Source: a virus. Taken from it: a stretch of 64,000 nt of DNA. The notes beneath the pieces are model-generated. The model saw nothing but the letters and a program-made list of their open reading frames with translations, searched no databases and was not told the DNA's origin. Below are positions 1-64,000 of the stretch, piece by piece. Each line of letters starts with the position of its first letter. Position 1 is the first letter of the stretch. Location: positions 52,567 to 116,566 of the IMG/VR virus record IMGVR_UViG_3300027734_000048, one strand, 5' to 3'. The translations under genes and the position numbers were made by a program.

Positions 1-2551
1 GTCCACCATCAGCACCTGGAGCCTTTCCTATTTCATTTAATCCTTCTTGTGTAAGTTTTCCAGTTTTTGCTTTAACTTCTGCAAGTAATTCTTCAAAGTT
101 TTTAAGGACTGCAGCACGAATTTCTTCCATTGTTTTTTCTGTGCCCATACCAGTAAGTTCTGCATAACGCTTAAGGTTTGCTTCATTTAATTTTGCAATT
201 CTGTCATATTCTTTTTGTAAAAATCCTGGTAAATCTTTAGAAGATGATACTGATTCTGCTTGTGATGTCGGCCCATTATCAAGACCAGACCTTCCCATAA
301 TTAGGTTATGGACTCCACGATAACTTGCACCACTTCTTGAATTATCTGCAGTGCCAGCCATGTACTTTCTAACACTTCCATTTTGCAATGCTGCAACAGT
401 CTCTGGGTTATCTTTAACTGTTTGCTTTGTTAAAACAACTTCACCAGGAGTTAGTACTGCTGGAACTGTATCCTTATTTCCAGTACCTGGTACTACTCCA
501 CCTGATGACATTCTAATTCCAGATACCGCTCCCTTAGCACCTGGGGCTGCATTAAATAGTCCTGGACTTGAGGCAGCAAGTGCTCTAGCCTGTGATCCTG
601 CATTTGCATATGCTGCTGCTAGTGCATTAACAGATCCTGCCTCAACATTAAATGTATCAATAAGTGTTTTGTGAGACATATGCAAAGCATTTGTTTCTGT
701 AAGATTTTCAATTTCCTGTTGTGTTAAATAATCAAATCCTCCACCAAGAACTGCATTTTGTCCATTAAGTTTTGCCATGCCACCACGAAGCATTGCAAAG
801 AATTTAATTAAGTTTGCAAGACCGTTTGCAAGCAAACCAAATGTCATCAGTGCAACTGGTGCTAAACCACCAACAACTCCAATAACAACCGCAATGGCTT
901 TTTTAGTGCCATCACTAAAGTTATTAAATCTTTCTAAAATTTTTCCAAAGAAATTAACAATTGGAGTTAATGCTTCTAGGAATGCCTTACCAACTGGAAC
1001 TAACTCTTGCTTTAATTGTTCAATTGATTTTTGAAATTTGACTCCAACTGCATTTTCTACTTTGCCTAATTCTCGCTCAGATAGAATTGCTAGTTCTTCA
1101 ACTGATGCCCCTGCTAATCCAAGTGCTCTTGCTGCTTGTGAAGAATCTTTTGTAACATTTTGAAAGAGTGTTGACAAACGAGCAAACTGGAACTTACCAA
1201 ATAGTTGCTCAATTGCTCTTGCACGGTTAAGTGGATCTAATGTATCAAGTGCTCTAGCAAATCCTACAACAGTTCCTTTTAGATCTCCCTTGTTTGCTTC
1301 AACAAGTCCTTTAATATTTATTCCAAGTCCCGCAAGAAATTCACTAGCCTTTTTTGAAGGATTGATCATAGAAGCAAGACCAGACTTGAGAGCATTAGCA
1401 CCTTCTGATGCATTAATTCCGCCCTCTTTCATTGCAGTCATAAAGAATGCAAGATCTTCTACACTTCCACCAAGTTGTTTAATAACTGGTCCAGCCTTTG
1501 GAACTGCAATAGTTAAGTCTTCAATAGAAAGTACTGTTTGGTTTTCTACTGCGTTAAGAAAGTTAATTTTTTGTGCAAGATCTGTTGCAGCAATACCAAA
1601 AGCATTTTGCAAAGAAATTGTTGTCTCAAGTGCTTGCTGTTGTTCAACTTGACCAAGTACAGAAAGTTTTGTTGCTGCAATCACCTGCTGATTTAGATCA
1701 TTTCCTGTAAGACCCATTGCTGCTGCTTTGGCTGCCATTTCAACTGTGTCTTTTACTGCTATTCCGTATTTTGTAAATTCTTTGCCAAGTCTTTGAATAT
1801 CTTGAACAGCCTTATTGGTTGCATCAGATGTTGTCGTCATATCACCATAGACTCTTGTAAACTTAACAACCGCCTCTTCCATATCACGGAATGTCTTCAT
1901 TGCAACAGAACCAAGCATTGTAAGTGGAATTGTCAAACCAACCATTAACTGGCGACCTGCCCACTGTGTATTTTTACCAAAATTTAAAAGTTGGGTAGAG
2001 CCTTGTTTAATTAACTGATTAAGAAGTTGTTGTCTTTGTGCAGCCATCTGGACTCTAGTTGCATAGTCTGCATATCGTCCATTGGTCATTTCAAGATGTT
2101 TTGGAACTACCTTCAAAACTTTTACAAGTTCACCGTTAGCACTTGTTAGTTGTATATATTGAGACTGAAGTGCCTTTACTCTATCTCTACGAGCACGGTT
2201 AATTATGTCTCTTTCAGCAGTAAAAGCACGACCCAAAACCTTTGTATTTGCAGTTGCTGCTGCAGCGGTGTACCTAAAGTACTCACGCATGCTGAGTTGA
2301 TTTTTTTCAAGTGCTGTTGTGAATGCACTTGTGCTTGTTGCTACTGTTTTTTGTGATGCAACAAATTTACCAGTAGAGTTGATTGCCTGAACTAATTGAT
2401 CATTAAGACCTTTTTGAGCATTTGCTGCTGCAACATTGCCCTGAGTTAGTGACTGATTGAATCGACTCAGACCAGCCTGTAATTGACGTAAACTAGCAAG
2501 TGCCTCTGTAGTATCAAAGACAATGCCAATATTAGCGTTTACATCAGACAA
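1..2551 (-). CDS. Tail tape measure protein (3' end outside window)
   Basis: Tape measure protein that fixes tail length and helps DNA pass into the cell. About 850 residues are visible and the C-terminus runs off the left edge. Residues ~215-450 match the TP901-1-type tape measure core (for example KTFRDMEEAVVKF and ALKSGLASMINPSK). A hydrophobic segment lies at ~555-580, and a Gly-rich VPAVLTPGEVV motif, typical of such proteins, at ~695. The start is TTG at 2551 (MSDVNANIG), because TAA TGA stops lie directly upstream in frame and a GAGGG ribosome site sits ~9 nt before it. It lies just downstream of the two tail assembly chaperone genes, the canonical position. Confidence 0.93.
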   Translation of the reverse strand, partial: MSDVNANIGIVFDTTEALASLRQLQAGLSRFNQSLTQGNVAAANAQKGLNDQLVQAINSTGKFVASQKTVATSTSAFTTALEKNQLSMREYFRYTAAAATANTKVLGRAFTAERDIINRARRDRVKALQSQYIQLTSANGELVKVLKVVPKHLEMTNGRYADYATRVQMAAQRQQLLNQLIKQGSTQLLNFGKNTQWAGRQLMVGLTIPLTMLGSVAMKTFRDMEEAVVKFTRVYGDMTTTSDATNKAVQDIQRLGKEFTKYGIAVKDTVEMAAKAAAMGLTGNDLNQQVIAATKLSVLGQVEQQQALETTISLQNAFGIAATDLAQKINFLNAVENQTVLSIEDLTIAVPKAGPVIKQLGGSVEDLAFFMTAMKEGGINASEGANALKSGLASMINPSKKASEFLAGLGINIKGLVEANKGDLKGTVVGFARALDTLDPLNRARAIEQLFGKFQFARLSTLFQNVTKDSSQAARALGLAGASVEELAILSERELGKVENAVGVKFQKSIEQLKQELVPVGKAFLEALTPIVNFFGKILERFNNFSDGTKKAIAVVIGVVGGLAPVALMTFGLLANGLANLIKFFAMLRGGMAKLNGQNAVLGGGFDYLTQQEIENLTETNALHMSHKTLIDTFNVEAGSVNALAAAYANAGSQARALAASSPGLFNAAPGAKGAVSGIRMSSGGVVPGTGNKDTVPAVLTPGEVVLTKQTVKDNPETVAALQNGSVRKYMAGTADNSRSGASYRGVHNLIMGRSGLDNGPTSQAESVSSSKDLPGFLQKEYDRIAKLNEANLKRYAELTGMGTEKTMEEIRAAVLKNFEELLAEVKAKTGKLTQEGLNEIGKAPGADGG

Positions 2552-2568
2552 TCATTACACCCTCTTTT

Positions 2569-2898
2569 TTATTTTGACATTTGACCAACGAGTGCTGTTG
2601 TATCTGAAAGTGAGAATCCAGATGCTGCATCGATGATCTTGTAGACCGTTGGAAGGTCTAGGCTTTCTTCAAGTTTTTCTCTATCTTCTGCAAGATCTGG
2701 ATAGAATTGCTTAAATGCAATTTGAACGCAGTCGAGCAGTAGATCCATTGACTTGTCATTATCATCCGCTACTTCTGTTAGACCAGTAAACTTCTTCATG
2801 AATGGTCGCAATAGTGAAATCTTTAGCGGTTTTACTTCAAACTCTGTACCGTCAACAAGTCTTAACTTTTGAACAGTATTTTCTACATTGTCAGTCAT
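2569..2898 (-). CDS. Tail assembly chaperone paralogue, short (G-like)
   Basis: A 109-residue protein that aligns over its whole length with the first ~100 residues of the next gene upstream (2949-3629). Shared pattern: (D/E)GxE(F/L)E(V/I)xPLKIxxLRxFMxKF, an acidic middle, and a C-terminal LxTxYK(I/L)(I/L)D. Gene position between the major tail protein and the tape measure, plus this small acidic helical make-up, identify it as a tail assembly chaperone of the lambda gpG type. The start has a GGAGG ribosome site. It lacks the long C-terminal extension of its paralogue, so it may be a duplicated chaperone that supplies the short form. Confidence 0.85.
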   Translation of the reverse strand: MTDNVENTVQKLRLVDGTEFEVKPLKISLLRPFMKKFTGLTEVADDNDKSMDLLLDCVQIAFKQFYPDLAEDREKLEESLDLPTVYKIIDAASGFSLSDTTALVGQMSK

Positions 2899-2948
2899 TT
2901 TTCCTCCGTTAGGTTGATAGTTAATTATACCATAGCAGGTATTATTTT

Positions 2949-3629
2949 TTAATCAATTCTTTCATATGTCAGGCCCATTCCAATGCCAAATCCTGCATTT
3001 GCTGCATTTTGTCCTTGAAGGGCAACTATATCATTTGCATTGGCTGCTTTGCCTTTGCTAAACACTCTAGCCTTCATTTCTTCCCATTCGTTTGATTTAT
3101 TGTTTTTATCTAAATCAACTCCCTGCATGGCTGCTAGAAATTTTTTATGCGTGTAGTCTTCTTCTCTTTTAACATTCAAGACTGCAGTAAGTTCTGGCAT
3201 AGAGAGAGATTTTTCCAACTCGTTATAATCTTTCCATATGCCAAGAAGAAACACCTCTGATTCTAGTTGTGCTAAATCCAAATCATCCCAAGAAGATCCA
3301 CTCTCTACTGCTTGTTTCTTTACTGGTTCTTCTGAGTCTTTGTCTATTTTTATACCAGCCGAAAAATCAAGTAGTTTATAGATTGTCTTTAAATCTACAA
3401 ACTCCTCAAAACGATCAATGCTTGTTGCTATATCTGGCTTAAACTGTTTCATGCATTCCATAGCACAAATAGATAATGCCGTGATAGTTTCATAATCATT
3501 TTTGGCCTTTTTAACATCTTCAAATTTTTCCATAAAACGTCTTAGATATTTTATTTTTAATGGTGATATTTCTAACTCTTCACCATCTATTAAATATATA
3601 TAGTTTATTTTATAAATTTCAGTAGCCAT
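2949..3629 (-). CDS. Tail assembly chaperone, long (GT-like) form
   Basis: A 226-residue protein. Residues 1-100 are the chaperone domain shared with 2569-2898. Residues ~110-226 hold an extension (SWDDLDLAQLE, LTAVLNVKREEDYTHKKFLAAMQGVDL) like the frameshift-encoded T part of other actinophage chaperones, but here in one uninterrupted frame. It probably coats the tape measure and recruits major tail protein. No ribosome site is visible. A TATACT box lies exactly 6 nt before ATG, which suggests a leaderless start. It follows a clear terminator (3642-3684), so it probably has its own promoter. Confidence 0.87.
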   Translation of the reverse strand: MATEIYKINYIYLIDGEELEISPLKIKYLRRFMEKFEDVKKAKNDYETITALSICAMECMKQFKPDIATSIDRFEEFVDLKTIYKLLDFSAGIKIDKDSEEPVKKQAVESGSSWDDLDLAQLESEVFLLGIWKDYNELEKSLSMPELTAVLNVKREEDYTHKKFLAAMQGVDLDKNNKSNEWEEMKARVFSKGKAANANDIVALQGQNAANAGFGIGMGLTYERID

Positions 3630-3641
3630 CTATATAGTATA

Positions 3642-3684
3642 CCAAAAACAAAATTGCCCCGCTCAAATTAATGAGAAGGGCAAT
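3642..3684 (-). terminator. Rho-independent terminator after major tail protein
   Basis: On the minus strand the stem ATTGCCC/GGGCAAT, with an inner CTCA/TGAG pairing, is followed by a T-rich tract (TTTTGTTTTT). It lies just past the stop of the major tail protein gene and before the chaperone gene. Confidence 0.85.
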
Positions 3685-3701
3685 AATGTTATTAAGTTGT
3701 A

Positions 3702-4355
3702 TTAGACTGCTGCTGGAATTGTACGATCTACGATCTTACCGTATGATGCATCATCATTTGGAAGAAGGCGGAAAGATACTTCAAACATTGTCGCTTCGTC
3801 ACGCTTTGCTGATACTGTTACATTTTCGATTGAAAGTGCACGGTATGCAACATAAATACGTTCGATTGAAGATCCTGCTGCACAGTCACCTGTACCTGGA
3901 CCAACTGCTACCAAACCACGCTCAACTGGGCATTCGCCTAGTTCGCCTGCAGAAAGGTTAAGTTCCATAGAACCTGTTGCAAGTCCTGTACCTGTTAGGT
4001 CAGACTTGTCTGTATCTTTTGCTGCTAATGCAACAAGAAGATTTTCGAGAGTTGCCTCTGCGAATGTTGTGTTCAAGTTTACTTGCATGCCTTGCTTGTA
4101 TAGTTTAGCAACGTCAAGCACCTGATCCACTGCAACCTCACCAAAATCTGGCTGGAACTGTAGTTCCAAACCATTCATTGTGTAACCAACATTGCGGAAG
4201 TCATCTTCATTTGCTGTCAAAGACAGTGTATCTTTAAATGATACTCCATTTGCGTATGCTGGAAGGTCTGAGTCTTGAAGTTGTCCACCTTCATATGTGA
4301 AAAGTGCTGCTGCACCCACGATGATTTGTGAACTGTTACCTCTTGTATATGCCAT
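3702..4355 (-). CDS. Major tail protein
   Basis: A 217-residue tail tube protein (MAYTRGNSSQI...). It is identified mainly by position (after connector and tail terminator genes, before chaperones and tape measure), by size, and by its beta-rich sequence with a conserved style of ending (FEVSFRLLPNDDASYGKIVD). Start chosen at 4355 because an AGAGGTG ribosome site precedes it; an in-frame start 16 codons upstream lacks one. It is flanked by hairpins on both sides (4385-4423 and 3642-3684), as expected for a strongly, separately expressed structural gene. Confidence 0.87.
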   Translation of the reverse strand: MAYTRGNSSQIIVGAAALFTYEGGQLQDSDLPAYANGVSFKDTLSLTANEDDFRNVGYTMNGLELQFQPDFGEVAVDQVLDVAKLYKQGMQVNLNTTFAEATLENLLVALAAKDTDKSDLTGTGLATGSMELNLSAGELGECPVERGLVAVGPGTGDCAAGSSIERIYVAYRALSIENVTVSAKRDEATMFEVSFRLLPNDDASYGKIVDRTIPAAV

Positions 4356-4384
4356 AGTTTTCACCTCTTTTTTTCTTATAGAAT

Positions 4385-4423
4385 AAAGGGCTTGTTTCCT
4401 CAAGTATAATTATACAGCCCTTT
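4385..4423. terminator. Intergenic hairpin upstream of major tail protein
   Basis: An 8-bp stem AAAGGGCT/AGCCCTTT with a 23-nt loop. On the plus strand it is followed by a T-run; on the minus strand the tail is only moderately T-rich. It may attenuate read-through from the head genes or block antisense transcription. Confidence 0.5.
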
Positions 4424-4426
4424 TTA

Positions 4427-4978
4427 TTAATTTATAGATTCAATTATGTCTGGCATTTGATGATAGTCATAGTCAATGATCATTTTATTACCGCCGTAGG
4501 TTCTGGCTGTTCCAAAGTCAATAATATCCCTGACCTCTTCTAGTTGGTATATCTTAAAATTGTGGAAATAAAATTGGCAGGTCATGCCATCAATAACTCT
4601 TCCTTTGGCCCAATCATTTATTTCTTGAGCAGTTTCATCTCCACGATCCATATACCTAAGAACTGCTTCTTGAACCCTTATCATATTTTCAATTACAGTA
4701 TTTTGAGTTGCATAAAAATAATACAATAGTTGCTCACATTTAATGTGTGGGAAAGGAGATCTTCTCATTCTAATTAGTCTGTCATATACAGCAAGAACAC
4801 CAGTATATGAGACTCTTTCCTCATTAATAACAATCCACTGTTCTGTAAGATCATCTAGGGTAGTTGGTGTTGTTGGAAAAAATGGAACTGGAACTCTTGA
4901 TATCTCAAAAATTTTTTCTTGAAGATATGAGTTTATCCATAGCCCTGGTGTGTTTAATGTTGATTTTGGTTCTTCCAT
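4427..4978 (-). CDS. Putative tail terminator or tail completion protein
   Basis: A 183-residue protein, assigned by position between the gp10-like connector gene and the major tail gene. It is rich in aromatics and has no recognised motif. It starts at ATG overlapping the TAA of the preceding gene (TAATG), so translation is probably coupled. An alternative is another neck component. Confidence 0.6.
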   Translation of the reverse strand: MEEPKSTLNTPGLWINSYLQEKIFEISRVPVPFFPTTPTTLDDLTEQWIVINEERVSYTGVLAVYDRLIRMRRSPFPHIKCEQLLYYFYATQNTVIENMIRVQEAVLRYMDRGDETAQEINDWAKGRVIDGMTCQFYFHNFKIYQLEEVRDIIDFGTARTYGGNKMIIDYDYHQMPDIIESIN

Positions 4979-5652
4979 TATGCCACCACCTTAGCATTTG
5001 CTACCCAACGATATCCTACTGCTTTACCAACACTCTTACCACCAGTTTTACCTCTACGCAAGTTTGCTTTATATACCGTTGGATTATTAAAGTATTGCGA
5101 TAGACCACTAGATCTTAAAAATGCTTGAGTAAAATATACATTAAAAAATGTATCGAATGTATTTGCAAACTGTCCCTGTACATTTCCTCCAGGATTTTGT
5201 ACAGTTACTGGCTTTTTTGTATATACTGCTTCTCCACCAACTTCAAATCTTAAAACATCAGAATTTTTTGGTGCTATTGTTACTGCTATTCCATTTTCCA
5301 TAATTCTTGCCTTATCCTGAAATGGAACATTTGATCCTGTCTGAATACTTGTAGACTGCTTAAAGTCAGAAGTGAATGATACGCCACGATTATTTATTGA
5401 GTATTTAATATCAAATAGTCTTGCATTTTGATTGCCTGCGTTATACCACTCATAAACATGATGAAGTGACTGTTCATCTACCCGTGCATTTGAGTCAATA
5501 AATAAACCTGCCTGCTCTGAAACAGCAGAACCAAGATTATTTAAAAACTCTGTTTTTGCAGCAACGGATCCTTCAACAAATCCGTATGAATAGTTGACTA
5601 TGTTATTTATCTCTTTATTAAACTTTCTTGCATCAAACTTAAGGGTTATCAT
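4978..5652 (-). CDS. Putative HK97 gp10-like neck protein
   Basis: A 224-residue protein that starts MITLKFDARKFNKEIN and ends in a basic tail (RRGKTGGKSVGKAVGYRW). Size, basic C-terminus and place between the head-closure-like and tail-terminator-like genes fit the gp10-like tail-component class. It overlaps the upstream gene by 4 nt (ATGA). Exact function is inferred from gene order only. Confidence 0.62.
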   Translation of the reverse strand: MITLKFDARKFNKEINNIVNYSYGFVEGSVAAKTEFLNNLGSAVSEQAGLFIDSNARVDEQSLHHVYEWYNAGNQNARLFDIKYSINNRGVSFTSDFKQSTSIQTGSNVPFQDKARIMENGIAVTIAPKNSDVLRFEVGGEAVYTKKPVTVQNPGGNVQGQFANTFDTFFNVYFTQAFLRSSGLSQYFNNPTVYKANLRRGKTGGKSVGKAVGYRWVANAKVVA

Positions 5653-6095
5653 ATATCTACCGCCTGGTTTTCTGATCTGCGTAAAACTAACTTGTAGTAG
5701 TCTACTTTTCCAAATGGACCAAGGAATGGCTCCTGTGATGCAACTTCAAATATTGTAGACTTTCCCGCTCTAGGGCCAGCGGTTTCTACATAAACATTAT
5801 TGCAATTTCTATCTTGAATGTTTGTTAAAATTATGTTTGTTATAGATGTGCCAGAGTCAAGACTAGACACTCTTATATCTGATTTAACTCTGCCAATAAG
5901 TAAAGTATCTTGTGTGATATTTACATTTGGGACAATTTCTTCTTTTGTTTTTAAACCAGAAGTTGTAAAATGACAAGCAATAACTTTATCTAAAATCCAC
6001 TGCTTCTTAACATTTCCATAAGTACCCTGCTCAACAATTGGATAAAAAACATCCACCTGCATAGGGAACATAAAATCTTTTCCCTCGCACTGCAT
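5649..6095 (-). CDS. Putative head closure (stopper) protein
   Basis: A 148-residue, beta-rich protein placed directly after the head-tail adaptor, where head closure proteins normally sit. It starts MQCEGKDFMFPMQVDVFYP; a second Met at residue 9 is possible. The start overlaps the upstream stop. No diagnostic motif was recognised, so this is a positional assignment. Confidence 0.58.
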   Translation of the reverse strand: MQCEGKDFMFPMQVDVFYPIVEQGTYGNVKKQWILDKVIACHFTTSGLKTKEEIVPNVNITQDTLLIGRVKSDIRVSSLDSGTSITNIILTNIQDRNCNNVYVETAGPRAGKSTIFEVASQEPFLGPFGKVDYYKLVLRRSENQAVDI

Positions 6096-7006
6096 TAGAT
6101 CAATCCTGGCTTAGGTATTGTGACTGTATATTTATCTAAAATCTTATCAACAATCATATTGCCAGTTCCCTCAAATATTTTTTTATCGAACTGAATCTTG
6201 AACTGATCTGAATTATACGATGTTACGTAGCGTGTGTAATAATCTAACTTGCCACACTTTAGGTCTTCGATTAAAAGTTTAGTTGCATATTCAACATCAG
6301 GTGGTAGTGCTCTATAGCCAATATCAAGGACAAATGTATAGTCCCATCCCTTTGGAAAGGCTACTGCTGATGTTCCAAAAACATTTGCTAAATCTCCAAA
6401 CGCTCTTGGATATTGCTGTGCTCCAGTTTCAATTCTATTATATTGTTCTGCGATAACTCTTTGAATTGCTGAGTTGTCAAATGTGACCATAAAATCATAC
6501 ATATTTGTTTCTGGTGTTTCAACATCATAAACTAAAACATTGTTTTCATAAACCTTTAGAACCTTATTTAGGTCTTCCCAAATTGAAAAATAATCTGATC
6601 CATCTGCAACTTTTTGCACTATATGCTTGCTATTGTAAAAACCATCTACGATAACTGTATCAATAATAGATCTGGCAACCATTTCAAATGTTTTGTATTC
6701 TTCAATTTCTGAGGCAGTCGTTCCTAGTTTGTTTGGATCTGTATACGGTCTAACAATATCTAGGTTTTCTTCATATAGTGTATGGATATGCTCTGTGTCA
6801 TAAAACTTAATAAAAAATTTACGGTCATATTGGACCTGTGCCAAAGGTATTTCATAAATCAATTTTCCATTGGCATCTGAAAAAATATTAGTTTCAGTTA
6901 CTGAGTGATCCACCAAATCCTCAACATAGACAACATACTCATAATTGGGTATAGGCAAAGTCCATGTTGTTGTTAAAGGATATGGTGGAACTCTCAATAC
7001 TTCCAT
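6095..7006 (-). CDS. Putative head-tail adaptor (connector) protein
   Basis: A 303-residue protein. The N-terminal ~90 residues look like a small beta domain (YEYVVYVEDL...). The C-terminal half is alpha/beta with LPPDVEYATKLLIEDLKCGKLDYYTRYVTSY, which fits an adaptor-type helical region. Its place between the capsid genes and the stopper supports a connector role. The ribosome site is weak, and it lies 4 nt from the upstream stop, which suggests coupling. Confidence 0.6.
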   Translation of the reverse strand: MEVLRVPPYPLTTTWTLPIPNYEYVVYVEDLVDHSVTETNIFSDANGKLIYEIPLAQVQYDRKFFIKFYDTEHIHTLYEENLDIVRPYTDPNKLGTTASEIEEYKTFEMVARSIIDTVIVDGFYNSKHIVQKVADGSDYFSIWEDLNKVLKVYENNVLVYDVETPETNMYDFMVTFDNSAIQRVIAEQYNRIETGAQQYPRAFGDLANVFGTSAVAFPKGWDYTFVLDIGYRALPPDVEYATKLLIEDLKCGKLDYYTRYVTSYNSDQFKIQFDKKIFEGTGNMIVDKILDKYTVTIPKPGLI

Positions 7007-7009
7007 TAA

Positions 7010-7471
7010 TTATGCACCAAATTCCGATTTAACTTCTTCTGGTGTAACTAGTGTTACGTGATCACGAGTAAGCCATTGTTCTGCTTCTTTTTGAGAAACG
7101 ATATTGATTCCCTTTGAAACCTTACCAACGCCAACCCAAGAAACATTCTTAGTTGACTTAACAGCAACTGTCTTTTCATCCTTTGCAGGCTTTGCTACTG
7201 CTGCCTTGCGTGGTTCACGCTTTGCAGTAGTTGCACCAATTGCTCCATTGGCTACTGTTCCAACAGCCTGAACTGTATCTGATCCAGCATATGATGGTGC
7301 TGCGATTGCTGTTGGTTCTTCTGCTTTTTCTTCTTCCTGAGCAGGGGCTGCAGGTGCTTCTTCAACAACTGGTGTTTCTACAACTGGTGCCTCTTCGACA
7401 ACTGCTGTTTCTACAACTTCTGGTGTTTCTACAACTGCTTCTTCTGCAGGATTATTATTAAAATCTTCCAT
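7010..7471 (-). CDS. Head-associated protein with Ala/Val/Glu/Pro-rich N-terminus
   Basis: A 153-residue protein in two parts. Residues 1-60 are a low-complexity VVETPVVEEAP-type acidic repeat. The C-terminal ~50 residues hold a compact domain (WVGVGKVSKGINIVSQKEAEQWLTR, TPEEVKSEFG), a type seen in small phage head proteins next to the capsid gene. It starts with an AGGAGG site and a -10-like TATAAT upstream, just after the capsid terminator. It could be a decoration or head-tail fibre protein. Confidence 0.6.
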   Translation of the reverse strand: MEDFNNNPAEEAVVETPEVVETAVVEEAPVVETPVVEEAPAAPAQEEEKAEEPTAIAAPSYAGSDTVQAVGTVANGAIGATTAKREPRKAAVAKPAKDEKTVAVKSTKNVSWVGVGKVSKGINIVSQKEAEQWLTRDHVTLVTPEEVKSEFGA

Positions 7472-7511
7472 TATTTCCTCCTGAATAGTATTATATCATT
7501 ATAAATGATAA

Positions 7512-7541
7512 GGGGAGCAGGAGCGTTAACTCCTACTCCCC
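7512..7541 (-). terminator. Strong hairpin after major capsid gene
   Basis: A 12-bp stem GGGGAGTAGGAG/CTCCTGCTCCCC (one G-T pair) with a 6-nt loop, 21 nt past the capsid stop codon on the minus strand. The downstream tract is only moderately T-rich. It is a terminator or a 3'-end stabiliser. Confidence 0.75.
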
Positions 7542-7562
7542 CTAAAGTTTTACTGTTACAGA

Positions 7563-8711
7563 TTATGCATCTGCTGCAGCGTCAGCCCATGCGATTGCAT
7601 CTTGTTCTTCCCACTGAATACCGAAGCGAACGAAGACTGTATATTCTACAGTGTCCTTCTTTGGCTTGTATTCACGGTTAACTGTGATGTCACGCTGGAA
7701 TCCCCATACACGGTTCTGTGGGAATGTCAAGTCGACATATCCTGCAGGGTAGTAAGGAACTTCTTGTACGTCAATTCCGAGAACACGAGTTGTACGTGCT
7801 CCACCGAATGTCTGTGCTGTACCATCAAGGTATGCTTGACGGTTTGCAGGTGTACCTGCTGGTGTACCAGCAAATGCTTCTGCGATTGCGTCTGCAAGAG
7901 TACCATTATTCTTAATGATTCCCTGGAACGCATCTGTACCAGCATAGAACTTCAAGTTAGACTTGATTGCACGGTACTTACGTGGCATTGCAAGAATGAT
8001 CTTCTGCATTGCATCTGTTGTCCAGTTATTATTTGTAACTGTAACAACTGCTTCGTGAGCATCTCCATCAGTCTTAACATGAGGTACGAAACCTTCCATG
8101 ATTGAAAGAAATGCGTCTGATCCTGTTCCTGTTCCGTTGATTGCAAGGTCTTCGATATCATTACCGAAAGCATTTGTCATCAAACGTACAATGTGATCTT
8201 CTAGTTGTGCACCTTCGATATTATCTTCTAGTGCTTCTGCAGAAACTTCCCAGTCAAGACGAATCTTCTTTGTAGTCAATTCAACCTTTGAGAATGTTGC
8301 TCCTGCGTTTGTGTAGTCGCCAACTGCTTGCGCTGCTGCACGAATTACACGCTCTCCGACGTTTACCTTTTCGAGTTCCATTGTATTGGCTCTCATAGTA
8401 ACACGACGGCCATCTTGGGCGAGAGTGGTTGCATCCCACACGTAGTCAATAAAACGACGTGCTTGCTCTGGGCGTAGGATACCTGATCCAGCCTCACCTG
8501 AAGGGTTTACTGCGTTTGGTCCTGTTGTTAGACCGTTATTTGATGTAGGGATGTTTCCAAGTACTCCACCGTCTGTGTAGTTACCTGGTACGTTTACTCC
8601 TGCATCTGAACCTGATGCGAATGCTCCCTGACCCTGATAGAGTCCTGGTGCTGTTCCACCTAGATTACCTGAAGTTCCAGGTTGGTTCTTGATTATTTCT
8701 TGTTCCGACAT
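7563..8711 (-). CDS. Major capsid protein, HK97-type
   Basis: A 382-residue protein directly after the protease-scaffold gene. It has a flexible Gly/Asn/Pro-rich N-terminus (residues ~1-75), then the HK97-like core: ARRFIDYVWDATT, a P-domain-like helix, FGNDIEDLAINGTG, and a C-terminal VRFGIQWEEQDAIAW. The GGAGGTG ribosome site is very strong. Length matches the family. Whether the N-terminus is processed cannot be told from sequence. Confidence 0.92.
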   Translation of the reverse strand: MSEQEIIKNQPGTSGNLGGTAPGLYQGQGAFASGSDAGVNVPGNYTDGGVLGNIPTSNNGLTTGPNAVNPSGEAGSGILRPEQARRFIDYVWDATTLAQDGRRVTMRANTMELEKVNVGERVIRAAAQAVGDYTNAGATFSKVELTTKKIRLDWEVSAEALEDNIEGAQLEDHIVRLMTNAFGNDIEDLAINGTGTGSDAFLSIMEGFVPHVKTDGDAHEAVVTVTNNNWTTDAMQKIILAMPRKYRAIKSNLKFYAGTDAFQGIIKNNGTLADAIAEAFAGTPAGTPANRQAYLDGTAQTFGGARTTRVLGIDVQEVPYYPAGYVDLTFPQNRVWGFQRDITVNREYKPKKDTVEYTVFVRFGIQWEEQDAIAWADAAADA

Positions 8712-8747
8712 ATTGTCACCTCCTGTGATTTTTACTTATTTTATTTT

Positions 8748-9413
8748 TTAATTGAATAAGTCGGCTGTTTTGAGGAAACTACCGCCCCATAGGGATTTTT
8801 CAACCATTTCAGGTTGATCCTGTACAATCTCGCCGAGATCGCCAGACTTTCGGAAAGCGGTGTCTGCTTCTACAGCATCTACACGCTTACCAAATTCATT
8901 GAATTCTTTTGAAACTGATGCAATATCTTTTGCAACTGCTTCAAATGAACTTTTTGCTGTATCAACATCGACCTTTGAAACCTTAAGTGCTTCCACTTCG
9001 GCTTGCAATGATTTAACTGTTGATACTAGATCGCTAAAGGCTGATGTTAGAGTGTTCTTGATTTCTGCAATTGACTCTGCAATTACTTCATCTGACTTTG
9101 GAGCCATTGGCTTCTTGTCTTCTTCTGCCTCAACATCTGTTGACTCAGTTCCTTCATGAGCAGCAGATTCTTCAGCATCAGTCGGCTTTGCAGCCTTTTC
9201 TGTTGAATCTTCTGTATTTGTATCAGACTTTGAATCGCACATGCATGCATCCATAGCCTTTCCACAATCTGGACATGTTGAAGCCTTTGTAACTTCATGT
9301 GTATTAGCATCTGCCTCTGGAGCAACCTCTGTTGATTTAACTACTTCTGTTGCTGTTGCCTCTGTTGCTTCTGCAACTGTGGTTTCAACAACTGTTGTTG
9401 TTTCTTCTGTCAT
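8748..9413 (-). CDS. Nested scaffold protein (internal start in protease gene)
   Basis: An in-frame ATG at codon 254 of the protease-scaffold gene is preceded by AAGGAGGT with a 7-nt spacer, stronger than the signal at the full-length start. It would give a 221-residue stand-alone scaffold beginning MTEETTTVV, exactly at the boundary between protease and scaffold. The same nested arrangement is known for lambda C/Nu3. The product is inferred. Confidence 0.65.
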   Translation of the reverse strand: MTEETTTVVETTVAEATEATATEVVKSTEVAPEADANTHEVTKASTCPDCGKAMDACMCDSKSDTNTEDSTEKAAKPTDAEESAAHEGTESTDVEAEEDKKPMAPKSDEVIAESIAEIKNTLTSAFSDLVSTVKSLQAEVEALKVSKVDVDTAKSSFEAVAKDIASVSKEFNEFGKRVDAVEADTAFRKSGDLGEIVQDQPEMVEKSLWGGSFLKTADLFN

Positions 9414-10172
9414 AGGATTTACCTCCTTGGTAATCTTAGAAGTATTAATGCCTTTAGCACTATCAACTAAGAACTTTATCATGTTTGTTTTTTCGTTATC
9501 CGTTTTTTCGACGAATCCTATATTTTTCATTTCATTACCAGTTACTGGGCTTGTAACTGATTCTTCTTCAGACAACAAAACAATGCCTGATTCGTTGTCG
9601 TAGAAAACATTTTCAAGGACTGTGTTTGATCCATCGCCCTTAATAACATCAATGCCATCAACCTTTTCTACTGACATAATATTTGCAAATTGATTAGCAG
9701 GGGAATCTACAAGACTCAACTCTACTAAATCATATTCTTTAATAATTCTAATTTGTGTGTCTGACTTCTCATCATAAGCGTCATCCCACTTATTCATTCT
9801 TCCGCCAATTGAAAAACCAGTATATGTTCCATCCAAAACTTTTTCCCATGCATCTTGTGCACCCTTAGAAATGTATGCAGAAACAAAAACACCAGAATAA
9901 AATTTCTTAGATTCTGGATCAAAGTACTTATCTTCTTTAAATGATACCATCTTTCCTACTGCTGATGGTGTATGCATTTCTCTAATGTTCCCACGGAATT
10001 TTGCAAATGCATCCATCGATGCTTCTGATGTTACAATATCATTTTGTTTGTCTAAATTGTCAAGGGACGCAAAACCTGAGACTATGCGTCTTTCCTTATC
10101 GACTTTAGCAAATGGAAGGGAGAGGCGAACACTTTCGCCCTCAGTATCCCAATGGGCTTTAGATATGATCAT
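8748..10172 (-). CDS. Prohead protease fused to scaffold protein
   Basis: A 474-residue protein. Residues ~12-170 form an HK97-family capsid maturation protease: His67 in REMHTPSAVGKM, Ser121 in GFSIGG, then VELSLVDSPANQ. Residues ~254-450 are an acidic scaffold with a long coiled-coil part (~360-440). A CxxC...CxC cluster (Cys300, 303, 310, 312) in the scaffold could bind zinc. There is no ribosome site near the first ATG; TATAAT boxes lie 4-9 nt upstream. A second in-frame start at 9413 has an excellent ribosome site (see separate entry). Confidence 0.9.
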   Translation of the reverse strand: MIISKAHWDTEGESVRLSLPFAKVDKERRIVSGFASLDNLDKQNDIVTSEASMDAFAKFRGNIREMHTPSAVGKMVSFKEDKYFDPESKKFYSGVFVSAYISKGAQDAWEKVLDGTYTGFSIGGRMNKWDDAYDEKSDTQIRIIKEYDLVELSLVDSPANQFANIMSVEKVDGIDVIKGDGSNTVLENVFYDNESGIVLLSEEESVTSPVTGNEMKNIGFVEKTDNEKTNMIKFLVDSAKGINTSKITKEVNPMTEETTTVVETTVAEATEATATEVVKSTEVAPEADANTHEVTKASTCPDCGKAMDACMCDSKSDTNTEDSTEKAAKPTDAEESAAHEGTESTDVEAEEDKKPMAPKSDEVIAESIAEIKNTLTSAFSDLVSTVKSLQAEVEALKVSKVDVDTAKSSFEAVAKDIASVSKEFNEFGKRVDAVEADTAFRKSGDLGEIVQDQPEMVEKSLWGGSFLKTADLFN

Positions 10173-10210
10173 GGTTATTATATTATATACCCTTTTTTAC
10201 AGAAGTATCA

Positions 10211-11830
10211 CTATTCGGACATTTCAGCAATTGCATCAATATCGTCAAATTTTCTGCCCTCACCCTTTGGATTTCGTCCTGCAACTGTTGCAGATCCATC
10301 AGACTGATTATTTGTTCGTTGGGCATCTCTGGCTCTATTTGTAGTTGCATCTGCTGACTGTTGTGGCTTAAGGTCTAGTGGCTGATCCCCACCATCTCTT
10401 TGTGGCATTCTCAAAATAGTTCTTGCCTCATTAGGAAGCATGATTTGATTTTTTACATAACGCTCAAGGATTTGTGATTGTGCAATTTCATCAGTTAATG
10501 TGAGTTCATTAAACTTAAACTGAAGAATATCTGTTTTTTCACGAATAATCTTATTGATTGGCTTTTCAAGTTCTCTTTGTGCTGGTCTTGCAACCTGTTC
10601 CTTAAATGTTCTATCTTGTGCAAGTGCTGCAGCGATAGCAGATGAATCGGATCCGCCAAGTTTTGAAAGTGGCACCTGATGTGCTACCAAAATATCATCA
10701 CGATTTTGCTTACGATACTTTTCAAAAGATCCCTCTTGAACACCATTTTCAATTGGCTCCATCTTAAACTCAACCTTATTTGTATCAGAGTCTCCTGGGA
10801 GTGGTATATAAAGAGTTCTATGATTTTGCCCCTTCATTCCAGTCTGCAAGAATCTAAACATCTTATCTTCTGCTTCACCAGAAAGTTTTGCACCCTTAAG
10901 AGTTACAACATATCGTGGTACTGCCTTGTTGCTAAAATAGTCAATATTGTATTGTGATGCAAGCATATCTCCTTGAAGTGCTGTGATTGCTGAAATAATA
11001 TCTGGAACACCGTAAAAAGTATTTAGTGGAGAGTATTCTTTAAAGTGAATAATTTCATTTGGTCTAGCATCTGCAGTTACTGGATTTGGGTTTGTTGCTC
11101 CAAAGTTACGGAAATAAACAACTTTATTTGCAATAACCTGAACAAATCCATCACGCAGTCTTCTTGCTCTCATTGTTACTGATGGGATGTGACCAATGTA
11201 TCCTATTTCTCCTTTTACCGTACGTCCAACTTCAATGTATCCGTTTCCAGTTGCTTGAACATCTGTATAAACCTTTTCCATAATAGTAGTAAACGAGTCT
11301 TCGCTATTTAGACTTTCAAGCCAATCTGTTAACTCTATCTTTGCTCTTTCAATTCTTTTTCTAGCACGACCAACTGCTTCTGAATCTGAAGAAGATTCTA
11401 ACTTCAACATTGTCCTTGAAGAAACCTCAAAGTCATAGCCAAGACCAACAATGTTTTCTACCTTTGCATCAATGGCTGCATGGTTAGCAAAAGAGGTATC
11501 ATAATAACTTGCAAGTTCATAAAGATTCCATGGTGGAGTAATAACATCAAATAAGCCATATCCATTTCTAAAAATAGTACCTGGATTAATCTCTTTAGAC
11601 TTAGCACCATCTTTACCGCTTCTAACTGCTAAAGCACTATCCATATATTGTGGAGTTGCCTCACCCTTAGCGATTCTTGACGCTCTTCTTTTAAAGTTAT
11701 TATCTAAACCAGATAAAGTTTTTAATTCATCCCAAGTCTTATTAAATGGATCTTGCTCTTTAAAAACATCTGCTTCTTGTGGAAAATTATCCATAGATGC
11801 ACGAACTATATATTCATTTTCTTCTGACAT
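10211..11830 (-). CDS. Portal protein
   Basis: A 539-residue protein that forms the dodecameric DNA-entry ring. Typical portal features: YGLFDVITPPWNLYELASYYDTS near the N-terminus, GNGYIEVGR, VVYFRNFG, NEIIHFKEYSPLNTFYGVPDI around the middle, and HQVPLSKLGG late. A polar, low-complexity tail (NQSDGSATVAGRN) follows. It lies directly upstream of the protease-scaffold and its start overlaps the preceding stop by one base. Confidence 0.93.
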   Translation of the reverse strand: MSEENEYIVRASMDNFPQEADVFKEQDPFNKTWDELKTLSGLDNNFKRRASRIAKGEATPQYMDSALAVRSGKDGAKSKEINPGTIFRNGYGLFDVITPPWNLYELASYYDTSFANHAAIDAKVENIVGLGYDFEVSSRTMLKLESSSDSEAVGRARKRIERAKIELTDWLESLNSEDSFTTIMEKVYTDVQATGNGYIEVGRTVKGEIGYIGHIPSVTMRARRLRDGFVQVIANKVVYFRNFGATNPNPVTADARPNEIIHFKEYSPLNTFYGVPDIISAITALQGDMLASQYNIDYFSNKAVPRYVVTLKGAKLSGEAEDKMFRFLQTGMKGQNHRTLYIPLPGDSDTNKVEFKMEPIENGVQEGSFEKYRKQNRDDILVAHQVPLSKLGGSDSSAIAAALAQDRTFKEQVARPAQRELEKPINKIIREKTDILQFKFNELTLTDEIAQSQILERYVKNQIMLPNEARTILRMPQRDGGDQPLDLKPQQSADATTNRARDAQRTNNQSDGSATVAGRNPKGEGRKFDDIDAIAEMSE

Positions 11831-12234
11831 TAGTCATCACTTCCATATTTAGCAATAGTGTCCTTAGCAGCCTGAACAGCACCCAGGTCGTTCATAGATG
11901 GAATTAATCCTTCTGATAATCTTTGCTTTTGCTCAGAGTACTCTTCTTCTGAAATTCTAGTTAATCCTGGAACAAAGATACACTGCCCATTGCCTTCATC
12001 TCCGTAATATTTTGCTGCATCACGTAGTTTTGCAATTTGGGTTATGTCGCCCTTCATTGATTCAATGTTAAGAACAGATCCAGAACCATCAGTAAACCAC
12101 TTTCCGTCTGCCTTCTTGTAAACATAAAGTCCCCAGTCATAATGCTTTTCAATAATCTTTGCACGAGACTCACCAATTTGCCCTTTCATTTTGGGCAATG
12201 CTTTACGCTTTTTCTTTGGATTTTCAATATTCAT
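11830..12234 (-). CDS. Conserved small protein upstream of portal
   Basis: A 134-residue protein not recognised. Lysine-rich N-terminus (KKKRKALPKMKG), then an alpha/beta region. Start placed at ATG 12234 because TATACT lies 7 nt upstream (leaderless pattern); a GTG two codons earlier is possible. Overlap with the portal start suggests a packaging or portal-associated role, but this is only context. Confidence 0.7.
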   Translation of the reverse strand: MNIENPKKKRKALPKMKGQIGESRAKIIEKHYDWGLYVYKKADGKWFTDGSGSVLNIESMKGDITQIAKLRDAAKYYGDEGNGQCIFVPGLTRISEEEYSEQKQRLSEGLIPSMNDLGAVQAAKDTIAKYGSDD

Positions 12235-12252
12235 AACCACAAGTATACCATA

Positions 12253-15200
12253 TTATACTGGATCTGATGTCTGAGATTGCCACACTATATCTGTATAAAG
12301 TTCATATTGATATGAGTTTAGCCTAAATTTTCTTGTATCGTCTACAATTATCTTATTTGTACCAACATAACTCTTATACACATCAGAAGGATCTACTCCA
12401 TAATAAGACTTTGTGGACAAAACAAGTACCCCATTCCAAACATATGCTGAATTCCAGTAATCCCACTCTAACTCTAAAGGCCCCAGATACTTAACCTTAA
12501 ACCAAGGTCTTTCTGTAATATTTTGAACTTCCTGTAAGTTTGTGGACTTGTAATGAGAAACAAGATTAACAAGCAAAGGACCATTAATTTTAATTGATCC
12601 AACATAGTTATCAAAGTTAACAATACTGGAAAATGATACCCCCAGCATTCCCCATTCCCTTATGGTTATGTTTGGCTCTTTTACAAGATTACCATTCCAA
12701 TAAAATCCAATACCGTTTTCAATTTGTCCAGTTCTTGCATTAACAGCATATATTTTTGCTCTTTTGCCATCTGGATGATTTGCTACCATATAAAACTTTA
12801 TAAGATCATTTTTGCCCTCAACCTCAAAAATTTGTGTTGGAGCATATGGGAAAAAGTCTTGATCATATCTAATTGCTGCCTGCATAGCCATAACTTTATA
12901 ATTAGAAGATTTGTTTGAATTTACTGGAATTGATAGTCCACGATTTACTAATGGGTCATACGAACCCTTCACCTGTATTCCAGAATTTTTTGTAAGATAT
13001 AAGTATGGAGAACTACCCTTATAAATTGTGTATGGATTTGGCTTTTTATAATCATAGTAAATACCAGTTTTTGTATATGGATAAATCTGAACACCAAACC
13101 TGCTTCCAATTGGATTTGGAGCCACATCATTATAAGCCTGTGATGCTAGTTGCAAACTTTTAACTCTAACTGGATTATTAAGAATTCCACGCACTTTAAA
13201 ATTTAAATGAACAACTACCGCAAGATCATTGAAATTAGTTCCTCTTGGTGGGTATAGTAGCATTCCATCTACTACCTCATATTTTGTATTTATAAAATTA
13301 TCGTAGATAGGTTTATTATTATCATCATAACCCAAAAGATATGTTCCTGGCTCAACAATTCCATTTTGCAATGGTGACTCTATATTTGTAAAATAAGAGT
13401 CTTTGGCATTTGCACCTGTTGAGACATACTGAAAACTGACATAAGATTTTACTAATGAGTTTGATGTATCATACTTATATGTTTTTGAAGATTTATTTTT
13501 TAAGTCTGAATAATCCATGTACCCAGTAAAAAGGTGATTGTCAAGTGATTCATAAGTTCTTTGAATTGGATTTTGGTACTCAGATTGCAGTTCTTCATAA
13601 TTCCAAGAGCCAACCTGAGATTCTTCTACAAACTTTGAGGGTGCTGGATAATTTATATTAAACTGCATAAAATCTAAATCATAGTACGATTCATTTTTTG
13701 CATCTGTAACATATTTTGCAAAATATGACAATGGTATGTGATCTTCCCAATAACCATCTATATCTATATCTAATGCAAAAGTATCAAAGTAGTTATTTGG
13801 GCTTAAGGTATAACTTGCTATATGATTTATTAATTTTTGAGTTGGATATGAGTTAATGTTTCCACCATCTAAAATATAGTCCCAAAAATAAGAAGTTGCA
13901 CCAACATATTGGCCAGCATCATAATCAATATACTGATTATAAGTATTAAAAACATTTTCAAAATTAGTAGGTGTTCCAAAATCATTAAAGCATTCAGAAA
14001 TAAAAGAGTGGTTTCTTTCTGTTGCAAAACCTATTTTATATATATTTCCTAAAAACATTTTAGATAGAGTTTTATCTCCACCAACATATAATTTAAGCCC
14101 TGACCTATTTCCAAAAAAACTAGAGACATCTTGGCCGTAATGAGAAGCAAAAGTATCTATATCTAACCCAGAGATAAAATCTTCTCCAACTTGTACTGGC
14201 ACTGTTTCATATATGAATTTTTCCCCAGAAGATTTAACAATTTTATACTCTAACTCTAATGTATGTTGCAACTCAATAATAAATGAATTTCCAGTTATTT
14301 GGTCATCTATCCTAAATAAAACTTGTGGTGAATCTGGCACTGATAAAACTTTAAAAATTCCATAAAAAGATCTAATTGGAGTATTTGTAACATCTAAACT
14401 ATCAAACAAAATATATCCGCTTGTATCGTTCCAGTCAGAATTTGGCCTTAATCTAAAGAGCATATCTGATTCATTCTGTATGTTCTTACATGCAGTGTTC
14501 CACTCTTGATTTGTTTTATTATTAAAAAATACCGTTGGCAAATTATACTCTGGAAGAGATAGTGCATTATTTGATGCAACTAGATTATCTATAGATGCTT
14601 GAGACCAAATACCTATATCTGGATAAGAATAATTATTTGAATAGTTTGAAAATGGATAATCAATAAATAGGGATGTTCCACTATAAGATGCATTAATATT
14701 TTCTGGTACCTCAACACCTTGACCGTAAACAAACCTTCGTTTTGCAACAATTGATGGAACCTGATAAGGATAAATTGCAACACAGTCTACTTCAATTGGA
14801 GATACATCTTCGTATGCATAAAATCCAATCCAGTCTTGATTTTTACCTTCAGAATTATATTTATCTGGTAAAGCAAGTTCTGAAGTTATCATGTTTAATG
14901 AAATTACCTGCTCTCCATTAATAAGAAGGTTTGCTGAGTTATTTGTTAATCTAACATGAACAATCATTGGCCTTACCCATTCACCAATATAGTGAGATCC
15001 ATAATAATTATCAATCTTTAAAATTATGAAAGGGCCATCTACATAAATTCCATCTAAAGATGAGATTGGTCCACAAATTCTTTTCTTAACACTTGTATCT
15101 GAATTAATTCTGAGCCACATCTCTAGCGTTTGTTCTTTAAATTTACCACCCTCATTTAAAAAACCATTTCCAGGAATTATTAAAGATGGCAGATCTCCAT

Positions 15201-15987
15201 TTTCTTTTAATATTGTTGTACTTGTAGATCCATAAACTAGAGGAATCCCAGAATTTTTTGCAACAAGTGCATTGTCAGAGACCATATAGTATCCAGGAGA
15301 ATCTGACAAACCATAAGATTTTGCCTCAATCGCATATGATGAATCAATTGCTATATCGGAAGGAACTAAAACTTTTTGAGCACCCAAAGATGTTGAATTA
15401 AACTCTTCTGACCATTGACCAAGAGTTATTCCATTAACAAGAAATTCATAATCATTTTGTGAAATAGAACCACTAATATACTTTATCTTCAACACAATTC
15501 TAAAGGTTGTATTTTTATTTGGAATCTCAAAGGTTTCTGAGACAAACATCCATTTTCCATAAATAGATGTATTATAATTTTTTAGATTTTGAATTACTTT
15601 ACCACTTAGTGGATCGTAGTACTCATACCCTATTTCGATTCCAGCAATATAAGAACTTAATGAATTTATATAACCACCAATAGAAAATGTAGACATATAT
15701 GAATTTAGTGTCGTAAAATTACTTAAGTTATCGCTTATGCAAACTATCTCACCAAAACTTTCAGTGCTTAACTCTCCAGTAAGTTTAGTAACTGAACTAT
15801 CTGTAAAAGGCTCATCGTATACGGAGTCAAACTCTTGCGAAGACCCACCAGTTACTGACCAATTGAAAACAGATCTTTCTTCTTCATTAATCAAAGAAAT
15901 ATAGTCTGCTTTATCATCCAATGCCCACAAAACCGTTGGGTGTTCAGCAAACACTTTTTCTGCATATAGATTTGATGGAATAGACAT
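12253..15987 (-). CDS. Very large LamG-like tail or receptor-binding protein
   Basis: A 1244-residue beta-rich protein starting MSIPSNLYAEKVFAEHP and rich in Ser, Asn, Tyr. The segment around residues ~280-400 (EQTLEMWLRINSD, IGEWVRPMIVHVRL, LLINGEQV, DWIGFYAYED, VDCVAIYPYQ) reads as a concanavalin/LamG-like sandwich, and similar patterns recur later. It probably forms part of the distal tail and may bind cell-surface glycans. It sits between the portal-side genes and a run of oxygenase and reductase genes, an unusual place for a tail gene. No ribosome site is obvious. Confidence 0.75.
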   Translation of the reverse strand: MSIPSNLYAEKVFAEHPTVLWALDDKADYISLINEEERSVFNWSVTGGSSQEFDSVYDEPFTDSSVTKLTGELSTESFGEIVCISDNLSNFTTLNSYMSTFSIGGYINSLSSYIAGIEIGYEYYDPLSGKVIQNLKNYNTSIYGKWMFVSETFEIPNKNTTFRIVLKIKYISGSISQNDYEFLVNGITLGQWSEEFNSTSLGAQKVLVPSDIAIDSSYAIEAKSYGLSDSPGYYMVSDNALVAKNSGIPLVYGSTSTTILKENGDLPSLIIPGNGFLNEGGKFKEQTLEMWLRINSDTSVKKRICGPISSLDGIYVDGPFIILKIDNYYGSHYIGEWVRPMIVHVRLTNNSANLLINGEQVISLNMITSELALPDKYNSEGKNQDWIGFYAYEDVSPIEVDCVAIYPYQVPSIVAKRRFVYGQGVEVPENINASYSGTSLFIDYPFSNYSNNYSYPDIGIWSQASIDNLVASNNALSLPEYNLPTVFFNNKTNQEWNTACKNIQNESDMLFRLRPNSDWNDTSGYILFDSLDVTNTPIRSFYGIFKVLSVPDSPQVLFRIDDQITGNSFIIELQHTLELEYKIVKSSGEKFIYETVPVQVGEDFISGLDIDTFASHYGQDVSSFFGNRSGLKLYVGGDKTLSKMFLGNIYKIGFATERNHSFISECFNDFGTPTNFENVFNTYNQYIDYDAGQYVGATSYFWDYILDGGNINSYPTQKLINHIASYTLSPNNYFDTFALDIDIDGYWEDHIPLSYFAKYVTDAKNESYYDLDFMQFNINYPAPSKFVEESQVGSWNYEELQSEYQNPIQRTYESLDNHLFTGYMDYSDLKNKSSKTYKYDTSNSLVKSYVSFQYVSTGANAKDSYFTNIESPLQNGIVEPGTYLLGYDDNNKPIYDNFINTKYEVVDGMLLYPPRGTNFNDLAVVVHLNFKVRGILNNPVRVKSLQLASQAYNDVAPNPIGSRFGVQIYPYTKTGIYYDYKKPNPYTIYKGSSPYLYLTKNSGIQVKGSYDPLVNRGLSIPVNSNKSSNYKVMAMQAAIRYDQDFFPYAPTQIFEVEGKNDLIKFYMVANHPDGKRAKIYAVNARTGQIENGIGFYWNGNLVKEPNITIREWGMLGVSFSSIVNFDNYVGSIKINGPLLVNLVSHYKSTNLQEVQNITERPWFKVKYLGPLELEWDYWNSAYVWNGVLVLSTKSYYGVDPSDVYKSYVGTNKIIVDDTRKFRLNSYQYELYTDIVWQSQTSDPV

Positions 15988-16002
15988 TATAGGTCTATTT
16001 TA

Positions 16003-16524
16003 TCATACTATGCGGGTAAACCATCTTGGAAGTGCATATCTATTTGAGCCAGTAATTTTTTTTACACCGTGCATAAAAGAGGGATTATCTGGAAAAGCAA
16101 TCATATCTCCAGTCTTGGGTTTAATCTCTATATCATGGTCTGGGAAATAAATTTCTCCACCACCATAATTATCATTTAAATATATTAGTGTTGCAATATC
16201 ATTTGGTCTAGATGTATCAAAATGTGCTGGCATATCTGCATCTATATCAAATTTTGAAATATGTGTCTTTCTTTCTAAAAAATCTTGAAATGGTCCTTCA
16301 TAATCTTCAAGTATTTGACTGTATGCTTTTTTTGCAACATTTTGTAATAAACTTATTACATTTACATCATTTTTTGAAATTTCCTGAAAGGTCTGTATTT
16401 TAAAATAATCTATATGCTCATATTTAAAAAAAGAACTATCTGTTTTTTTGGAATAATCATATATGATTTCTGCAAGTTCTGAACTAATAAAGTTTGGATA
16501 AATTTTTATTAAATCTGAACTCAT
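16003..16524 (-). CDS. 2-oxoglutarate/Fe(II) oxygenase, prolyl 4-hydroxylase type
   Basis: A 173-residue cupin-fold dioxygenase. The iron triad is visible as His101-x-Asp103 (PAHFDTSRP) and His152 (SFMHGV), with Arg162 ten residues later as the probable 2OG carboxylate ligand. The core LIYLNDNYGGGEIYFP is typical of P4H-like enzymes. It overlaps the end of nrdJ by 4 nt (ATGA), so the two are co-expressed. The substrate is unknown. Proline-rich and collagen-like virion proteins of this phage are candidates, as are host or tRNA targets. Confidence 0.85.
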   Translation of the reverse strand: MSSDLIKIYPNFISSELAEIIYDYSKKTDSSFFKYEHIDYFKIQTFQEISKNDVNVISLLQNVAKKAYSQILEDYEGPFQDFLERKTHISKFDIDADMPAHFDTSRPNDIATLIYLNDNYGGGEIYFPDHDIEIKPKTGDMIAFPDNPSFMHGVKKITGSNRYALPRWFTRIV

Positions 16525-18551
16525 GATATTTTTATTTCACAATAATCTGTTGTACAGTATGCCTCACCCATTGCTTCTAGGTTATCTACACCGTCGTAAA
16601 TTGCACCAAAATCAATATGCTTTAACTTACCTACATAACTATTATACTCCTCTTCAGAAATCTGAGTATATGGCTGTTGAGGATAAACAGTATTTCCCAT
16701 TGGCAAGAATGATACTGCCTTTAACTGTCCCTCGTACATATGCAATGCTGGAACAACATGCTTTGATTCTGTTTCCTTGTCAAAAGACAAAGTTACAGAA
16801 ACCCCATTATCTGACCAATACTTTTGAGCAGTTGCTGCAAGTGCAATTTTTTCAAATAGCGTTACATCTTTTTCAGATCTTGGATGACCTGACTTGATTG
16901 GGAAGTAAACTACTGATGTATTTGCTGATACTACGTCGTCTTCAATTGTGTACCCTGCTGCTTTGAACAAGTGCGTCATTGGATCTGTGTTTCCAAATCG
17001 AACTGCACGAAGGAAGAAGTTTCCTCCAGGTCCCCAGTGAACTCCAGGAGTTGCACCAGAAAGAATTGAAACTGATCCTGATGGCTTAACTGTTGTTACA
17101 CGAATTGATTCACGAACACAAAGCCATTCTGAATACTGATGATCGTAGTGACGAATCTTGTTGTATCCTTCATCCATCCACTCACGAACGATTGGCAAAC
17201 CCTTTTGATCTGCAAAGGAAGCAATACCAGTAAGTGATGTACCAATACGACGATTGCGTTGCATGATACCGTTTGTTTGTGGCCAGTGTGTTGGAACAAG
17301 TGTAACAGTCTTTCCATAAAGGTATGCAAACTTCAGGGTACGCAGGAAGTCCTCCTTAGATTCATGACGATTCAGGTGCACTTCTACAAGTGTACATAGT
17401 TCGTATGACTCCAATGGCTGCTCCGCACATGGGTTAAACCCCATCACACGATAATCTTTACCGTCTGGCGCATCCTTTAGTCGTCCATAATTACGAGCAA
17501 CATCAAGCCAAATAAAACCTGGCTCTCCATTTTCCGTAATTAAATCTACATAATCTTCATACTTTGTTCCTACTTCTGCTGAAATAGAGTTATTAGACAT
17601 CCAAGCCCAACCTGGATTTTCTGGGTCAAATGAGTTACGCTCTGGGAACATCTCTGAGTTCTTTAAGTTCATAAATGTATCATCGCCAGCGTTACCCAAA
17701 GCAAGTGTTGCTGATCTACGAACATTTCCTGATACAACGCATGTACCAATAAGGTTTACCAAATCTACAATAGCACGAGAATCCAGTGTTTCTCCACCTC
17801 TGGAGCCGATTACACGGTCTATTTGGTCGTGCAACTTGATAAGAGGTGCAGGCCCTGACGCAACGCCTCCAAAGCCCTTAATGGGTGCTCCAAGAGGTCT
17901 GATCAAATCATAATTAAACTTCTGAATACTTTGGTTTGCTCTAAGGTATGAGTTGATTAGAAGTCTAACTGACTCTACCCATCCTTCACGAGTGTCTGGA
18001 ATTTCAAAGATCTCTTCTGGCTCTGTTGGGGTATAGATTAAGAAATTCTTATCCTGTCCCACTGTATCAAATCCTACACCAATGCCAAGCATTAATGCAT
18101 CCATAACCCAAGCAAACAAGGCTCCTGGATCATTCTTATCAAGATCCTTGGTTGATACCATTGCACAGTTTTGTAGTGCTGCTGAGTTCTTCTTCTCCAT
18201 AGTCATAGGAGTTCCAAATGCCCACATTCCTCGACCTGGTGGAGTCCACTTCAATTCAAACATTCTTTGGAATGCTTCTTGTGCAGATTTTTGAGCCTTG
18301 TAGTCATTCCATGGTAAGCGGTTTTCTTTAGCATGATTCTTCTGAACTGAATACATACCTTCAATTACACGACGACAAACCTCATGCCATCTTTCTTTAG
18401 TTCCATCTTCCTTCATGCGAGAATAAGTACGAATAAAAGTAATTTCTCCAAGTGAATTTTCTGCTGCATCTTTAAAACCAAATGGACTTTCTGTATTCTT
18501 GTACTTTTCTACAAAATCTTCTGGAAGTCTAAAACTAAAAAAATCGGTCAT
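16521..18551 (-). CDS. nrdJ: Adenosylcobalamin-dependent ribonucleoside-triphosphate reductase
   Basis: A 676-residue monomeric class II reductase that makes dNTPs using vitamin B12. Key residues align with the Lactobacillus leichmannii enzyme: Cys129 (LQNCAM), the radical Cys375 and Glu377 in NPCAEQPL, Cys386 (ELCTL, the same 11-residue spacing) and the C-terminal redox pair Cys666/Cys671 (CTTDYC). It has an AAAGGACG ribosome site and its own upstream promoter-like TGCTATACT. Its location inside the tail gene block is odd for a nucleotide metabolism gene. It is followed by a coupled 2OG oxygenase. Confidence 0.96.
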   Translation of the reverse strand: MTDFFSFRLPEDFVEKYKNTESPFGFKDAAENSLGEITFIRTYSRMKEDGTKERWHEVCRRVIEGMYSVQKNHAKENRLPWNDYKAQKSAQEAFQRMFELKWTPPGRGMWAFGTPMTMEKKNSAALQNCAMVSTKDLDKNDPGALFAWVMDALMLGIGVGFDTVGQDKNFLIYTPTEPEEIFEIPDTREGWVESVRLLINSYLRANQSIQKFNYDLIRPLGAPIKGFGGVASGPAPLIKLHDQIDRVIGSRGGETLDSRAIVDLVNLIGTCVVSGNVRRSATLALGNAGDDTFMNLKNSEMFPERNSFDPENPGWAWMSNNSISAEVGTKYEDYVDLITENGEPGFIWLDVARNYGRLKDAPDGKDYRVMGFNPCAEQPLESYELCTLVEVHLNRHESKEDFLRTLKFAYLYGKTVTLVPTHWPQTNGIMQRNRRIGTSLTGIASFADQKGLPIVREWMDEGYNKIRHYDHQYSEWLCVRESIRVTTVKPSGSVSILSGATPGVHWGPGGNFFLRAVRFGNTDPMTHLFKAAGYTIEDDVVSANTSVVYFPIKSGHPRSEKDVTLFEKIALAATAQKYWSDNGVSVTLSFDKETESKHVVPALHMYEGQLKAVSFLPMGNTVYPQQPYTQISEEEYNSYVGKLKHIDFGAIYDGVDNLEAMGEAYCTTDYCEIKIS

Positions 18552-18584
18552 GTGTATCGTCCTTTCAAAAACGGAATAGTGTTA

Positions 18585-18613
18585 AGTATAGCAGAGTTTT
18601 ATAAAAGTTAAAA
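18585..18613 (-). promoter_or_regulatory. Likely promoter of nrdJ
   Basis: An extended -10 TGCTATACT on the minus strand lies ~34 nt before the nrdJ start, after a ~100-nt gene-free gap. The -35 is poor (TTTTAA at 17 nt). Confidence 0.5.
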
Positions 18614-18654
18614 CTGTAAGTAAATCTTTACTTTAGAGTTAACAAAAACTAAAA

Positions 18655-19299
18655 TTATCCAATTGGAATCCAGTGTTGTTGTTGCGATCCAAGCATTTGT
18701 GATAATGGTGATAAATCATATGCAATTGTAATTCTTGGAGTTGTTTCGCTCCAACCACCTATTCCGTGTGGGTGACCAGTTTCTGAAAGGATAGCACGAT
18801 TGTTTTTGTTTATATTATCAAAAAGATCTTCCCCATTGATTCTGTATCTAGTATATGATGGTTCTGCATTTACACAATAATATCCATGAAATATTGGTGC
18901 TCCAGTTCCATTCATATGATCATGCAATCCGTCTTTTGTTTTATCATTAAGTTTTGGATCAAAGTTGTAGTTTATATTAAACCACCCCTGAATCATATAC
19001 TGTTCTTTTTTAATATCTATTTCATAATAATATGTTGCTTCTTTTAACATGTCTTCAATGTTTGAATATAAGTTATAAATCATGTGATTATGAAATTGAA
19101 AAATGTTATATTTTTGAGCAAGCATGCTTGTAAAATTTGGATATTTTGATTTTATATCATTAAATTCTTCTTTAGATAGTCCAGGTAGTTCTCCATTTTT
19201 CAAGGATGTCTCTAGTTTTAAAACATAGTCTACTAATTCAACTAAGTTGTTATCTAGTGATCTTTCAAAAAATCTATGACCTTTATTATTTGTGTTCAT
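18655..19299 (-). CDS. Putative 2OG-Fe(II) oxygenase-like protein
   Basis: A 214-residue protein. The C-terminal half resembles the 2OG-Fe(II) oxygenase family: HDHMNG (His126/His128), FHGYYCVNAEPSYTRY, GHPHGIGGW (His176/178) and PRITIAYDLSP (Arg189), in the expected order and spacing. The first iron-binding motif reads HDH rather than HxD, so activity is not certain. Start chosen at 19299 because it forms an ATGA overlap with the upstream stop; a TTG seven codons earlier is the alternative. Confidence 0.65.
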   Translation of the reverse strand: MNTNNKGHRFFERSLDNNLVELVDYVLKLETSLKNGELPGLSKEEFNDIKSKYPNFTSMLAQKYNIFQFHNHMIYNLYSNIEDMLKEATYYYEIDIKKEQYMIQGWFNINYNFDPKLNDKTKDGLHDHMNGTGAPIFHGYYCVNAEPSYTRYRINGEDLFDNINKNNRAILSETGHPHGIGGWSETTPRITIAYDLSPLSQMLGSQQQHWIPIG

Positions 19300-20030
19300 T
19301 TGTATACCTTTTTCTTCCAAAAGTGTTTCTTATAACCAGAATTAAATACACTTCGAATTATATTCCTTTGCTTATTTATTTTTTTAACTTCATCTATACT
19401 TCTTACTATTTTTGAAACAAAGGTTGTTCTTTTAAATGGAATTACCTGAACCAGTGGAGTTCCTTGTTTAATAAAACCTTTAAAGTTGTCTTTTACCAAA
19501 AATGAAAAAAGTCCGTCTGAGGCAAAACTATCCGTATCTATTATTGCAGAAATAGCAAATAGGGGTGAATCCTCACGATGTTGTGGGTTAATGAATATAC
19601 TACTATATCCTGGAGTTGTTTTTACTAGCCAAACTAGATTAACTCTAAATATATGATCAATGTATTCATCTTTATTTATTGGGTATCCAGAAATCTGTCT
19701 CATATCATGCATACCAGTCATTGGTGTAGAAACAAATTGCTTCATAGATTGTGGAACATCAAAGATTTGTTTTCCTTCTGTTGTATCTATATATATATCA
19801 AATGGTGCTTTTAATATATACCCGCTTGTTAAAATATCTAAAAATGCCATACATTTTTTAACAGTTAATTTTTGTACACCATTTGAAGGTGATTGATCAT
19901 TATCATAAAATCCTGGAATTTTTCTAAACCATTCTGGCATATTTTTTGAAGATGGTTCTGGCTCTGGAAAAGCATCCACCATTTGTGGAAATAAAGTAAT
20001 AAAACTTATTTCTTGATTTTCAGACTTCAT
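19296..20030 (-). CDS. DUF6065-like protein
   Basis: A 244-residue protein with the pattern of the phage DUF6065-type family as I know it: PEWFRKIPG, TVKKCMAFLDILTSGYIL, KTTPGYSSIFINPQHR, IDTDSF, IKQGTPLVQVIPFKR. Function unknown. A consensus TTGACA-17-TATAAT promoter ends 6 nt before its ATG, so the mRNA is predicted to be leaderless. It begins an operon with the downstream oxygenase-like gene. Confidence 0.75.
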   Translation of the reverse strand: MKSENQEISFITLFPQMVDAFPEPEPSSKNMPEWFRKIPGFYDNDQSPSNGVQKLTVKKCMAFLDILTSGYILKAPFDIYIDTTEGKQIFDVPQSMKQFVSTPMTGMHDMRQISGYPINKDEYIDHIFRVNLVWLVKTTPGYSSIFINPQHREDSPLFAISAIIDTDSFASDGLFSFLVKDNFKGFIKQGTPLVQVIPFKRTTFVSKIVRSIDEVKKINKQRNIIRSVFNSGYKKHFWKKKVYK

Positions 20031-20036
20031 CTAACA

Positions 20037-20065
20037 ATTATATCAGACTGTATCTGGTCTGTCAA
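20037..20065 (-). promoter_or_regulatory. Consensus sigma-70 promoter, leaderless
   Basis: Perfect TTGACA (20065-20060), 17-nt spacer and perfect TATAAT (20042-20037) on the minus strand. The A of the ATG at 20030 is 6 nt past the -10, about where transcription should start. The promoter lies over the last codons of the upstream Hint-domain gene. Confidence 0.85.
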
Positions 20066-21263
20066 ATGCTAGTGATTTTTCTGTAAAGAAGTTGTCATAA
20101 GGTTCACAGTTAATAGAAAGTTTTTCCATTTCCATGTCAATTGCTTCAACTACTAAAATATCAACAAATCCACTATGTTCGTGTGAATATCTCTGATATG
20201 TTGTATCTACTTGTGCAACATTAAGGTACTTGATAACTCCATCTTTTTTAACCAAAATATTGTGTGTATTAACAAACATATCTCCATCAATAAATACAAA
20301 GTTTTGTGCTACACCTGGGGTCAAAGAAACAATTGTTGTTTCAACTACTGGTAGATTTGACAAATCTTCTGTTGTTGACCAAGAAAGCCAATCATTATTT
20401 TCTCCAAGATCTACAGCAAGAACTTTGTCTCCTACATTAAGGTTTTTTGCCTCAACATAGCCATTAGTTGTAAGAACTTTTGTTTCAATTGATATTGAGT
20501 CACGCCATCCTGGTGAGAATCCAAACACACCGAATGGTGAGAATCCAAACACACCGAATGGTGAGAATCCAAACACACCGAATGGTGAGAATCCAAACAC
20601 ACCGAATGGTGAGAATCCAAACACACCGAATGGTGAGAATCCGAATACTGAGAATGGTGTAAATGAGAATGTTGTAACATTTGAAGAGTATCCAGAATAG
20701 TCAGAATTACCATTTGCATTTGTTGCATAGACTCTGTAAGCCTGTGTTTGTCCACCACCCTGTGAAATATTAATAGATGTTCCAGAAGTGTCTCCCGCTG
20801 TTCCATCATTTCCTTCGACATGGTAGTTTGAAATTGCTTTTCCACCGTTTGCTGGAGCAGACCATGTTACTGTATCATAAGATGCTCCAGAGGGAGATGA
20901 TCCGCTTGGAGCAGATGGTGCACCTGGAACTGTTGTTGCAGTTACTGGAGATGTTGCTGAAGATTCTCCACTAGTTCCATAAGAGTTTGTAGCAGTTACC
21001 TTAAATGTATAAGATGTGCCTGATGCTAAATTTTGTACTACGATAGGAGAAGAAGCCCCAGATGCAGTTTTTGATGCATCCTCAACAGCCGTAACTGTAT
21101 AGGATGTTGCTGCATATGGGCCTGCTGCTGTGAATGTTACAGAGATTGCGCCATTGTTATATGCACGACCAGTTCCAACATCTGTCCCCGTTCCGATTGT
21201 TGGTGTATATGGTGCCAAGAAGTCATTTGCTCCCTGGCTCATTCTGCCTGCTTGTTTTGACAT
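20043..21263 (-). CDS. FnIII tail protein with octapeptide repeats and Hint-like domain
   Basis: A 406-residue protein. Residues ~30-115 and ~118-198 form two fibronectin type III-like repeats. Residues ~200-252 hold FSPFGVFG repeated (five perfect copies plus degenerate ends). Residues ~253-400 resemble a Hedgehog/intein Hint fold: SIETKVLTTNGYVEAKNLNVGDKVL, then FVNTHNILVKKDG and KLSINCEPYDNFFTE. The usual Cys1 is absent (Ser near the block start), so splicing is unlikely; cross-linking or cleavage is possible. Probably an external tail or fibre component. Strong AGGAG start. Confidence 0.78.
   Translation of the reverse strand: MSKQAGRMSQGANDFLAPYTPTIGTGTDVGTGRAYNNGAISVTFTAAGPYAATSYTVTAVEDASKTASGASSPIVVQNLASGTSYTFKVTATNSYGTSGESSATSPVTATTVPGAPSAPSGSSPSGASYDTVTWSAPANGGKAISNYHVEGNDGTAGDTSGTSINISQGGGQTQAYRVYATNANGNSDYSGYSSNVTTFSFTPFSVFGFSPFGVFGFSPFGVFGFSPFGVFGFSPFGVFGFSPFGVFGFSPGWRDSISIETKVLTTNGYVEAKNLNVGDKVLAVDLGENNDWLSWSTTEDLSNLPVVETTIVSLTPGVAQNFVFIDGDMFVNTHNILVKKDGVIKYLNVAQVDTTYQRYSHEHSGFVDILVVEAIDMEMEKLSINCEPYDNFFTEKSLAFDRPDTV
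20512..20655 (-). repeat. 24-nt tandem repeat encoding FSPFGVFG
   Basis: Five identical 24-nt units (20512-20631) and a sixth diverged unit inside the FnIII/Hint gene. The reading frame is kept, giving a Gly/Phe/Pro linker. Identity at the DNA level suggests recent expansion. Confidence 0.95.
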
Positions 21264-21285
21264 AGTTAATCTCCTTTAATTCGTA

Positions 21286-23334
21286 TTATGCTGATAGGTC
21301 TCCGAAGACCAACCATCCGCCTGAAATCTTCATTGCTGTTACAACTGAGTATGTTGTTCTGAACTTGAGTCCAGGTGTACCAACTACACCGTTTGTTGAA
21401 GCAAATGATGCACCTGTACCTGATGCCTGGTAGAAGTCAATTGACTGTCCAGTTGAGTACCCTGTTGCAGGAAGTGTGATTTGTACTGCTCCAGTTAGTG
21501 GAACAAACTTATCTGCTTCTCCAGCAGCAAGTGTTGCTGATGATGAAATTGCTGTTGCAATTGTTGTAATAGATGGTACGCCAACCTTTGTTTGTGTACC
21601 GTCTGAGAATGTAACACCAGATGATGCTGTAACAGCACCAGAGAATGTTGGAGCATCTGCGACTGCAATTGTTGAACCAGTCTTTGTGATATTTGTACCA
21701 GCAGTTACTGCTTCAGAAGCATTAAACTGTGTGTAGTTAACATTTGTTGTTCCAATTGTAATTGTTCCTGTTGTGGTAAGAATAAATCCCTTAGAACCAT
21801 TTGTTGTTCCAGAAGTTACAAAACAGAAATCTCCTGTTGCAAGTTCTCCTGATGGGTTGTTATCGGCATCGGCTGCACGAGTTAATACCCATGCTGCTGA
21901 ACCTGATCCAACCGTAGTTAATGTATAAATACCATTTTGTGTTGCAGTTGTTTGATCTTTAACAAGAACTCTATCTCCAACAGACCATGATGAAACTCCA
22001 TCTAACGTAGTAAATGAACGGTTGGTATCAGCAGTAAGTGTTGCACCAAGACCATTTGTACCATTGCTATAGTTAGCAGATAAATTTGTTGTAGTTGTTG
22101 CTTTTACTGCTTGGTGAAAGTTAATTCCAGCAGCAATACCATCAACATATAACTTAGTTGCTGCATGAAGGTCTGATGTAGGTGCACCTGAAAGTGTAAG
22201 TGCTCCTGTCATTGTTCCTCCAGCAAGTGCCAACTTAGCATTAAGTGCTGTCTGTGTAGCAGTTGAAACAGGCTTATTGGCATCTGAAGTATTATCAACA
22301 TTTGCAAGGCCTACTGAAGACTTTGTAAGTGCTGCTACTGCAGTTGAAACCTTTGTATCTGCTGCTGTTCCTGCTGCTGCAATAGCCTCAGACTTAGCGG
22401 TAGCAACTGTTGTTGCTGTTGCAAGAACTGAAGTATCTGCAATTCCATGTACAGAAGTTGTTGCTGAATTATGTGTTGTTACCTGACCATCAGCATATGT
22501 TTTTGTTGCTAATAGTGTAGTATCTGCAATTCCATGAACATCTGTTGTGTCTGCCCCATGAGTAGAAACTGCTGAATCTACGTATGACTTAAGAGCAAGA
22601 TCTGCAGTATTTAAAATACCATGAACACTTGTTGTATCTTCAGTGTGTGTATTTATTAATGTATTTACTGAAGCAGTTGTTGCTAGTGCAGCAGTATTTG
22701 CAATTCCGTGAACATCAGTTGTTCTAGCATTGAAGTCAGTAATATAAGTTTCAATATCTGGCCACTTGGCAAGAACTGTTGTATCTGAAATTCCGTGAAC
22801 ATTTGTTGTATCAGCCTCGTGAGCAACCACAACACCATTTACATAATCTTTGTTTGCTGCATCTTGTCCACCTGTTGGTGCTGGAAGATTTGTAATTTTA
22901 TTATTATCCATATTTATGTTTCCAGTCATCTGTGTTCCTGACTTTGAAACTTTTGCATTAACTGCATTTAAAATTGTTGTTGCAAATGATCCATCATTAT
23001 CAAGTGCTGCTGCAATTTCGCTAAGTGTATCTAATGCTTCTGGTGCTCCAGCAATAAGATTTCCTAGTTGACCTAGTGGGATTTTTCCATTTGAATCAAG
23101 TGTTGCAACACCATTAGATGCTGCTTTTTGAGTTAAAAGAATATAATCATCTAGTGATCCACCAAGATCTTCTAGATTCTTAAAGTATGATAGGTCAGAC
23201 CATTCAGTCGTACCATCACCTAGTTTAAATTGGTTTGTGTCTGTTTCTACACCAATTTCACCCGCAGCAAGTACTGGGTTTGCATTTGTCCATTGAGAGG
23301 CTGTTCCTCTTCTTTGTTGCATTCTTGTTGACAT
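21286..23334 (-). CDS. Tail fibre protein with coiled-coil repeats
   Basis: A 682-residue protein. Residues 1-52 carry the short QRRGTASQW...LAAGEIGVETDTNQFKLGDG phage fibre domain, shared with the next gene (23384-24667). Residues ~60-390 are repeated Thr/Ala/Ser-rich trimeric-type helices with recurring HGI(A/S)(D/N)T motifs. The C-terminus (~400-682) is a beta-rich cap. Strong AGGAG site preceded by a small hairpin. Confidence 0.85.
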   Translation of the reverse strand: MSTRMQQRRGTASQWTNANPVLAAGEIGVETDTNQFKLGDGTTEWSDLSYFKNLEDLGGSLDDYILLTQKAASNGVATLDSNGKIPLGQLGNLIAGAPEALDTLSEIAAALDNDGSFATTILNAVNAKVSKSGTQMTGNINMDNNKITNLPAPTGGQDAANKDYVNGVVVAHEADTTNVHGISDTTVLAKWPDIETYITDFNARTTDVHGIANTAALATTASVNTLINTHTEDTTSVHGILNTADLALKSYVDSAVSTHGADTTDVHGIADTTLLATKTYADGQVTTHNSATTSVHGIADTSVLATATTVATAKSEAIAAAGTAADTKVSTAVAALTKSSVGLANVDNTSDANKPVSTATQTALNAKLALAGGTMTGALTLSGAPTSDLHAATKLYVDGIAAGINFHQAVKATTTTNLSANYSNGTNGLGATLTADTNRSFTTLDGVSSWSVGDRVLVKDQTTATQNGIYTLTTVGSGSAAWVLTRAADADNNPSGELATGDFCFVTSGTTNGSKGFILTTTGTITIGTTNVNYTQFNASEAVTAGTNITKTGSTIAVADAPTFSGAVTASSGVTFSDGTQTKVGVPSITTIATAISSSATLAAGEADKFVPLTGAVQITLPATGYSTGQSIDFYQASGTGASFASTNGVVGTPGLKFRTTYSVVTAMKISGGWLVFGDLSA

Positions 23335-23345
23335 TATTATCTCTC

Positions 23346-23369
23346 CTCTGTACGGGCTGCGTACTCTTT
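23346..23369 (-). other. Hairpin just before ribosome site of fibre gene
   Basis: GTACG/CGTAC stem with a 5-nt loop (minus strand) placed immediately upstream of the AGGAG site for the 21286-23334 gene. Equivalent hairpins occur before the two neighbouring fibre genes. Confidence 0.5.
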
Positions 23370-23383
23370 ATTATTTAAATTTT

Positions 23384-24667
23384 TCATTGACTAACTCCCC
23401 CGCCATCAAGAACGAGATTGAGTGAACCAATATTGTTTAAAACAGATTTTACAAAAGCAGTTGTTGCTATTTGTGTGCTATCTGTTGAAAATGATGCTGT
23501 TGGTGCTGATGGTGTTCCAGTAAGTGCTGGTGAAGCCAAAGCAGCCTTAAGATCAAGTGCTGTTTGTGTTGCAGTTGATACTGGTTTTGCAGAGTCTGCT
23601 GTATTGTCTACTGAACCAAGTCCAACCATAGATTTTGTAATACCAGAAACTGTACCAGTAAAGGTTGGTGAAACAATTGGTGCGTATGTTGATGATGCAG
23701 TTGCAGAAGCAAGTTTAGCATCTAGTGCTGTTTGTGTTGCAGTTGATACTGGCTTATTTGCGTCTGAAGTATTATCAACATCTGAAAGTCCAACTGATGA
23801 TTTTGTCAATCCAGAAACTGCAGTTGAAACTGCTGAGTCTGCATAAGTTTTTGTAGCAAGTTGTGCTGTGTTAGCAATGCCATGGATATTAGTTGTGTCT
23901 GCTTCATGTGAAGCAAGGTCAGCACTTGAAGCCTTTGTTCCAACAAGAGTAGCAAGTGTTGCTGCTGTTGATTCGTCTGCTGTTAGAGCATCTGCAAGTT
24001 CTTTTAGTGTATTTAGTGCTTCTGGTGCTGAGTTTACAACTGCTGCTACTGCAGTAGATGCTGCGTTATCAGCATATGTTTTTGTAGCAAGAGCAGATGT
24101 ATCTGCAATACCGTGAATATTTGTTGTATCTGATTCATGTGAAGCAAGAGCAGTTGCTGCTGTTGTTTCTGCACCTGACTTGGCATTATTAGCCTTAGTA
24201 GTTGCATCAGATGAAGCAGTTGAAATTGCTTCTGATTTAGCAGTTGAAATTGCTGTAGCCTGTGCTGTAGAGACTGGCTTTGCTGAATCTGCTGTATTAT
24301 CAACCGATCCAAGTCCTACCATAGACTTTGTTACACCAGATACAGTTCCTGTAAATGTTGGTGATGCTATTGGAGCCTTGGCTGCAAGATTTGTTGTCAT
24401 TGTGCCAATAAAGTCTGGGTTATCTCCAATAGATGCTGCTAATTCATTAAGTGTATCAAGTAGGTCTGGTGCTCCATCAATTAGGTCTTGGATGGCTGCT
24501 GCAGCGTCTGCAGTAAAGTAGACAAGGTCTTCCCAGCGATTAGTGCCGTCACCAATTTTAAATTTATTTGTGTCAACTTCAAATCCGATTTCGCCTGCTG
24601 CGAGAATTGGGTTTGCTGATACCCACTGAGAGGCTGTTCCTCTGCGTTGCTGTTGTCTAACTGCCAT
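23384..24667 (-). CDS. Tail fibre protein, paralogue of downstream fibre
   Basis: A 427-residue protein with the same N-terminal module as 21286-23334 (QQRRGTASQW, LAAGEIGFEVDTNKFKIGDG). Alternating Ala/Thr/Ser helices follow, with repeated TFTGTVSG(V/I)TKSMVGLGSVDN and HGIA(D/N)T blocks. Internal near-identical repeats suggest growth by duplication. AGGAGG start, preceded by the hairpin ATGGG/CCCAT. Confidence 0.85.
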   Translation of the reverse strand: MAVRQQQRRGTASQWVSANPILAAGEIGFEVDTNKFKIGDGTNRWEDLVYFTADAAAAIQDLIDGAPDLLDTLNELAASIGDNPDFIGTMTTNLAAKAPIASPTFTGTVSGVTKSMVGLGSVDNTADSAKPVSTAQATAISTAKSEAISTASSDATTKANNAKSGAETTAATALASHESDTTNIHGIADTSALATKTYADNAASTAVAAVVNSAPEALNTLKELADALTADESTAATLATLVGTKASSADLASHEADTTNIHGIANTAQLATKTYADSAVSTAVSGLTKSSVGLSDVDNTSDANKPVSTATQTALDAKLASATASSTYAPIVSPTFTGTVSGITKSMVGLGSVDNTADSAKPVSTATQTALDLKAALASPALTGTPSAPTASFSTDSTQIATTAFVKSVLNNIGSLNLVLDGGGVSQ

Positions 24668-24675
24668 TTATTTCC

Positions 24676-24692
24676 TCCTTATGGGTGCTGCC
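24676..24692 (-). other. Hairpin just before ribosome site of fibre gene
   Basis: ATGGG/CCCAT with a 5-nt loop on the minus strand, directly upstream of AAGGAGG. A TATAAT box lies further upstream, so this may be a 5' leader structure. Confidence 0.5.
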
Positions 24693-24721
24693 CATATGTA
24701 TCTTATTATAACATCAATTTA

Positions 24722-25171
24722 TTAATTGAAATTATCTATTGCAATTCCGCCATCATGTGTTGATGAGAATACTGTATCTAATGCACTGCCAGAGTCTGTG
24801 CTGGCAGTCATTGGACTGTTAAAAAATCCAGAATCTACAAACATTGTAACAATAAGGCCATTGCCATCAATTGAAGTGTCATGAATGTGATCTGGAATAT
24901 TGGTTGTGTCTTCAATAGTTGCTTGTGTATACCAAGAACCATTATAATAAAAATTAACTCTATTTGTCAGAGTGTCTAACCACTGTGTACCATTAGTTGG
25001 TGAAGAAGGAGCAGTATCGCCGACAGCCATTGATTTTGAATCAACATACTCTTTAGTTGCTGCATGTGTATTAAGAGTTGGGACTCCTACTGTTACTGCA
25101 TCTCCAAATGTACCGCCGTTTGCTACGACTAATCCATTTTTGACTTTGAAGTCTTTATCGACTGTTGCCAT
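24722..25171 (-). CDS. Small tail-fibre-related protein
   Basis: A 149-residue protein. It begins MATVDKDFKVKNGLVV, matching the start of the next upstream gene (MATVNKDFKIKSGLIV), and has a THAATKEYVDSK linker and GTQWLDTLTNRVNFYYNGSWY, a common phage fibre motif. GGGAG start. Confidence 0.78.
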   Translation of the reverse strand: MATVDKDFKVKNGLVVANGGTFGDAVTVGVPTLNTHAATKEYVDSKSMAVGDTAPSSPTNGTQWLDTLTNRVNFYYNGSWYTQATIEDTTNIPDHIHDTSIDGNGLIVTMFVDSGFFNSPMTASTDSGSALDTVFSSTHDGGIAIDNFN

Positions 25172-25186
25172 TTATTTCTCCCCTGT

Positions 25187-25225
25187 ACCACATTTTTTGT
25201 GGGGGATTTTGAAAGGATCCCCCTA
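25187..25225. other. Intergenic GC-rich hairpin between fibre genes
   Basis: GGGGGAT/ATCCCCC stem with a 9-nt loop in a 66-nt gap. On the minus strand it is followed by an A-rich, not T-rich, tract, so it looks less like a terminator than an mRNA-processing or stabilising structure. Confidence 0.55.
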
Positions 25226-25237
25226 ACCTTTAATTAA

Positions 25238-27109
25238 TTACTTAAGTAGTGTTCCCATAACAGTAACTGTTGAGTTATTGTTAGCAGTTGTTACTAGAAG
25301 TTGTACGTTTGATCCTGAAATACCTGCTGAAATTGATGATGCTGAACCATTAGTTCCAACAATTCCGTATTCAGTGATTGCAATATTGTCTGAAGTATCA
25401 AGTGTCAAAAGAACCTTTGAAATTTCAGTGTGTGTTCCATAGGCAACCTTTACAAGGTATTCTGCTGAACGGTAGTCAGCCTTTGCAAAAGCATGTGCTG
25501 TCTGAACTCCAGCAGTTGGTGCTGAAAGAGTTGCAGCAACTTGCTTGGCAACTGAATTCAAATCAACTGATGTGAAGTTTGGAACAACTGCTTGTACAGC
25601 AGATACTGCACGAGCATTTGTAAAGTAAAGGTTTGTGCCTTCTGCAAGATCAGATGTTGTAGAATCTGCTACACCGTTTTCTGCGGTAATAGTAAGTCCT
25701 GCACCTGTTCCTGTGATTGTGATATTTGTAAGTGATGCACCAGTCAAAAGATCTGCTGCTGAAGACTTAGCACGAGAATCTGTAAAGTATTCATTTGTAC
25801 CCTCTTCAATATCAGATGTTGTAAGTGCGTTTACTGCTGATGTAATTGCAGAGTTACGATCTGAAACTTCTGTAGAAATTGCTGAATTTGTGTAATCATT
25901 AGCATCAGTAATTGCTTCGCCCTTAGCGTTTGAAATTGCTGAATTACGGTTTGAAACTTCAAGTGAGATTGCAGAATCTGTGTACCCATTTGAAGATGAG
26001 ATTGCTTCGCCCTTAGCAGTTGAAATTGCAGAGTTGCGGTTTGTAACTTCGGTTGAGATTGCAGAATCTGTGTACCCATTTGCAGCAATCTCTGCAGCAT
26101 CTGCATATCCTTGTGCTGCTGTATCAAGGCCAGAAATTTCTGAATCTACATATGTTGTGTCAGCCTTTGTTGCAACCAAGTTAGCAACATCTGTTGCATA
26201 ATTTGGATTATCAGCAATTGCAGCAGCCAATTCATTAAGTGTATCAAGAAGTGCTGGTGCTGAATCTACAAGAGCAGCGATCTCTCCATCTGTGTATGAA
26301 TTAGCAGAAGAAATTGCCTCTGATTTAGCAGTTGAGATAGCACTATTTCTATTTGTAACTTCTGTTGAAATTGCAGAAGAAATTGCTGAGTTGCGGTTTG
26401 TAACTTCAGAAGAAATTGCAGAATCTGTATATCCCTCAGATGTTGAAATTGCTTCACTCTTAGCAGTTGAAATTGCTGAGTTGCGATTTGTAACTTCAGT
26501 TGAGATTGCTGAATCTGTATATCCATTTGAAGATGATATTGCCTCACCCTTAGCGGTTGAAATTGCAGAGTTACGATTAGTAACTTCGGTTGAGATTTCA
26601 GAATCTGTATAGCCATTTGCAGCAATTTCTGCAGCATCTGCATATCCTTGTGCTGCTGTATCTAGAGTAGAAATTTCTCCATTTACATATCCACGAGTTG
26701 CAATTTCATTATTTGATGATTTTCCGCCATAGTAGGCTGATCCATCTGGATTAAGAACAATGTCTCCATTGCCTGAATTAAGTGCAATGTCATCTGATGC
26801 AGAAAGAAGGATTCCATTATTAGAACCAATTTCTGTATCTCCATTAACAACATCAATACCGTTGTTTGTTGAACCACCAACATAGAGCGTATTTACTGTT
26901 ACATTTTCAGCAGCAAAGTCTCCGTTAGCGTCACGCTTTACAACCTTGTTTGCTTCGTTAGCAGATGTGGCTGTTCCACCAATAAGACTAACTATGTAGT
27001 CTTGATCATCTTGTTTCTTTGTAAGAATGTCAAATCCATTAACTGTCGCTGTTGTACCTTCAACGATAAGTCCACTCTTAATTTTAAAATCTTTATTTAC
27101 TGTTGCCAT
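25238..27109 (-). CDS. Long coiled-coil tail fibre with C-terminal adhesin-type domain
   Basis: A 623-residue protein. N-terminal DFKIKSGLIVEG module, then ~12 repeats of a helical unit around ISTEVTNRNSAIS (residues ~150-430). The C-terminal ~95 residues (AEYLVKVAYGTHTEISKVLLTL, AITEYGIVG, GSNVQLLVTT) are the same domain as in 27129-27575. Probably a trimeric tail fibre. Confidence 0.85.
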   Translation of the reverse strand: MATVNKDFKIKSGLIVEGTTATVNGFDILTKKQDDQDYIVSLIGGTATSANEANKVVKRDANGDFAAENVTVNTLYVGGSTNNGIDVVNGDTEIGSNNGILLSASDDIALNSGNGDIVLNPDGSAYYGGKSSNNEIATRGYVNGEISTLDTAAQGYADAAEIAANGYTDSEISTEVTNRNSAISTAKGEAISSSNGYTDSAISTEVTNRNSAISTAKSEAISTSEGYTDSAISSEVTNRNSAISSAISTEVTNRNSAISTAKSEAISSANSYTDGEIAALVDSAPALLDTLNELAAAIADNPNYATDVANLVATKADTTYVDSEISGLDTAAQGYADAAEIAANGYTDSAISTEVTNRNSAISTAKGEAISSSNGYTDSAISLEVSNRNSAISNAKGEAITDANDYTNSAISTEVSDRNSAITSAVNALTTSDIEEGTNEYFTDSRAKSSAADLLTGASLTNITITGTGAGLTITAENGVADSTTSDLAEGTNLYFTNARAVSAVQAVVPNFTSVDLNSVAKQVAATLSAPTAGVQTAHAFAKADYRSAEYLVKVAYGTHTEISKVLLTLDTSDNIAITEYGIVGTNGSASSISAGISGSNVQLLVTTANNNSTVTVMGTLLK

Positions 27110-27128
27110 TTTTTATATCTCCTTTTAT

Positions 27129-27575
27129 TTATGCCTTAAGTCCCATACGTGCAAAACGTACAGTGACTGGCTTGATCGCAGGATCTGGAGTGACTGTTAA
27201 AGCCACGGTATTTCCAGTGCGAGAGACATCAATGGTGCCAATATTCCCATCATTGTCGATAGTGCCATATTCGCTGACAGACACATTTTGTCCATCAACT
27301 AAAATTGTTAATTCGGTTGCATAGAACTTATTGTCCCCTGCAGAGGTTTTTGATATTGAAACAATATACTTGACCATTCGCCAAACTGTGGCATCAAAAT
27401 TATCAACTACAGTTACATTCTCAATACCATTGATTGTATTTTCATTATTACCCGCTGATCCCAAATCTGTTGATTGAGCAACAAGGGTATCAATTAAATC
27501 TACATAATTTTCTTGAGTTGGTCTATCACCTGTTTGAAATAGACTCTTTACTCCTGGAACTGATATTTTAGCCAT
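27129..27575 (-). CDS. Tail-fibre-associated protein with shared C-terminal domain
   Basis: A 148-residue protein. Residues ~60-148 (VKYIVSISKT...ATELTILVDGQ, VSEYGTI, GNTVALTVTP, VTVRFARMGL) repeat the terminal domain of the preceding fibre protein. This domain is also common at the ends of cyanophage structural proteins. Leaderless pattern: TATAAT, 6 nt, ATG. Confidence 0.78.
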   Translation of the reverse strand: MAKISVPGVKSLFQTGDRPTQENYVDLIDTLVAQSTDLGSAGNNENTINGIENVTVVDNFDATVWRMVKYIVSISKTSAGDNKFYATELTILVDGQNVSVSEYGTIDNDGNIGTIDVSRTGNTVALTVTPDPAIKPVTVRFARMGLKA

Positions 27576-27609
27576 GTGGTAATTATAACACCCCTTTTTA
27601 TTTATTTAA

Positions 27610-27831
27610 TTAGAGGATATAGTTGCTATATCCAATAACTTGCAATGGGATTGCTGGAATCATCCCACGAACATCTTGAATTTGAACTGATGAGAATTTA
27701 ACACGGAATGGAAGAATTTCTTTTATTTCAACAAATCTTTGAAGATCTTTGATTGTTGTTATTGAATAGTCAAATGATTTTATTAACTTAGTTTTATGAT
27801 TTAGTTCATCTATTATTATTGCTGTTGCCAT
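27610..27831 (-). CDS. Small protein in tail operon
   Basis: A 73-residue protein, not recognised. Mixed alpha/beta, no membrane segment or cysteine cluster. Its ATG overlaps the TAA of the preceding gene (TAATG), so it is translated with the BppU-like protein. Confidence 0.65.
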   Translation of the reverse strand: MATAIIIDELNHKTKLIKSFDYSITTIKDLQRFVEIKEILPFRVKFSSVQIQDVRGMIPAIPLQVIGYSNYIL

Positions 27832-28229
27832 TAATCTGTTACATCTTCAAGGATCTTCATGCTACCCTGGCAAACAGTCCAAACTCTTGTTGAGTCAGAT
27901 AACTGGATGTCAAAAATGTCTCCTGTTTGAAGTTGTACAGATTCTGCTGCTGTTAGCCAAACTGTGAATTCTCCTATTAGATCATCATCATCTTTTCTTG
28001 GGTGCAAATGCATTACAACTGTAGCATCATCTGTAATAATTCCAGGGGTTGAGTTTGGTCTTTTAATTTTCATAGCAATTTCCCAATCAGGGATATTTAA
28101 TGGTTGTTTTGCATCATCTGTTGCGTATACTTTAAAACCAGACGTATCTCCACGAACTACAGTCCAAATAACAGTAGGTGGTTTATTTCCTATATCGTAT
28201 GATGATTGAGATCCCCTTGTAGTTGCCAT
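27831..28229 (-). CDS. BppU-like baseplate or tail domain protein (copy 1)
   Basis: A 132-residue beta-sandwich protein with the pattern TVVRGDTSGFKVYATDDAKQPL...WEIAMKIKRP, like the N-terminal domain of baseplate upper proteins (BppU). Similar proteins lie at 34189-34563 and 37845-38222. Leaderless start: TATAAT, 7 nt, ATG. Confidence 0.7.
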   Translation of the reverse strand: MATTRGSQSSYDIGNKPPTVIWTVVRGDTSGFKVYATDDAKQPLNIPDWEIAMKIKRPNSTPGIITDDATVVMHLHPRKDDDDLIGEFTVWLTAAESVQLQTGDIFDIQLSDSTRVWTVCQGSMKILEDVTD

Positions 28230-28247
28230 TATTTTATTATATCACTA

Positions 28248-28751
28248 TTAGGCTAATCCAGCCTTTAGTGCCCCCCATGTACCGTTGCCTTTTGCCTCAA
28301 CAATAATAATTCCACTTACATCTTTTTTTGCAACTATGCCTACTGCTCCGCCTGATTGTGTTTTAGTCAACCAGCCATCGGTGCCAACATATAAAACATC
28401 TCCATTTTCAAAATTACGAGTATCAATATTTTTTAATACACCTGCAACTACACAAACTCCTTGAGAATTACTTGTTAGGTCCTGTTTTAATAATCCTAGG
28501 ATTGGATTGGTGGTTGAAGGAACTGCTTTATTTACCTTGGTTGCTGTTGAATAATCAGTTACATAAACTGGAGTACCAGCGGGAAGAGTTTGACCAGAAG
28601 CATTTATTACACTAACCTGAATTACAGATAAGTCTAATCCAGATAGAGCATCTTGAACATCTTCAGCAAGATTGGCAATATCTCCATGCACATTTACTGC
28701 ATCTGATGCCTGTGGATAACGTAATGAAAAATCTCCAGATGTTTGTGCCAT
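28248..28751 (-). CDS. Tail-associated protein, DUF2190-like fold
   Basis: A 167-residue protein. After a helical N-terminus, SVINASGQTLPAGTPVYV, PILGLLKQDL, GVLKNIDTRNFENGDVLYVG and GIVAKKD resemble the small beta-barrel domain of phage capsid or tail decoration proteins. Leaderless pattern (TATAAT, 8 nt, ATG). It is the first gene of this minus-strand block, divergent from the lysin. Confidence 0.68.
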   Translation of the reverse strand: MAQTSGDFSLRYPQASDAVNVHGDIANLAEDVQDALSGLDLSVIQVSVINASGQTLPAGTPVYVTDYSTATKVNKAVPSTTNPILGLLKQDLTSNSQGVCVVAGVLKNIDTRNFENGDVLYVGTDGWLTKTQSGGAVGIVAKKDVSGIIIVEAKGNGTWGALKAGLA

Positions 28752-28784
28752 AATATTTCATTATACCATATTTGATTTAACAAC

Positions 28785-28814
28785 TTGACAACATTAAGTA
28801 AAAACTGTTATAAT
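28785..28814 (+). promoter_or_regulatory. Promoter of lysin gene
   Basis: TTGACA, 18-nt spacer, TATAAT. A ~40-nt leader follows with a small hairpin (ACACC/GGTGT) and a strong AAGGAGG ribosome site. Confidence 0.85.
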
Positions 28815-28862
28815 TATACATAGACACCTACCAGGGTGTTATTGTTTTCTAAGGAGGAAACT

Positions 28863-29417
28863 ATGATTAAATTTATCGAAAGAAACAAAGAGATCATTAG
28901 CACACTCAGTATTGTGGCATTATTTGCTGTATTTTCTAACAGTGCTAATGCTGCAACAATTAATAACCATTTAAGTCCCGAACAGGCTCAGATCTCGCAA
29001 ACCACCTCGCAAGAGGTTTTTTTGGTTTCTAAGGAAGAAAAATTAAAGAGTTTTGAAAATAAAGGAACTCTTACCGATCTAGAACTAAAGGAACTACTTT
29101 ACCTTGTTGGATTCAGAGGATCAAACCTTGTTGAGGCTTGGGCAGTAGCAAAGAAAGAGTCTAATGGTCAGCCAATTAGATTTAATGGAAACTCCAAGAC
29201 TGGGGACAGTTCTTATGGTATGTTTCAAATCAATATGATTAATGATTTAGGTCCTGAGCGTCGTGACAAGTTTGAACTTGTTACAAACTCTGACCTTTTA
29301 AACCCAGTAATAAATGCACAGATTGCATTTCATATGTCAGATGGTGGCAAAGATTGGTCTTCTTGGCATGGACTGACTCCACGTACAAAGTACTGGATGG
29401 CTCAATTTCCAAACTAA
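28863..29417 (+). CDS. Secreted lysozyme/transglycosylase-like lysin
   Basis: A 184-residue protein. It has a clear signal peptide: KFIERNK, a hydrophobic core (STLSIVALFAVF) and an Ala-x-Ala site near residue 25. Residues ~75-184 form a lysozyme-like domain: VEAWAVAKKESNGQP holds the likely catalytic Glu, and SSYGMFQINM is the usual second motif. It probably cleaves peptidoglycan after Sec export. Start chosen at 28863 because AAGGAGG precedes it by 6 nt; an upstream in-frame ATG at 28836 lacks a ribosome site. It is the only plus-strand gene within the tail block. Confidence 0.85.
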   Translation: MIKFIERNKEIISTLSIVALFAVFSNSANAATINNHLSPEQAQISQTTSQEVFLVSKEEKLKSFENKGTLTDLELKELLYLVGFRGSNLVEAWAVAKKESNGQPIRFNGNSKTGDSSYGMFQINMINDLGPERRDKFELVTNSDLLNPVINAQIAFHMSDGGKDWSSWHGLTPRTKYWMAQFPN

Positions 29418-29430
29418 ATTATAAACAACT

Positions 29431-29467
29431 AAAAGCACCTATGGGATAAAACCTATGGGTGCTTTTT
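29431..29467. terminator. Bidirectional terminator between lysin and oxygenase genes
   Basis: A 15-bp stem AAAAGCACCTATGGG/CCTATGGGTGCTTTT (two G-T pairs) with a 6-nt loop. A- and T-runs on both sides let it work for the converging lysin and minus-strand oxygenase genes. Confidence 0.92.
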
Positions 29468-30119
29468 AGTTTCTCAATATTAAATTGACTGCTACTCTAG
29501 GTGCCACTAAAGTCTCAACCTCATGGGTAAGGTTTTTAGGTATAAACACAAAATCTCCTTCTACAAGATGATATTCATTTTGCAGGTTTTCTCCAGTACG
29601 CCAAATCATTTCACCTTTAACTACCCACTGAAATTGATCTACATGATCACTGTGTTTTTTTCCAACAACCCCACGATTTTTCATAAGAGAAACTAAAGCA
29701 AAGTTACCATCATAAACATCTGAAGAGTATTCAGAAAGACCCCATTTAGTTACCTGATCAAGTTCTGGAATTATGGACATATATTTATCATTTTGATCAT
29801 AAAGTTGAAAAGCCATTCTTGACCAAAATCTACATTTTAGTCTCATGTCAGAGGACTCGCCTTCAACAAAATCATTTAAAAGGTATGATCTTTCTGGAAA
29901 CTTTTCCAAGTCTTCATCAACATATTGAGAGACCATTGACATAATTGTATCTAAAGATGGAAGATCTGTAAAAACATCTTTAAATATATGAATTCTGTTT
30001 TCTTTACGGGCTTGATCTACTAATGACATATTAATTTTAGTATTTTTTGGTTCTAAACTATTTATTTTTATAGAACTATTTTTATATTTTTCCCAAGGAG
30101 ATATTTCATTCTTTTTCAT
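29466..30119 (-). CDS. Cupin/2OG oxygenase-like protein
   Basis: A 217-residue protein. The C-terminal third is a double-stranded beta-helix: KKHSDHVDQFQWVVKGEMIW (His156-x-Asp158), EGDFVFIPKNLTHEV (His199) and Arg208. This fits a JmjC- or cupin-type Fe(II) enzyme. The N-terminus has PWEKYKN, echoed as AWEKYKQN in the zinc-ribbon gene two positions upstream. Start 30119 gives an ATGA overlap with the preceding oxygenase; an earlier TTG is possible. It is the last gene of a five-gene operon. Confidence 0.72.
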   Translation of the reverse strand: MKKNEISPWEKYKNSSIKINSLEPKNTKINMSLVDQARKENRIHIFKDVFTDLPSLDTIMSMVSQYVDEDLEKFPERSYLLNDFVEGESSDMRLKCRFWSRMAFQLYDQNDKYMSIIPELDQVTKWGLSEYSSDVYDGNFALVSLMKNRGVVGKKHSDHVDQFQWVVKGEMIWRTGENLQNEYHLVEGDFVFIPKNLTHEVETLVAPRVAVNLILRN

Positions 30120-30712
30120 TTTAGCCAACTAACTACTGAATACCTAGTTCCTTCCAAAACTGGAAGAACCGAATGATTATAAACATAGGTTGACGGAAAC
30201 AGTAAAAGTTCATTTGAATTTGGCTTATATGTTATATTAAATCTTGGAAAAACAATCTCTCCGCCCTCATAGTTGTCATTAATATAATAAACAAGAGAAA
30301 GCCTTCTATGAAAGTCTTTGTGATCATCTATATGATTAACAAATTTTTGACCTTTACCATATTTTAAAATACTATAGGAATCATGCCATGTGGTCTCAAG
30401 TTGGTGCTCTGACTTATAATCTACCTCTGCAGGTCCAAAGCCAACTAAAAAAATATTTGATAGTATTGCATTAAAGGCTTGATCTAAATTTATAAAATCA
30501 TCAATGATTGACTTTGAATATGGCACAACAGTTGTAAGAGTATCTCTATAATCAGTGTCTATCTTTACTGTATCATCACTTTTAATAGATGATGGAGTCC
30601 AATCCCTTCTTGCACTAATCATTCCTTCTTCAATATCTGCAATAAGGCTTGTGTGATTTTCAACTACATCTGAGTATATAAAAATTCCTGGTGCTAGTTC
30701 TTTTTTATTCAT
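30116..30712 (-). CDS. 2OG-Fe(II) oxygenase, prolyl 4-hydroxylase type
   Basis: A 198-residue dioxygenase. His127-x-Asp129 (FVNHIDDHKD), His180 (VYNHSV) and Arg190, with YYINDNYEGGEIVFP as the core, nearly the same as in 16003-16524. Start chosen at 30712 because it overlaps the TAA of the zinc-ribbon gene (TAATG). Substrate unknown. It lies 0.5 kb from a Val-Thr-Pro-repeat protein and ~4 kb from collagen-like proteins. Confidence 0.86.
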   Translation of the reverse strand: MNKKELAPGIFIYSDVVENHTSLIADIEEGMISARRDWTPSSIKSDDTVKIDTDYRDTLTTVVPYSKSIIDDFINLDQAFNAILSNIFLVGFGPAEVDYKSEHQLETTWHDSYSILKYGKGQKFVNHIDDHKDFHRRLSLVYYINDNYEGGEIVFPRFNITYKPNSNELLLFPSTYVYNHSVLPVLEGTRYSVVSWLK

Positions 30713-30951
30713 TACCATTTTCCAATTGGACAAGATGCTTTTTCAAGTTTTGATTTAACCTTCATAAAACATCCACATTTTTTACATTGAGTTGTTAATT
30801 TTATAAGTTCTGGACATGTTTTACAAATTTCAAATCTTCTATTTGATTCTTCTTCACTGGCCCATTCTACATTTGGATTTACAATATCCCAAGGCCTTGT
30901 TTCGCCTAAATTTTGTTTATACTTTTCCCATGCTGAAAGTTGTTCTTCCAT
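30712..30951 (-). CDS. Zinc-ribbon protein paired with oxygenase (copy 1)
   Basis: A 79-residue protein. A C-terminal cysteine module, CKTCPELIKLTTQCKKCGCFM...CPIGKW, is almost identical to the protein at 38947-39147 (DUF6171-like). It is directly upstream of, and overlaps, a 2OG oxygenase, and the same arrangement occurs at 38.9 kb. It may be a small adaptor or metallo-partner. Start at 30951 (MEEQLSAWEKY), just past the previous stop. Confidence 0.78.
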   Translation of the reverse strand: MEEQLSAWEKYKQNLGETRPWDIVNPNVEWASEEESNRRFEICKTCPELIKLTTQCKKCGCFMKVKSKLEKASCPIGKW

Positions 30952-30952
30952 T

Positions 30953-31150
30953 TTATTCTGGTGCCTTAAACTCTTTACCGTCCCAAACTGAAAAATCAGA
31001 AACAACTTGATCTTTATCAACAATCACAATTGTAGGGTTTGAGGCTAATCCAGCACGAACTTGAGGACCTTTATTGTATGTTTCATCATCAATATCTAGC
31101 ACCCAAAATACCTCATTGTTTGCTAAGAATACAAATCTTTCTTTTGCCAT
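30953..31150 (-). CDS. Small protein in oxygenase operon
   Basis: A 65-residue protein, MAKERFVFLANNEVFWVLDIDD..., not recognised. Beta-rich and acidic. Strong GGAG ribosome site and an extended -10 TGCTATACT upstream make it the first gene of the operon with the zinc-ribbon and two oxygenases. It resembles no cysteine or membrane class. Confidence 0.7.
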   Translation of the reverse strand: MAKERFVFLANNEVFWVLDIDDETYNKGPQVRAGLASNPTIVIVDKDQVVSDFSVWDGKEFKAPE

Positions 31151-31195
31151 TTTTTATCTCCTTTCTTTTAAGTATAGCATAATATGATTTTTTAA

Positions 31196-32431
31196 TCAAC
31201 AACTTTCATAGGATGTACTGCAGTCTGAGTTAGTACATATTTGAACATCTCCAGAACATGGAGTACAGTTAGGTGTACATCCAGGGGTTACAGAAGGAGT
31301 TACAGAAGGAGTTACAGCAGGTGTAACTTCTGGTGTAACAGATGGCGTAACGGCAGGTGTTACTGAAGGTGTAACTGCTGGGGTAACGGCTGGTGTTACT
31401 GCTGGTACTCCACAAAAAGTATACCCTAAGTTCATATCTGGACATCCAGCCGTCCATGATCTTTGATATGCTGTTCCGTAACCTTGAGCATTAACATTTA
31501 AACAATATACTGTTCCATCTTCATAATCACATACTGGTGCTGGAGTAACGGCTGGAGTAACGGCTGGTGTTACTGCTGGGGTAACGGCTGGTGTTACAGA
31601 TTGTGACACACATGATATAAAAGTAATAGAAACTGCAGGACCACTAAAGTCTGCATTGTTATAACAGACATTTCCGTAGGCCTCATCTCCTGGACAACTT
31701 TCATTTCCATAAACTTCGGTTCTACAATAAGGGCCTGCTGGTGTTACTGCAGGAGTTACAGGTGTTACTGCAGGAGTTACAGGTGTTACTGCAGGAGTAA
31801 CTGGTGTTACTGCAGGAGTTACGCTTGGGCAACACTCATTATTGTCAGGATTAAATGTACCTGGGCATTGCTCTTCATTTGAAGCATAGTAACATCCTGG
31901 TCCATAAGGTGTAACTGGGGTAACTGGGGTTACAGGGGTAACTGCAGGTGTAACTGGAGGTACCCAAGGTCTTCCATCGCTGTCACAACATCTTGTTGGA
32001 TCAAAACCACATGGATCAGAATAACTTCCAGATGTATCTCCTGGTGGTGGGCAAACTAGTGGAGTTACAGGTGTTACAGGGGTAACTGGGGTTACAGGTG
32101 TAACTGGTGTTACAGGTGTAACTGGGGTTACAGGTGTAACTGGGGTTACAGGTGTAACTGGAGTTACTGGGGTTACAGGGGTGACTCCAACATATGTGTA
32201 ATATCTTATGCTGATTATAGTTTCATAATTAACCAGCGTACCTGCTTGAACTGATTGTGATTCAACTTTATTATCTAGATTTTGATCTGATGTAGAAACT
32301 GGAGTACTTATAACAGCATAATTAAGATGAGATGATGAAAATGCACTTAAAGCATCTGATGATGTCATTCCAACTACATTTGGTACTAAAACCATACCTT
32401 TTGAAGATGCCCAGGATCCAAAGTTTAGCAT
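31196..32431 (-). CDS. PASTA-domain protein with Val-Thr-Pro repeats and Cys modules
   Basis: A 411-residue protein. Residues ~13-80 form a PASTA domain ([16 protein letters not shown]...[12 protein letters not shown]), a fold that binds peptidoglycan-type ligands. Long runs of VTP and VTPA repeats follow, interrupted by four or five cysteine-rich modules (for example [44 protein letters not shown]). The domain order suggests a cell-wall-binding head on an extended Pro-rich stalk, exposed on the virion. The repeats are plausible targets for prolyl hydroxylation. It starts 8 nt past the upstream stop. Confidence 0.8.
31300..32190 (-). repeat. Val-Thr-Pro coding repeat tracts
   Basis: Several blocks of 9- and 12-nt direct repeats (VTP or VTPA units) inside the PASTA-domain gene, the longest at about 32055-32190. 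Such tracts are prone to length change. Confidence 0.9.
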
Positions 32432-32438
32432 CTTTTAC

Positions 32439-33068
32439 CTACGCCGTTAAATCGCCTATTAAGAGCCAAGTGTTTGTATCAATTTTTACCAATATTGCAC
32501 CAGAGTATTGTGCTGCAATCTTTTTATTCATAAACTTGCTATTAATTGTTACTCCGTTTGCTCCTTGAAAAATAACATTGCCAGAACCATTGCGAACAAT
32601 CTCAACTTTTTGACCCTTAATAAATGGAACAGAACTATTTAGTGGAACTGTAATTGTTACATCAGAAGATGAGTCAACATTTAATGTTTTCCCAGCATCT
32701 GTTTTTGCAATTGTATAATTAGATAGGGTTGTCACTAAATCTGTAGCATCTCCATAATAACGCCATTCACCATTATGGTAATACTGAATTTGATTAATTA
32801 CATCACCGTTATTATTTTGTCTTACAAAACAAACTACTCCATTGCTTGGAGAAGTAATTGCTGCATCTCTTGCAGTAAGGTTTTGAAAATTATTAACTCC
32901 AGCCTTTGCATTTGCAACGGTATCAAAAGTTACTACAGAACCAAATCTTTGATCTGCTGTCCATGTATATTGAGCGTTAGTATTAACTGCTCCACCCAAC
33001 GCATACCAAGTCTGATTTGATGCATTATAGATATATGCTACTTTTCCATCTGAATTAATTGTTGCCAT
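32439..33068 (-). CDS. Tail fibre-type protein
   Basis: A 209-residue protein, MATINSDGKVAYIYNASNQTWYALGG, with the phage fibre patterns IQYYHNGEWRYYG, VDSSSDVTITVPLNSS, FIKGQKVEIVRNGSGNVIFQG and TNTWLLIGDL. Its terminal GDL(T/S)A is shared with the 682-residue fibre. It overlaps the upstream 41-residue gene by 14 nt. Confidence 0.8.
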   Translation of the reverse strand: MATINSDGKVAYIYNASNQTWYALGGAVNTNAQYTWTADQRFGSVVTFDTVANAKAGVNNFQNLTARDAAITSPSNGVVCFVRQNNNGDVINQIQYYHNGEWRYYGDATDLVTTLSNYTIAKTDAGKTLNVDSSSDVTITVPLNSSVPFIKGQKVEIVRNGSGNVIFQGANGVTINSKFMNKKIAAQYSGAILVKIDTNTWLLIGDLTA

Positions 33069-33180
33069 CTGATGTGATCCCCAATGCTCTTAATTCTGCT
33101 TCTGTGATTCCAGTTGATGCAACTAATTTTGCAATTCCAATTTCACGAAGTTGTTGCTCTGTAGTTTTTTCTTTAGCCAT
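33055..33180 (-). CDS. 41-residue helical protein in fibre operon
   Basis: A very short gene: MAKEKTTEQQLREIG...TGITEAELRALGITSDGN. It is predicted helical. Both ends overlap neighbours (TAATG with the upstream gene, 14 nt with the downstream one), the typical spacing of this operon, which supports it being real. Confidence 0.65.
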   Translation of the reverse strand: MAKEKTTEQQLREIGIAKLVASTGITEAELRALGITSDGNN

Positions 33181-33605
33181 TATGCACCAATCTCTCTCCA
33201 TGCAGAACCTGACCATACATACATTTTAAGCGGTGTGGTATCTGAATCTACCCATAGGGCACCAGTTGATGGATTTGAAGGTTGTGATGTTTGATATGAT
33301 GCCGTAGCATATTGAATATTTGTTGTAACTGCAGTTGTTGAATCAACCCAAATATATCCATTATCAATACCAGTTGGCATTGATGCTAATACAGCAGATC
33401 CAAGTCCATCTGCCTCAATATTATCAATTCTTGTATCTAATGCTTTTATGTGTCCAACTACTGAGTTTGCAACTATGTCTGCTTCTGTAGATACCGTGGC
33501 AGATGTGCCATAATGATACAACTTAAACGCTGCTTGAATATCCGCTGCCTCATCAAGACCTGGGATTTTTGTGGGATAAACTGATCCAATATTTTCAGAA
33601 GCCAT
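33180..33605 (-). CDS. Tail fibre-type protein
   Basis: A 141-residue protein with a helical middle (IKALDTRIDNIEADG) and a C-terminal beta motif (NPSTGALWVDSDTTPLKMYVWSGSAWREIG) seen at the ends of phage fibre proteins. Leaderless pattern (TATAAT, 7 nt, ATG). Confidence 0.75.
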   Translation of the reverse strand: MASENIGSVYPTKIPGLDEAADIQAAFKLYHYGTSATVSTEADIVANSVVGHIKALDTRIDNIEADGLGSAVLASMPTGIDNGYIWVDSTTAVTTNIQYATASYQTSQPSNPSTGALWVDSDTTPLKMYVWSGSAWREIGA

Positions 33606-33613
33606 ACCTTAGA

Positions 33614-34189
33614 TTATACCACAGTAATGAATAAATGTACTGTTTGTGCTCCAGTTAAATTTGACCAAGAATTGTCAGAGTATTTGATTGCCTTTATTGT
33701 CAATGGGAGTGCTAGGTTATCACCGTCTGTAATAATTTCACCAATACTAATTGACGAAGATATTGGGTTTTGATTTAAAATGCTATATTGAATATTAAAG
33801 TTTTCTGCAGTAACAGATCCAATAAGTTCTGCGGGAACCACACTAATAAGAGGCACATTTATTTGTCTTACCCCACTTGAATTAAATGTTCCAGTATTAT
33901 TTAGGCTATGGGTATTTGGAATTAATTTAAATAGTTTTACCCACTCATTAGTTCCAGCATTATTGATATATTGATAGTAGGCCAGATAGTCTTCATGGGA
34001 TTTAAGATTGTTTATGCATAGGTCAAAAACTTTTGGTGTTTGTCCAATTGCAGTTTCGTTTGGATCTCCATTACAAATAAAAATTTGACTTCCACGATCA
34101 CCTTGTGGACCAAAATCAACTTCTAGATTTATAGTTGCTGGACCACCTAAAACTGTTATTTCATCATTAGACAATAAAACATCAGGCAT
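33614..34189 (-). CDS. Tail-associated protein
   Basis: A 191-residue beta-rich protein. Near the N-terminus FGPQGDRGSQIFI holds a short collagen-like GPQGDRG. The rest is not recognised. It overlaps the BppU-like gene by one base (TAATG). Confidence 0.65.
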   Translation of the reverse strand: MPDVLLSNDEITVLGGPATINLEVDFGPQGDRGSQIFICNGDPNETAIGQTPKVFDLCINNLKSHEDYLAYYQYINNAGTNEWVKLFKLIPNTHSLNNTGTFNSSGVRQINVPLISVVPAELIGSVTAENFNIQYSILNQNPISSSISIGEIITDGDNLALPLTIKAIKYSDNSWSNLTGAQTVHLFITVV

Positions 34190-34563
34190 TAGGATGTTGC
34201 TCCAGTAATTTGATCTGTAACATTTAATGTTCCAGTCAACAATGTATGAACATAGTTATATGGTGTTGCATTCTTTGTAATTTCAACATCGTAGACATAG
34301 GTTGTAGAAGAACTCATAGTAGTTGAATCTCCTGGACGAATTGTACAAGTAATATAGTTTCCAACATTACCACTTGTAATAACTGCAAGGGCTTCAATTT
34401 TTGAAGAAACTCCAGCAGATCCACGGGCAGTTGAAATAGTAAATTTGGGGTTTGTATATTGAGTTAAATCAAATGTTGCACCATTAGAATCTTTAGGATA
34501 AATACGAAATTCGTAAGTGTCACCCTTATAGTATGAAATATTATATGTACCTGGAAATGCCAT
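34189..34563 (-). CDS. BppU-like baseplate or tail domain protein (copy 2)
   Basis: A 124-residue protein with YYKGDTYEFRIYPKDSNGATFDL...KFTIS and a Thr-rich end, related to 27831-28229 and 37845-38222. Leaderless pattern: TATAAT, 6 nt, ATG. Confidence 0.68.
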   Translation of the reverse strand: MAFPGTYNISYYKGDTYEFRIYPKDSNGATFDLTQYTNPKFTISTARGSAGVSSKIEALAVITSGNVGNYITCTIRPGDSTTMSSSTTYVYDVEITKNATPYNYVHTLLTGTLNVTDQITGATS

Positions 34564-34570
34564 AGTTTTA

Positions 34571-35308
34571 TTATACCACGCTGACGTATATTGATTTCAT
34601 AATTACTGATGAATCATAGTCAGTTCTAATTTGTGGATATGCTCCATTACCCCACATCTTTTGATCCTCAATAAATATCTGCTGAGTAACAGAAATTGGA
34701 TATGTATGCTGATATTTAAGCGATGCTACAAACTGAGATATCTCTCTATTAGAGTTTGCAAAAAATGTTCTAATCCAAACCTCAGTATTACTTGTATAAG
34801 TTGTCAACTCAAAGTTGTAGGTAATAAAAACCTGAGCACCTTCTTTAAGTCCTTTAAAGTTTAACATTCTTGCATGATTGTTCCATAGACTTACTGTATC
34901 TTTTGGTAAATAGGTTTCATTTTGAGATTCCTCGGAATTTATGTAAACTGTAACCCATCCATCATCACCTTGAGTTACTCCAAGTCTATGCATATTTGTT
35001 AAATTATTAAAATATGCTGCCCATCCTGCTTGCTGACCAGATGAAGATAGTGAACTAACTCCATCTTTACCATTTGCCCCTTTTTCGCCTTTAGGACCCT
35101 GTTTACCCTCTGGTCCTTGCTTTCCCTCTGGACCAGGGCTTCCGTCCTTTCCATCCCGTCCTGCAGGCCCTTGTGGACCTACTGGGCCAGGAACTGGTAA
35201 AAAGGAAAGTGTATTTTCTTGAGAAGCACCAGGTTGGCTTTGTTGCACTTGTGCTGCATAACTTGATTTTTGAGCACCAGGAAAATCCATAGATTTAGAA
35301 ACAGCCAT
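34571..35308 (-). CDS. Collagen-like tail protein
   Basis: A 245-residue protein. Residues ~38-82 form an unbroken Gly-X-Y collagen-like segment (GPVGPQGPAGRDG, GSPGPEGKQGPEGKQGPKG), expected to fold as a triple helix. The C-terminal ~150 residues form a beta-rich domain. Proline in the X position and Lys/Glu pairs are typical of stable phage collagens. Leaderless-type start (GATAAT, 6 nt, ATG). It is a possible substrate for the prolyl-hydroxylase-like enzymes encoded nearby. Confidence 0.85.
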   Translation of the reverse strand: MAVSKSMDFPGAQKSSYAAQVQQSQPGASQENTLSFLPVPGPVGPQGPAGRDGKDGSPGPEGKQGPEGKQGPKGEKGANGKDGVSSLSSSGQQAGWAAYFNNLTNMHRLGVTQGDDGWVTVYINSEESQNETYLPKDTVSLWNNHARMLNFKGLKEGAQVFITYNFELTTYTSNTEVWIRTFFANSNREISQFVASLKYQHTYPISVTQQIFIEDQKMWGNGAYPQIRTDYDSSVIMKSIYVSVV

Positions 35309-35335
35309 GGTTAGATTATCTCATGGTTTTAAAAA

Positions 35336-37462
35336 TTATTGACTAATATACATTCCGTTTAAACGGAAAGTTGTTGATGTTGTCATATTTGCTGGATGTT
35401 GTTTTGTTAATGGTTCCCAAGTATTTGGTGTTCCATTTCCATTAGATAAACAATACATAACTCCAATTGAATTTGATCCAGCAGTTACCTTACCACCAAT
35501 TTCATATATAGTTCCAGCGATTGTACATTGACCGAAAAGGAATCCATCATATGCTGCATTTACTGGCAATGTCAAAAAGTATTGAATTCCATTTTGACCA
35601 AAGTTAGTAACTGTTGCTAAGTTAACATCAATACTTACATTAATCATTTTTCCATTTGGAATATACCGTGCAGTTGTTGGTGTTCCTGAGTATGCAAGGT
35701 TGGTTGATGAAAGAGTTGAGGTATATGATGTTACCGCTCCTGCAAGACCTGCAGGCCCTGTATCTCCAGTATCACCTTTTACTCCTTGAGGTCCTTGTGT
35801 TCCCGTGTCACCTTTTGGTCCTGTTAAACCTGTATCACCTTTGTCACCTTTTGCACCATTAGTACCATTTGTTCCATTAGTACCTGCTGCACCAGTTAAA
35901 CCTGTGTCACCTTTAAGACCTGTTAATCCAGTATCACCCTTATCACCTTTTAATCCTTGTGGACCTTGAATTCCTTGCGGTCCTTGCAAATCTCCAGAAT
36001 CAAACCATCCTGATGAACCATATACCATTAAAGATCCATCACTTAAAAGTATGTAGGCATCTCCTAATGTTCCAGCACTTGATCCTGCTCCTGCATTGAA
36101 TGCAGTTAGGTTTGCATAACTTCCAAGAACTGTAAATGAATTTCCTGCTGGTCCTTGAACCCCTTGTGGACCTTGAATTCCTTGCTCACCCTGAAGTAGT
36201 TCTGGTTTATTAAGAATTTCAGAAAGACCAGATGTTGAATTCCAGTCAGCATTAACTTGTGGAACTGCAGCGGTAGTCTGAGTTGTATTATCACTAAAAG
36301 TTAAGTTAGTAACTTCAAGATTAGGCAACTGTGCTTGTGCAATACCGTTGATAAAGAAAACACCATTATCAATTCCCATAGTTGCATTTGTTCCTAAACT
36401 CTGGTCAATAATATTAATTGTATTTGGGCCTAAATAAACATCTGCCCAACGATGGTCAACTGTTCCAAGTGTATAAAAATTTGTTGTAGTTGGAACAATG
36501 TTACTTGCTACATTTAAAAAGTCTAGTGGATCTCCATTAAGACCTGGCTCACCCTGAATTCCTTGATCACCTTTTTCTGCAATAGGTGTCCATGATGCAT
36601 TTACAGAGCCTACTGTTGGAGGGTATCCAGGATTAAGTGGATTACCAGTTCTTACATATGTTCCGCCGTTATAATAAACAGCAATTCCTAAGTTATATGA
36701 AACACCATTGTCGTATGCACCTACAAGAGTAAATGGACTTGCTCCATTTTCCCCTGCTGGTCCTTGAGGTAAAACAAAATGTTCGTTATCATCAATTACC
36801 CATCCAGTTAAAGAAGCAGGGTTTTCACGAACTACATAAATTTTATTTGGGTTTTCATTATCCTTTACAAAAGCCCACCAATCTCCTACTGCTAATCCCA
36901 TTGGACCACCTTGATATACTGCAAGAAATTCATCTACACTATTCCATGTACCAAGAAAATATGAAGATGCTCCATTTGTACCATCTGCACCTTTAGGAAT
37001 CCATACTTCCCATTGTCCATTAACTTCATAATTAATTGGATCACCAAGTTGTCCACTTGCTTTTGCAAGATATAGTTGTCCATCTGATCCTCTAACTACT
37101 GCAATGTTTGGAAGATATCCAGACTGTGAATTGTAATTTCCTAAATAGTAAATACCAAATGGATCTCCAGCAGCACCTTGTGCACCAGAATCTCCAGGTT
37201 CTCCCTTTGCTGCTAATATATTCCAGTAGTTAGAATCAGTTGGAAGTGGAAAACTTCCACCATTTGCAACTTTAATATATGAAGAACCTTCATATGAAAC
37301 TACATAGTTTAATGGATATGTTGTTCCTGCATCAAACTCTGCAGACCATAAAAAAGAAATACCATCTTCTCCATTGGCACCTGCTGGTCCCTGTGGACCA
37401 GTTGCTCCTGGTGCTCCTGGTGTACCGTCTCCGCTACCACCTATTGTAGTAAAACGTGCCAC
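35336..37462 (-). CDS. Large multi-segment collagen-like tail fibre
   Basis: A 708-residue protein with several Gly-X-Y stretches: residues ~13-34 (GTPGAPGATGPQGPAG), ~295-310, ~428-442, and a long one at ~495-580 (GPQGIQGPQGLKGDKGD... GPKGDTGTQGPQGVKGDTG). Beta-rich carbohydrate-binding-like modules separate them (AVYYNGGTYVRTGNP...). The C-terminal ~130 residues are a beta cap (TTARYIPNGKMINVSIDV...TFRLNGMYIS). It overlaps the upstream small gene by 1 nt. Probable main side or tip fibre. Confidence 0.87.
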   Translation of the reverse strand: MARFTTIGGSGDGTPGAPGATGPQGPAGANGEDGISFLWSAEFDAGTTYPLNYVVSYEGSSYIKVANGGSFPLPTDSNYWNILAAKGEPGDSGAQGAAGDPFGIYYLGNYNSQSGYLPNIAVVRGSDGQLYLAKASGQLGDPINYEVNGQWEVWIPKGADGTNGASSYFLGTWNSVDEFLAVYQGGPMGLAVGDWWAFVKDNENPNKIYVVRENPASLTGWVIDDNEHFVLPQGPAGENGASPFTLVGAYDNGVSYNLGIAVYYNGGTYVRTGNPLNPGYPPTVGSVNASWTPIAEKGDQGIQGEPGLNGDPLDFLNVASNIVPTTTNFYTLGTVDHRWADVYLGPNTINIIDQSLGTNATMGIDNGVFFINGIAQAQLPNLEVTNLTFSDNTTQTTAAVPQVNADWNSTSGLSEILNKPELLQGEQGIQGPQGVQGPAGNSFTVLGSYANLTAFNAGAGSSAGTLGDAYILLSDGSLMVYGSSGWFDSGDLQGPQGIQGPQGLKGDKGDTGLTGLKGDTGLTGAAGTNGTNGTNGAKGDKGDTGLTGPKGDTGTQGPQGVKGDTGDTGPAGLAGAVTSYTSTLSSTNLAYSGTPTTARYIPNGKMINVSIDVNLATVTNFGQNGIQYFLTLPVNAAYDGFLFGQCTIAGTIYEIGGKVTAGSNSIGVMYCLSNGNGTPNTWEPLTKQHPANMTTSTTFRLNGMYISQ

Positions 37463-37743
37463 TAGTTACCTGTCTCTAGTCCAGTTTTTAAAACTGAAAC
37501 TTTTGAAGTATCAATATTTGAAATTGCATAAAGTGCATCTTGTCCAGGTAGTTCAATTGAAAATGCAGAACCTGGAGCAATTCTAAATCCATAATCAGAT
37601 GATGTTACACCTTCTCCACCAATATAAACATATGCTGATTCATCTGTATTTTGAATAGTAATATCCATGCCAGAGTGCACTCCGTTTGGAGTTAGGCGGG
37701 TAGCAGAAGTGCTGCTAAGTGTTGTAAGGGCGTGAGTTGTCAT
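37462..37743 (-). CDS. Small virion-associated protein
   Basis: A 93-residue beta-rich protein: TRLTPNGVHSGMDITIQNTDESAYVYIGGEGVTSSDYGFRI and PGSAFSIELPGQDALYAIS. This is a pattern of small phage decoration or fibre-base proteins. Leaderless pattern: TATAAT, 6 nt, ATG. Confidence 0.72.
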   Translation of the reverse strand: MTTHALTTLSSTSATRLTPNGVHSGMDITIQNTDESAYVYIGGEGVTSSDYGFRIAPGSAFSIELPGQDALYAISNIDTSKVSVLKTGLETGN

Positions 37744-37758
37744 GTATAGATTATATCA

Positions 37759-37845
37759 CTACTTATTTACTTTAAAAGATTTACCATCTACACGTATTAC
37801 AGGCGGAAGTTCTGGTCTTGGTATACTGACTTTAACAACTGCCAT
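37759..37845 (-). CDS. 28-residue peptide in tail operon
   Basis: MAVVKVSIPRPELPPVIRVD... with a Lys-rich end. Its ATG overlaps the TAA of the BppU-like gene (TAATG) and it ends 15 nt before the next start, consistent with a real but tiny gene. Confidence 0.5.
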   Translation of the reverse strand: MAVVKVSIPRPELPPVIRVDGKSFKVNK

Positions 37846-38222
37846 TAAAGTGCTCCAGAGACATCACCAATGACCTTTATGGTTCCAATTACGGGAGTCC
37901 ATACGACGGTATCAATTGTAACTTCTAGATCAAATGTTAATTCTGCAATAGCAGAGCCATAACCAGTTCCCCAGTATTGAGTTACATCAGAAGATGCTTT
38001 AACATCTACATAACCACTATGTGTCACTACCTCTAGTTCATCAATAATGTCACCCTTTGGATCATAGGCACTTGCCCTATATGTCCAAGTAGAGGTGTTA
38101 AAATATGTTTCTTCGTCATTATCTAAAAATTCAACTCTAAGGGAAGCAGAGTCTCCTCTAACAACATTCCACTTGATCTTTACTGGATCAGCACCAAAAA
38201 TATCAGGTCCACACATAGTCAT
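37845..38222 (-). CDS. BppU-like baseplate or tail domain protein (copy 3)
   Basis: A 125-residue beta-sandwich protein with KWNVVRGDSASLRVEFLDNDEETYF...YRASAYDPKG, close in pattern to copy 1 (27831-28229). Leaderless start: TATAAT, 7 nt, ATG; a second ATG follows two codons later. It is the first gene after terminator 38246-38300. Confidence 0.7.
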   Translation of the reverse strand: MTMCGPDIFGADPVKIKWNVVRGDSASLRVEFLDNDEETYFNTSTWTYRASAYDPKGDIIDELEVVTHSGYVDVKASSDVTQYWGTGYGSAIAELTFDLEVTIDTVVWTPVIGTIKVIGDVSGAL

Positions 38223-38245
38223 AAGTTTGATTATACCATTAAATT

Positions 38246-38300
38246 AAAAAAGATACTCAGGATAGGTGGGTATGAAGAGACTATCCTAAGTATCTTTATA
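38246..38300. terminator. Long hairpin terminator downstream of holin-like gene
   Basis: A 14-nt stem GATACTCAGGATAG/CTATCCTAAGTATC (one mismatch) with a 15-nt loop, bounded by A- and T-runs. The rest of the 38223-38518 gap is AT-rich with no gene seen; it holds AATGTCC and TTGTCAGG motifs. Confidence 0.85.
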
Positions 38301-38518
38301 AAATTATATCATATCAGTATAAGTTGGACATATAAAATATCATGTTATAAAAGTTATCAAATCGTTATAATTAAGAATGTCCATTTTGTCAGGTTATAGA
38401 ATAGTTTGTCAGGAATAGCGATAGTGTATACTTTAATATATATAAGAGAAAAGAACTATCTTTAAAGTTTAATATTTATATATCTTATATATTATATATA
38501 GCAAATAGGCAAATTAGG

Positions 38519-38806
38519 TTAATTGGATTTTTTAGCAATATAGTCTAACAATATATCATACATATGATCAAGTTTCTGCTTTTGCTCTTCACGAATTTTA
38601 CAATCTGCTTCTTGTTGTTTTTTGATTGATTTTATTTCGTCACGCATTGAAGATCCGCCGTTAGTTTTAGTTTCGGAGCGAATATCATTTACTGCTTCTT
38701 GTATTGGGGAGATTTGGATTTTAATATACCATCGTATTCCGCCGAGAACAACTCCGCCGATGCTAAGTATTGTAAGTATAAATCCAGCCCAGTCTTGAGT
38801 GCTCAT
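38519..38806 (-). CDS. Holin-like membrane protein
   Basis: A 95-residue protein. One transmembrane helix (residues ~7-28, GFILTILSIGGVVLGGIRWYI), then a coiled coil with many Glu/Lys (RDEIKSIKKQQEADCKIREEQ). This layout is that of single-pass actinophage holins or holin-like proteins. Start at 38806 (MSTQDW) because a TATAAT box lies 9 nt upstream and no ribosome site exists for the upstream ATG at 38824. It is ~9 kb from the lysin. Confidence 0.68.
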   Translation of the reverse strand: MSTQDWAGFILTILSIGGVVLGGIRWYIKIQISPIQEAVNDIRSETKTNGGSSMRDEIKSIKKQQEADCKIREEQKQKLDHMYDILLDYIAKKSN

Positions 38807-38946
38807 AACTATATTATTATACATAGCGTTTTTTATTTTTTGAAACGGTATTTAAGTCGTCGGCGAAATAGAAGTACTCCAAACCACCTTATGCTTAACA
38901 ATGCTAAACATTGGCAACTATAAGCAAGTTATGGTATTATAGACAT

Positions 38947-39147
38947 ATGTCTGACGATGTAAAATTTACTGATTTATTTAATCCTAACCAACCTAGAAGT
39001 GATAAAGAGTTAATTGAGTTTAGACTTGAAATTTGTAACACATGTGTATATTTTAATAAAAAAATGGTAAAATGTAAGAAGTGCGGATGTTTTATGAAAT
39101 TAAAGTCAACTTTAAAACAAGCAAAATGTCCAATAGGAAAGTGGTGA
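38947..39147 (+). CDS. Zinc-ribbon protein paired with oxygenase (copy 2)
   Basis: A 66-residue protein. C-terminal CNTCVYFNKKMVKCKKCGCFM...AKCPIGKW is nearly the same as in 30712-30951. Leaderless pattern: TATTAT, exactly 6 nt, ATG. It is followed after 3 nt by a 2OG oxygenase, repeating the pairing seen at 30.7 kb. It likely binds one zinc ion through CxxC and CxxCxC. Confidence 0.8.
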   Translation: MSDDVKFTDLFNPNQPRSDKELIEFRLEICNTCVYFNKKMVKCKKCGCFMKLKSTLKQAKCPIGKW

Positions 39148-39150
39148 TTT

Positions 39151-39750
39151 ATGAAATGGTTAGATGATGTAGTTCCAAGACGCCTGGATAATTTTTTCAC
39201 CCAAGAACAAATGGATCAAGCCTATAGGTATGTTAGACAAATGGAAAAACCAAAAGCATCTGAACATACTGGATATTTTTCATCTTATATTTTTTATCCA
39301 GAAAACATACAAAAAGAATTATTTGCAATTGTTGATAAATATGCTGAAGATGAAGGTGTTGATTTTAAATCAACTAGTCTTCAAACCCATATAGGTAGAT
39401 ATACGCTAGATACTGGGTTTAAACCAAAGTTAACACCACACACCGACTATGGTCTTGAGTTTCATAGTATTACTATAAGTGTTTTGTTAAAAAAGAATAT
39501 TGAATGGCCTATTGGAGTTAATTTAGATAGTTGGCTTTTGAATCCTGGAGATGCCGTGATTTTTTCTGGCACAACCCAAGTTCATTGGAGACCTGCAATT
39601 GATTTTAAAGAAGGTGATTTTGTAGAATCTTTGATCATTCAAGTTACAGATCAAAGACAAAGAAAAACCAATGAAGATCAAGGCCTACAACAGAAAAAAT
39701 TGCTAAACTTTTATAACCAACTATTTGCTGATGGAAGATTGGTTATATGA
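39151..39750 (+). CDS. 2OG-Fe(II) oxygenase-like protein
   Basis: A 199-residue protein. LTPHTDYGLEFHSITISVLL gives His97-x-Asp99, and NPGDAVIFSGTTQVHWRPAI gives His145, a clear double-stranded beta-helix iron site. The 2OG-binding residue is not obvious. It is more distant from the two P4H-like enzymes. It overlaps the next gene by 4 nt (ATGA) and follows the zinc-ribbon gene. Confidence 0.8.
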   Translation: MKWLDDVVPRRLDNFFTQEQMDQAYRYVRQMEKPKASEHTGYFSSYIFYPENIQKELFAIVDKYAEDEGVDFKSTSLQTHIGRYTLDTGFKPKLTPHTDYGLEFHSITISVLLKKNIEWPIGVNLDSWLLNPGDAVIFSGTTQVHWRPAIDFKEGDFVESLIIQVTDQRQRKTNEDQGLQQKKLLNFYNQLFADGRLVI

Positions 39751-39938
39751 GTAAAGAAGATGTAATAAAGTTGATGTCTGATGTAGTTGAAAAAGAAAAC
39801 ATTAAGATGGCTCAACATAGTAATGTCTCAGCCGAAATGATTGATGAGTATGTCAAACAATCTAGGCCAATGTTAGATCATTTAAATGAAAAAATATATG
39901 ATGTACTTTTAAATGTTGGAATTATTAACAATGGCTGA
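39747..39938 (+). CDS. Small helical protein
   Basis: A 63-residue protein, predicted all-helical and amphipathic (VIKLMSDVVEKENIKMAQ...MLDHLNEKIYDVLL). Not recognised. ATGA overlap with the oxygenase; its end overlaps the next start by 8 nt. Confidence 0.7.
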   Translation: MSKEDVIKLMSDVVEKENIKMAQHSNVSAEMIDEYVKQSRPMLDHLNEKIYDVLLNVGIINNG

Positions 39939-40656
39939 TGACTTTATTACAATTTACTATTGCACGGATCTTTATGTTAAAAATGAAAAGTCTTATATAC
40001 TAAGCAAAATGTTTTCAGATTTAATTAATGAAAAAGATCAGAATAAAAATACTGGTTCATTTTTGTCATGTCCTGCTGTAGGACCACATTTTAAAAAGAC
40101 AATTGTTGCAAATAGTACAAAATACTCAGAGCATATGATTGAAGGAGATAGGATACGTCCTTTAGGTCATGATCCATATCATGTAAAAAATGTAAGACCA
40201 AGAACACTTGGTATGGGGGCTACGTTTGAGTATCAAAGCCTTAGTATATTTTTTGCAGATTCACCACTAGAGACATTGTTTACATCTCCGTATTTTCATA
40301 AGGCTGGATATACTCAGTATGCAAGTTTAGTCCCTGGAAAATTTGACATAGGTAGATGGTTTAGACCTTTTAATTTTGAAGTCCAGTCTTGGATAGAAGA
40401 AGGAAAGATTATTATAAAAAAGGGTGAGCCACTTTTCTATATAAATTTTCTTACCGATAAAAAAATTGTTATGAAAGAGTTTAAGTACAATCACAAGTTT
40501 GCTGATTTTGCAGAATCACTTATCAAAACATCTTCTTTTCTTAAAGGAGAAGGTTTAGAAGGTCGATATGAGATTTTTAGCAAAAGTGATATTAGAACTA
40601 AGATTATGGAAGAGATCAAGAATAATTTATTGGATACGCCAGATATAATACTATAA
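39931..40656 (+). CDS. DUF6065-related protein
   Basis: A 241-residue protein. FLSCPAVGPHFKKT, a Tyr-x-Ser-rich centre, LVPGKFDIGRWFRPFNFEVQSW and IIKKGEPLFYINFLTDKKI follow the same order as in the DUF6065-like protein at 19296-20030 (CMAFLDI..., IIDTDSF, IKQGTPLVQVIPF), so I infer a distant family link. Function unknown. Both copies sit next to a 2OG oxygenase. Start at 39931 overlapping the previous gene. Confidence 0.68.
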   Translation: MADDFITIYYCTDLYVKNEKSYILSKMFSDLINEKDQNKNTGSFLSCPAVGPHFKKTIVANSTKYSEHMIEGDRIRPLGHDPYHVKNVRPRTLGMGATFEYQSLSIFFADSPLETLFTSPYFHKAGYTQYASLVPGKFDIGRWFRPFNFEVQSWIEEGKIIIKKGEPLFYINFLTDKKIVMKEFKYNHKFADFAESLIKTSSFLKGEGLEGRYEIFSKSDIRTKIMEEIKNNLLDTPDIIL

Positions 40657-40829
40657 TGAAGAAACATGAAGATAAGGCTTGGCTTGAAGAACAATATGTG
40701 GATCATGAGAAATCCTTAGATACCCTCGCACAAATGTGTAATGTAGATAAGAAAGTTATTATTCAAGCATTAAACGATTTTAGGATATACCGTAAATATG
40801 ATCATACCAAACACCCTAAGCGTTGGTAG
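40656..40829 (+). CDS. Small putative helix-turn-helix protein
   Basis: A 57-residue protein. DTLAQMCNVDKKVIIQALNDFRIYRK reads as a helix-turn-helix with a recognition helix. Basic ends. TAATG coupling to the previous gene. Tail-to-tail overlap of 14 bp with the minus-strand gene at 40816-41010. It could be a DNA-binding regulator. Confidence 0.6.
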   Translation: MKKHEDKAWLEEQYVDHEKSLDTLAQMCNVDKKVIIQALNDFRIYRKYDHTKHPKRW

Positions 40830-41010
40830 AGCAAGTACAGTTATCGCAGCACTCTTCTTTAAACATTTTTAGTGCCAAACCATCATTTTCTGGTCTTCCC
40901 AAATCATTCCAAAATATTTCCCTACCCATGTTATCTGTATCAGATATAGGTTTTGACTCAAACTGAAACTCTGGATCCCAGGCGTTTTCCAAATTGTCTA
41001 ATATTCCCAT
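40816..41010 (-). CDS. Small acidic protein with C-terminal Cys cluster
   Basis: A 64-residue protein, MGILDNLENAWDPEFQ..., ending EECCDNCTCSTN (CCxxCxC, possible metal site). Start at 41010 because TATAAT lies 6 nt before it (leaderless); the upstream ATG has no signal. Function unknown. Confidence 0.7.
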   Translation of the reverse strand: MGILDNLENAWDPEFQFESKPISDTDNMGREIFWNDLGRPENDGLALKMFKEECCDNCTCSTNA

Positions 41011-41099
41011 GTTTTTATTATACCGCAAATCTGAAAAATTTTAAAAATTGACTTTTACCAAAATCTGAATATTTTTACCAAATGTATGATACATGATCT

Positions 41100-41128
41100 A
41101 AAAAAAAACACACCAAAAATATAGTGTG
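41100..41128 (-). terminator. Terminator of the 41.2-41.5 kb minus-strand operon
   Basis: Minus-strand stem CACAC/GTGTG with a 10-nt loop followed by nine T. It lies ~60 nt past the small cysteine gene. Confidence 0.75.
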
Positions 41129-41187
41129 CACATAATAAGAGTGCTAACTATACTAGTGGGTGCTTAGTATTTTATAGTACTACCCGC

Positions 41188-41286
41188 TTAGTTTTTAATG
41201 CAAGCACATGATTGAATTTTAATCTCTGTACCATTGAAATTAACGATTGCTAATGTATCGCATGAATCACATAAAAAGAGTTGCAT
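41188..41286 (-). CDS. 32-residue zinc-binding-type peptide
   Basis: MQLFLCDSCDTLAIV...SCACIKN, a CxxC plus CxC arrangement. TAATG coupling with the upstream gene supports it. Function unknown. Confidence 0.6.
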   Translation of the reverse strand: MQLFLCDSCDTLAIVNFNGTEIKIQSCACIKN

Positions 41287-41501
41287 TAGTTGCACTCCTC
41301 ACATGGACACCATGGGAACTCTCGTTCCTGCTTAATGCGATTAGCAAGAGCCTGAACCTTTTGATAAGTTTCAGCACTAGCACCTCTAAAAGAGATGAGA
41401 TGACCATCAGCCATCATTTGTGCAGCGACTTGAATTCGCTCATCTAGTGTTAGATGTCCGTACTTAGCGGACTTGATTGTATTTTTATCTAGTGTATTCA
41501 T
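41286..41501 (-). CDS. Small protein with C-terminal Cys motif
   Basis: A 71-residue protein. Helical with LTLDERIQVAAQMMADGHLISF and a CPCEEC end. An AAGG-type site is ~9 nt upstream. It is transcribed from the promoter at 41662-41690 through a ~150-nt leader. Function unknown. Confidence 0.7.
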   Translation of the reverse strand: MNTLDKNTIKSAKYGHLTLDERIQVAAQMMADGHLISFRGASAETYQKVQALANRIKQEREFPWCPCEECN

Positions 41502-41504
41502 TTA

Positions 41505-41660
41505 ATGAGTACCTTTCTTTTAATGTGTTAGCACTTTGCTAACGCTTTCCTTGCCTAGTGTTATTTGCTCTTATTTGCTACGCTCACCCGATAATCGGTT
41601 TATTTGGTAGGCTCAGAGGCTCAACTAGGATTTACCTTTATTTAATTTTTCTTATAGTAG
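41505..41660 (-). promoter_or_regulatory. Long structured 5' leader
   Basis: About 150 nt between a strong promoter and the first gene on the minus strand. It contains a perfect GTTAGC/GCTAAC hairpin (about 41531-41547), CCTAG/CTAGG inverted segments and the motif TGAGCGTAGCAAATAA, which is nearly repeated twice on the plus strand at 43677-43727. It could be an attenuator or RNA regulator. No coding region is seen from 41502 to 41939. Confidence 0.5.
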
Positions 41661-41661
41661 A

Positions 41662-41690
41662 ATACTATCACACAATACCCCAAAAGTCAA
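41662..41690 (-). promoter_or_regulatory. Promoter TTGACT-17-TAGTAT
   Basis: Minus-strand -35 TTGACT (41690-41685), 17-nt spacer, -10 TAGTAT (41667-41662), the same spacing and -10 as plus-strand promoters at 43611 and 46028. It drives the 41.2-41.5 kb genes. Confidence 0.8.
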
Positions 41691-41711
41691 GTCCTAACAC
41701 GGCGTGTCGTA

Positions 41712-41827
41712 TGTGATTTAGACCACAGTACATATAGGACAAATCGGACATTGTGACGTCGAGTTATCCACATGACGCACATCACATTCATAATTGAGCG
41801 TAAGTTATCCACATGACCTACATCACA
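41712..41827. promoter_or_regulatory. Regulatory cassette: Crp-like sites, GACGTC and two DnaA-like boxes
   Basis: TGTGA-N6-CCACA at 41712-41727 (one mismatch), GACGTC at 41755, DnaA-box-like TTATCCACA at 41764-41772 and 41805-41813. CATGA-N6-TCACA occurs twice, at 41771-41786 and 41812-41827, each overlapping a DnaA-like box in the same way. It lies between divergent operons. Confidence 0.7.
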
Positions 41828-41867
41828 ATCCCAAATGTCCGTTTTATGCGTTTTGTACACCCATAAA

Positions 41868-41889
41868 TGTCAGACCCCCCTGCTATACT
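41868..41889 (+). promoter_or_regulatory. TGTCAG-type promoter 1
   Basis: AAATGTCAG, 10 nt, TATACT preceded by TGC (extended -10). No -35 consensus. Drives the 41.94-42.36 kb genes. Confidence 0.8.
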
Positions 41890-41890
41890 T

Positions 41891-41932
41891 ACAGTATAAA
41901 GAAAGTCAATCAAGGTGATTGAACTAGAAAGG
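41891..41932 (+). ncRNA. Hairpin leader A (covaries with leader B)
   Basis: AGTATAAAGAAAG, then stem TCAATC, loop AAGGT, stem GATTGA, then AACTAGAAAGG. The leader at 42493-42532 has the same flanks and loop but a different stem with compensating changes, evidence for a conserved structure just before the ribosome site. Confidence 0.7.
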
Positions 41933-41939
41933 AATTCAA

Positions 41940-42122
41940 ATGAATTCAAATGTAATAAACACAGTATGTGTGTCACATACCCCTAATAAGTCTGCTATCT
42001 CAGACCATAATGATGAGCAATTCACATTTTGTGAAGTTTGCGAAACTAACATTGAGCGTTGGTATAACGATACCGACCCTGAGCGTCTACCTATGTGGAC
42101 AGATTGGAAAGTGTCTAAATAA
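41940..42122 (+). CDS. Small early protein
   Basis: A 60-residue acidic protein with a CEVCETNIERWYND segment (CxxC). Ribosome site AAAGGA in the structured leader. TAATG coupling to the next gene. Function unknown. Confidence 0.75.
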   Translation: MNSNVINTVCVSHTPNKSAISDHNDEQFTFCEVCETNIERWYNDTDPERLPMWTDWKVSK

Positions 42123-42259
42123 TGAATAACATAATTTGTTGCTTTTGCGAAAACACTTATTCCGAAGGAACGCTATTCTGCGTTTCCTGTAATGAGTATA
42201 AAGGTCTAATGACTATAAAAGAATTCAATTCTTACTATGGAGAAAGGATTTATTCATAA
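42122..42259 (+). CDS. 45-residue CxxC protein
   Basis: MNNIICCFCENTYSEGTLFCVSCNEY: CCxxC plus CxxC, a minimal zinc ribbon. Overlaps both neighbours by TAATG. Confidence 0.7.
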   Translation: MNNIICCFCENTYSEGTLFCVSCNEYKGLMTIKEFNSYYGERIYS

Positions 42260-42357
42260 TGAATTTCTATGAAACATTCTTTGTAAGTGGTAACGCACTA
42301 TTCTGGTTCTCTATGATCTGTTTAATAAGTGGATTTTATTTATTCGTAAAAGAATAA
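42259..42357 (+). CDS. 32-residue membrane peptide
   Basis: MNFYETFFVSGNALFWFSMICLISGFYLFVKE: one predicted transmembrane helix (residues ~10-28). Last gene of a three-gene operon. Confidence 0.6.
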   Translation: MNFYETFFVSGNALFWFSMICLISGFYLFVKE

Positions 42358-42389
42358 ATTTAATTCCCTGCAAAAAATGGGACGTCGCC

Positions 42390-42429
42390 TGTGGATAACT
42401 TGTGGATAACTTGTGTGATATTTATCACA
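42390..42429. promoter_or_regulatory. Cassette: two DnaA-like boxes and a perfect Crp-like site
   Basis: GACGTC at 42381, TGTGGATAA at 42390 and 42401 (11 nt apart), then TGTGA-N6-TCACA at 42414-42429. The CCGACACGCC motif follows at 42441. Confidence 0.75.
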
Positions 42430-42467
42430 AAAATACTTTCCCGACACGCCCGAAAAAGGGGTCAAAA

Positions 42468-42489
42468 TGTCAGTGGTAGGTGTTACACT
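42468..42489 (+). promoter_or_regulatory. TGTCAG-type promoter 2
   Basis: AAATGTCAG, 10 nt, TACACT. It is followed by the same AGTATAAAGAAAG leader as promoter 1. Confidence 0.8.
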
Positions 42490-42492
42490 AAT

Positions 42493-42532
42493 AGTATAAA
42501 GAAAGTTGAGAAAGGTTCTCAAACTAGAAAGG
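42493..42532 (+). ncRNA. Hairpin leader B (covaries with leader A)
   Basis: Stem TTGAGA, loop AAGGT, stem TCTCAA in the same context as leader A. Four of six base pairs differ and all stay paired. Confidence 0.7.
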
Positions 42533-42539
42533 TCAGATA

Positions 42540-42713
42540 ATGACAAATAGAATATGGGAAAGTCGTAATGACTACCAAGTTGAAAGTGACGCACAGCGTC
42601 TTGGATATGTAGCCTGTTCAGCAGGTTGTGGCAGAGTAACCGCTTGGTCGCTCTGTGTAATGTGTGGCGGTAACTATACCGAACACAATCTACTAGGAAA
42701 GGTGGTCAAATAA
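42540..42713 (+). CDS. Small zinc-ribbon protein
   Basis: A 57-residue protein with YVACSAGCGRVTAW and LCVMCGGNY, i.e. two Cys pairs (CxxxC and CxxC). AAGG site upstream. TAATG with the next gene. Function unknown. Confidence 0.72.
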   Translation: MTNRIWESRNDYQVESDAQRLGYVACSAGCGRVTAWSLCVMCGGNYTEHNLLGKVVK

Positions 42714-42883
42714 TGACTACACTAAATGAAACACTATTCAGCACAATCGTGCACGAATACCATAATGGTGGTGTTCAATCCTCTTATGGATTAGACGCTT
42801 ACACTAGAAAAGAATTGCTAAAATTCTTATTCAGTAGCAAAGGTTGCTATTGCATAAATTGTATCTCTAAGGAGTCTAAATAA
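42713..42883 (+). CDS. Small early protein with Cys cluster
   Basis: A 56-residue protein; helical, ending CYCINCISKESK (CxCxxC). TAATG overlaps at both ends. Confidence 0.7.
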   Translation: MTTLNETLFSTIVHEYHNGGVQSSYGLDAYTRKELLKFLFSSKGCYCINCISKESK

Positions 42884-43122
42884 TGAGTCTCTCTCTTGCT
42901 AATAAATTGGCACAAGATAAATTCTTTCTGCCCCCTTCAAAATATATCAACCACAAAGTCGTGGAAATTATTTCGCTAAATGACGAAACTGAAACTGTGT
43001 CAGTTACACTTCAAAAATATGGAATTAGCCGTAGTGCTAATGCCGTAAAAGGTAATCTAATAACTATTGAATTACCTTATGCTGAATTCAAAAATCTAAA
43101 TGGTTGGGGAAATAATAAATGA
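42883..43122 (+). CDS. Small early beta protein
   Basis: A 79-residue protein (INHKVVEIISLNDETETVSVTLQKYG), predicted small beta domain. TAATG upstream and ATGA downstream overlap. Not recognised. Confidence 0.72.
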   Translation: MSLSLANKLAQDKFFLPPSKYINHKVVEIISLNDETETVSVTLQKYGISRSANAVKGNLITIELPYAEFKNLNGWGNNK

Positions 43123-43283
43123 GCACTTTCATAAATCTTGATTCCGTTTGCGGAAAATCATCTGCCTCTGTTGATGTCTATGACTTAGACCTCAATCCTC
43201 ATGGCGTTATCTGTTGCGATAACTGCCGTTCAATTTTAATCTGCCGTAAGGCATGGGACTTTTTATATAAGGAGAAAAACTAA
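43119..43283 (+). CDS. Small Cys-containing protein
   Basis: A 54-residue protein: VICCDNCRSILICRKAWDFLY, CCxxC. Coupled at both ends. Function unknown. Confidence 0.68.
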   Translation: MSTFINLDSVCGKSSASVDVYDLDLNPHGVICCDNCRSILICRKAWDFLYKEKN

Positions 43284-43426
43284 TGCGAGTATTTGAATTC
43301 ACTACATTTATTGACATCGTTGCTAATAACTATGATGAAGCAATAGATATCTTTGATCATAAATTAAAATATGGAAACATAGATAGAAGCACTGTCTATG
43401 TTGCAGACATTGAGGAGAAAGAATGA
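43283..43426 (+). CDS. 47-residue early protein
   Basis: MRVFEFTTFIDIVANNYDEAIDIFDHKL..., a short alpha/beta protein, acidic end. A GGAG site lies within the previous gene's end, and the ATG overlaps its stop (TAATG). Confidence 0.66.
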   Translation: MRVFEFTTFIDIVANNYDEAIDIFDHKLKYGNIDRSTVYVADIEEKE

Positions 43427-43512
43427 AAACACTTCAAGAAAAATTAGATTTAGTTTCTAAAGAATTAGAACCAATACTTTGGGAATTACTAAATGAAATT
43501 GAAAATGAATAA
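43423..43512 (+). CDS. 29-residue acidic helix peptide
   Basis: MKTLQEKLDLVSKELEPIL..., a single amphipathic acidic helix. ATGA overlap, GAGGAG site. Last gene before terminator 43524-43553. Confidence 0.55.
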   Translation: MKTLQEKLDLVSKELEPILWELLNEIENE

Positions 43513-43523
43513 ATAAAAAACAA

Positions 43524-43553
43524 GATCGCAGAAATAAAACTCTGCGATTTTTG
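43524..43553 (+). terminator. Rho-independent terminator
   Basis: GATCGCAGA stem paired with TCTGCGAT(T), 8-nt loop and a T-run. Ends the seven-gene small-protein operon. Confidence 0.9.
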
Positions 43554-43563
43554 AACGTCCCCG

Positions 43564-43579
43564 TGTGACGAGAATCACA
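43564..43579. promoter_or_regulatory. Perfect Crp-like site
   Basis: TGTGA-CGAGAA-TCACA, just upstream of promoter 43611-43639. Confidence 0.7.
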
Positions 43580-43610
43580 TCAAAAATGTCCGATTTGTGC
43601 GTGTCTAAAC

Positions 43611-43639
43611 TTGACTTTTTGACATTTATCTGCTAGTAT
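43611..43639 (+). promoter_or_regulatory. Promoter TTGACT-17-TAGTAT
   Basis: Consensus-like -35 and -10 at 17 nt. A 21-codon ORF (43660-43725) follows, possibly a leader peptide, and the Crp-like site at 43693-43708 lies inside it. Confidence 0.75.
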
Positions 43640-43692
43640 TCTACTATAACAATTAAATAATGACTAATAAGGTAATGAGCCTAGCAAATAAA

Positions 43693-43708
43693 TGTGACCA
43701 GTATCACA
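43693..43708. promoter_or_regulatory. Perfect Crp-like site
   Basis: TGTGA-CCAGTA-TCACA between two copies of GAGCCTAGC(A/G)AATAAATG, 29 nt upstream of promoter 43737. Downstream of one promoter and upstream of the next, so repression or switching is possible. Confidence 0.7.
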
Positions 43709-43736
43709 GTGAGCCTAGCGAATAAATGCCCTAAAA

Positions 43737-43758
43737 TGTCAGCCCCTAATGGTAAGAT
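43737..43758 (+). promoter_or_regulatory. TGTCAG-type promoter 3
   Basis: AAATGTCAG, 10 nt, TAAGAT. Confidence 0.75.
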
Positions 43759-43791
43759 AGTCTTATCAACTAAACGAAAGGAAGTCTAAAA

Positions 43792-43989
43792 ATGACTTAC
43801 ACTATAACACTAGAAACCTTTTCAGGTTCTACAAAAAAAATCGCTATGCCCTCAAAAGGTGCGGTTGCTCAATTCATCTCAACTTATCCAACTCAATTAC
43901 CTGTTGGCGTATCTGTCAAGGTTGCTTGCGATACTCTCGGAATTAGTGGCACACTTCGTGGCACTCTTACACCCTCAAACTCAAACTAA
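43792..43989 (+). CDS. Small early protein
   Basis: A 65-residue protein, MTYTITLETFSGSTKKI..., a small beta-type protein with a VACDTLG element and Ser/Asn tail. Good AAAGGA site. Not recognised. Confidence 0.72.
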   Translation: MTYTITLETFSGSTKKIAMPSKGAVAQFISTYPTQLPVGVSVKVACDTLGISGTLRGTLTPSNSN

Positions 43990-44008
43990 GAATAGGAAAA
44001 CTAAAATA

Positions 44009-44215
44009 ATGGTAAAAGTAAATCACTCTCTAAATTTCGTTACAGAATTTGACGAAACACATCCAATCGCTAAACAAGCACTTTCAATTCCTGAATCAGA
44101 TTTGATTGCTATGCTTGAAGGAATGCTAAAAGAATTATTAGTGCCTGCACTAACTTCAACCCTTGATGAAATAAATGCTCGTGGCACTTACGCAATTCTA
44201 AAGGTGGCAGAATAA
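44009..44215 (+). CDS. Small early protein
   Basis: A 68-residue protein, MVKVNHSLNFVTEFDETHP..., with a helical middle (LIAMLEGMLKELL). Start by the GGA-type site and coupling to the next gene; longer upstream frames are shadows. Confidence 0.7.
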   Translation: MVKVNHSLNFVTEFDETHPIAKQALSIPESDLIAMLEGMLKELLVPALTSTLDEINARGTYAILKVAE

Positions 44216-44415
44216 TGATGACCCGTAAAGACTATGTAGCAACTGCTGAAATTCTTAGCAATTACTTTGCTACCTCTGTTTTTGATGAGCAAGGAGAAAT
44301 GCTATTTGCTGATTTAGTAGATGAATTTTCTCTAATGTTTGAAACAGATAATCCAAGATTTGACGCAACTAAATTTGCTATTGCTTGCTATGAAAAATTG
44401 GAGATGGCTAAATGA
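44215..44415 (+). CDS. Small early protein
   Basis: A 66-residue helical acidic protein (MMTRKDYVATAEILSNYFATSVFDEQ...). The first ATG is at the TAATG overlap, the second one codon later. Not recognised. Confidence 0.7.
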   Translation: MMTRKDYVATAEILSNYFATSVFDEQGEMLFADLVDEFSLMFETDNPRFDATKFAIACYEKLEMAK

Positions 44416-44561
44416 TTTTAGATACTGGAACACTTCTTGCAATCATAATTGCACTTGGTGGATCAATAACAGTTATGTGTTTATTCTGGAAACAGAACGC
44501 AGAACTAACAAGAGAAAACTATCGACTGCGTAATGAATTGCGTAAATCAAAACTAATCTAA
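44412..44561 (+). CDS. 49-residue membrane protein with coiled-coil tail
   Basis: MILDTGTLLAIIIALGGSITVMCLFW forms one transmembrane helix; a charged helix follows (NAELTRENYRLRNELRKS). ATGA overlap with the previous gene. Layout recalls phage Rz-like or small inhibitor proteins, but no function is assigned. Confidence 0.62.
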   Translation: MILDTGTLLAIIIALGGSITVMCLFWKQNAELTRENYRLRNELRKSKLI

Positions 44562-44569
44562 AATAAAAT

Positions 44570-44594
44570 CCTAAGCATGATTTAAAACTGCTCT
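44570..44594 (+). repeat. Post-operon hairpin element, copy 1
   Basis: CCTAAGCATGATTT then AAAACTGCTCT: an AGCA/TGCT stem, 9 nt past a stop codon. Related copies at 47621, 48276 and 50111. Confidence 0.6.
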
Positions 44595-44604
44595 CAATTT
44601 TTGG

Positions 44605-44670
44605 GACGTCGGGGTCGGGCGTGTCGTCCACAGACTTATCCACAGGACTATTTGTGTGAGATTTATCACA
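44605..44670. promoter_or_regulatory. Cassette: GACGTC, DnaA-like box, perfect Crp-like site
   Basis: GACGTC 44605-44610, GGGCGTGTCG at 44618, TTATCCACA 44636-44644, TGTGA-N6-TCACA 44655-44670. Followed by a second GGCGTGTCG at 44778 and promoter 44795. Confidence 0.72.
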
Positions 44671-44794
44671 CGGCTTGAGCGTCTCACTATTTGGATTTAC
44701 TGGCTAGTAAGTTGATAATTTGTGTCTAATAGGCTAGACTTACATAGTAAGAAAAAATAAATAGTTTAGCAATTACGGCGTGTCGTTTAGAAAA

Positions 44795-44816
44795 TGTCAG
44801 TCTAATATGCTAAGAT
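44795..44816 (+). promoter_or_regulatory. TGTCAG-type promoter 4
   Basis: AAATGTCAG, 10 nt, TAAGAT preceded by TGC. A TATCAAC leader and AAAGAGG site follow. Confidence 0.8.
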
Positions 44817-44850
44817 ATTTATATCAACAAAAAAAGAAAGAGGTTGGCAA

Positions 44851-45066
44851 ATGTCAGCAAATGTCTATACAATAGAAAACCTACTTGTAGGAAAGTCCTA
44901 TCGCTCACGCACCCTAACAGGTGAAATTATCTCAGCAGAGATACACCCTAAAGCAGTTTGGTATGAAAATTGTGAAACTTATCTTGTAGAAATTGCACCT
45001 AATAGCGGAAGCAATACTTGGGGTCGCAGAACTTATCGCACAGTTGCAGTAAAGACAGGTGAATAA
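44851..45066 (+). CDS. Small early protein
   Basis: A 71-residue beta-type protein (MSANVYTIENLLVGKSYRS..., WGRRTYRTVAVKTGE). Strong AAAGAGG site; first gene of a five-gene operon. Not recognised. Confidence 0.74.
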   Translation: MSANVYTIENLLVGKSYRSRTLTGEIISAEIHPKAVWYENCETYLVEIAPNSGSNTWGRRTYRTVAVKTGE

Positions 45067-45069
45067 GTA

Positions 45070-45213
45070 ATGGGATATGTAGAAATTTTTAGAATTGACG
45101 AAAATGGTGCAGGTTGGGTAGACTTAGAGTCTGCAACACCCGATGAACTATTTACTTTGGAAGTGGGCTTACTAAATGAAGGTGCATTATTCACAACGAA
45201 AGAGGCAGACTAA
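45070..45213 (+). CDS. 47-residue early protein
   Basis: MGYVEIFRIDENGAGWVDLE..., small acidic alpha/beta protein. TAATG coupling to the next gene. Confidence 0.66.
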   Translation: MGYVEIFRIDENGAGWVDLESATPDELFTLEVGLLNEGALFTTKEAD

Positions 45214-45422
45214 TGGAATATAACTACTCTCTAACTATTGCCTATGACGGCGAATTGGTATCAACAACACGAAGTGCAGATATGCTTGAGATGGTATCTG
45301 AATGGAATAAGTGTGTAGACTTTGGAGACGCTAAAGAATACGCAACCTATAATCTGTCAGACCCTACTGGCAAGATGTATACTAAGACTTTCTACCGCAA
45401 CGGAAATGTGAGCGTGAAATAA
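45213..45422 (+). CDS. Small early protein
   Basis: A 69-residue beta-rich protein (MEYNYSLTIAYDGELVSTT..., YRNGNVSVK). Coupled start. Not recognised. Confidence 0.7.
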   Translation: MEYNYSLTIAYDGELVSTTRSADMLEMVSEWNKCVDFGDAKEYATYNLSDPTGKMYTKTFYRNGNVSVK

Positions 45423-45423
45423 T

Positions 45424-45708
45424 ATGGGTTCAGTTACAGCATTAGGAATTAAAGATGAAGTCTTAGACCTAGAGACTCAGATTCTCTATCACTTAAAGGG
45501 TAATCACTATCCCCCTGTCCCCGCAGAAATGGTTGCCCCTTGCATAGAGGCTATTGACGCATACTACGAAGAAGATTACAATCGAGAAATTTCTATGCCC
45601 AAAGTTGGAGACTTTCAGATTATGTATAAAAATTCCATTACGGCACCTGCTTGGGCTATCGTGGAACAGCACCACCTGCAATTCTGGCTGCCAGAGGAGG
45701 AATACTAA
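45424..45708 (+). CDS. Small early acidic protein
   Basis: A 94-residue protein (IKDEVLDLETQILYHLK..., WAIVEQHHLQFWLPEEEY). Follows the previous stop by 1 nt. Not recognised. Confidence 0.72.
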   Translation: MGSVTALGIKDEVLDLETQILYHLKGNHYPPVPAEMVAPCIEAIDAYYEEDYNREISMPKVGDFQIMYKNSITAPAWAIVEQHHLQFWLPEEEY

Positions 45709-45710
45709 AA

Positions 45711-45956
45711 ATGTCTGCTACAATAAAAACTATGCAATTAATTTACGCAGACCTACTTACTCCAGATCAGTTGATGGAGGAAGATTTGATTAAGGTAGAT
45801 GGTGAAATAGTCACTGTCATAGGAATTGAATCTAATCCTAGTGGTGATATTTATTATGTAGGTTATGAAGATGACTTTGGTGATAAAGATGTAGTTGAAT
45901 TTAACTACGATCAAAAAGTTGAACTTTATGTATTCCGTGAAGATTTAGAAGATTAA
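45711..45956 (+). CDS. Small early acidic beta protein
   Basis: An 81-residue protein (MSATIKTMQLIYADLL..., VDGEIVTVIGIES, IYYVGYEDDFGDKD). GAGGAGG site lies inside the end of the previous gene. Not recognised. Confidence 0.73.
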   Translation: MSATIKTMQLIYADLLTPDQLMEEDLIKVDGEIVTVIGIESNPSGDIYYVGYEDDFGDKDVVEFNYDQKVELYVFREDLED

Positions 45957-45976
45957 CTAAAACCCCTAAAAAATGG

Positions 45977-46018
45977 GACGTCCCGCAGTCGGGCGTGTCG
46001 CATGTGAGATTAATCACA
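45977..46018. promoter_or_regulatory. Cassette: GACGTC, GGGCGTGTCG, perfect Crp-like site
   Basis: GACGTC 45977-45982, GGGCGTGTCG 45991-46000, TGTGA-GATTAA-TCACA 46003-46018, ending 10 nt before a -35. Confidence 0.73.
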
Positions 46019-46027
46019 ATTTATGAT

Positions 46028-46057
46028 TTGACATTTTTACTTTATCTCTGCTAGTAT
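46028..46057 (+). promoter_or_regulatory. Promoter TTGACA-18-TAGTAT, leaderless
   Basis: Consensus -35, 18-nt spacer, TAGTAT; ATG is 6 nt downstream. Confidence 0.83.
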
Positions 46058-46063
46058 TAAGTT

Positions 46064-46210
46064 ATGAAGAAGTCATCTGAGGAATTACGCAAACTAATGG
46101 AATTACGCCGTAGTAATGCTGCTTCCGCTGTGCCTTCTAAAAAGGCTTACAATCGCAAGAAATGTCAGTCTGAACTGCTACAATTAAAATATCAACAAAA
46201 AGGAGAATAG
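46064..46210 (+). CDS. 48-residue basic protein, leaderless
   Basis: MKKSSEELRKLMELRRSN..., strongly basic helical protein. TAGTAT, 6 nt, ATG. A second promoter (46163-46184) lies inside its 3' part. Could be a DNA- or RNA-binding peptide; not recognised. Confidence 0.68.
   Translation: MKKSSEELRKLMELRRSNAASAVPSKKAYNRKKCQSELLQLKYQQKGE
46163..46184 (+). promoter_or_regulatory. TGTCAG-type promoter 5, inside a gene
   Basis: AAATGTCAG, 10 nt, TACAAT within the basic-protein gene. TATCAAC leader and AAAGGAG site for the next gene follow. Confidence 0.78.
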
Positions 46211-46215
46211 CCCCT

Positions 46216-46392
46216 ATGGGAAATATCGCAGATGAATTCTATGATGAATACTACGCAACTGTCTGTCCGTCTTGTCAAGAAAATTCGGTAGACGCATATG
46301 AAGAAAAATGCACTCATTGCTTACTAGAAGAAATGTCCACTACTTATAACGAAGACATCGCTCTAGAAATGAGTCTTGGTCTTGACTACTAA
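46216..46392 (+). CDS. Small acidic zinc-ribbon protein
   Basis: A 58-residue protein, MGNIADEFYDEYYATVCPSCQ...KCTHCLLEE, two CxxC pairs. The AAAGGAG site sits 15 nt upstream. Overlaps the GP88-like gene start. Confidence 0.73.
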   Translation: MGNIADEFYDEYYATVCPSCQENSVDAYEEKCTHCLLEEMSTTYNEDIALEMSLGLDY

Positions 46393-47107
46393 ACTACTTC
46401 GCTCTAAAGATAGGAAAGTTACTAATGCTGTATCCCCTAATGGCAAGACTGCAACAATTGCTAACACTTTCGGATTACCCGCAGGAAAAGAATACTCATG
46501 CCCTGGAGCAACCTCAGTGTGTGAGTCAGTCTGCTACGCAGGAAAGTTAGAGAAACTCTTCAAAGGCGTTAAGGTTAACCTATTACATAACTGGGACCTG
46601 CTCAAAGACGCAGATCTAGAAACTATGCAGGACCTGCTCACTGAAATGATAAATGATTTCAAGAAAGACTGTATCAAGAAAGACGCCCCTATGCTATTTC
46701 GCATTCACTGGGACGGAGATTTCTTTAATGATACATACACGCAAGCCTGGAAGAATGTCATCCTAAATAATACTGATATTCAATTCTGGGTATATACACG
46801 AGTACAATCTGCAGCACTTATGCTTAAGGATATTGCTAATCTATCTTTATATTATTCTACAGATAGCGAGAATAAAGAAACTGGAATTAGCCTTAAGACT
46901 GTTCATGGAATTAAGTTAGCATATCTTGCTAAGAATTTTGCAGACGGTCAAGCAGATATGAAAGCGTTAACTTCAAAACCTGGTGCTAAGTGTCCTGAAA
47001 ATGCAAAACGCATTCCACTTATTTCAACTACTGGTAGTGCTTGTGTTTCTTGCAGATTATGTGTATACTCTAAGAGTGATATTGTATTCAGTGCGAGTAA
47101 AAAATAA
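46376..47107 (+). CDS. GP88-like cysteine-rich phage protein
   Basis: A 243-residue protein resembling mycobacteriophage gene product 88: an N-terminal KTATIANTFGLPAGKEYSCPGATSVCESVCYAGK cysteine block, FRIHWDGDFFNDTYTQAW in the centre, and a C-terminal CPENAKR...CVSCRLCVYS block. Multiple Cys suggest a metal or Fe-S site; function is not established. No ATG is available, so the start is TTG at 46376 or 46382, coupled to the overlapping upstream gene. Confidence 0.8.
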   Translation: MVLTTKLLRSKDRKVTNAVSPNGKTATIANTFGLPAGKEYSCPGATSVCESVCYAGKLEKLFKGVKVNLLHNWDLLKDADLETMQDLLTEMINDFKKDCIKKDAPMLFRIHWDGDFFNDTYTQAWKNVILNNTDIQFWVYTRVQSAALMLKDIANLSLYYSTDSENKETGISLKTVHGIKLAYLAKNFADGQADMKALTSKPGAKCPENAKRIPLISTTGSACVSCRLCVYSKSDIVFSASKK

Positions 47108-47179
47108 ATGATGAGTTTATTTTATTTATTAATGATAACACTAGTAATGTGTGCACTCCTTGGTTCTAGTGGGTTCTAG
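47108..47179 (+). CDS. 23-residue membrane peptide
   Basis: MMSLFYLLMITLVMCALLGSSGF, almost all hydrophobic, starting right after the GP88-like stop. Could be real or chance. Confidence 0.4.
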   Translation: MMSLFYLLMITLVMCALLGSSGF

Positions 47180-47199
47180 CGGATCCCCTGGAATTTTGG

Positions 47200-47262
47200 G
47201 ACGTCCCGCCCACCCCCATTTGTCAAGTTACGACACGCACGATTTTTGTGAGGTTTATCACA
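47200..47262. promoter_or_regulatory. Cassette: GACGTC and perfect Crp-like site
   Basis: GACGTC 47200-47205, CGACACGC at 47231, TGTGA-GGTTTA-TCACA 47247-47262, then AATGTCCGATTTATGACA. A TTGTAT-17-TATTAT promoter (47293-47321) follows with ATG 6 nt downstream at 47328. Confidence 0.72.
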
Positions 47263-47386
47263 ATTTAATGTCCGATTTATGACATTTTCGATTTGTATTT
47301 ATGACATTTATTTGCTATTATTAAGTTATGAACAAAACAACACCCGTAGTCCAAGATGTGAGATTTTTCTTGGCTGACTTGCGAAA

Positions 47387-47408
47387 TGTCAGTAGGAAAT
47401 GTTATACT
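47387..47408 (+). promoter_or_regulatory. TGTCAG-type promoter 6, inside an ORF
   Basis: AAATGTCAG, 10 nt, TATACT. It lies inside the ORF that starts leaderless at 47328. Confidence 0.8.
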
Positions 47409-47441
47409 TGGATTATCAACCAAACAAAAGGAGAAACAAAA

Positions 47442-47606
47442 ATGGCAGTAGCAACAGCAACATACAAGGTAGGCGACCTCTACACAACACAGAAGTCAAA
47501 GGTTACAGGAACAATTCAGGAGATTACTCCACAGGCAAATGGAAATGTTCGTGTAAAGTTAGATGTAAATGGCACACCTCGTTACACAACTTGGACAGCA
47601 AAGTAA
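47442..47606 (+). CDS. 54-residue early protein with alternative long form
   Basis: MAVATATYKVGDLYTTQKS... is a small beta-barrel-like protein (VTGTIQEITPQANGNVRVKL). AAAGGAG lies 9 nt upstream, and promoter 6 is just before it. The frame stays open back to a leaderless ATG at 47328 (TATTAT, 6 nt), which would give a 92-residue form from a separate promoter. Both may be made. Confidence 0.75.
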   Translation: MAVATATYKVGDLYTTQKSKVTGTIQEITPQANGNVRVKLDVNGTPRYTTWTAK

Positions 47607-47620
47607 TCTAATTACACTTT

Positions 47621-47645
47621 CCTGAGTATGAAATAAAACTGCTCA
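47621..47645 (+). repeat. Post-operon hairpin element, copy 2
   Basis: CCTGAGTATGAAATAAAACTGCTCA; TGAGTA pairs with TGCTCA through one wobble. 15 nt after a stop codon. Confidence 0.6.
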
Positions 47646-47680
47646 ACACCCCCAACTAACAGAAAAGGAAACAGACCCAA

Positions 47681-48103
47681 ATGGCACAACGCAAAGCAAT
47701 CTCAGTAAAGATAGCAACAGAAAAGGTAATCAAGGCACTAGAAGGCTCACTCGCTAAACTAGAACTTGACTACACATCACAAGAAGCAAGCGAAGCAAAG
47801 TATCAGAAAGCACACGAAGCGTGGAAAAAGCAAATTGGTGAGTGGGCTATTGCCAACTTCTCAAAGGCTGAGAACCTTCGCACTAACTATCGTTCTTGGA
47901 ACAACAACCTCAATGTTGATTTTGACATTGTAGTAAAGCAAGGCGACTTCCCAACTGAACCTGAAAAGGATTTTGAGGTTATCCATCAGCACACTTATCG
48001 TGAGCAGAAAGAGGAAATTGCTAACGCAATTCGTATTCTCAAGATGACAGATGAGGAAACAGTAAGCACAAGCACTTACAATGCTATTGCTCGTTACCTA
48101 TAA
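47681..48103 (+). CDS. Early helical protein
   Basis: A 140-residue protein, helical and charged (AISVKIATEKVIKALEGSLAKL..., YREQKEEIANAIRILKM). AGGA site. Not recognised. It lies alone between two hairpin elements, probably strongly expressed. Confidence 0.8.
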   Translation: MAQRKAISVKIATEKVIKALEGSLAKLELDYTSQEASEAKYQKAHEAWKKQIGEWAIANFSKAENLRTNYRSWNNNLNVDFDIVVKQGDFPTEPEKDFEVIHQHTYREQKEEIANAIRILKMTDEETVSTSTYNAIARYL

Positions 48104-48312
48104 CTAAATAACGAAACAGGGGCAGTTTAGAGAGTGTTCTCGCCCAATGTCGTAAGTAAGAACTCTCATTATTAGGGCAAGGGGTTCAGAGCCTCTCCTA
48201 TGTTCGCCAGGCTGATTAGGGCGACAATAGAAATACTATAGAGCAAGGTTCCTGCAGACCTAAAGAAGCAGACATCCTGAGCACGATCCAAAAAGGCTCC
48301 CCGCAAGGGTCT
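48104..48312 (+). ncRNA. Possible structured RNA region
   Basis: About 200 gene-free nt that look more GC-rich than the surroundings. A stem GAGA(GT)GTTCT/AGAACTCTC (48130-48140 with 48159-48167), a GGTTC...GAGCC-type segment, the post-operon hairpin copy 3 (48276-48299) and CCC/GGG near 48300. No ORF fits. It could be a long 3'UTR, an attenuator or a small RNA; low certainty. Confidence 0.3.
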
Positions 48313-48320
48313 TTGACAAA

Positions 48321-48342
48321 TGTCAGTGGCCACTAGTACAAT
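48321..48342 (+). promoter_or_regulatory. TGTCAG-type promoter 7
   Basis: AAATGTCAG, 10 nt, TACAAT. Here a perfect TTGACA lies 18 nt upstream of the -10 (48313-48318) as well. Confidence 0.83.
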
Positions 48343-48374
48343 TAATATAAACAAACTAACAGAAAGAGGCCCCC

Positions 48375-48815
48375 ATGGACCAGCAATACCCAACAATAAT
48401 CAATGCAACTGATGAATTTAATCAGAAGCAGGCTGCAGCACTACAAGAAGCAATTGAAAAAAAGGATGCATTAATTGTATCTCTTCAAGACCGTATGTCT
48501 GCAATGTCTCAGCGCTCATATGCTGATTCAGCGGAGCGTAACCGTATGGTTGAATCAATGCAAGAGTGGACTCTAGAAGAGTTAAGCAATGAAACAATTA
48601 CAGAATCACAGGCCCAAGAAATTGCAGAAATTATGGGCTTTGACCTTACCAAGGAAGTTGAAGTTGAGGTTACCGTTACGTACAACCTAACACTGCAGGT
48701 ACCTCATGATGAGGACGCCGAATCAATTGTTAACGATATCGATTTTGAATCTGTATCTTATAATTCTGATAACATCACATGGCTATCGGCCAGTGTTGAC
48801 AGAATTGATTTTTAG
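48375..48815 (+). CDS. Early protein with coiled coil
   Basis: A 146-residue protein. Residues ~15-65 are a coiled coil (EFNQKQAAALQEAIEKKDAL), ~65-90 an acidic helix, ~95-146 a beta segment (VEVEVTVTYNLTLQVPHDEDA). AAAGAGG start. Not recognised; a similar split is seen in small actinophage early proteins. Confidence 0.78.
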   Translation: MDQQYPTIINATDEFNQKQAAALQEAIEKKDALIVSLQDRMSAMSQRSYADSAERNRMVESMQEWTLEELSNETITESQAQEIAEIMGFDLTKEVEVEVTVTYNLTLQVPHDEDAESIVNDIDFESVSYNSDNITWLSASVDRIDF

Positions 48816-48918
48816 TAGGGGGCTACTAAATATAGACATGTCGAATGTCTTTAAACTAGGCAAGGGACCTGAGCATTGTCCATGTAAACGGCTCACTTTA
48901 AATTCTTTCAAAATTTTT

Positions 48919-48957
48919 GACGTCCCGCCTGTGGATAACTTTGTCAAATCGACACGC
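48919..48957. promoter_or_regulatory. Cassette: GACGTC, DnaA-like box, CGACACGCC
   Basis: GACGTC 48919-48924, TGTGGATAA 48930-48938, CGACACGCC ~48950, then AATGTCCGATTTAT at ~48983. No complete TGTGA-N6-TCACA here. Confidence 0.62.
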
Positions 48958-49024
48958 CGTTACGACTATATGATCTTTCCCACAATGTCCGATTTATCCA
49001 TGTTTAACTATCTGGATTTGCATA

Positions 49025-49046
49025 TGTCAGTCAGTCCTGCTATACT
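49025..49046 (+). promoter_or_regulatory. TGTCAG-type promoter 8
   Basis: ATATGTCAG, 10 nt, TATACT with TGC before it. Drives the DUF932 gene through a TTTCAAC leader and AAAGGAG. Confidence 0.82.
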
Positions 49047-49078
49047 TAAATTTCAACAAACAAAAAGGAGAAAAACTC

Positions 49079-50101
49079 ATGGCACATGACCTAGAAACAC
49101 AAAACGGCGTTGCATCTTTTGCATCATTCCGTGAACCCGCTTGGCATGGATTGGGTACCGTATTTACAGAAGAGAAAACAACTAGCGAGATGCTATCAGC
49201 AGCAAATCTCAATGGTTGGAATGTTCGTCTGGAAGATTTGGAAACCCCATCGCATCTATCAAGCGACAAGTCGTACCAATATGTATTGCGTACAAACCCT
49301 ACAGACAACACACAAACCGATATTCTTGGAATCGTTGGTGAGCGTTATGTCCCTCTACAGAATGAAGATTTATTCTCATTCGGTGATAACATTCTAGATG
49401 GTGGTGGTCGTTGGGAGACTGCTGGTGCTATCAAGGGTGGTCGTGTAGTATTCGGCTCTCTTGCTCTTGAGCGTGAGACTGTACTAGACCCAAATGGTGT
49501 TGCAGATAAGGTAAAGACTTATTTGCTCATTAACACATCACACGATGGCTCTATTGCAATTCAAGCATCTATTACACCTGTTCGTGTTGTATGTGCTAAC
49601 ACTCTTAACCTTGCTCTTGGTGGCGTAGGTCGTAAGAAGAATAAGGGCATCAAGCAATCATTCAAGATTCGCCACACGCAAACAGCAGAAGGCAAAATCC
49701 AAATTGCTCGTGAGACTCTTGGTCTTGCTAATGCTTACATGGACGAATTCGACATCATGGCTAAGGCAATGATTGAGAAGGAAGTCAATGCTAAATCGTT
49801 TAACGATATTATTCTCGCTGCTTATCCTAAGCCAGAAAAAGATGCTAAGGGTGCAATCAAGAAGTGGGAAAACAAGGTCGATATTATTAACGACATCTAC
49901 ACAGGTGAATTTAATGGTATGATTGCTGGCAATGCGTGGGGTGCGTTTAATGCACTTACAGAACGCCTTGACTGGTACCGCTCTGCTCGTGGTGGTTCTA
50001 ACGAATCTATCCTTGCATCAGCATCAGGATTTGACCCTGCAATTAACGCAGAGAAAAATCGTTTGCTAAAAGTTGTACAAAATGTAATGCAACTTTCATA
50101 A
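49079..50101 (+). CDS. DUF932 / phage-plasmid-like protein
   Basis: A 340-residue protein of the DUF932 (TIGR03299) family found in phages and plasmids: REPAWHGLGTVF, VGERYVPLQNEDLFSF, KGGRVVFGSLAL, YLLINTSHDGSIAIQASITPVRVVCANTL and RHTQTAEGKI. Function unknown. It is the largest early gene in this part and has the best promoter and ribosome site, so it is probably abundant. Confidence 0.92.
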   Translation: MAHDLETQNGVASFASFREPAWHGLGTVFTEEKTTSEMLSAANLNGWNVRLEDLETPSHLSSDKSYQYVLRTNPTDNTQTDILGIVGERYVPLQNEDLFSFGDNILDGGGRWETAGAIKGGRVVFGSLALERETVLDPNGVADKVKTYLLINTSHDGSIAIQASITPVRVVCANTLNLALGGVGRKKNKGIKQSFKIRHTQTAEGKIQIARETLGLANAYMDEFDIMAKAMIEKEVNAKSFNDIILAAYPKPEKDAKGAIKKWENKVDIINDIYTGEFNGMIAGNAWGAFNALTERLDWYRSARGGSNESILASASGFDPAINAEKNRLLKVVQNVMQLS

Positions 50102-50110
50102 CAAAAAAAT

Positions 50111-50134
50111 CCTGAGCACGATTTAAAACTGCTC
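50111..50134 (+). repeat. Post-operon hairpin element, copy 4
   Basis: CCTGAGCACGATTT then AAAACTGCTC; with the next A the TGAGCA/TGCTCA stem is complete. 10 nt past the DUF932 stop and 6 nt before tRNA-Asp, so it might also guide processing. Confidence 0.65.
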
Positions 50135-50139
50135 AACAT

Positions 50140-50213
50140 GGTCCGTTAGAATAGTTGGTTAGTTCGCTACCCTGTCACGGTAGAGGTCACGGGTTCAAGT
50201 CCCGTACGGATCG
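50140..50213 (+). tRNA. tRNA-Asp (GTC)
   Basis: Full cloverleaf: acceptor GGTCCGT/ACGGATC, anticodon loop CTGTCAC (GTC), T arm CGGGTTCAAGTCCCG. No encoded CCA. It lies apart from the other tRNAs, between DUF932 and the next operon. Confidence 0.95.
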
Positions 50214-50251
50214 CAAGTAATAAATATGCAAGTGAATGCATAAAAATGCGG

Positions 50252-50276
50252 GACGTCGGCTGTGACCTAAATCACA
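50252..50276. promoter_or_regulatory. Cassette: GACGTC and perfect Crp-like site
   Basis: GACGTC 50252-50257, TGTGA-CCTAAA-TCACA 50261-50276. Confidence 0.7.
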
Positions 50277-50297
50277 TGACATTTTTAATAAAAAACA

Positions 50298-50322
50298 ATT
50301 ACGAAGACTTGATTTTTTCCCC
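50298..50322 (+). repeat. ATTACGAAGA...TTTTTTCCCC element, copy 1
   Basis: ATTACGAAGACTT then GATTTTTTCCCC. Three more copies at 53281, 53338 and 53765. Here its TTGATT lies 17 nt before GATAAT, so it overlaps the promoter of the 50344 gene. Confidence 0.65.
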
Positions 50323-50343
50323 AGTCCATGAGATAATTAATAT

Positions 50344-50511
50344 ATGACCCAAACAACCAAACCATACACAATAGATGAACTAATGCAAAAAATATATGAT
50401 GAGAATTTTTCTCATTTTGATTTCATGGACAACATGAATGGTGGAGAATGTGATTGTAAATTACATATAGCAATGGATTTGATGTATGAATATGGGGGTG
50501 GATTATGTTAG
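50344..50511 (+). CDS. 55-residue acidic protein, leaderless
   Basis: MTQTTKPYTIDELMQKIYD..., acidic, with CDCK. GATAAT, exactly 6 nt, ATG. Its end overlaps the next gene by 7 nt. Confidence 0.7.
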   Translation: MTQTTKPYTIDELMQKIYDENFSHFDFMDNMNGGECDCKLHIAMDLMYEYGGGLC

Positions 50512-50663
50512 GCTATAATAAAACAGATCTAGATGATATGACAGAAGGTTTGTCAGTGGTCTTGGATACAATTAAGGATAACCCATATGTTTACAATAGC
50601 GTATGGAAAGCAAGAGACCTACTTGAGGGTCTATGGGCAGAAGGGTACTTTGACTACAAATGA
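50505..50663 (+). CDS. 52-residue early protein
   Basis: MLGYNKTDLDDMTEGLSVVL..., acidic helical protein with an aromatic end. ATGA overlap with the next gene. Not recognised. Confidence 0.66.
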   Translation: MLGYNKTDLDDMTEGLSVVLDTIKDNPYVYNSVWKARDLLEGLWAEGYFDYK

Positions 50664-50866
50664 AAGTTAAAATCAGTCTTGAACAAACCATAGATATTGA
50701 TGAAGCAATGTCTAATGATATAGGGTTTGAACTCTATGGTCCCTCTGATATGAGCACGGAAGATAAAGTAGATTATCTAATGGCTAGATTTGCTGAAGAC
50801 ATAGATACTATGGTAAAGTATGATGAAGTGTTGGGCAACATCTCAGTAGAATATATAGAGGACTAA
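50660..50866 (+). CDS. Small acidic early protein
   Basis: A 68-residue protein (MKVKISLEQTIDIDEAMSND...), acidic, beta-alpha. Coupled start. Not recognised. Confidence 0.7.
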   Translation: MKVKISLEQTIDIDEAMSNDIGFELYGPSDMSTEDKVDYLMARFAEDIDTMVKYDEVLGNISVEYIED

Positions 50867-50867
50867 T

Positions 50868-51074
50868 ATGTGGACTAAGTATAGTTATGTTTGTACAGAC
50901 TGTGATTCTTTAATTGAGGTTACTACAAATACCGTGCCAGTTATGGATCCAGGCTGTGTATGTGGCTTAGATACCTTCGTTACTCGTACTGCCATGGAGC
51001 CAACGGTACAGCCTAATGTGACGAGTATCACACCCACAGGGCTTGTAAAAATCAACTCAAACCCCTATAATTAA
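50868..51074 (+). CDS. Small zinc-ribbon-like protein
   Basis: A 68-residue protein with YVCTDCDSLIEV and GCVCGL (CxxC...CxC). A perfect Crp-like site (51017-51032) and a TATAAT box for the next gene are embedded in its 3' end. Confidence 0.72.
   Translation: MWTKYSYVCTDCDSLIEVTTNTVPVMDPGCVCGLDTFVTRTAMEPTVQPNVTSITPTGLVKINSNPYN
51017..51032. promoter_or_regulatory. Perfect Crp-like site inside a gene
   Basis: TGTGA-CGAGTA-TCACA within the zinc-ribbon gene, 46 nt before the next leaderless start. Confidence 0.6.
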
Positions 51075-51077
51075 TAT

Positions 51078-51230
51078 ATGGACCTAAATACATTTAGAGA
51101 ATATATCAGACTACACGCCATATCCCTTGAACAGGATTTGGAAAACGAGGACGGTGCTGATAGCATTGTTCCTTACCTAGAAGGAGCCATTCATGTATCC
51201 AAACACTACTTGGAGGTTTTAAATGGATAA
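51078..51230 (+). CDS. 50-residue acidic protein, leaderless
   Basis: MDLNTFREYIRLHAISLEQD..., acidic helices. TATAAT, 6 nt, ATG. Overlaps the next gene by 8 nt. Confidence 0.7.
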   Translation: MDLNTFREYIRLHAISLEQDLENEDGADSIVPYLEGAIHVSKHYLEVLNG

Positions 51231-51507
51231 GATGACATTAGACCCATACCTAATGAAACAGGTAGACATGGGTATGGACGGAGCAGACATTCTGCACGGA
51301 CACCTAAAGACTATGATGTATGAGGCTGAACAACAGTTAGACCTATGCATTGAGGCAGAGGAGTACTCAGAGGAAGCCATGGACTCTATGGCTCGTACGG
51401 AGGCTTCAGGATACCTTGACGCACTATCTGAGGTTTATGCCTTGACCTATGCCATTGCTTTTGCCAAAGAAGATATTAAGAACCGTAAGGAGATTCTTGG
51501 TGAATAA
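51223..51507 (+). CDS. Small acidic helical protein
   Basis: A 94-residue protein, all-helical, Met/Glu-rich (MYEAEQQLDLCIEAEEYSEEAMD...). Coupled to both neighbours. Not recognised. Confidence 0.74.
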   Translation: MDKMTLDPYLMKQVDMGMDGADILHGHLKTMMYEAEQQLDLCIEAEEYSEEAMDSMARTEASGYLDALSEVYALTYAIAFAKEDIKNRKEILGE

Positions 51508-52018
51508 CTTTGTTGAGTTAGATTATGATGAATGGGTTGATACGTATAAGCCTATTCTTAATCATATAGAGACAAATGCTTCCTTTGACGGTATGATGTT
51601 TGAGACCTATGGCGATGAGGTAGAGTTTGTCAAGGCAACTGATGAGAATCGTATCTGGATGTATGGAGACGGAGACGACGGTGGGTCTTACATATGGTCT
51701 GGCTGGGGCTTTGTTAATAGAATAGGATACTTTATCACTGAGGTACCTTTTCCTGATAATACTACTATTCAAGTTCAAGTCTCACTACCTTGGTTTTTCT
51801 GTGAGAACTGTAACGAAGAAATGGAAGACCCTGATAATACTATTAGAGATGCCTTTGATGAGGCAGACTTGCAAAAATGCCCTGAGTGTGCTACCCTTGA
51901 AGAAATGACCCTAGTAGGATTGGAAAATAAAATGGATAAAGACCCAATAAATGAAGTAGAACAAGATGAGGAAGAAACCGTGTTTCACTCATTCACAGAA
52001 CGGACGGTACAAATCTAA
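51500..52018 (+). CDS. Acidic protein with CxxC pair
   Basis: A 172-residue, very acidic protein. Beta-rich N-terminal part (SYIWSGWGFVNRIGYFITEV), then CENCNEEM...LQKCPECATLEE (two CxxC, zinc ribbon-like), then a Glu/Asp tail. Start GTG at 51500 with AAGGAG 7 nt upstream and an 8-nt overlap with the previous gene. Could be a DNA mimic or protein-binding factor; not recognised. Confidence 0.75.
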   Translation: MNNFVELDYDEWVDTYKPILNHIETNASFDGMMFETYGDEVEFVKATDENRIWMYGDGDDGGSYIWSGWGFVNRIGYFITEVPFPDNTTIQVQVSLPWFFCENCNEEMEDPDNTIRDAFDEADLQKCPECATLEEMTLVGLENKMDKDPINEVEQDEEETVFHSFTERTVQI

Positions 52019-52200
52019 TGCCTAAGTACACAGTAACAGCCACACGAGAGACTTACTATGAGTTTGAGATTGAGGCAGAGGATGAACTATCTGCTGAAGA
52101 TCAAGTAAGACAATTAGAACTTGAAGGTGACATTGAAACATATGCCTATGACTGGTATCCTTTAGAAGTACAATCAATCGAAGAGGAAGAGGAAGAGTAA
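52018..52200 (+). CDS. Small acidic protein
   Basis: A 60-residue protein (MPKYTVTATRETYYEFEIEAEDELSAEDQV...EEEEEE), of the small dodecin or HicB-like beta-alpha type with a poly-Glu tail. TAATG at both ends. Confidence 0.72.
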   Translation: MPKYTVTATRETYYEFEIEAEDELSAEDQVRQLELEGDIETYAYDWYPLEVQSIEEEEEE

Positions 52201-52547
52201 TGGGAGCACGAATTAATTACGTATTCAAAGACAGTGAGTCAGGGCCTATGGTTGTACTCTATAGCCACTGGGGTCAGACTGAATGGGAGCGGGACCTAGC
52301 AATGGCCCTGCAACACGCAAAACCTCGTCTAGGTGATTCATCATATGGTACCCGTATGATTATTAGTTATCTTATTCAAGATAGCATTCTGGAAGAGACA
52401 GGGTTTGGTATCTATGCTATCGACAATGATGGCTATGACCTAGGAGAGCAAACCGTGCTCATCGACTTCACTAACAATACTATTACTGATAATGTATCAG
52501 TAGACTTTGATAAATTTGTGGCTGCGTATTCGCCACTAACTGTCTAA
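52200..52547 (+). CDS. Early protein of unknown function
   Basis: A 115-residue protein (MGARINYVFKDSESGPMVVLYSHWGQTEWERDLAMAL...), a pattern common to small actinophage early proteins (YSHWGG-type). Last gene of the operon before terminator 52570-52612. Confidence 0.77.
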   Translation: MGARINYVFKDSESGPMVVLYSHWGQTEWERDLAMALQHAKPRLGDSSYGTRMIISYLIQDSILEETGFGIYAIDNDGYDLGEQTVLIDFTNNTITDNVSVDFDKFVAAYSPLTV

Positions 52548-52569
52548 GGAGTGGGTCCCTTAGACTAAT

Positions 52570-52612
52570 GGGGATGGGGTAAGTCCTGCAGATTTGCCCC
52601 TCCCCTTCTTTT
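52570..52612 (+). terminator. G/C-rich terminator
   Basis: GGGGATGGGG pairs with CCCCTCCCC (one bulge), followed by TTCTTTT. Confidence 0.75.
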
Positions 52613-52622
52613 GCGGTACAAT
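52594..52622 (+). promoter_or_regulatory. Promoter TTGCCC-17-TACAAT
   Basis: -35 TTGCCC overlaps the terminator's descending arm; -10 TACAAT. An AGAGGAG site for the next gene follows. Confidence 0.6.
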
Positions 52623-52640
52623 AGATAAGAGAGGAGTATC

Positions 52641-52880
52641 ATGCCTAGAAGTAGTATATATGCCAAGCCCTCGCATAATAAAGAATCAAGAAAAGCAGAG
52701 CAAATAGCAAAACTACTCACGGAAGATTTCTCTATTGACCTAGAGCGAGTTGGCTATTATTTGGTTAGAAATCTACCTATGATTGTTTTTCATAGGTTTG
52801 ATGTCCTTGCCTTGACAGCACAGGAAGAGCATGGTAAACTTATGGAAGAGATGAAAACAGGAGGCCCATCATGGCGGTAG
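52641..52880 (+). CDS. Small basic/amphipathic early protein
   Basis: A 79-residue protein (MPRSSIYAKPSHNKESRKAEQIAKLL...). Basic N-terminus, helical body. Overlaps the next gene by 10 nt. Not recognised. Confidence 0.72.
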   Translation: MPRSSIYAKPSHNKESRKAEQIAKLLTEDFSIDLERVGYYLVRNLPMIVFHRFDVLALTAQEEHGKLMEEMKTGGPSWR

Positions 52881-53173
52881 AGTTTGCAGATAAAGCAGGT
52901 ATCTTAGGAACACTCTGGATCGAGTTCAGAGCAGATGAAGATTTTTCAGATTTTATTGAATACAATGACCTTGGATTACCAATGGCATATATGATTGCAG
53001 AAGGTTTGGTTAAAGAACTTACAGCAACAGGTGAATCATTAATCGATGAAACATTTAATATGTTTTGTGAATTGCTAGAAATCACAGAAGAAGATTTTGA
53101 TGCTCTTGATGATATTAACCTTGGTTCGGTTTTGATGTTTGCTTATAATAAAAAGCAGAACACAGCAGAATAA
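52871..53173 (+). CDS. Small acidic early protein
   Basis: A 100-residue acidic, helical protein (MAVEFADKAGILGTLWIEF..., LLEITEEDFDALDDINLG). Coupled start. Not recognised. Confidence 0.74.
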   Translation: MAVEFADKAGILGTLWIEFRADEDFSDFIEYNDLGLPMAYMIAEGLVKELTATGESLIDETFNMFCELLEITEEDFDALDDINLGSVLMFAYNKKQNTAE

Positions 53174-53183
53174 TTAAACATTG

Positions 53184-53205
53184 CGAGGGGCCTTGCGCCC
53201 CTTGC
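53184..53205 (+). terminator. Probable terminator
   Basis: GGGGC/GCCCC stem (GAGGGGCcttgcGCCCCTTG) with a short T-containing tail, 10 nt past a stop codon. Confidence 0.6.
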
Positions 53206-53473
53206 TTTGTGCTGCCTGGACGGGACGTCAAACCATATCAAATCGGACATATTACCCAAACCACATTTTCTTATATAAACATTACGAAGATCAAATTCTT
53301 TTCCCCAAACGTGGAACTTTTATTTTTTAAAACAAAGATTACGAAGGACAAATATTTTTCCCCGTACCAAACCTTATATCAGACAAACCTTTATTTGTCA
53401 AGTATTCAAATAATATATCCAAACCCCTATATCATACAAACATTTGTTTGTCAAATAGGTGTATAATAATTTT
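53206..53473. repeat. AT-rich repeat region, part 1 of possible origin
   Basis: No gene seen. It holds a GACGTC (53224), AATCGGACAT, two copies of the ATTACGAAG...TTTTTCCCC element (53281-53306 and 53338-53363), one ATATCCAAA (53415-53423) and paired GACAAA/TTTGTC and ACAAAC/GTTTGT inverted repeats. A TATAAT lies 6 nt before the next ATG. Confidence 0.55.
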
Positions 53474-53686
53474 ATGAGTCCAAGACATTTTTCTAGAACA
53501 ATGAATCCACAAATGGCAAGACAAGAAGATAAAGGTTTGGAACAAGTCTTTACTTCCTTTACTGTTCTTATAGGGTTGGGTAGATACTTTTCTCCAGATC
53601 CCGTCGTGGCAATGTCTAATAAGACTATCGAAGATCCAGAAGCGGGACGGGATCAAAAGATAAACCACTCTTCCCTATATAACTAA
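53474..53686 (+). CDS. Small leaderless protein within repeat region
   Basis: A 70-residue protein (MSPRHFSRTMNPQMARQEDKG..., TFTVLIG-type hydrophobic stretch). TATAAT, 6 nt, ATG fixes the start. Not recognised; the only gene between the two AT-rich repeat blocks. Confidence 0.65.
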   Translation: MSPRHFSRTMNPQMARQEDKGLEQVFTSFTVLIGLGRYFSPDPVVAMSNKTIEDPEAGRDQKINHSSLYN

Positions 53687-54094
53687 TACCTGATATACAA
53701 ACACTTTTATCCAAACAATTTTTTGATTTGTTTTGGATATTTTTTATATCTTTTCAAATAAAATATTACGATAATCAAACATTTTTCCCCAAATTTGGAT
53801 ATTTTTGTCATACAATTTTGGTACAAAATGAAGTTGACAAACATAAGGTTTGGGTATATAATGCCATGTTTGGATATATGGATTTGACAAAGGTTTGGAT
53901 ATGTGATAGGGGGTTTGGCCCGTAAGATTACGACGCCCTTCTTATAAATGCTCTATACTCCACTATCCTCCACTTTACTCCACTTCTAGAATGTCAAACA
54001 ACATAATCAGTAATATTTATTTGTGGATAAACCTGTGGATAACTAACATTTTTATGACCTATATCTGTTAACCTTCATGTGATACTATAGGGTT
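53687..54094. repeat. AT-rich iteron-like region with DnaA-like boxes; origin candidate
   Basis: About 400 nt with no convincing gene. Four perfect TTTGGATAT (53732, 53794, 53869, 53894), one ATTACGA...TTTTTCCCC element (53765-53790), a perfect TTGACA-17-TATAAT promoter (53834-53862), repeated CTCCACT units (about 53958-53988) and two DnaA-like TGTGGATAA boxes (54022-54030 and 54034-54042). This mix is what an iteron-type replication origin would look like; function is inferred. Confidence 0.45.
53834..53862 (+). promoter_or_regulatory. Consensus promoter TTGACA-17-TATAAT without clear gene
   Basis: Perfect -35 and -10 with 17-nt spacing. Only a 19-codon ORF starts 3 nt later, so the transcript may be non-coding or an origin primer. 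Confidence 0.7.
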
Positions 54095-54226
54095 ATGGAA
54101 TGCAAACACTACTATGAAATTGATCTAGATGGCAAGGTTTCTTGCTCTAATTGTCATGCTGCAGTAGATGAAATTGAAACAAAAAATAACGATTTCTGGT
54201 CATCACAAATGAGTTTTGAGGAATAG
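54095..54226 (+). CDS. 43-residue CxxC protein, leaderless
   Basis: MECKHYYEIDLDGKVSCSNCHAAVDE, with Cys/His pairs typical of a tiny zinc finger. TACTAT, 6 nt, ATG. Confidence 0.66.
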   Translation: MECKHYYEIDLDGKVSCSNCHAAVDEIETKNNDFWSSQMSFEE

Positions 54227-54262
54227 GTTTTATATCTTATACTAGGGGTTATTGGGTCTTTC

Positions 54263-54291
54263 TTGACTTACCCGCTCCAAATTGCTATACT
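54263..54291 (+). promoter_or_regulatory. Promoter TTGACT-17-TATACT, leaderless
   Basis: TTGACT 54263-54268, TATACT 54286-54291, extended TGC; the ATG lies 6 nt later at 54298. Confidence 0.82.
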
Positions 54292-54297
54292 AGATAC

Positions 54298-54435
54298 ATG
54301 AATAAAGAATATCGAATTAAAGACAGATACTGGGTACAGGTGGGCTATTCAAAAGGCTTTGGTCTAGGCTTTCGTATTGATCGCTATTCAACAAATATAG
54401 ATTTCCTATGGTTTTGGATTAGCATTGAGTACTAA
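54298..54435 (+). CDS. 45-residue aromatic-rich protein, leaderless
   Basis: MNKEYRIKDRYWVQVGYSKG...FLWFWISIEY, basic then hydrophobic. Overlaps the next gene by 11 nt. Confidence 0.66.
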   Translation: MNKEYRIKDRYWVQVGYSKGFGLGFRIDRYSTNIDFLWFWISIEY

Positions 54436-54637
54436 GACATATGAAATCCCTGATCCATTCCAAACCTTTGTAGCCAAGAAATATGCCAATGCTAAAGGCT
54501 ATGTACATGACTGGTTTACTGGTGAATGGTCTTATACTTGCTCTACTTGTAAGGAAGATCTTTCTGGTCCATCCCGCAAAATTTTGACAAAGATCAGGTT
54601 ATATCATACAAGAAATGAGTGCCTTGGTGGATACTAA
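54425..54637 (+). CDS. Small zinc-ribbon-like protein
   Basis: A 70-residue protein with WSYTCSTCKEDLSGPSRKI and a His/Cys end. The start is TTG at 54425, because no ATG is in frame and it overlaps the previous stop. Not recognised. Confidence 0.62.
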   Translation: MSTKTYEIPDPFQTFVAKKYANAKGYVHDWFTGEWSYTCSTCKEDLSGPSRKILTKIRLYHTRNECLGGY

Positions 54638-54791
54638 TTGCTGCACAATTGATAAAGACAGTGAGTCCTTCTGGTATACCCATCAAACCATGCCTGATGG
54701 CCATATCTGGTGTCTCACCAAGTCTATGGTCGATAAGGCTAAGGCTGATATTAAGGCTAAGTATGGAAATAAGAAAAGACACAGACAGTAA
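54615..54791 (+). CDS. Small Cys-containing early protein
   Basis: A 58-residue protein (MSALVDTNCCTIDKDSESFWY..., basic Lys/Arg tail). Overlaps the previous gene and ends 1 nt before the HNH gene. Confidence 0.62.
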   Translation: MSALVDTNCCTIDKDSESFWYTHQTMPDGHIWCLTKSMVDKAKADIKAKYGNKKRHRQ

Positions 54792-55157
54792 ATGCCAATT
54801 AAATCTAAGGAAGAGCGTAATCGTGTCCAACGCCTATGGTATCAGCGCAATAAAGAAGCAAGACTAATCCAGATCAAATCTAAGGTATCTTGGATAAGAA
54901 AATATGTGTCTGACCATAAGGCTAATAACCCTATCTGTGTTGACTGTGGAATTGATTATCCTCCACATGTGTTAGATTTTGATCACTTACCAGAGTTTGA
55001 AAAATCTTTTGCTCTATCATCATCTGGTGTTAAGGGCAGAGGCTTAGACTCAGTTAATTCTGAGATAGCAAAATGTGAGATAGTCTGTGCCAATTGCCAT
55101 AGACATAGAACCTTTATGAGAAAAGCAGAAGCAAGGGCTAAAAGCAATGATAGTTAA
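54792..55157 (+). CDS. HNH endonuclease
   Basis: A 121-residue protein. Basic helical N-terminus; zinc site C49xxC52 (CVDCG) with C99xxC102 (CANCH); catalytic block LDFDH (Asp64-His65) and NCHRHRT. Size and basic N-terminus fit a free-standing phage HNH nuclease, possibly linked to packaging or homing. No terminase is visible next to it. Confidence 0.88.
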   Translation: MPIKSKEERNRVQRLWYQRNKEARLIQIKSKVSWIRKYVSDHKANNPICVDCGIDYPPHVLDFDHLPEFEKSFALSSSGVKGRGLDSVNSEIAKCEIVCANCHRHRTFMRKAEARAKSNDS

Positions 55158-55199
55158 TTACCTAGACTGGCTTACTATTAATAATATAGATTGGGAATA

Positions 55200-55430
55200 A
55201 TGACATACGACGAAATCTCTACTCAGATAGAGTCTTTGAAGACTGCTAGAGGTGGTTGGACTAAAGCCTCTCTTGCATCTCTTGGTGTACCCTGGCCTCC
55301 TCCTGCAGGTTGGAAGCAAAGACTACTAGATAAGGCAACAGATAGAACATGTGAACATAAGTGGTATATGAGATCACCTGGAATTCAGTGTGTAAATTGT
55401 TTTATAGTCTGGGAAAAGAGTATGGGATGA
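55200..55430 (+). CDS. Small protein with Trp/Pro-rich centre
   Basis: A 76-residue protein (MTYDEISTQIESLKTARGGWTKASLASLGVPWPPPAGW...). This N-terminal pattern occurs in actinophage proteins near HNH genes. C-terminal CEHKW...CVNCFI (zinc-like). Coupled by TAATG to a 17-codon ORF (55147-55200) that overlaps the HNH end. Confidence 0.72.
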   Translation: MTYDEISTQIESLKTARGGWTKASLASLGVPWPPPAGWKQRLLDKATDRTCEHKWYMRSPGIQCVNCFIVWEKSMG

Positions 55431-55531
55431 GAATATTAATCTGTCCAGTCTGTAAAAAGGAATGGGATTTAAGATGGGGTATATTTGGACACGACTCCCT
55501 ATCTAGGCATATGAAGGCTAATCACCGATAG
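55427..55531 (+). CDS. 34-residue zinc-finger peptide
   Basis: MRILICPVCKKEWDLRWGIFG...SLSRHMKANHR: CxxC...HxxxxH, a C2H2-like finger. ATGA overlap with the previous gene. Confidence 0.66.
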   Translation: MRILICPVCKKEWDLRWGIFGHDSLSRHMKANHR

Positions 55532-55604
55532 TGCCCGTGTAGGGCATGGGATGGTTTTATAATTCCTATTTTTGCCGAACTTTAAAAAATGCTATAATTA
55601 AAAT

Positions 55605-56489
55605 ATGCAAAAAGATTCAAACATAATAAATATGCTTCGCTTGGAAATGTATAGTACTTTTGTACTAAATGGGTATGGAATGCCATTTGGTTCAAGCATC
55701 ACTATTGATCCTAATACAAAGTACATCACAAATTCCCTTGGATTTCGCACACAAGAATTTGGTAAAACACCAGATTTTATTTTTGCTGGATGTTCTCACA
55801 CTTGGGGATGGGGTATTGACGAGTCTTTGATTTGGGGCAATCGTATTGCAAAAACCAAGCAGATCGAGACACGAAACCTTGGAATTAGTAATGGTTCTAT
55901 AACAACAATAATAGATAATCTAATCGCATATTTTGACAAATTTGGTAAGCCAAAAGTATTATTTTGTTTATTTCCAAGTTTAGCAAGAATGAATGTTTGG
56001 ACAGATAGAAGTGTATTTATTGGAAGACACGGATTTGATTCTTTAAGAGATACAGCCGTTCCAGTTAAGGGTGATCTTCCAAAATATTCACAAAAACCAC
56101 ACAAGTTAGAAGAGGTTTTAACTTCAGAACTACCAACCCTATTATCATTAAAATATATTTTAAATTTTGAGCAATACTGTATATCTAATAATATTATTTT
56201 TAAATATGCATTTTGGGATCCAACAGATGACCGAATGATGAATGGCTTACCCCACAATAATAGTTATCAGGGTTATGTTAAGTCTGACTCTGATCTATGG
56301 GTTAGAGATGGTATTGTTGAGGTTTTTAATGGATCTAAGGATTGTCACACACCATCTAACGAATTAGAGCAGTACGCATGGCTTCATGGTATGGATATAG
56401 AGTTATCAAGTTTGCCCCATATTGGCGCACATAGACAAATTCATTACTACGAACTATTTCTTAATGAATATGATAAGATTTATTCATGA
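55605..56489 (+). CDS. SGNH/GDSL hydrolase-like protein (copy 1)
   Basis: A 294-residue protein. The nucleophile block FIFAGCSHTWGWG places Ser64; a late His (LPHIGAHRQIH) could compl the catalytic pair. Central KVLFCLFPSLARMNV fits the family's central sheet. It shares layout with 61483-62373. SGNH enzymes remove or add acyl groups, for instance on glycans. Leaderless (TATAAT, 6 nt, ATG). Its end overlaps a 27-residue basic peptide gene by ATGA. Confidence 0.78.
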   Translation: MQKDSNIINMLRLEMYSTFVLNGYGMPFGSSITIDPNTKYITNSLGFRTQEFGKTPDFIFAGCSHTWGWGIDESLIWGNRIAKTKQIETRNLGISNGSITTIIDNLIAYFDKFGKPKVLFCLFPSLARMNVWTDRSVFIGRHGFDSLRDTAVPVKGDLPKYSQKPHKLEEVLTSELPTLLSLKYILNFEQYCISNNIIFKYAFWDPTDDRMMNGLPHNNSYQGYVKSDSDLWVRDGIVEVFNGSKDCHTPSNELEQYAWLHGMDIELSSLPHIGAHRQIHYYELFLNEYDKIYS

Positions 56490-56569
56490 AATTTATACTA
56501 TTTTATTTAGAAAGACTTGTTAGGTCCATATTAAAGAAAAATAAAAAGAAAAAAGACTATACTTATTAG
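56486..56569 (+). CDS. 27-residue basic peptide after SGNH gene (copy 1)
   Basis: MKFILFYLERLVRSILKKNK..., a hydrophobic start, Lys-rich body and Tyr at the end. ATGA overlap with the SGNH gene. The second SGNH gene is followed by an analogous peptide, which argues for function. Confidence 0.6.
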   Translation: MKFILFYLERLVRSILKKNKKKKDYTY

Positions 56570-56576
56570 TCCAACA

Positions 56577-56598
56577 TGTCTGTAGTATCTGGTATACT
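56577..56598 (+). promoter_or_regulatory. TGTCAG-type promoter 9 (one mismatch), leaderless
   Basis: CATGTCTG, 10 nt, TATACT with a TGG before it; ATG follows at 6 nt (56605). Confidence 0.7.
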
Positions 56599-56604
56599 GT
56601 AATA

Positions 56605-56796
56605 ATGATTACAACACTATTAATTTTACTGACTTGGTATATTACAAAACTCTACTATACCCGAAGCATAAAATTTTATATGCCAGAACTACAAGAGCAC
56701 GGCCTGATCAATGCAAGATGCTCAAGATGTTCACAACACATCATCATTTCTGAAGAAGAAATGCGTACGCCATACTATTGCGTTGTGTGCAAGTAA
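56605..56796 (+). CDS. Membrane-anchored zinc-ribbon protein
   Basis: A 63-residue protein: N-terminal transmembrane helix (MITTLLILLTWYITKLYY), then ARCSRCSQHIII...PYYCVVCK, two CxxC. Leaderless. Function unknown. Confidence 0.72.
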   Translation: MITTLLILLTWYITKLYYTRSIKFYMPELQEHGLINARCSRCSQHIIISEEEMRTPYYCVVCK

Positions 56797-56808
56797 AATA
56801 GGAGAAAA

Positions 56809-56925
56809 ATGAAAACAACATATAAGTGTACAGAATGCAAGACAACTATTGCTATTACCACGAAAGTTCACGAATTGCCTGATTCAATCATATGCCCATG
56901 TGAAATGGTAATGCCAAAGGTATGA
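56809..56925 (+). CDS. 38-residue zinc-binding-type peptide
   Basis: MKTTYKCTECKTTIAITTKVHE...ICPCEMVMPKV, CxxC...CxC, a mini zinc ribbon. AGGAG site. ATGA overlap downstream. Confidence 0.68.
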   Translation: MKTTYKCTECKTTIAITTKVHELPDSIICPCEMVMPKV

Positions 56926-57023
56926 TTCTTTATGTTTATTGGATATATGCTATGATAGGTATATCTGCAGTAGCAATAATAGAATCAATGTATCAATATT
57001 TTAAATCATTTAAGGAGAAATAA
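56922..57023 (+). CDS. 33-residue membrane peptide
   Basis: MILYVYWIYAMIGISAVAII..., one transmembrane helix and a short basic tail. TAATG to the sulfotransferase-like gene. Confidence 0.6.
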   Translation: MILYVYWIYAMIGISAVAIIESMYQYFKSFKEK

Positions 57024-57556
57024 TGCACGTAATAATTTCACAACCAAGATCTGGATCAAACTTCATAATTGAAAATGTAAGAAAATTTTCAGATATTACA
57101 ATAGACAAACATCCATATACTCATCTATGGAATAAAGATTTTATAGAAAAAAGGTTTGAAAATAAATACATTTTGGTTATTAGAAAACCAATAGATGTTG
57201 TTGTTTCATCATTAATACATAGTTTTGCAAATAAAGAAGAAGAAGTTCAAATAAATGAAGATGTCTTAATAAAGTCTGCTGCAAGGTATTCAAGACACAT
57301 TGTGCCGTGTTCAATTGACGAAGTGCTTAAGTTTGATTTTAATGATCTAGTATCTCAACCTCATAGAGTTATATCAGCGATTACAGATTTAGACTTCAGT
57401 GATAAAGAGTTAATAGAGCCAGAAGGTCTACATGGATCTTTAAAAATGCACAAAGGCTATGAAGATTCATATAATTTTGCACTAAAACATTCTAGTATTT
57501 TTGATGAAGCAAATATTTTATATGAAGAAGCACTTTTAAAAACTATAAAGTTTTAA
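57023..57556 (+). CDS. Sulfotransferase-like protein (copy 1)
   Basis: A 177-residue protein. Residues 8-14 PRSGSNF match the PAPS 5'-phosphosulfate loop and R54KPID with following VVVSS the 3'-phosphate site. Shares IRxPID and FDFNDLV with 59451-60017. It is shorter than most sulfotransferases (~250-300), so it may be a minimal version or a related nucleotide-binding enzyme. Coupled by TAATG and preceded by GGAG. Converges on 57543-57860. Confidence 0.72.
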   Translation: MHVIISQPRSGSNFIIENVRKFSDITIDKHPYTHLWNKDFIEKRFENKYILVIRKPIDVVVSSLIHSFANKEEEVQINEDVLIKSAARYSRHIVPCSIDEVLKFDFNDLVSQPHRVISAITDLDFSDKELIEPEGLHGSLKMHKGYEDSYNFALKHSSIFDEANILYEEALLKTIKF

Positions 57557-57860
57557 TAGTTTTATTTACTAATCGAATCAATGATTTTTTCTTAATTTGT
57601 TTTGATGAGAATGTTTCAGTGTATCCATTTTGAGGCATATCTTCTTTACTAAGGAATACTGCATGTTTCTTTCTTAGCGTTTGTATTACTAGAGATTCTA
57701 CTGCTCTTGCCTTATCCCGCTCAAAAAAATGCCAATAACAAACCAGTTTCCATCCTTTGGCCCTATGGGATGCAAACCTTTTTCCAGATATATCCGATAT
57801 TCCTATTTTAATTGCACACATACCCTTATGATAAATAATATAAAGAATAGTTTCATCCAC
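57543..57860 (-). CDS. GIY-YIG/T5orf172-like protein
   Basis: A 105-residue protein: ILYIIYHKGMCAIKIGIS..., FASHRAKGWKLV, ARAVESLVIQTLRKKH, and GYTETFS near the end, in the order typical of GIY-YIG-type nuclease-like domains. A catalytic Arg (KRFASHR) and Glu (ESLV) are present. It could be a small phage nuclease. It converges with the sulfotransferase-like gene, overlapping by 14 bp. Confidence 0.7.
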   Translation of the reverse strand: MDETILYIIYHKGMCAIKIGISDISGKRFASHRAKGWKLVCYWHFFERDKARAVESLVIQTLRKKHAVFLSKEDMPQNGYTETFSSKQIKKKSLIRLVNKTIKTL

Positions 57861-57882
57861 GACTTTATGGTATCATATAAGT

Positions 57883-58014
57883 ATGGAAAATCAAGAAAAA
57901 TGCAATCGTTGCGATCTGCCTGCCAAATATAACGATATTGATGAGGTATCAGACGGACAATACGAAGTTGTTGGTTTTTGTCAATGCCATATAACTAACT
58001 ATCTTGTTTCTTAA
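57883..58014 (+). CDS. 43-residue zinc-binding-type protein, leaderless
   Basis: MENQEKCNRCDLPAKYND...GFCQCHITNY, CxxC...CxC. TATCAT, 6 nt, ATG. Confidence 0.65.
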   Translation: MENQEKCNRCDLPAKYNDIDEVSDGQYEVVGFCQCHITNYLVS

Positions 58015-58196
58015 TCTATAGCAACTGCTATATCTGATCCTTCAAAACATGTATTGCAATATGATTTAGGTTGATTGCTGTATCTTTCTCTGTATCCTAC
58101 CAAAACAATCTTACCATCACGATGTAGGTTTAAATATCTGTCATCAATATGACCATAAACAACTGGTATTAACTTATCATTACAAATAGGACACAT
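58011..58196 (-). CDS. Small zinc-ribbon-like protein, leaderless
   Basis: A 61-residue protein, MCPICNDKLIPVVYGHID...SYCNTCFEGSDIA, two CxxC. TACACT, 6 nt, ATG supports start 58196. Confidence 0.7.
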   Translation of the reverse strand: MCPICNDKLIPVVYGHIDDRYLNLHRDGKIVLVGYRERYSNQPKSYCNTCFEGSDIAVAID

Positions 58197-58213
58197 AGTA
58201 ATAGTGTACCATA

Positions 58214-58242
58214 TTGACTTCTTGTACGCTTTAGTATATAAT
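58214..58242 (+). promoter_or_regulatory. Promoter TTGACT-17-TATAAT
   Basis: Divergent from 58011-58196, with AAAGGAGG for the next gene. Confidence 0.82.
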
Positions 58243-58262
58243 AGATATAAAGGAGGTAAGTT

Positions 58263-58352
58263 ATGATTCATTCATTATTTTTGATTCCCGCTTTTATTAT
58301 GGGATATGTAGCATGCTATATTGCTATGACATATAGGGTTGATCAAGATTAA
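58263..58352 (+). CDS. 29-residue membrane peptide
   Basis: MIHSLFLIPAFIMGYVACYIAM..., one transmembrane helix. Strong promoter and AAAGGAGG site make it likely to be real. Confidence 0.65.
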   Translation: MIHSLFLIPAFIMGYVACYIAMTYRVDQD

Positions 58353-58371
58353 AGAGCCAAAGATCTTTCAA

Positions 58372-58461
58372 ATGGACTGGCGTAGTCTTGGTTATTGGCC
58401 TGTCTGGAAAGATGGGAAGAAAGTTTGGGTCCCCAAAGACGATAAACCATCAGATGAATAG
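58372..58461 (+). CDS. 29-residue Trp-rich peptide
   Basis: MDWRSLGYWPVWKDGKKVWV..., charged. No ribosome site; an in-frame TTG at 58339 would extend it by 11 codons and overlap the previous gene. Confidence 0.45.
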   Translation: MDWRSLGYWPVWKDGKKVWVPKDDKPSDE

Positions 58462-58475
58462 GGTATACTGATTAC

Positions 58476-58889
58476 ATGATTAACGAAAAGAGCAATTACT
58501 TTCAATCTGAATCTAAAAGAATTGGGGATGAATTTGAAGAACTTGTTTACCAAGACCTACTTGGTCGTGGATTTAATACTATTGATCGAGATTATTATTT
58601 TGCTGGTTCTGGGTGCGAAGTAGATTTTAGAGTACATTCAGATACTCGTTTTGAATATATAGAGGCAAAGGGCGGAAAAACAGGGGAAGGCAAAAGACCT
58701 GGGGCGCAAAGAACAGATAATGTAAAAAAAGCAATTGCCAATGGTGCTTTAATAAAAACATTTAACGACATATATTATGTTGTTTATTTTTCTGCAAAAC
58801 CTGAAGTTGGAAGTTATTCTGATGAAATGATTAATATTGCACTTAAATATAAAATCATTGATGAGGTTAGGTATCTACAAGATGCATGA
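58476..58889 (+). CDS. PD-(D/E)XK nuclease-like protein
   Basis: A 137-residue protein. N-terminal helix with Glu19-Glu21 area (GDEFEELVYQDLLGRGF), GCEVDFRV (Asp50) and YIEAKGG (Glu63-x-Lys65), then a KRPGAQRTDNVKKA motif. This is the restriction-endonuclease fold core. It might degrade host DNA or resolve phage DNA. Leaderless (TATACT, 6 nt, ATG). Confidence 0.8.
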   Translation: MINEKSNYFQSESKRIGDEFEELVYQDLLGRGFNTIDRDYYFAGSGCEVDFRVHSDTRFEYIEAKGGKTGEGKRPGAQRTDNVKKAIANGALIKTFNDIYYVVYFSAKPEVGSYSDEMINIALKYKIIDEVRYLQDA

Positions 58890-59454
58890 CATTAAAATTA
58901 GTGGAACAGATAACAAAAATATAGTTATTGCAAAAAATTGTTTTTCAAAAGAAGATCTAACAAATGAGTCTGCTGTTTTGCAAGTAATCATTGGATCTCT
59001 AACTGCTAAATATAAAGATTTTTCTTTTAGTCTTGAAAGTTCTGATGATTTACCAAACTGGGTAAATGTATTGTTGCCACTAAAAGGATTTAGAATAAAC
59101 TTCAACTCTACTCCCAAGGTATCTCATGATGCAGACGAGGGAGATTTTTTAACTTTTCCATCTGAAATTGGTTTTATGATATCGGATCAATATAATACTA
59201 ATCAATTAACTAAACAATATAAAATATACTATTACCCTAAAATTAAAAAACAAGATGGTAAAAATAAATATAGCATTAAGGCAACCCTTCAAGATAACTA
59301 CAATATAGATATTTATGCAGACAGTGAAGAAGAAGCATTGCAAAAAGCATACAATATACCGCTGCCAGAATGGAATCATGAAGAGATAAACGATAAACCA
59401 GAAAAAATGAAAATAATTAGATGGTCACGATGGGGAAACTTTAAAATAATATGA
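58882..59454 (+). CDS. Unrecognised protein in modification island
   Basis: A 190-residue, lysine-rich alpha/beta protein (MHDIKISGTDNKNIVIAKN..., CFSKEDLTNESAV). Start overlaps the nuclease stop (ATGCATGA) and it is coupled by ATGA to the second sulfotransferase-like gene. No motif recognised. Confidence 0.72.
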   Translation: MHDIKISGTDNKNIVIAKNCFSKEDLTNESAVLQVIIGSLTAKYKDFSFSLESSDDLPNWVNVLLPLKGFRINFNSTPKVSHDADEGDFLTFPSEIGFMISDQYNTNQLTKQYKIYYYPKIKKQDGKNKYSIKATLQDNYNIDIYADSEEEALQKAYNIPLPEWNHEEINDKPEKMKIIRWSRWGNFKII

Positions 59455-60017
59455 AATCAAAACAAATTCATCTAAGTTATTATCCAAGATCTGGAACAAC
59501 ATTTTTTATAAAAAATTCTAAGATATTATTTCCAAGCAGCCTTATTGTTTCATATGCAACAGGAAATGGTATTCAAAAATTTTTAAATAATAAAAGTTTG
59601 TTTCATTTTTCAATAATTAGAAATCCAATTGATTTGATATCTTCTGAAGTAACATTAGAGATGATGAAAAATGTAGAAAGTGTAAATAGAATTGAATATA
59701 GATCAATAAAGCGTATAGACTTGCTGGAAAATTTTTATAATTCAATAAAAGAAAACGAACATGTAAGTATATTTGATTTTAATGATTTAGTTTTAAAACC
59801 CAAAGAACTTTTTAGTTATTTGGCAAAAAATAATGATGTTCAATTAAACAATAAAGATATTGTAAAGGTTAGTCCCATGCCAAATGTTTTTTTTGCATCT
59901 GCAAAAGAAGTTGAAAGTTATGAAAAGGTAAGGGATGTCATTTTAAACAATGTAGACTTATACAAAATTAATAAAATGTATGATGAATTAATTAATAAAA
60001 AATTTGCTATAAGTTGA
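59451..60017 (+). CDS. Sulfotransferase-like protein (copy 2)
   Basis: A 188-residue protein. YYPRSGTTFFI (residues 10-20) is a textbook 5'-phosphosulfate loop; IIRNPIDLISS (55-65) the 3'-phosphate site; FDFNDLVLKP at 108-117 is shared with copy 1. The catalytic base is not obvious. Sulfation of a glycan, lipid or protein is a reasonable guess; the acceptor is unknown. Confidence 0.76.
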   Translation: MKSKQIHLSYYPRSGTTFFIKNSKILFPSSLIVSYATGNGIQKFLNNKSLFHFSIIRNPIDLISSEVTLEMMKNVESVNRIEYRSIKRIDLLENFYNSIKENEHVSIFDFNDLVLKPKELFSYLAKNNDVQLNNKDIVKVSPMPNVFFASAKEVESYEKVRDVILNNVDLYKINKMYDELINKKFAIS

Positions 60018-60042
60018 CTTAACAACTGATTTGATGTATACT
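60014..60042 (+). promoter_or_regulatory. Promoter TTGACT-17-TATACT, leaderless
   Basis: -35 overlaps the sulfotransferase stop codon; the ATG of the next gene is 6 nt beyond the -10. Confidence 0.82.
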
Positions 60043-60048
60043 AATTAC

Positions 60049-60192
60049 ATGGTAAAAGAAATCAATATTGAAGATATTCCAGATAACATTAAAGACAAAA
60101 TAATTAAAAATTATTTAATTAGATATTATCATTGGACAATTGGATGCTTTTCTTTTCTTGTTGGCATATTGCTTGGCATACTAATATCTTAA
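60049..60192 (+). CDS. 47-residue tail-anchored membrane protein
   Basis: MVKEINIEDIPDNIKDKII..., with a C-terminal transmembrane helix (CFSFLVGILLGILIS). Leaderless. It sits right before the tRNA cluster. Confidence 0.7.
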   Translation: MVKEINIEDIPDNIKDKIIKNYLIRYYHWTIGCFSFLVGILLGILIS

Positions 60193-60198
60193 TTACAG

Positions 60199-60272
60199 GC
60201 ACCAGTAGCCAAGTTGGTTAAGGCCCCGAACTCATAATTCGGTTATCGTAGGTTCGAGTCCTACCTGGTGTA
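60199..60272 (+). tRNA. tRNA (CAT): Met or Ile2
   Basis: Acceptor GCACCAG/CTGGTGT, anticodon loop CTCATAA (CAT), T arm TAGGTTCGAGTCCTA. Whether it reads Met or, after lysidine modification, Ile AUA cannot be told by eye; a separate Ile (TAT) is next to it. Confidence 0.93.
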
Positions 60273-60276
60273 CTAC

Positions 60277-60350
60277 ACATCTGTAACTCAGTTGGTTAGA
60301 GTACCTGCCTTATATGCAGAGAGCCGAAGGTTCAAGTCCTTCCAGATGTA
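60277..60350 (+). tRNA. tRNA-Ile (TAT)
   Basis: Acceptor ACATCTG/CAGATGT, anticodon loop CTTATAT (TAT) with one mismatch (C-A) at the top of the stem, normal T arm. Reads the rare codon ATA. Confidence 0.88.
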
Positions 60351-60372
60351 CGATACAATTAAATAGAGTATT

Positions 60373-60443
60373 GCGGATGTTGCATATTGGTAGTGCCTCT
60401 GCCTTCCAAGCAGAAGGGGTGAGTTCGATTCTCATCATCCGCT
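60373..60443 (+). tRNA. tRNA-Gly (TCC)
   Basis: Acceptor GCGGATG/CATCCGC, anticodon loop CTTCCAA (TCC), T loop TTCGATT. Confidence 0.94.
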
Positions 60444-60447
60444 CCAA

Positions 60448-60520
60448 GTCCCCATGGTCTAGAGGCCTAGGACTCCACCCTTTCACGGTGGCAACACGGG
60501 TTCGAATCCCGTTGGGGATA
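60448..60520 (+). tRNA. tRNA-Glu (TTC)
   Basis: Acceptor GTCCCCA/TGGGGAT, stem CCACC/GGTGG with loop CTTTCAC (TTC), T arm ACGGGTTCGAATCCCGT. Confidence 0.94.
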
Positions 60521-60529
60521 CAATATCAT

Positions 60530-60603
60530 TCCTAGATCGTCTAACGGCAGGACAGGGGCCTTTGAAGCCCTTAATCGTGGTTCGAATCCATGTCTGGGAG
60601 CCA
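60530..60603 (+). tRNA. tRNA-Gln (TTG)
   Basis: Acceptor TCCTAGA/TCTGGGA, anticodon loop CTTTGAA (TTG), T loop TTCGAAT. CCA appears encoded at 60601-60603, unlike its neighbours, directly next to the following tRNA. Confidence 0.92.
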
Positions 60604-60604
60604 G

Positions 60605-60675
60605 GGGCCTAAAGCATTAAAGTGATGCTCAGGACTTTTAATCCTGAGAAGAAGGAGCATTACCTTCTAGGCCTA
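60605..60675 (+). tRNA. tRNA-Lys (TTT)-like, atypical loops
   Basis: All stems pair: acceptor GGGCCTA/TAGGCCT, D stem GCAT/ATGC, anticodon stem CAGGA/TCCTG with loop CTTTTAA (TTT), T stem GAAGG/CCTTC. But the D loop (TAAAGTG) lacks GG and the T loop is AGCATTA instead of TTCGAAT. Either a functional degenerate tRNA or a decoy or pseudo-tRNA. Confidence 0.7.
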
Positions 60676-60679
60676 CTAC

Positions 60680-60752
60680 ACCTCTGTAGTTCAGTGGACA
60701 GAACGATGGACTTCTAAGCCATGCGTCGCAGGTTCGATTCCTGCCAGGGGTA
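60680..60752 (+). tRNA. tRNA-Arg (TCT)
   Basis: Acceptor ACCTCTG/CAGGGGT, anticodon loop CTTCTAA (TCT) with one mismatch next to the loop (A-G), T loop TTCGATT. Reads AGA, frequent in AT-rich phage genes. Confidence 0.9.
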
Positions 60753-60781
60753 CAACATGGTATACTTTTAATGGAGGGCAT

Positions 60782-61483
60782 ATGCCAAAAATACCAGTAA
60801 ATGGATTTAATAATGATGGAAGTCTTAAAAAATTACAAGATGATCAAATTGAGCATACCCCATTAATATCTCAGAATCAGTTAAATAATGCAAAAATATT
60901 TTCTTCTAGAGAAGAATACATAAAGCATTTACCTAAAAATATTAAATATATGGAGATTGGTGTTTCTTGGGGATATTATTCAAAACTAATAGCCGATATA
61001 TGTGAACCAAATGAGATATGGCTTTTAGATAGATATTCAATTGACTCAAGATGTTGGAGTTGGATTAGAACTGGATCCTGTCAATGCGAGCCAACAAAGC
61101 ATACAATTCTTTTTACACCAGAAACCCATGAAAAATATATTAAAGATGAATTTTCTAAATATAAAAATGTCTACATTATTAAGGGAGAAGCAGAAAATAC
61201 TTTGCCAAACCAAGATAAAGATTTTGATTATATATATTTTGATACACACAACGATAGAGAACATACAAAGATAATGCTTGATGAAATATCAAAGCATGTC
61301 AAAGTTGGTGGAATAATTGGAATAAATGACTATTTAATTTATGACGGAATGAATTGGGATGATTTTTATGGAACTTATTTTTCTGTTAATTGGTTCTTAA
61401 ATAATAATAAAAATTGGTCTGTTAAAGCATTGGCTTTACAAAACTATAGTTTTAATGATATATATCTTACAAAGGATTTTTAA
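60782..61483 (+). CDS. SAM-dependent methyltransferase, class I
   Basis: A 233-residue protein. Motif I KYMEIGVSWGYYSK (residues 55-68), IWLLDRY (79-85, acidic residue for SAM ribose), DFDYIYFDTHNDREHT (147-162), KVGGIIGINDY. It resembles Methyltransf_24-type O-methyltransferases acting on sugars or small molecules. GGAGG start. Its stop overlaps the next gene (TAATG). Confidence 0.85.
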   Translation: MPKIPVNGFNNDGSLKKLQDDQIEHTPLISQNQLNNAKIFSSREEYIKHLPKNIKYMEIGVSWGYYSKLIADICEPNEIWLLDRYSIDSRCWSWIRTGSCQCEPTKHTILFTPETHEKYIKDEFSKYKNVYIIKGEAENTLPNQDKDFDYIYFDTHNDREHTKIMLDEISKHVKVGGIIGINDYLIYDGMNWDDFYGTYFSVNWFLNNNKNWSVKALALQNYSFNDIYLTKDF

Positions 61484-62373
61484 TGATAGAAAACTATGAT
61501 TTAAAAAATAAAGTTTATTTAAATGCAAACGACATATTTAATTATGAGTTTGATATAACTTGGATGAATATGCAGGAGCATCAAGGTAACAGGAATTATA
61601 CACTTCTGCCAATAGAAAGAGCCGAAGATGATTTTACTATACAATATAATTTTAATAAAGATGGTTTTAGATCAGATGATTTTACAGATAAACATACCCC
61701 AGGCAAGCACATACTTTTTGCTGGTTGCTCACAAACTGAAGGGGTTGGAAGTTCATTAGATACTGTTTGGTCAAAGATGCTTCATGATAAACTTCAATTA
61801 AATAACTTAACAGATGGCTTTTATTCTATTGCTAGATCTGGCTATGGGTGGCAAAAAATAATTGCAAACTTTATGGCATATTCAAAAAAATATGGATTTC
61901 CAGACTATCTTTTTGTTTTAATGCCTAATATAACCAGACATTTTATTTGGCACAATAATGATTATCTATATATTCAAAGATATAAAGATGATGGAAATAT
62001 AAATGAACCTGAACCAAAAAGTATTGTAGATGATCAACCAGCAACAATTGAAGATTATCACGAAGAGTTTTTAAATTTTTCATTAGGTTGGAAAATTTTT
62101 ATAGAATATTGCAAAAAAAACAATGTTAAAATTTTATGGTCTACATGGGATTATTCAGATAATCATAACATAAAATTATTTAATCAGCATGAAGATTTTT
62201 TTGAAATGAATCATGAAGAGTATATGAAGATGATAAAAGATAAAAGACCAAACGGAATTTTAGAAAGATATGATATTAAAAGAAGGGACGGTCATGCTGG
62301 TGTTTTATCTCACGAGTATTGGTTGAATTCTTTTGTAAAAGAATTAAGGAGGTTTGGCATTGAAATTAATTAA
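61483..62373 (+). CDS. SGNH/GDSL hydrolase-like protein (copy 2)
   Basis: A 296-residue protein. HILFAGCSQTEGVGSS puts Ser83 at the nucleophile place. Central DYLFVLMPNITRHFIWHNN aligns with KVLFCLFPSLARMNV of copy 1. Late RRDGHAGVLSHEYW holds the Asp/His pair typical of SGNH block V. Coupled to the methyltransferase and followed by a 28-residue basic peptide gene. Confidence 0.82.
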   Translation: MIENYDLKNKVYLNANDIFNYEFDITWMNMQEHQGNRNYTLLPIERAEDDFTIQYNFNKDGFRSDDFTDKHTPGKHILFAGCSQTEGVGSSLDTVWSKMLHDKLQLNNLTDGFYSIARSGYGWQKIIANFMAYSKKYGFPDYLFVLMPNITRHFIWHNNDYLYIQRYKDDGNINEPEPKSIVDDQPATIEDYHEEFLNFSLGWKIFIEYCKKNNVKILWSTWDYSDNHNIKLFNQHEDFFEMNHEEYMKMIKDKRPNGILERYDIKRRDGHAGVLSHEYWLNSFVKELRRFGIEIN

Positions 62374-62446
62374 TAAAATAATTGTTTGGTACAGATTTAA
62401 AAAAATAGAAAAACAGATCAAAAAACAAGAAAAATATATATATTAA
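62360..62446 (+). CDS. 28-residue basic peptide after SGNH gene (copy 2)
   Basis: TTG start with a perfect AAGGAGG 7 nt upstream. MKLINKIIVWYRFKK..., hydrophobic start, Lys-rich body and Tyr end, very like the peptide after copy 1. Overlaps the SGNH gene by 14 nt. Confidence 0.62.
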   Translation: MKLINKIIVWYRFKKIEKQIKKQEKYIY

Positions 62447-62593
62447 TTATCTTTCAGATTTTGGTTTTAACTGTGTTGTTCGATCAAAATAGCGTTCAAT
62501 CTTTGATTTGATAGTTCCATCTTTACGCATCTTAACAATCCAACCATCTTTGATTTGAGTATCATTAAATGATCCAGCCTTTTTCTTTGGCAT
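62447..62593 (-). CDS. 48-residue basic protein
   Basis: MPKKKAGSFNDTQIKDGWIVKMRKDGTIKS..., strongly basic. TAATG coupling to the upstream 415-residue gene. Ends exactly where the opposite-strand peptide gene ends. Could be a small DNA- or capsid-binding protein. Confidence 0.7.
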   Translation of the reverse strand: MPKKKAGSFNDTQIKDGWIVKMRKDGTIKSKIERYFDRTTQLKPKSER

Positions 62594-63840
62594 TATATGA
62601 AGTACCTTTCACTTGTATGTTTAGTATAATCTTTTCCAAAATCAGCAAACAATGCTTTATCTTTTTCACGATTAACAATTGATCTTGACCATGAAAATCC
62701 TGAGTCTCCACCCCATGCTAACCACATTATGTATCCATTAGAAGGATTGGCAGTGTTTCCCCAATCCTTACCCTTCTTGTCTACTTCATGGCGTGAGAAG
62801 TATGAATACATTCTCTTAACAGTACTAAGAGATAATGATTCTCCTCTTGCTAACTGCCCTGCACGAGTCCAGCCAACTGCAGTTCCTGCACCGTTAGCCT
62901 TTCCATCTTCCTTAAACTTAATTGCTCTACGAGCAGCAGATCTTGCTCCTGCTGGTGGTGAGTATCCTTCAGCCTTAGACATCTTTTCTGTATCTTCATA
63001 GTCTTCTAAACTAATGTTTGGCATGTTAATTCTACTTATATCAGACATCAAAGCACCAATAGAGTAAGGTGTGTAGTAGTATGTTCCATCTTCTTCTTCA
63101 AGCATTCTAACTGCAACTGCTGGATTATCTGGAGTAGACTCAACAGAATAAGGATTTCCTGGCTGACCATATGTTCCGCCTTCAATCATGACATGCTCTA
63201 CTTGACCAACAACTGGACCTTCAGTTGTCATTGCAATAACAAAATCTCCTTCAACTATTGGTGCATCCATTTTTGTTACTGGAATACAATTAGGAACCAT
63301 TCTGCCATTATCTCCTGGCTTCATACCTCTTTGTGTATACCCTTCCCAACAAGGATCTGCTTTACCAATTTGTGCATCATACATAGCCATTTGTGTTTCT
63401 GCATCTGTTCCATTTTGACAATCTGGACAATTTGAACATTGAATATTTTGTTCTAGACATGTTTCACATTCGCAGTGCTCATATGTTGGTGTAGGCATAA
63501 TAGGGTTTGTTGCTATTTCTGAATCAGACTTAATAGTCCAAATATCAACAACACGCTTATCGTGTATTCCGCCACCAATCTGTCTTCCAAAACTATATCC
63601 AATTTGTGGCTTTTTCATTCCTACAGATGAATTAATTGATGAAGATGGATTTTCTTGAGTTGTTGATGTTTCAATTGAAGCCTCACCTTTATTTGCATCT
63701 GCAACATTTGCATATAATGCACCAAGTTGCTCTTTTGCATTTGCTTCTGTTGGATGACAGCCTGCAACATGCCCAGCATCACTTACTACTGGATATCCAG
63801 AACAGCCGTTAGATCCTTTATCGCCAATATGATAAGGCAT
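62593..63840 (-). CDS. Phage head/morphogenesis-type protein
   Basis: A 415-residue protein with three modules: an N-terminal GCSGYPVVSDAGHVAGCHP motif; a central Cys-rich part (HCECETCLEQ, CSNCPDCQNG) and DPCWEGYTQRGMKPGDNGRMVPNC, known from phage capsid-associated proteins; and a C-terminal GARSAARRAIKFK...GWTRAGQLARGE...MYSYFSRHEVDKKG domain, seen at the ends of phage capsid or prohead proteins. Its exact role is unclear. TAATG overlaps link it to genes on both sides. Confidence 0.72.
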   Translation of the reverse strand: MPYHIGDKGSNGCSGYPVVSDAGHVAGCHPTEANAKEQLGALYANVADANKGEASIETSTTQENPSSSINSSVGMKKPQIGYSFGRQIGGGIHDKRVVDIWTIKSDSEIATNPIMPTPTYEHCECETCLEQNIQCSNCPDCQNGTDAETQMAMYDAQIGKADPCWEGYTQRGMKPGDNGRMVPNCIPVTKMDAPIVEGDFVIAMTTEGPVVGQVEHVMIEGGTYGQPGNPYSVESTPDNPAVAVRMLEEEDGTYYYTPYSIGALMSDISRINMPNISLEDYEDTEKMSKAEGYSPPAGARSAARRAIKFKEDGKANGAGTAVGWTRAGQLARGESLSLSTVKRMYSYFSRHEVDKKGKDWGNTANPSNGYIMWLAWGGDSGFSWSRSIVNREKDKALFADFGKDYTKHTSERYFI

Positions 63841-64000
63841 TAGTTTATCTCATTTTCTTTTAGTGATGCAGAAAGCATCCAGTGCCATCTTTGGTGCATA
63901 TCCATTCTTTCTGCAAAGAAGTTTGCAAGTGCATGTTGTCTTCCTGCTGTAGCCATATCAACTGCATCCATAAGTTTGGCAAGAACCATATCATTTGCCA
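63840..64000 (-). CDS. Dps-like protein, 3' end only
   Basis: The last ~53 codons of a gene that extends beyond the window. The end (ANFFAERMDMHQRWHWMLSASL) resembles the C-terminal helix of Dps/ferritin-like DNA protection proteins (xxAxRxxxHxKxxWMLRA-type). The rest is outside the window, so this is tentative. Stop overlaps the next start (TAATG). Confidence 0.4.
   Translation of the reverse strand, partial: ANDMVLAKLMDAVDMATAGRQHALANFFAERMDMHQRWHWMLSASLKENEIN

What the first reader, a model, noticed from the sequence alone, without database searches (positions are those of the whole stretch)
41891..42532. Covarying hairpin leaders before two early operons
Leaders at 41891-41932 and 42493-42532 have the same flanks (AGTATAAAGAAAG and AACTAGAAAGG) and loop (AAGGT), but their 6-bp stems differ at four pairs, all compensated (TCAATC/GATTGA versus TTGAGA/TCTCAA). 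This is direct evidence that the RNA (or DNA) structure just 5' of the ribosome site is selected. It may be a translational operator or processing site.
Basis: seen in the sequence. Interest (0 to 1): 0.75.

Follow-up and report, generated by a model that had tools for sequence, protein, structure and literature searches.

The report
Covarying hairpin ribosome-site leaders in actinophages
A family of uncultured viruses, probably of actinobacteria, puts a small RNA hairpin just in front of the ribosome-binding site of a few genes at one control region, and its two sides always change together across more than 100 sequence records, so the folded RNA itself is under selection, most likely to control how translation of those genes starts.

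Summary
The two leaders (41893-41932, 42493-42532) belong to a family found on over 100 IMG/VR stretches. Sites picked only by promoter and right flank pair perfectly in 133 of 136 cases. About 20 distinct stems occur with a near-constant loop (AAGGU) and near-constant flanks. The actinobacterial-type Shine-Dalgarno (AGAAAG) lies unpaired between the two. Records carry 1-3 copies, usually clustered in one region, and copies in one record never share a stem (0 of 74 pairs). Canonical stems keep nearly constant stability. This fits an RNA leader acting at translation initiation, possibly bound by a protein through the loop. It does not fit RNase III processing or a DNA operator, and fits a lambda nut-like site only weakly. 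The closest described relative is the stem-loop upstream of the CR3/CR4 repeats of cluster M mycobacteriophages, which I reproduced in phage Estes. Cluster K ESAS repeats differ, because their authors found no support for hairpins. Verdict: a real new variant of a known kind. Selection on structure is shown by sequence; the mechanism is inferred.

The parts
41868..41889 (+). promoter of leader 1: TGTCAG-7 nt-TGC-TATACT (extended -10)
   Evidence: exact match to the phage's dispersed promoter motif; 21 matches with <=2 mismatches in the window vs 10.7 expected, 0 of 100 shuffles; promoter function inferred
41893..41905 (+). left flank AGTATAAAGAAAG, probable 5' end of the transcript; AGAAAG next to the stem is SD-like
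   Evidence: in 27 distinct leaders AGAAA is invariant and the final G is in at least 90%; TSS inferred from the -10
41906..41922 (+). hairpin 1 of leader 1: TCAATC-AAGGT-GATTGA
41923..41932 (+). right flank ACTAGAAAGG with Shine-Dalgarno AGAAAGG (complementary to actinobacterial 16S 3' end CCUUUCU, from general knowledge)
   Evidence: unpaired between hairpins in the predicted fold
41932..41947 (+). hairpin 2 of leader 1 around the start codon: GAATTC-AAAT-GAATTC (ATG at 41940-41942)
41940..42122 (+). first gene after leader 1 (60 aa, MNSNVINTVC..., C-x2-C motif), unknown function
   Evidence: (no Pfam/PHROG match)
42468..42489 (+). promoter of leader 2: TGTCAG-7 nt-TGT-TACACT
42493..42505 (+). 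left flank AGTATAAAGAAAG of leader 2
42506..42522 (+). hairpin 1 of leader 2: TTGAGA-AAGGT-TCTCAA
42523..42532 (+). right flank ACTAGAAAGG with Shine-Dalgarno
42532..42544 (+). hairpin 2 of leader 2 around the start codon: GTCA-GATAA-TGAC (ATG at 42540-42542)
42540..42713 (+). first gene after leader 2 (57 aa, MTNRIWESRN..., CxxxC...CxxC zinc-ribbon-like), unknown function

Best explanation
The element is a structured 5' leader that acts in the mRNA at translation initiation. A dedicated phage promoter starts a short transcript (about 47 nt before the AUG). Hairpin 1 (6-8 bp, loop AAGGU) and hairpin 2 (4-6 bp around the AUG) fold on either side of the Shine-Dalgarno AGAAAG and hold it single-stranded. 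Stem sequence is free to vary as long as pairing and a set stability are kept, so recognition, if any, is of the constant loop and flanks, by the 30S subunit or by a protein. The likely result is strong or tightly set, context-independent translation (and perhaps mRNA protection) of the first gene of one to three operons expressed at the start of infection. Shown by sequence: the two covarying helices, constant loop, position, promoter coupling and family-wide occurrence. Inferred: transcription start, early timing, ribosome effect, and whether it is constitutive or regulated.
For: Perfect pairing in 133/136 sites chosen without regard to pairing; covariation score 0.82 vs 0.31 shuffled and at most 0.24 slid. 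AAGGT is flanked by a >=6-bp stem 168 times in 3471, while unrelated control loops give 0-6. In 65 of 76 distinct leaders tabulated, the GAAAGG motif starts only 3-4 nt after the stem. The start-codon inverted repeat is >=4 bp in 40/47 distinct leaders vs 11.9 expected, against 78/304 for other GAAAGG sites; synonymous Asn codons covary with the upstream arm (GAATTC with AAT 63 times, GAGTTC with AAC 7 times, no exceptions). RNA folding puts the SD between two hairpins. Other leaders of the same promoter type hold the SD in a hairpin loop (TTATC/GATAA, TCTC/GAGA, ATCTC/GAGAT). Eight 6-bp stem classes keep 1-2 G-C pairs and a narrower energy spread than recombined stems (sd 0.92 vs 2.11, P=0.008).
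Against: No expression, probing or translation data. Only 2 G-U pairs among 78 genuine leaders, fewer than RNA helices usually show. The near-invariant AAGGU loop is more than a plain structural spacer needs, which favours a specific ligand. Hairpin 2 includes the AUG and could repress as well as help.
Confidence: 0.55

Rival explanations
1. Translational operator: a phage- or host-encoded protein binds the AAGGU loop and flanks of hairpin 1 and represses or activates the first genes, as T4 gp43 or RNA-phage coat proteins do. This is a regulated version of the best explanation.
For: Loop and flanks almost invariant while stems are free, the usual mark of loop-recognised hairpins; position next to the SD; the first genes encode small Cys-rich proteins.
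Against: No candidate protein identified; loop variants AAAGU, AAAUA, AGAGU and even AAC occur, so loop identity is not absolute.
Confidence: 0.22
2. A lambda nut/boxB-like site: the hairpin with a purine-rich 5-nt loop near the 5' end of operon transcripts recruits an antitermination factor.
For: 1-3 copies per record, promoter-proximal, usually within one 1-4 kb region, in several records on divergent strands, like lambda nutL/nutR; boxB also has a 5-nt loop and phage-specific stems (general knowledge).
Against: Tight spacing to the SD, the start-codon hairpin and SD-in-loop variants are not explained; a crude scan found plus-strand terminator-like sites only at 41456-41545, upstream of leader 1, and none in 41600-50200.
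Confidence: 0.1
3. 5' mRNA stabiliser of the ompA/T7 gene 10 leader type, with little effect on initiation itself.
For: Hairpin lies close to the inferred 5' end; AGAAAG near the 5' end could bind 30S (inference).
Against: By the inferred TSS about 10-13 nt stay unpaired 5' of the hairpin, more than classic stabilisers leave; does not explain the constant loop or hairpin 2.
Confidence: 0.08
4. DNA-level dyad: the inverted repeat is a binding site for a dimeric repressor; half-sites change together because both monomers are identical.
For: Near-absence of G-U pairs; dyads lie just downstream of promoters.
Against: Copies in one genome never share half-sites (0 of 74 pairs), so one protein could not read them all; the centre AAGGT is asymmetric and constant in orientation; synonymous-codon covariation at the AUG and SD-in-loop variants point to RNA.
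Confidence: 0.05

Closest known systems
Stem-loops upstream of conserved repeats CR3/CR4 in cluster M mycobacteriophages (Bongo, PegLeg, Rey, Estes, Aziz; PMC7953290)
   Same: Actinobacteriophage; short hairpin with varying stem directly 5' of a constant SD-bearing repeat before a start codon. In Estes 13 of 14 matches to ACACGGAGAAGGG or close variants have a predicted hairpin of -4 kcal/mol or better in the preceding 26 nt.
   Different: Cluster M repeats sit before many genes of one long operon, often right after another hairpin; stems and loops are more G+C-rich with no AAGGT loop in the copies listed; no start-codon inverted repeat was evident to me. Here the element is promoter-coupled, 1-3 per record, with a near-constant loop and hairpin 2.
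SAS/ESAS of cluster K mycobacteriophages (PMC3203893, PMC12699233)
   Same: Repeated elements at translation starts, half of them with inverted repeats directly upstream.
   Different: [quoted passage not shown] here pairing is perfect and compensated.
T4-type translational operators and structured initiation regions (gp43, gene 32, gene e, gene 25 split SD; PMC3014915)
   Same: RNA structure at a phage ribosome site controlling initiation.
   Different: There a single gene with a known protein or known inhibition; here a repeated module with no known ligand and no sequence homology.
lambda boxB/nut hairpins (general knowledge)
   Same: Small hairpin with purine-rich 5-nt loop near the 5' end of early operons, stems differing between phages.
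   Different: No boxA shown, tight coupling to the SD, second hairpin at AUG.
Corndog-type (cluster O) 17-bp repeat (PMC4351075)
   Same: Repeated short inverted repeat in an actinophage.
   Different: Its arms are invariant and sites lie in either orientation and inside genes, as for a DNA site; here arms vary and orientation is fixed.

Membership tests
Cluster M CR3/CR4-type stem-loop + SD repeat | variable-stem hairpin immediately 5' of a constant SD-bearing repeat | tested here: met
   here; for Estes
Cluster M CR3/CR4-type stem-loop + SD repeat | CR3 sequence ACACGGAGAAGGG | tested here: not met
   constant part here is ACTAGAAAGG
Cluster M CR3/CR4-type stem-loop + SD repeat | repeated before many genes within one operon | tested here: not met
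   1-3 per record, promoter-proximal
Cluster K SAS/ESAS | SAS GGGATAGGAGCCC and 17-bp imperfect repeats lacking base-pairing support | tested here: not met
   perfect compensated pairing; neither the constant parts nor the arms resemble SAS by inspection
Protein-bound translational operator | hairpin overlapping or next to the SD with conserved loop | tested here: met
Protein-bound translational operator | a protein that binds it and changes translation | not testable with these tools
   needs binding assays
lambda nut site | boxA next to a boxB hairpin, terminators downstream, N-like protein | tested here: inconclusive
   no plus-strand terminator-like site in 41600-50200 (crude scan); boxA and an N-like protein not searched for
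RNase III processing site | long double-stranded helix (about two turns) | tested here: not met
   helix is 6-8 bp
Any Rfam 15 family | match at the curated score | tested here: not met
   only 8 tRNAs in the window

The most novel reading that the evidence does not exclude
A phage regulatory RNA that separates recognition from sequence. A constant loop and SD flanks are read by a dedicated factor, stems are kept different in every copy within a genome (to avoid recombination between repeats or cross-pairing of transcripts) while held at one stability, and a second hairpin gates the start codon. It would be a two-hairpin translation-initiation switch not described before.
Probability: 0.25. 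Interest if true: 0.78.

Novelty: new variant of a known kind. Interest (0 to 1): 0.6.

Why it matters
It is one of the clearer cases of covariation for a small cis-acting RNA in uncultured phages: about 20 compensated stems around a near-fixed loop, directly at the ribosome site. It suggests that variable-stem hairpin leaders, so far described for a few mycobacteriophages, are a wider actinophage strategy. The rule that copies in one genome never share a stem gives a testable idea of how repeated regulatory RNAs avoid recombination. The module is small enough to test as a portable translation part.

Tried and rejected
Rfam at gathering scores: nothing but tRNAs. Blastn of the region and of the element against named phages: no relative. 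Pattern in 84,980 bacterial and archaeal genomes: 5 chance hits, none a hairpin, so the element is seen only in viral contigs. Pfam/PHROGs on the downstream genes: nothing. RNase III site: stem too short. DNA operator: rejected mainly because copies in a genome differ. Non-17-nt spacers of the first pattern are almost all coding-region chance hits; exceptions are L055 (AAC tri-loop variant) and L009, a real leader with shifted register. The larger 81-row set was selected for pairing, so covariation statistics were taken only from sets chosen by promoter and flanks, or from A1 (which adds a few noncanonical leaders).

Full report
What is there. The window is bases 52567-116566 of a 116,566-base virus record. 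Structural genes run mainly on the minus strand up to about 38 kb; small unknown genes run on the plus strand from about 39 kb. The portal protein is 47-49% identical to those of large Streptomyces phages such as Daubenski and Birchlyn, so the host is probably an actinobacterium. The two leaders lie at the start of the plus-strand small-gene region, each directly after a promoter-like TGTCAG-7 nt-TGnTAnACT. In the whole record 12 such motifs with at most one mismatch lie on the plus strand, all in this region, and one on the minus strand.

The observation. Flanks, loops and stems are exactly as described, apart from one stem base counted with the right flank. Four of six pairs differ and all are compensated.

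Family. The pattern TAAAGAAAG-N10-30-ACTAGAAAGG occurs on 114 IMG/VR stretches. Almost all matches with the 17-nt spacer are hairpins after the same kind of promoter and before a small gene; most other spacings are coding-region accidents. Relaxed flanks gave more copies. Selecting only on extended -10 and right flank, 133 of 136 sites pair at all six positions; of the other three, one is a variant with an AAC tri-loop and two are coding sequence. Ten arm classes are listed in that call, two of them non-elements; swapping arms between classes pairs 39% of positions. Ignoring the flanks, AAGGT is enclosed by >=6 bp 168 times out of 3471, against 0-6 for unrelated control loops (AAAGT and AAATA, which are natural variants, give 31 each; TTCCA and TGGAA are reverse complements of each other, so they count once). 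About 20 different stems of 6-8 bp occur. On 27 distinct rows, 49 cells have both sides changed against 13.6 in shuffles and the covariation score is 0.82 against 0.31. Two of the five summary measures (pairs with change on both sides; number of pair types) do not exceed the shuffles, because shuffling creates odd pair types; the paired-cell and covariation measures are decisive. A covariance model found 1-3 copies in each of 46 records (all preselected as carriers), usually clustered within 1-4 kb and in several on divergent strands.

Second hairpin. The sequence between SD and start codon is complementary to the first codons: GAATTC...GAATTC, GAGTTC...GAACTC, GATTTC...GAAATC, GAGTCA...TGACTC, GAGACA...TGTCTC, GTAACA...TGTTAC. 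Forty of 47 distinct leaders have >=4 bp against 11.9 expected when downstream parts are reshuffled; other GAAAGG ribosome sites show it more weakly (78 of 304 vs 25) and other sites least (48 of 717 vs 26). Within genes that begin Met-Asn-Ser the synonymous codon AAT always goes with GAATTC and AAC with GAGTTC (63 and 7 cases; related sequences, so not independent). The predicted fold has hairpin 1, unpaired AGAAAG, hairpin 2.

How stems change. On a tree of the gene after leader 1, 68 rows need at least 18 changes of stem class. Leaders with 98-100% identical downstream DNA carry different stems; in L103 versus L119/L130 the promoter side is nearly identical too. Stem class and promoter type are reassorted, so recombination between short conserved flanks has probably spread the classes; the number of independent inventions is nearer the number of distinct stems (about 20) than the number of sites. 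Across 56 records with two or more copies none of 74 pairs shares a stem; after removing near-duplicates 0 of 50, against 6.1 expected (P 0.0005), or 4.2 (P 0.004) when stems are shuffled within downstream gene families. Relatedness makes these P values optimistic. Eight 6-bp classes have one or two G-C pairs, with energy spread 0.92 against 2.11 for recombined stems (P 0.008). I read this as a free sequence held to a set stability, with some pressure against identical copies.

Mechanism. The stem starts 13-17 nt after the -10 in most leaders, and GAAAGG follows the sixth pair by 3-4 nt in 65 of 76 distinct leaders tabulated. AGAAAG complements the 3' end of actinobacterial 16S rRNA (general knowledge). 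A second AGAAAG lies directly 5' of the stem. Related promoters in the same phages put the SD in the loop of a small hairpin instead. Together these point to structured presentation of the ribosome site. The near-invariant loop suggests that something reads it; whether that is the 30S subunit or a protein is open. A DNA operator is unlikely because no two copies in a genome share half-sites. A lambda-like nut site would explain the layout of few copies at the 5' ends of operons, but not the SD coupling or hairpin 2. RNase III processing is unlikely with 6-8 bp.

Comparison. Cluster M mycobacteriophages have repeats with upstream stem-loops (PMC7953290). In Estes I found a predicted hairpin of -4 kcal/mol or better in 13 of 14 stretches just before ACACGGAGAAGGG or a close variant, with differing stems. 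The primary description of those repeats was not held, so I cannot say whether its authors noted covariation. This is the nearest kind; sequence, placement, loop and hairpin 2 differ. Cluster K ESAS repeats were judged by their authors not to form RNA hairpins (PMC3203893).

Limits. All sequences are from metagenomic contigs without expression data. Transcription start, early timing and host are inferred. The 81-row set was selected for pairing and was not used as proof of covariation; it was used for the within-record comparison of stems.

Noticed in passing
window 41764-41813 and 42390-42409: Four DnaA-box-like TTATCCACA sites surround leader 1 (9 in the window vs 0.85 expected); such sites average about 1.0 within 700 nt of each leader against 0.28 background. 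Possible replication origin or DnaA-controlled region.
   Followed up: partly
L030 2186-, L056 5122-, L061 1889-, L087 12451-, L160 404-, L221 767-, L035 4381- (positions on the strand read): Leaders of similar promoters whose Shine-Dalgarno sits in the loop of a small hairpin with differing stems (TTATC/GATAA, TCTC/GAGA, ATCTC/GAGAT).
   Followed up: partly
window 43737-49046: Further TGTCAG-7-TGnTAnnnT promoters without an AAGGT hairpin; some following genes (for example at 43792) still have a start-codon inverted repeat (AAGTC...GACTT).
   Followed up: partly
L004 9393 onward, L018, L051, L103, L119 and others: A second, longer leader type ending in GGTTAG-AAATA-CTAACC or similar hairpins before AAAGAAAGG, with varying stems.
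   Followed up: no
window 20043-21263 (-): Tail-fibre-like protein with repeated FSPFGVFG motifs and a C-terminal stretch that resembles an intein/Hint domain (SIETKVLTTNGYVEAKNLNVGDKV...).
   Followed up: no
window 31196-32431 (-): Protein dominated by VTP repeats and Cys-rich segments.
   Followed up: no
window 60199-60753: Cluster of seven tRNA genes (Met, Ile, Gly, Glu, Gln, Lys, Arg).
   Followed up: no
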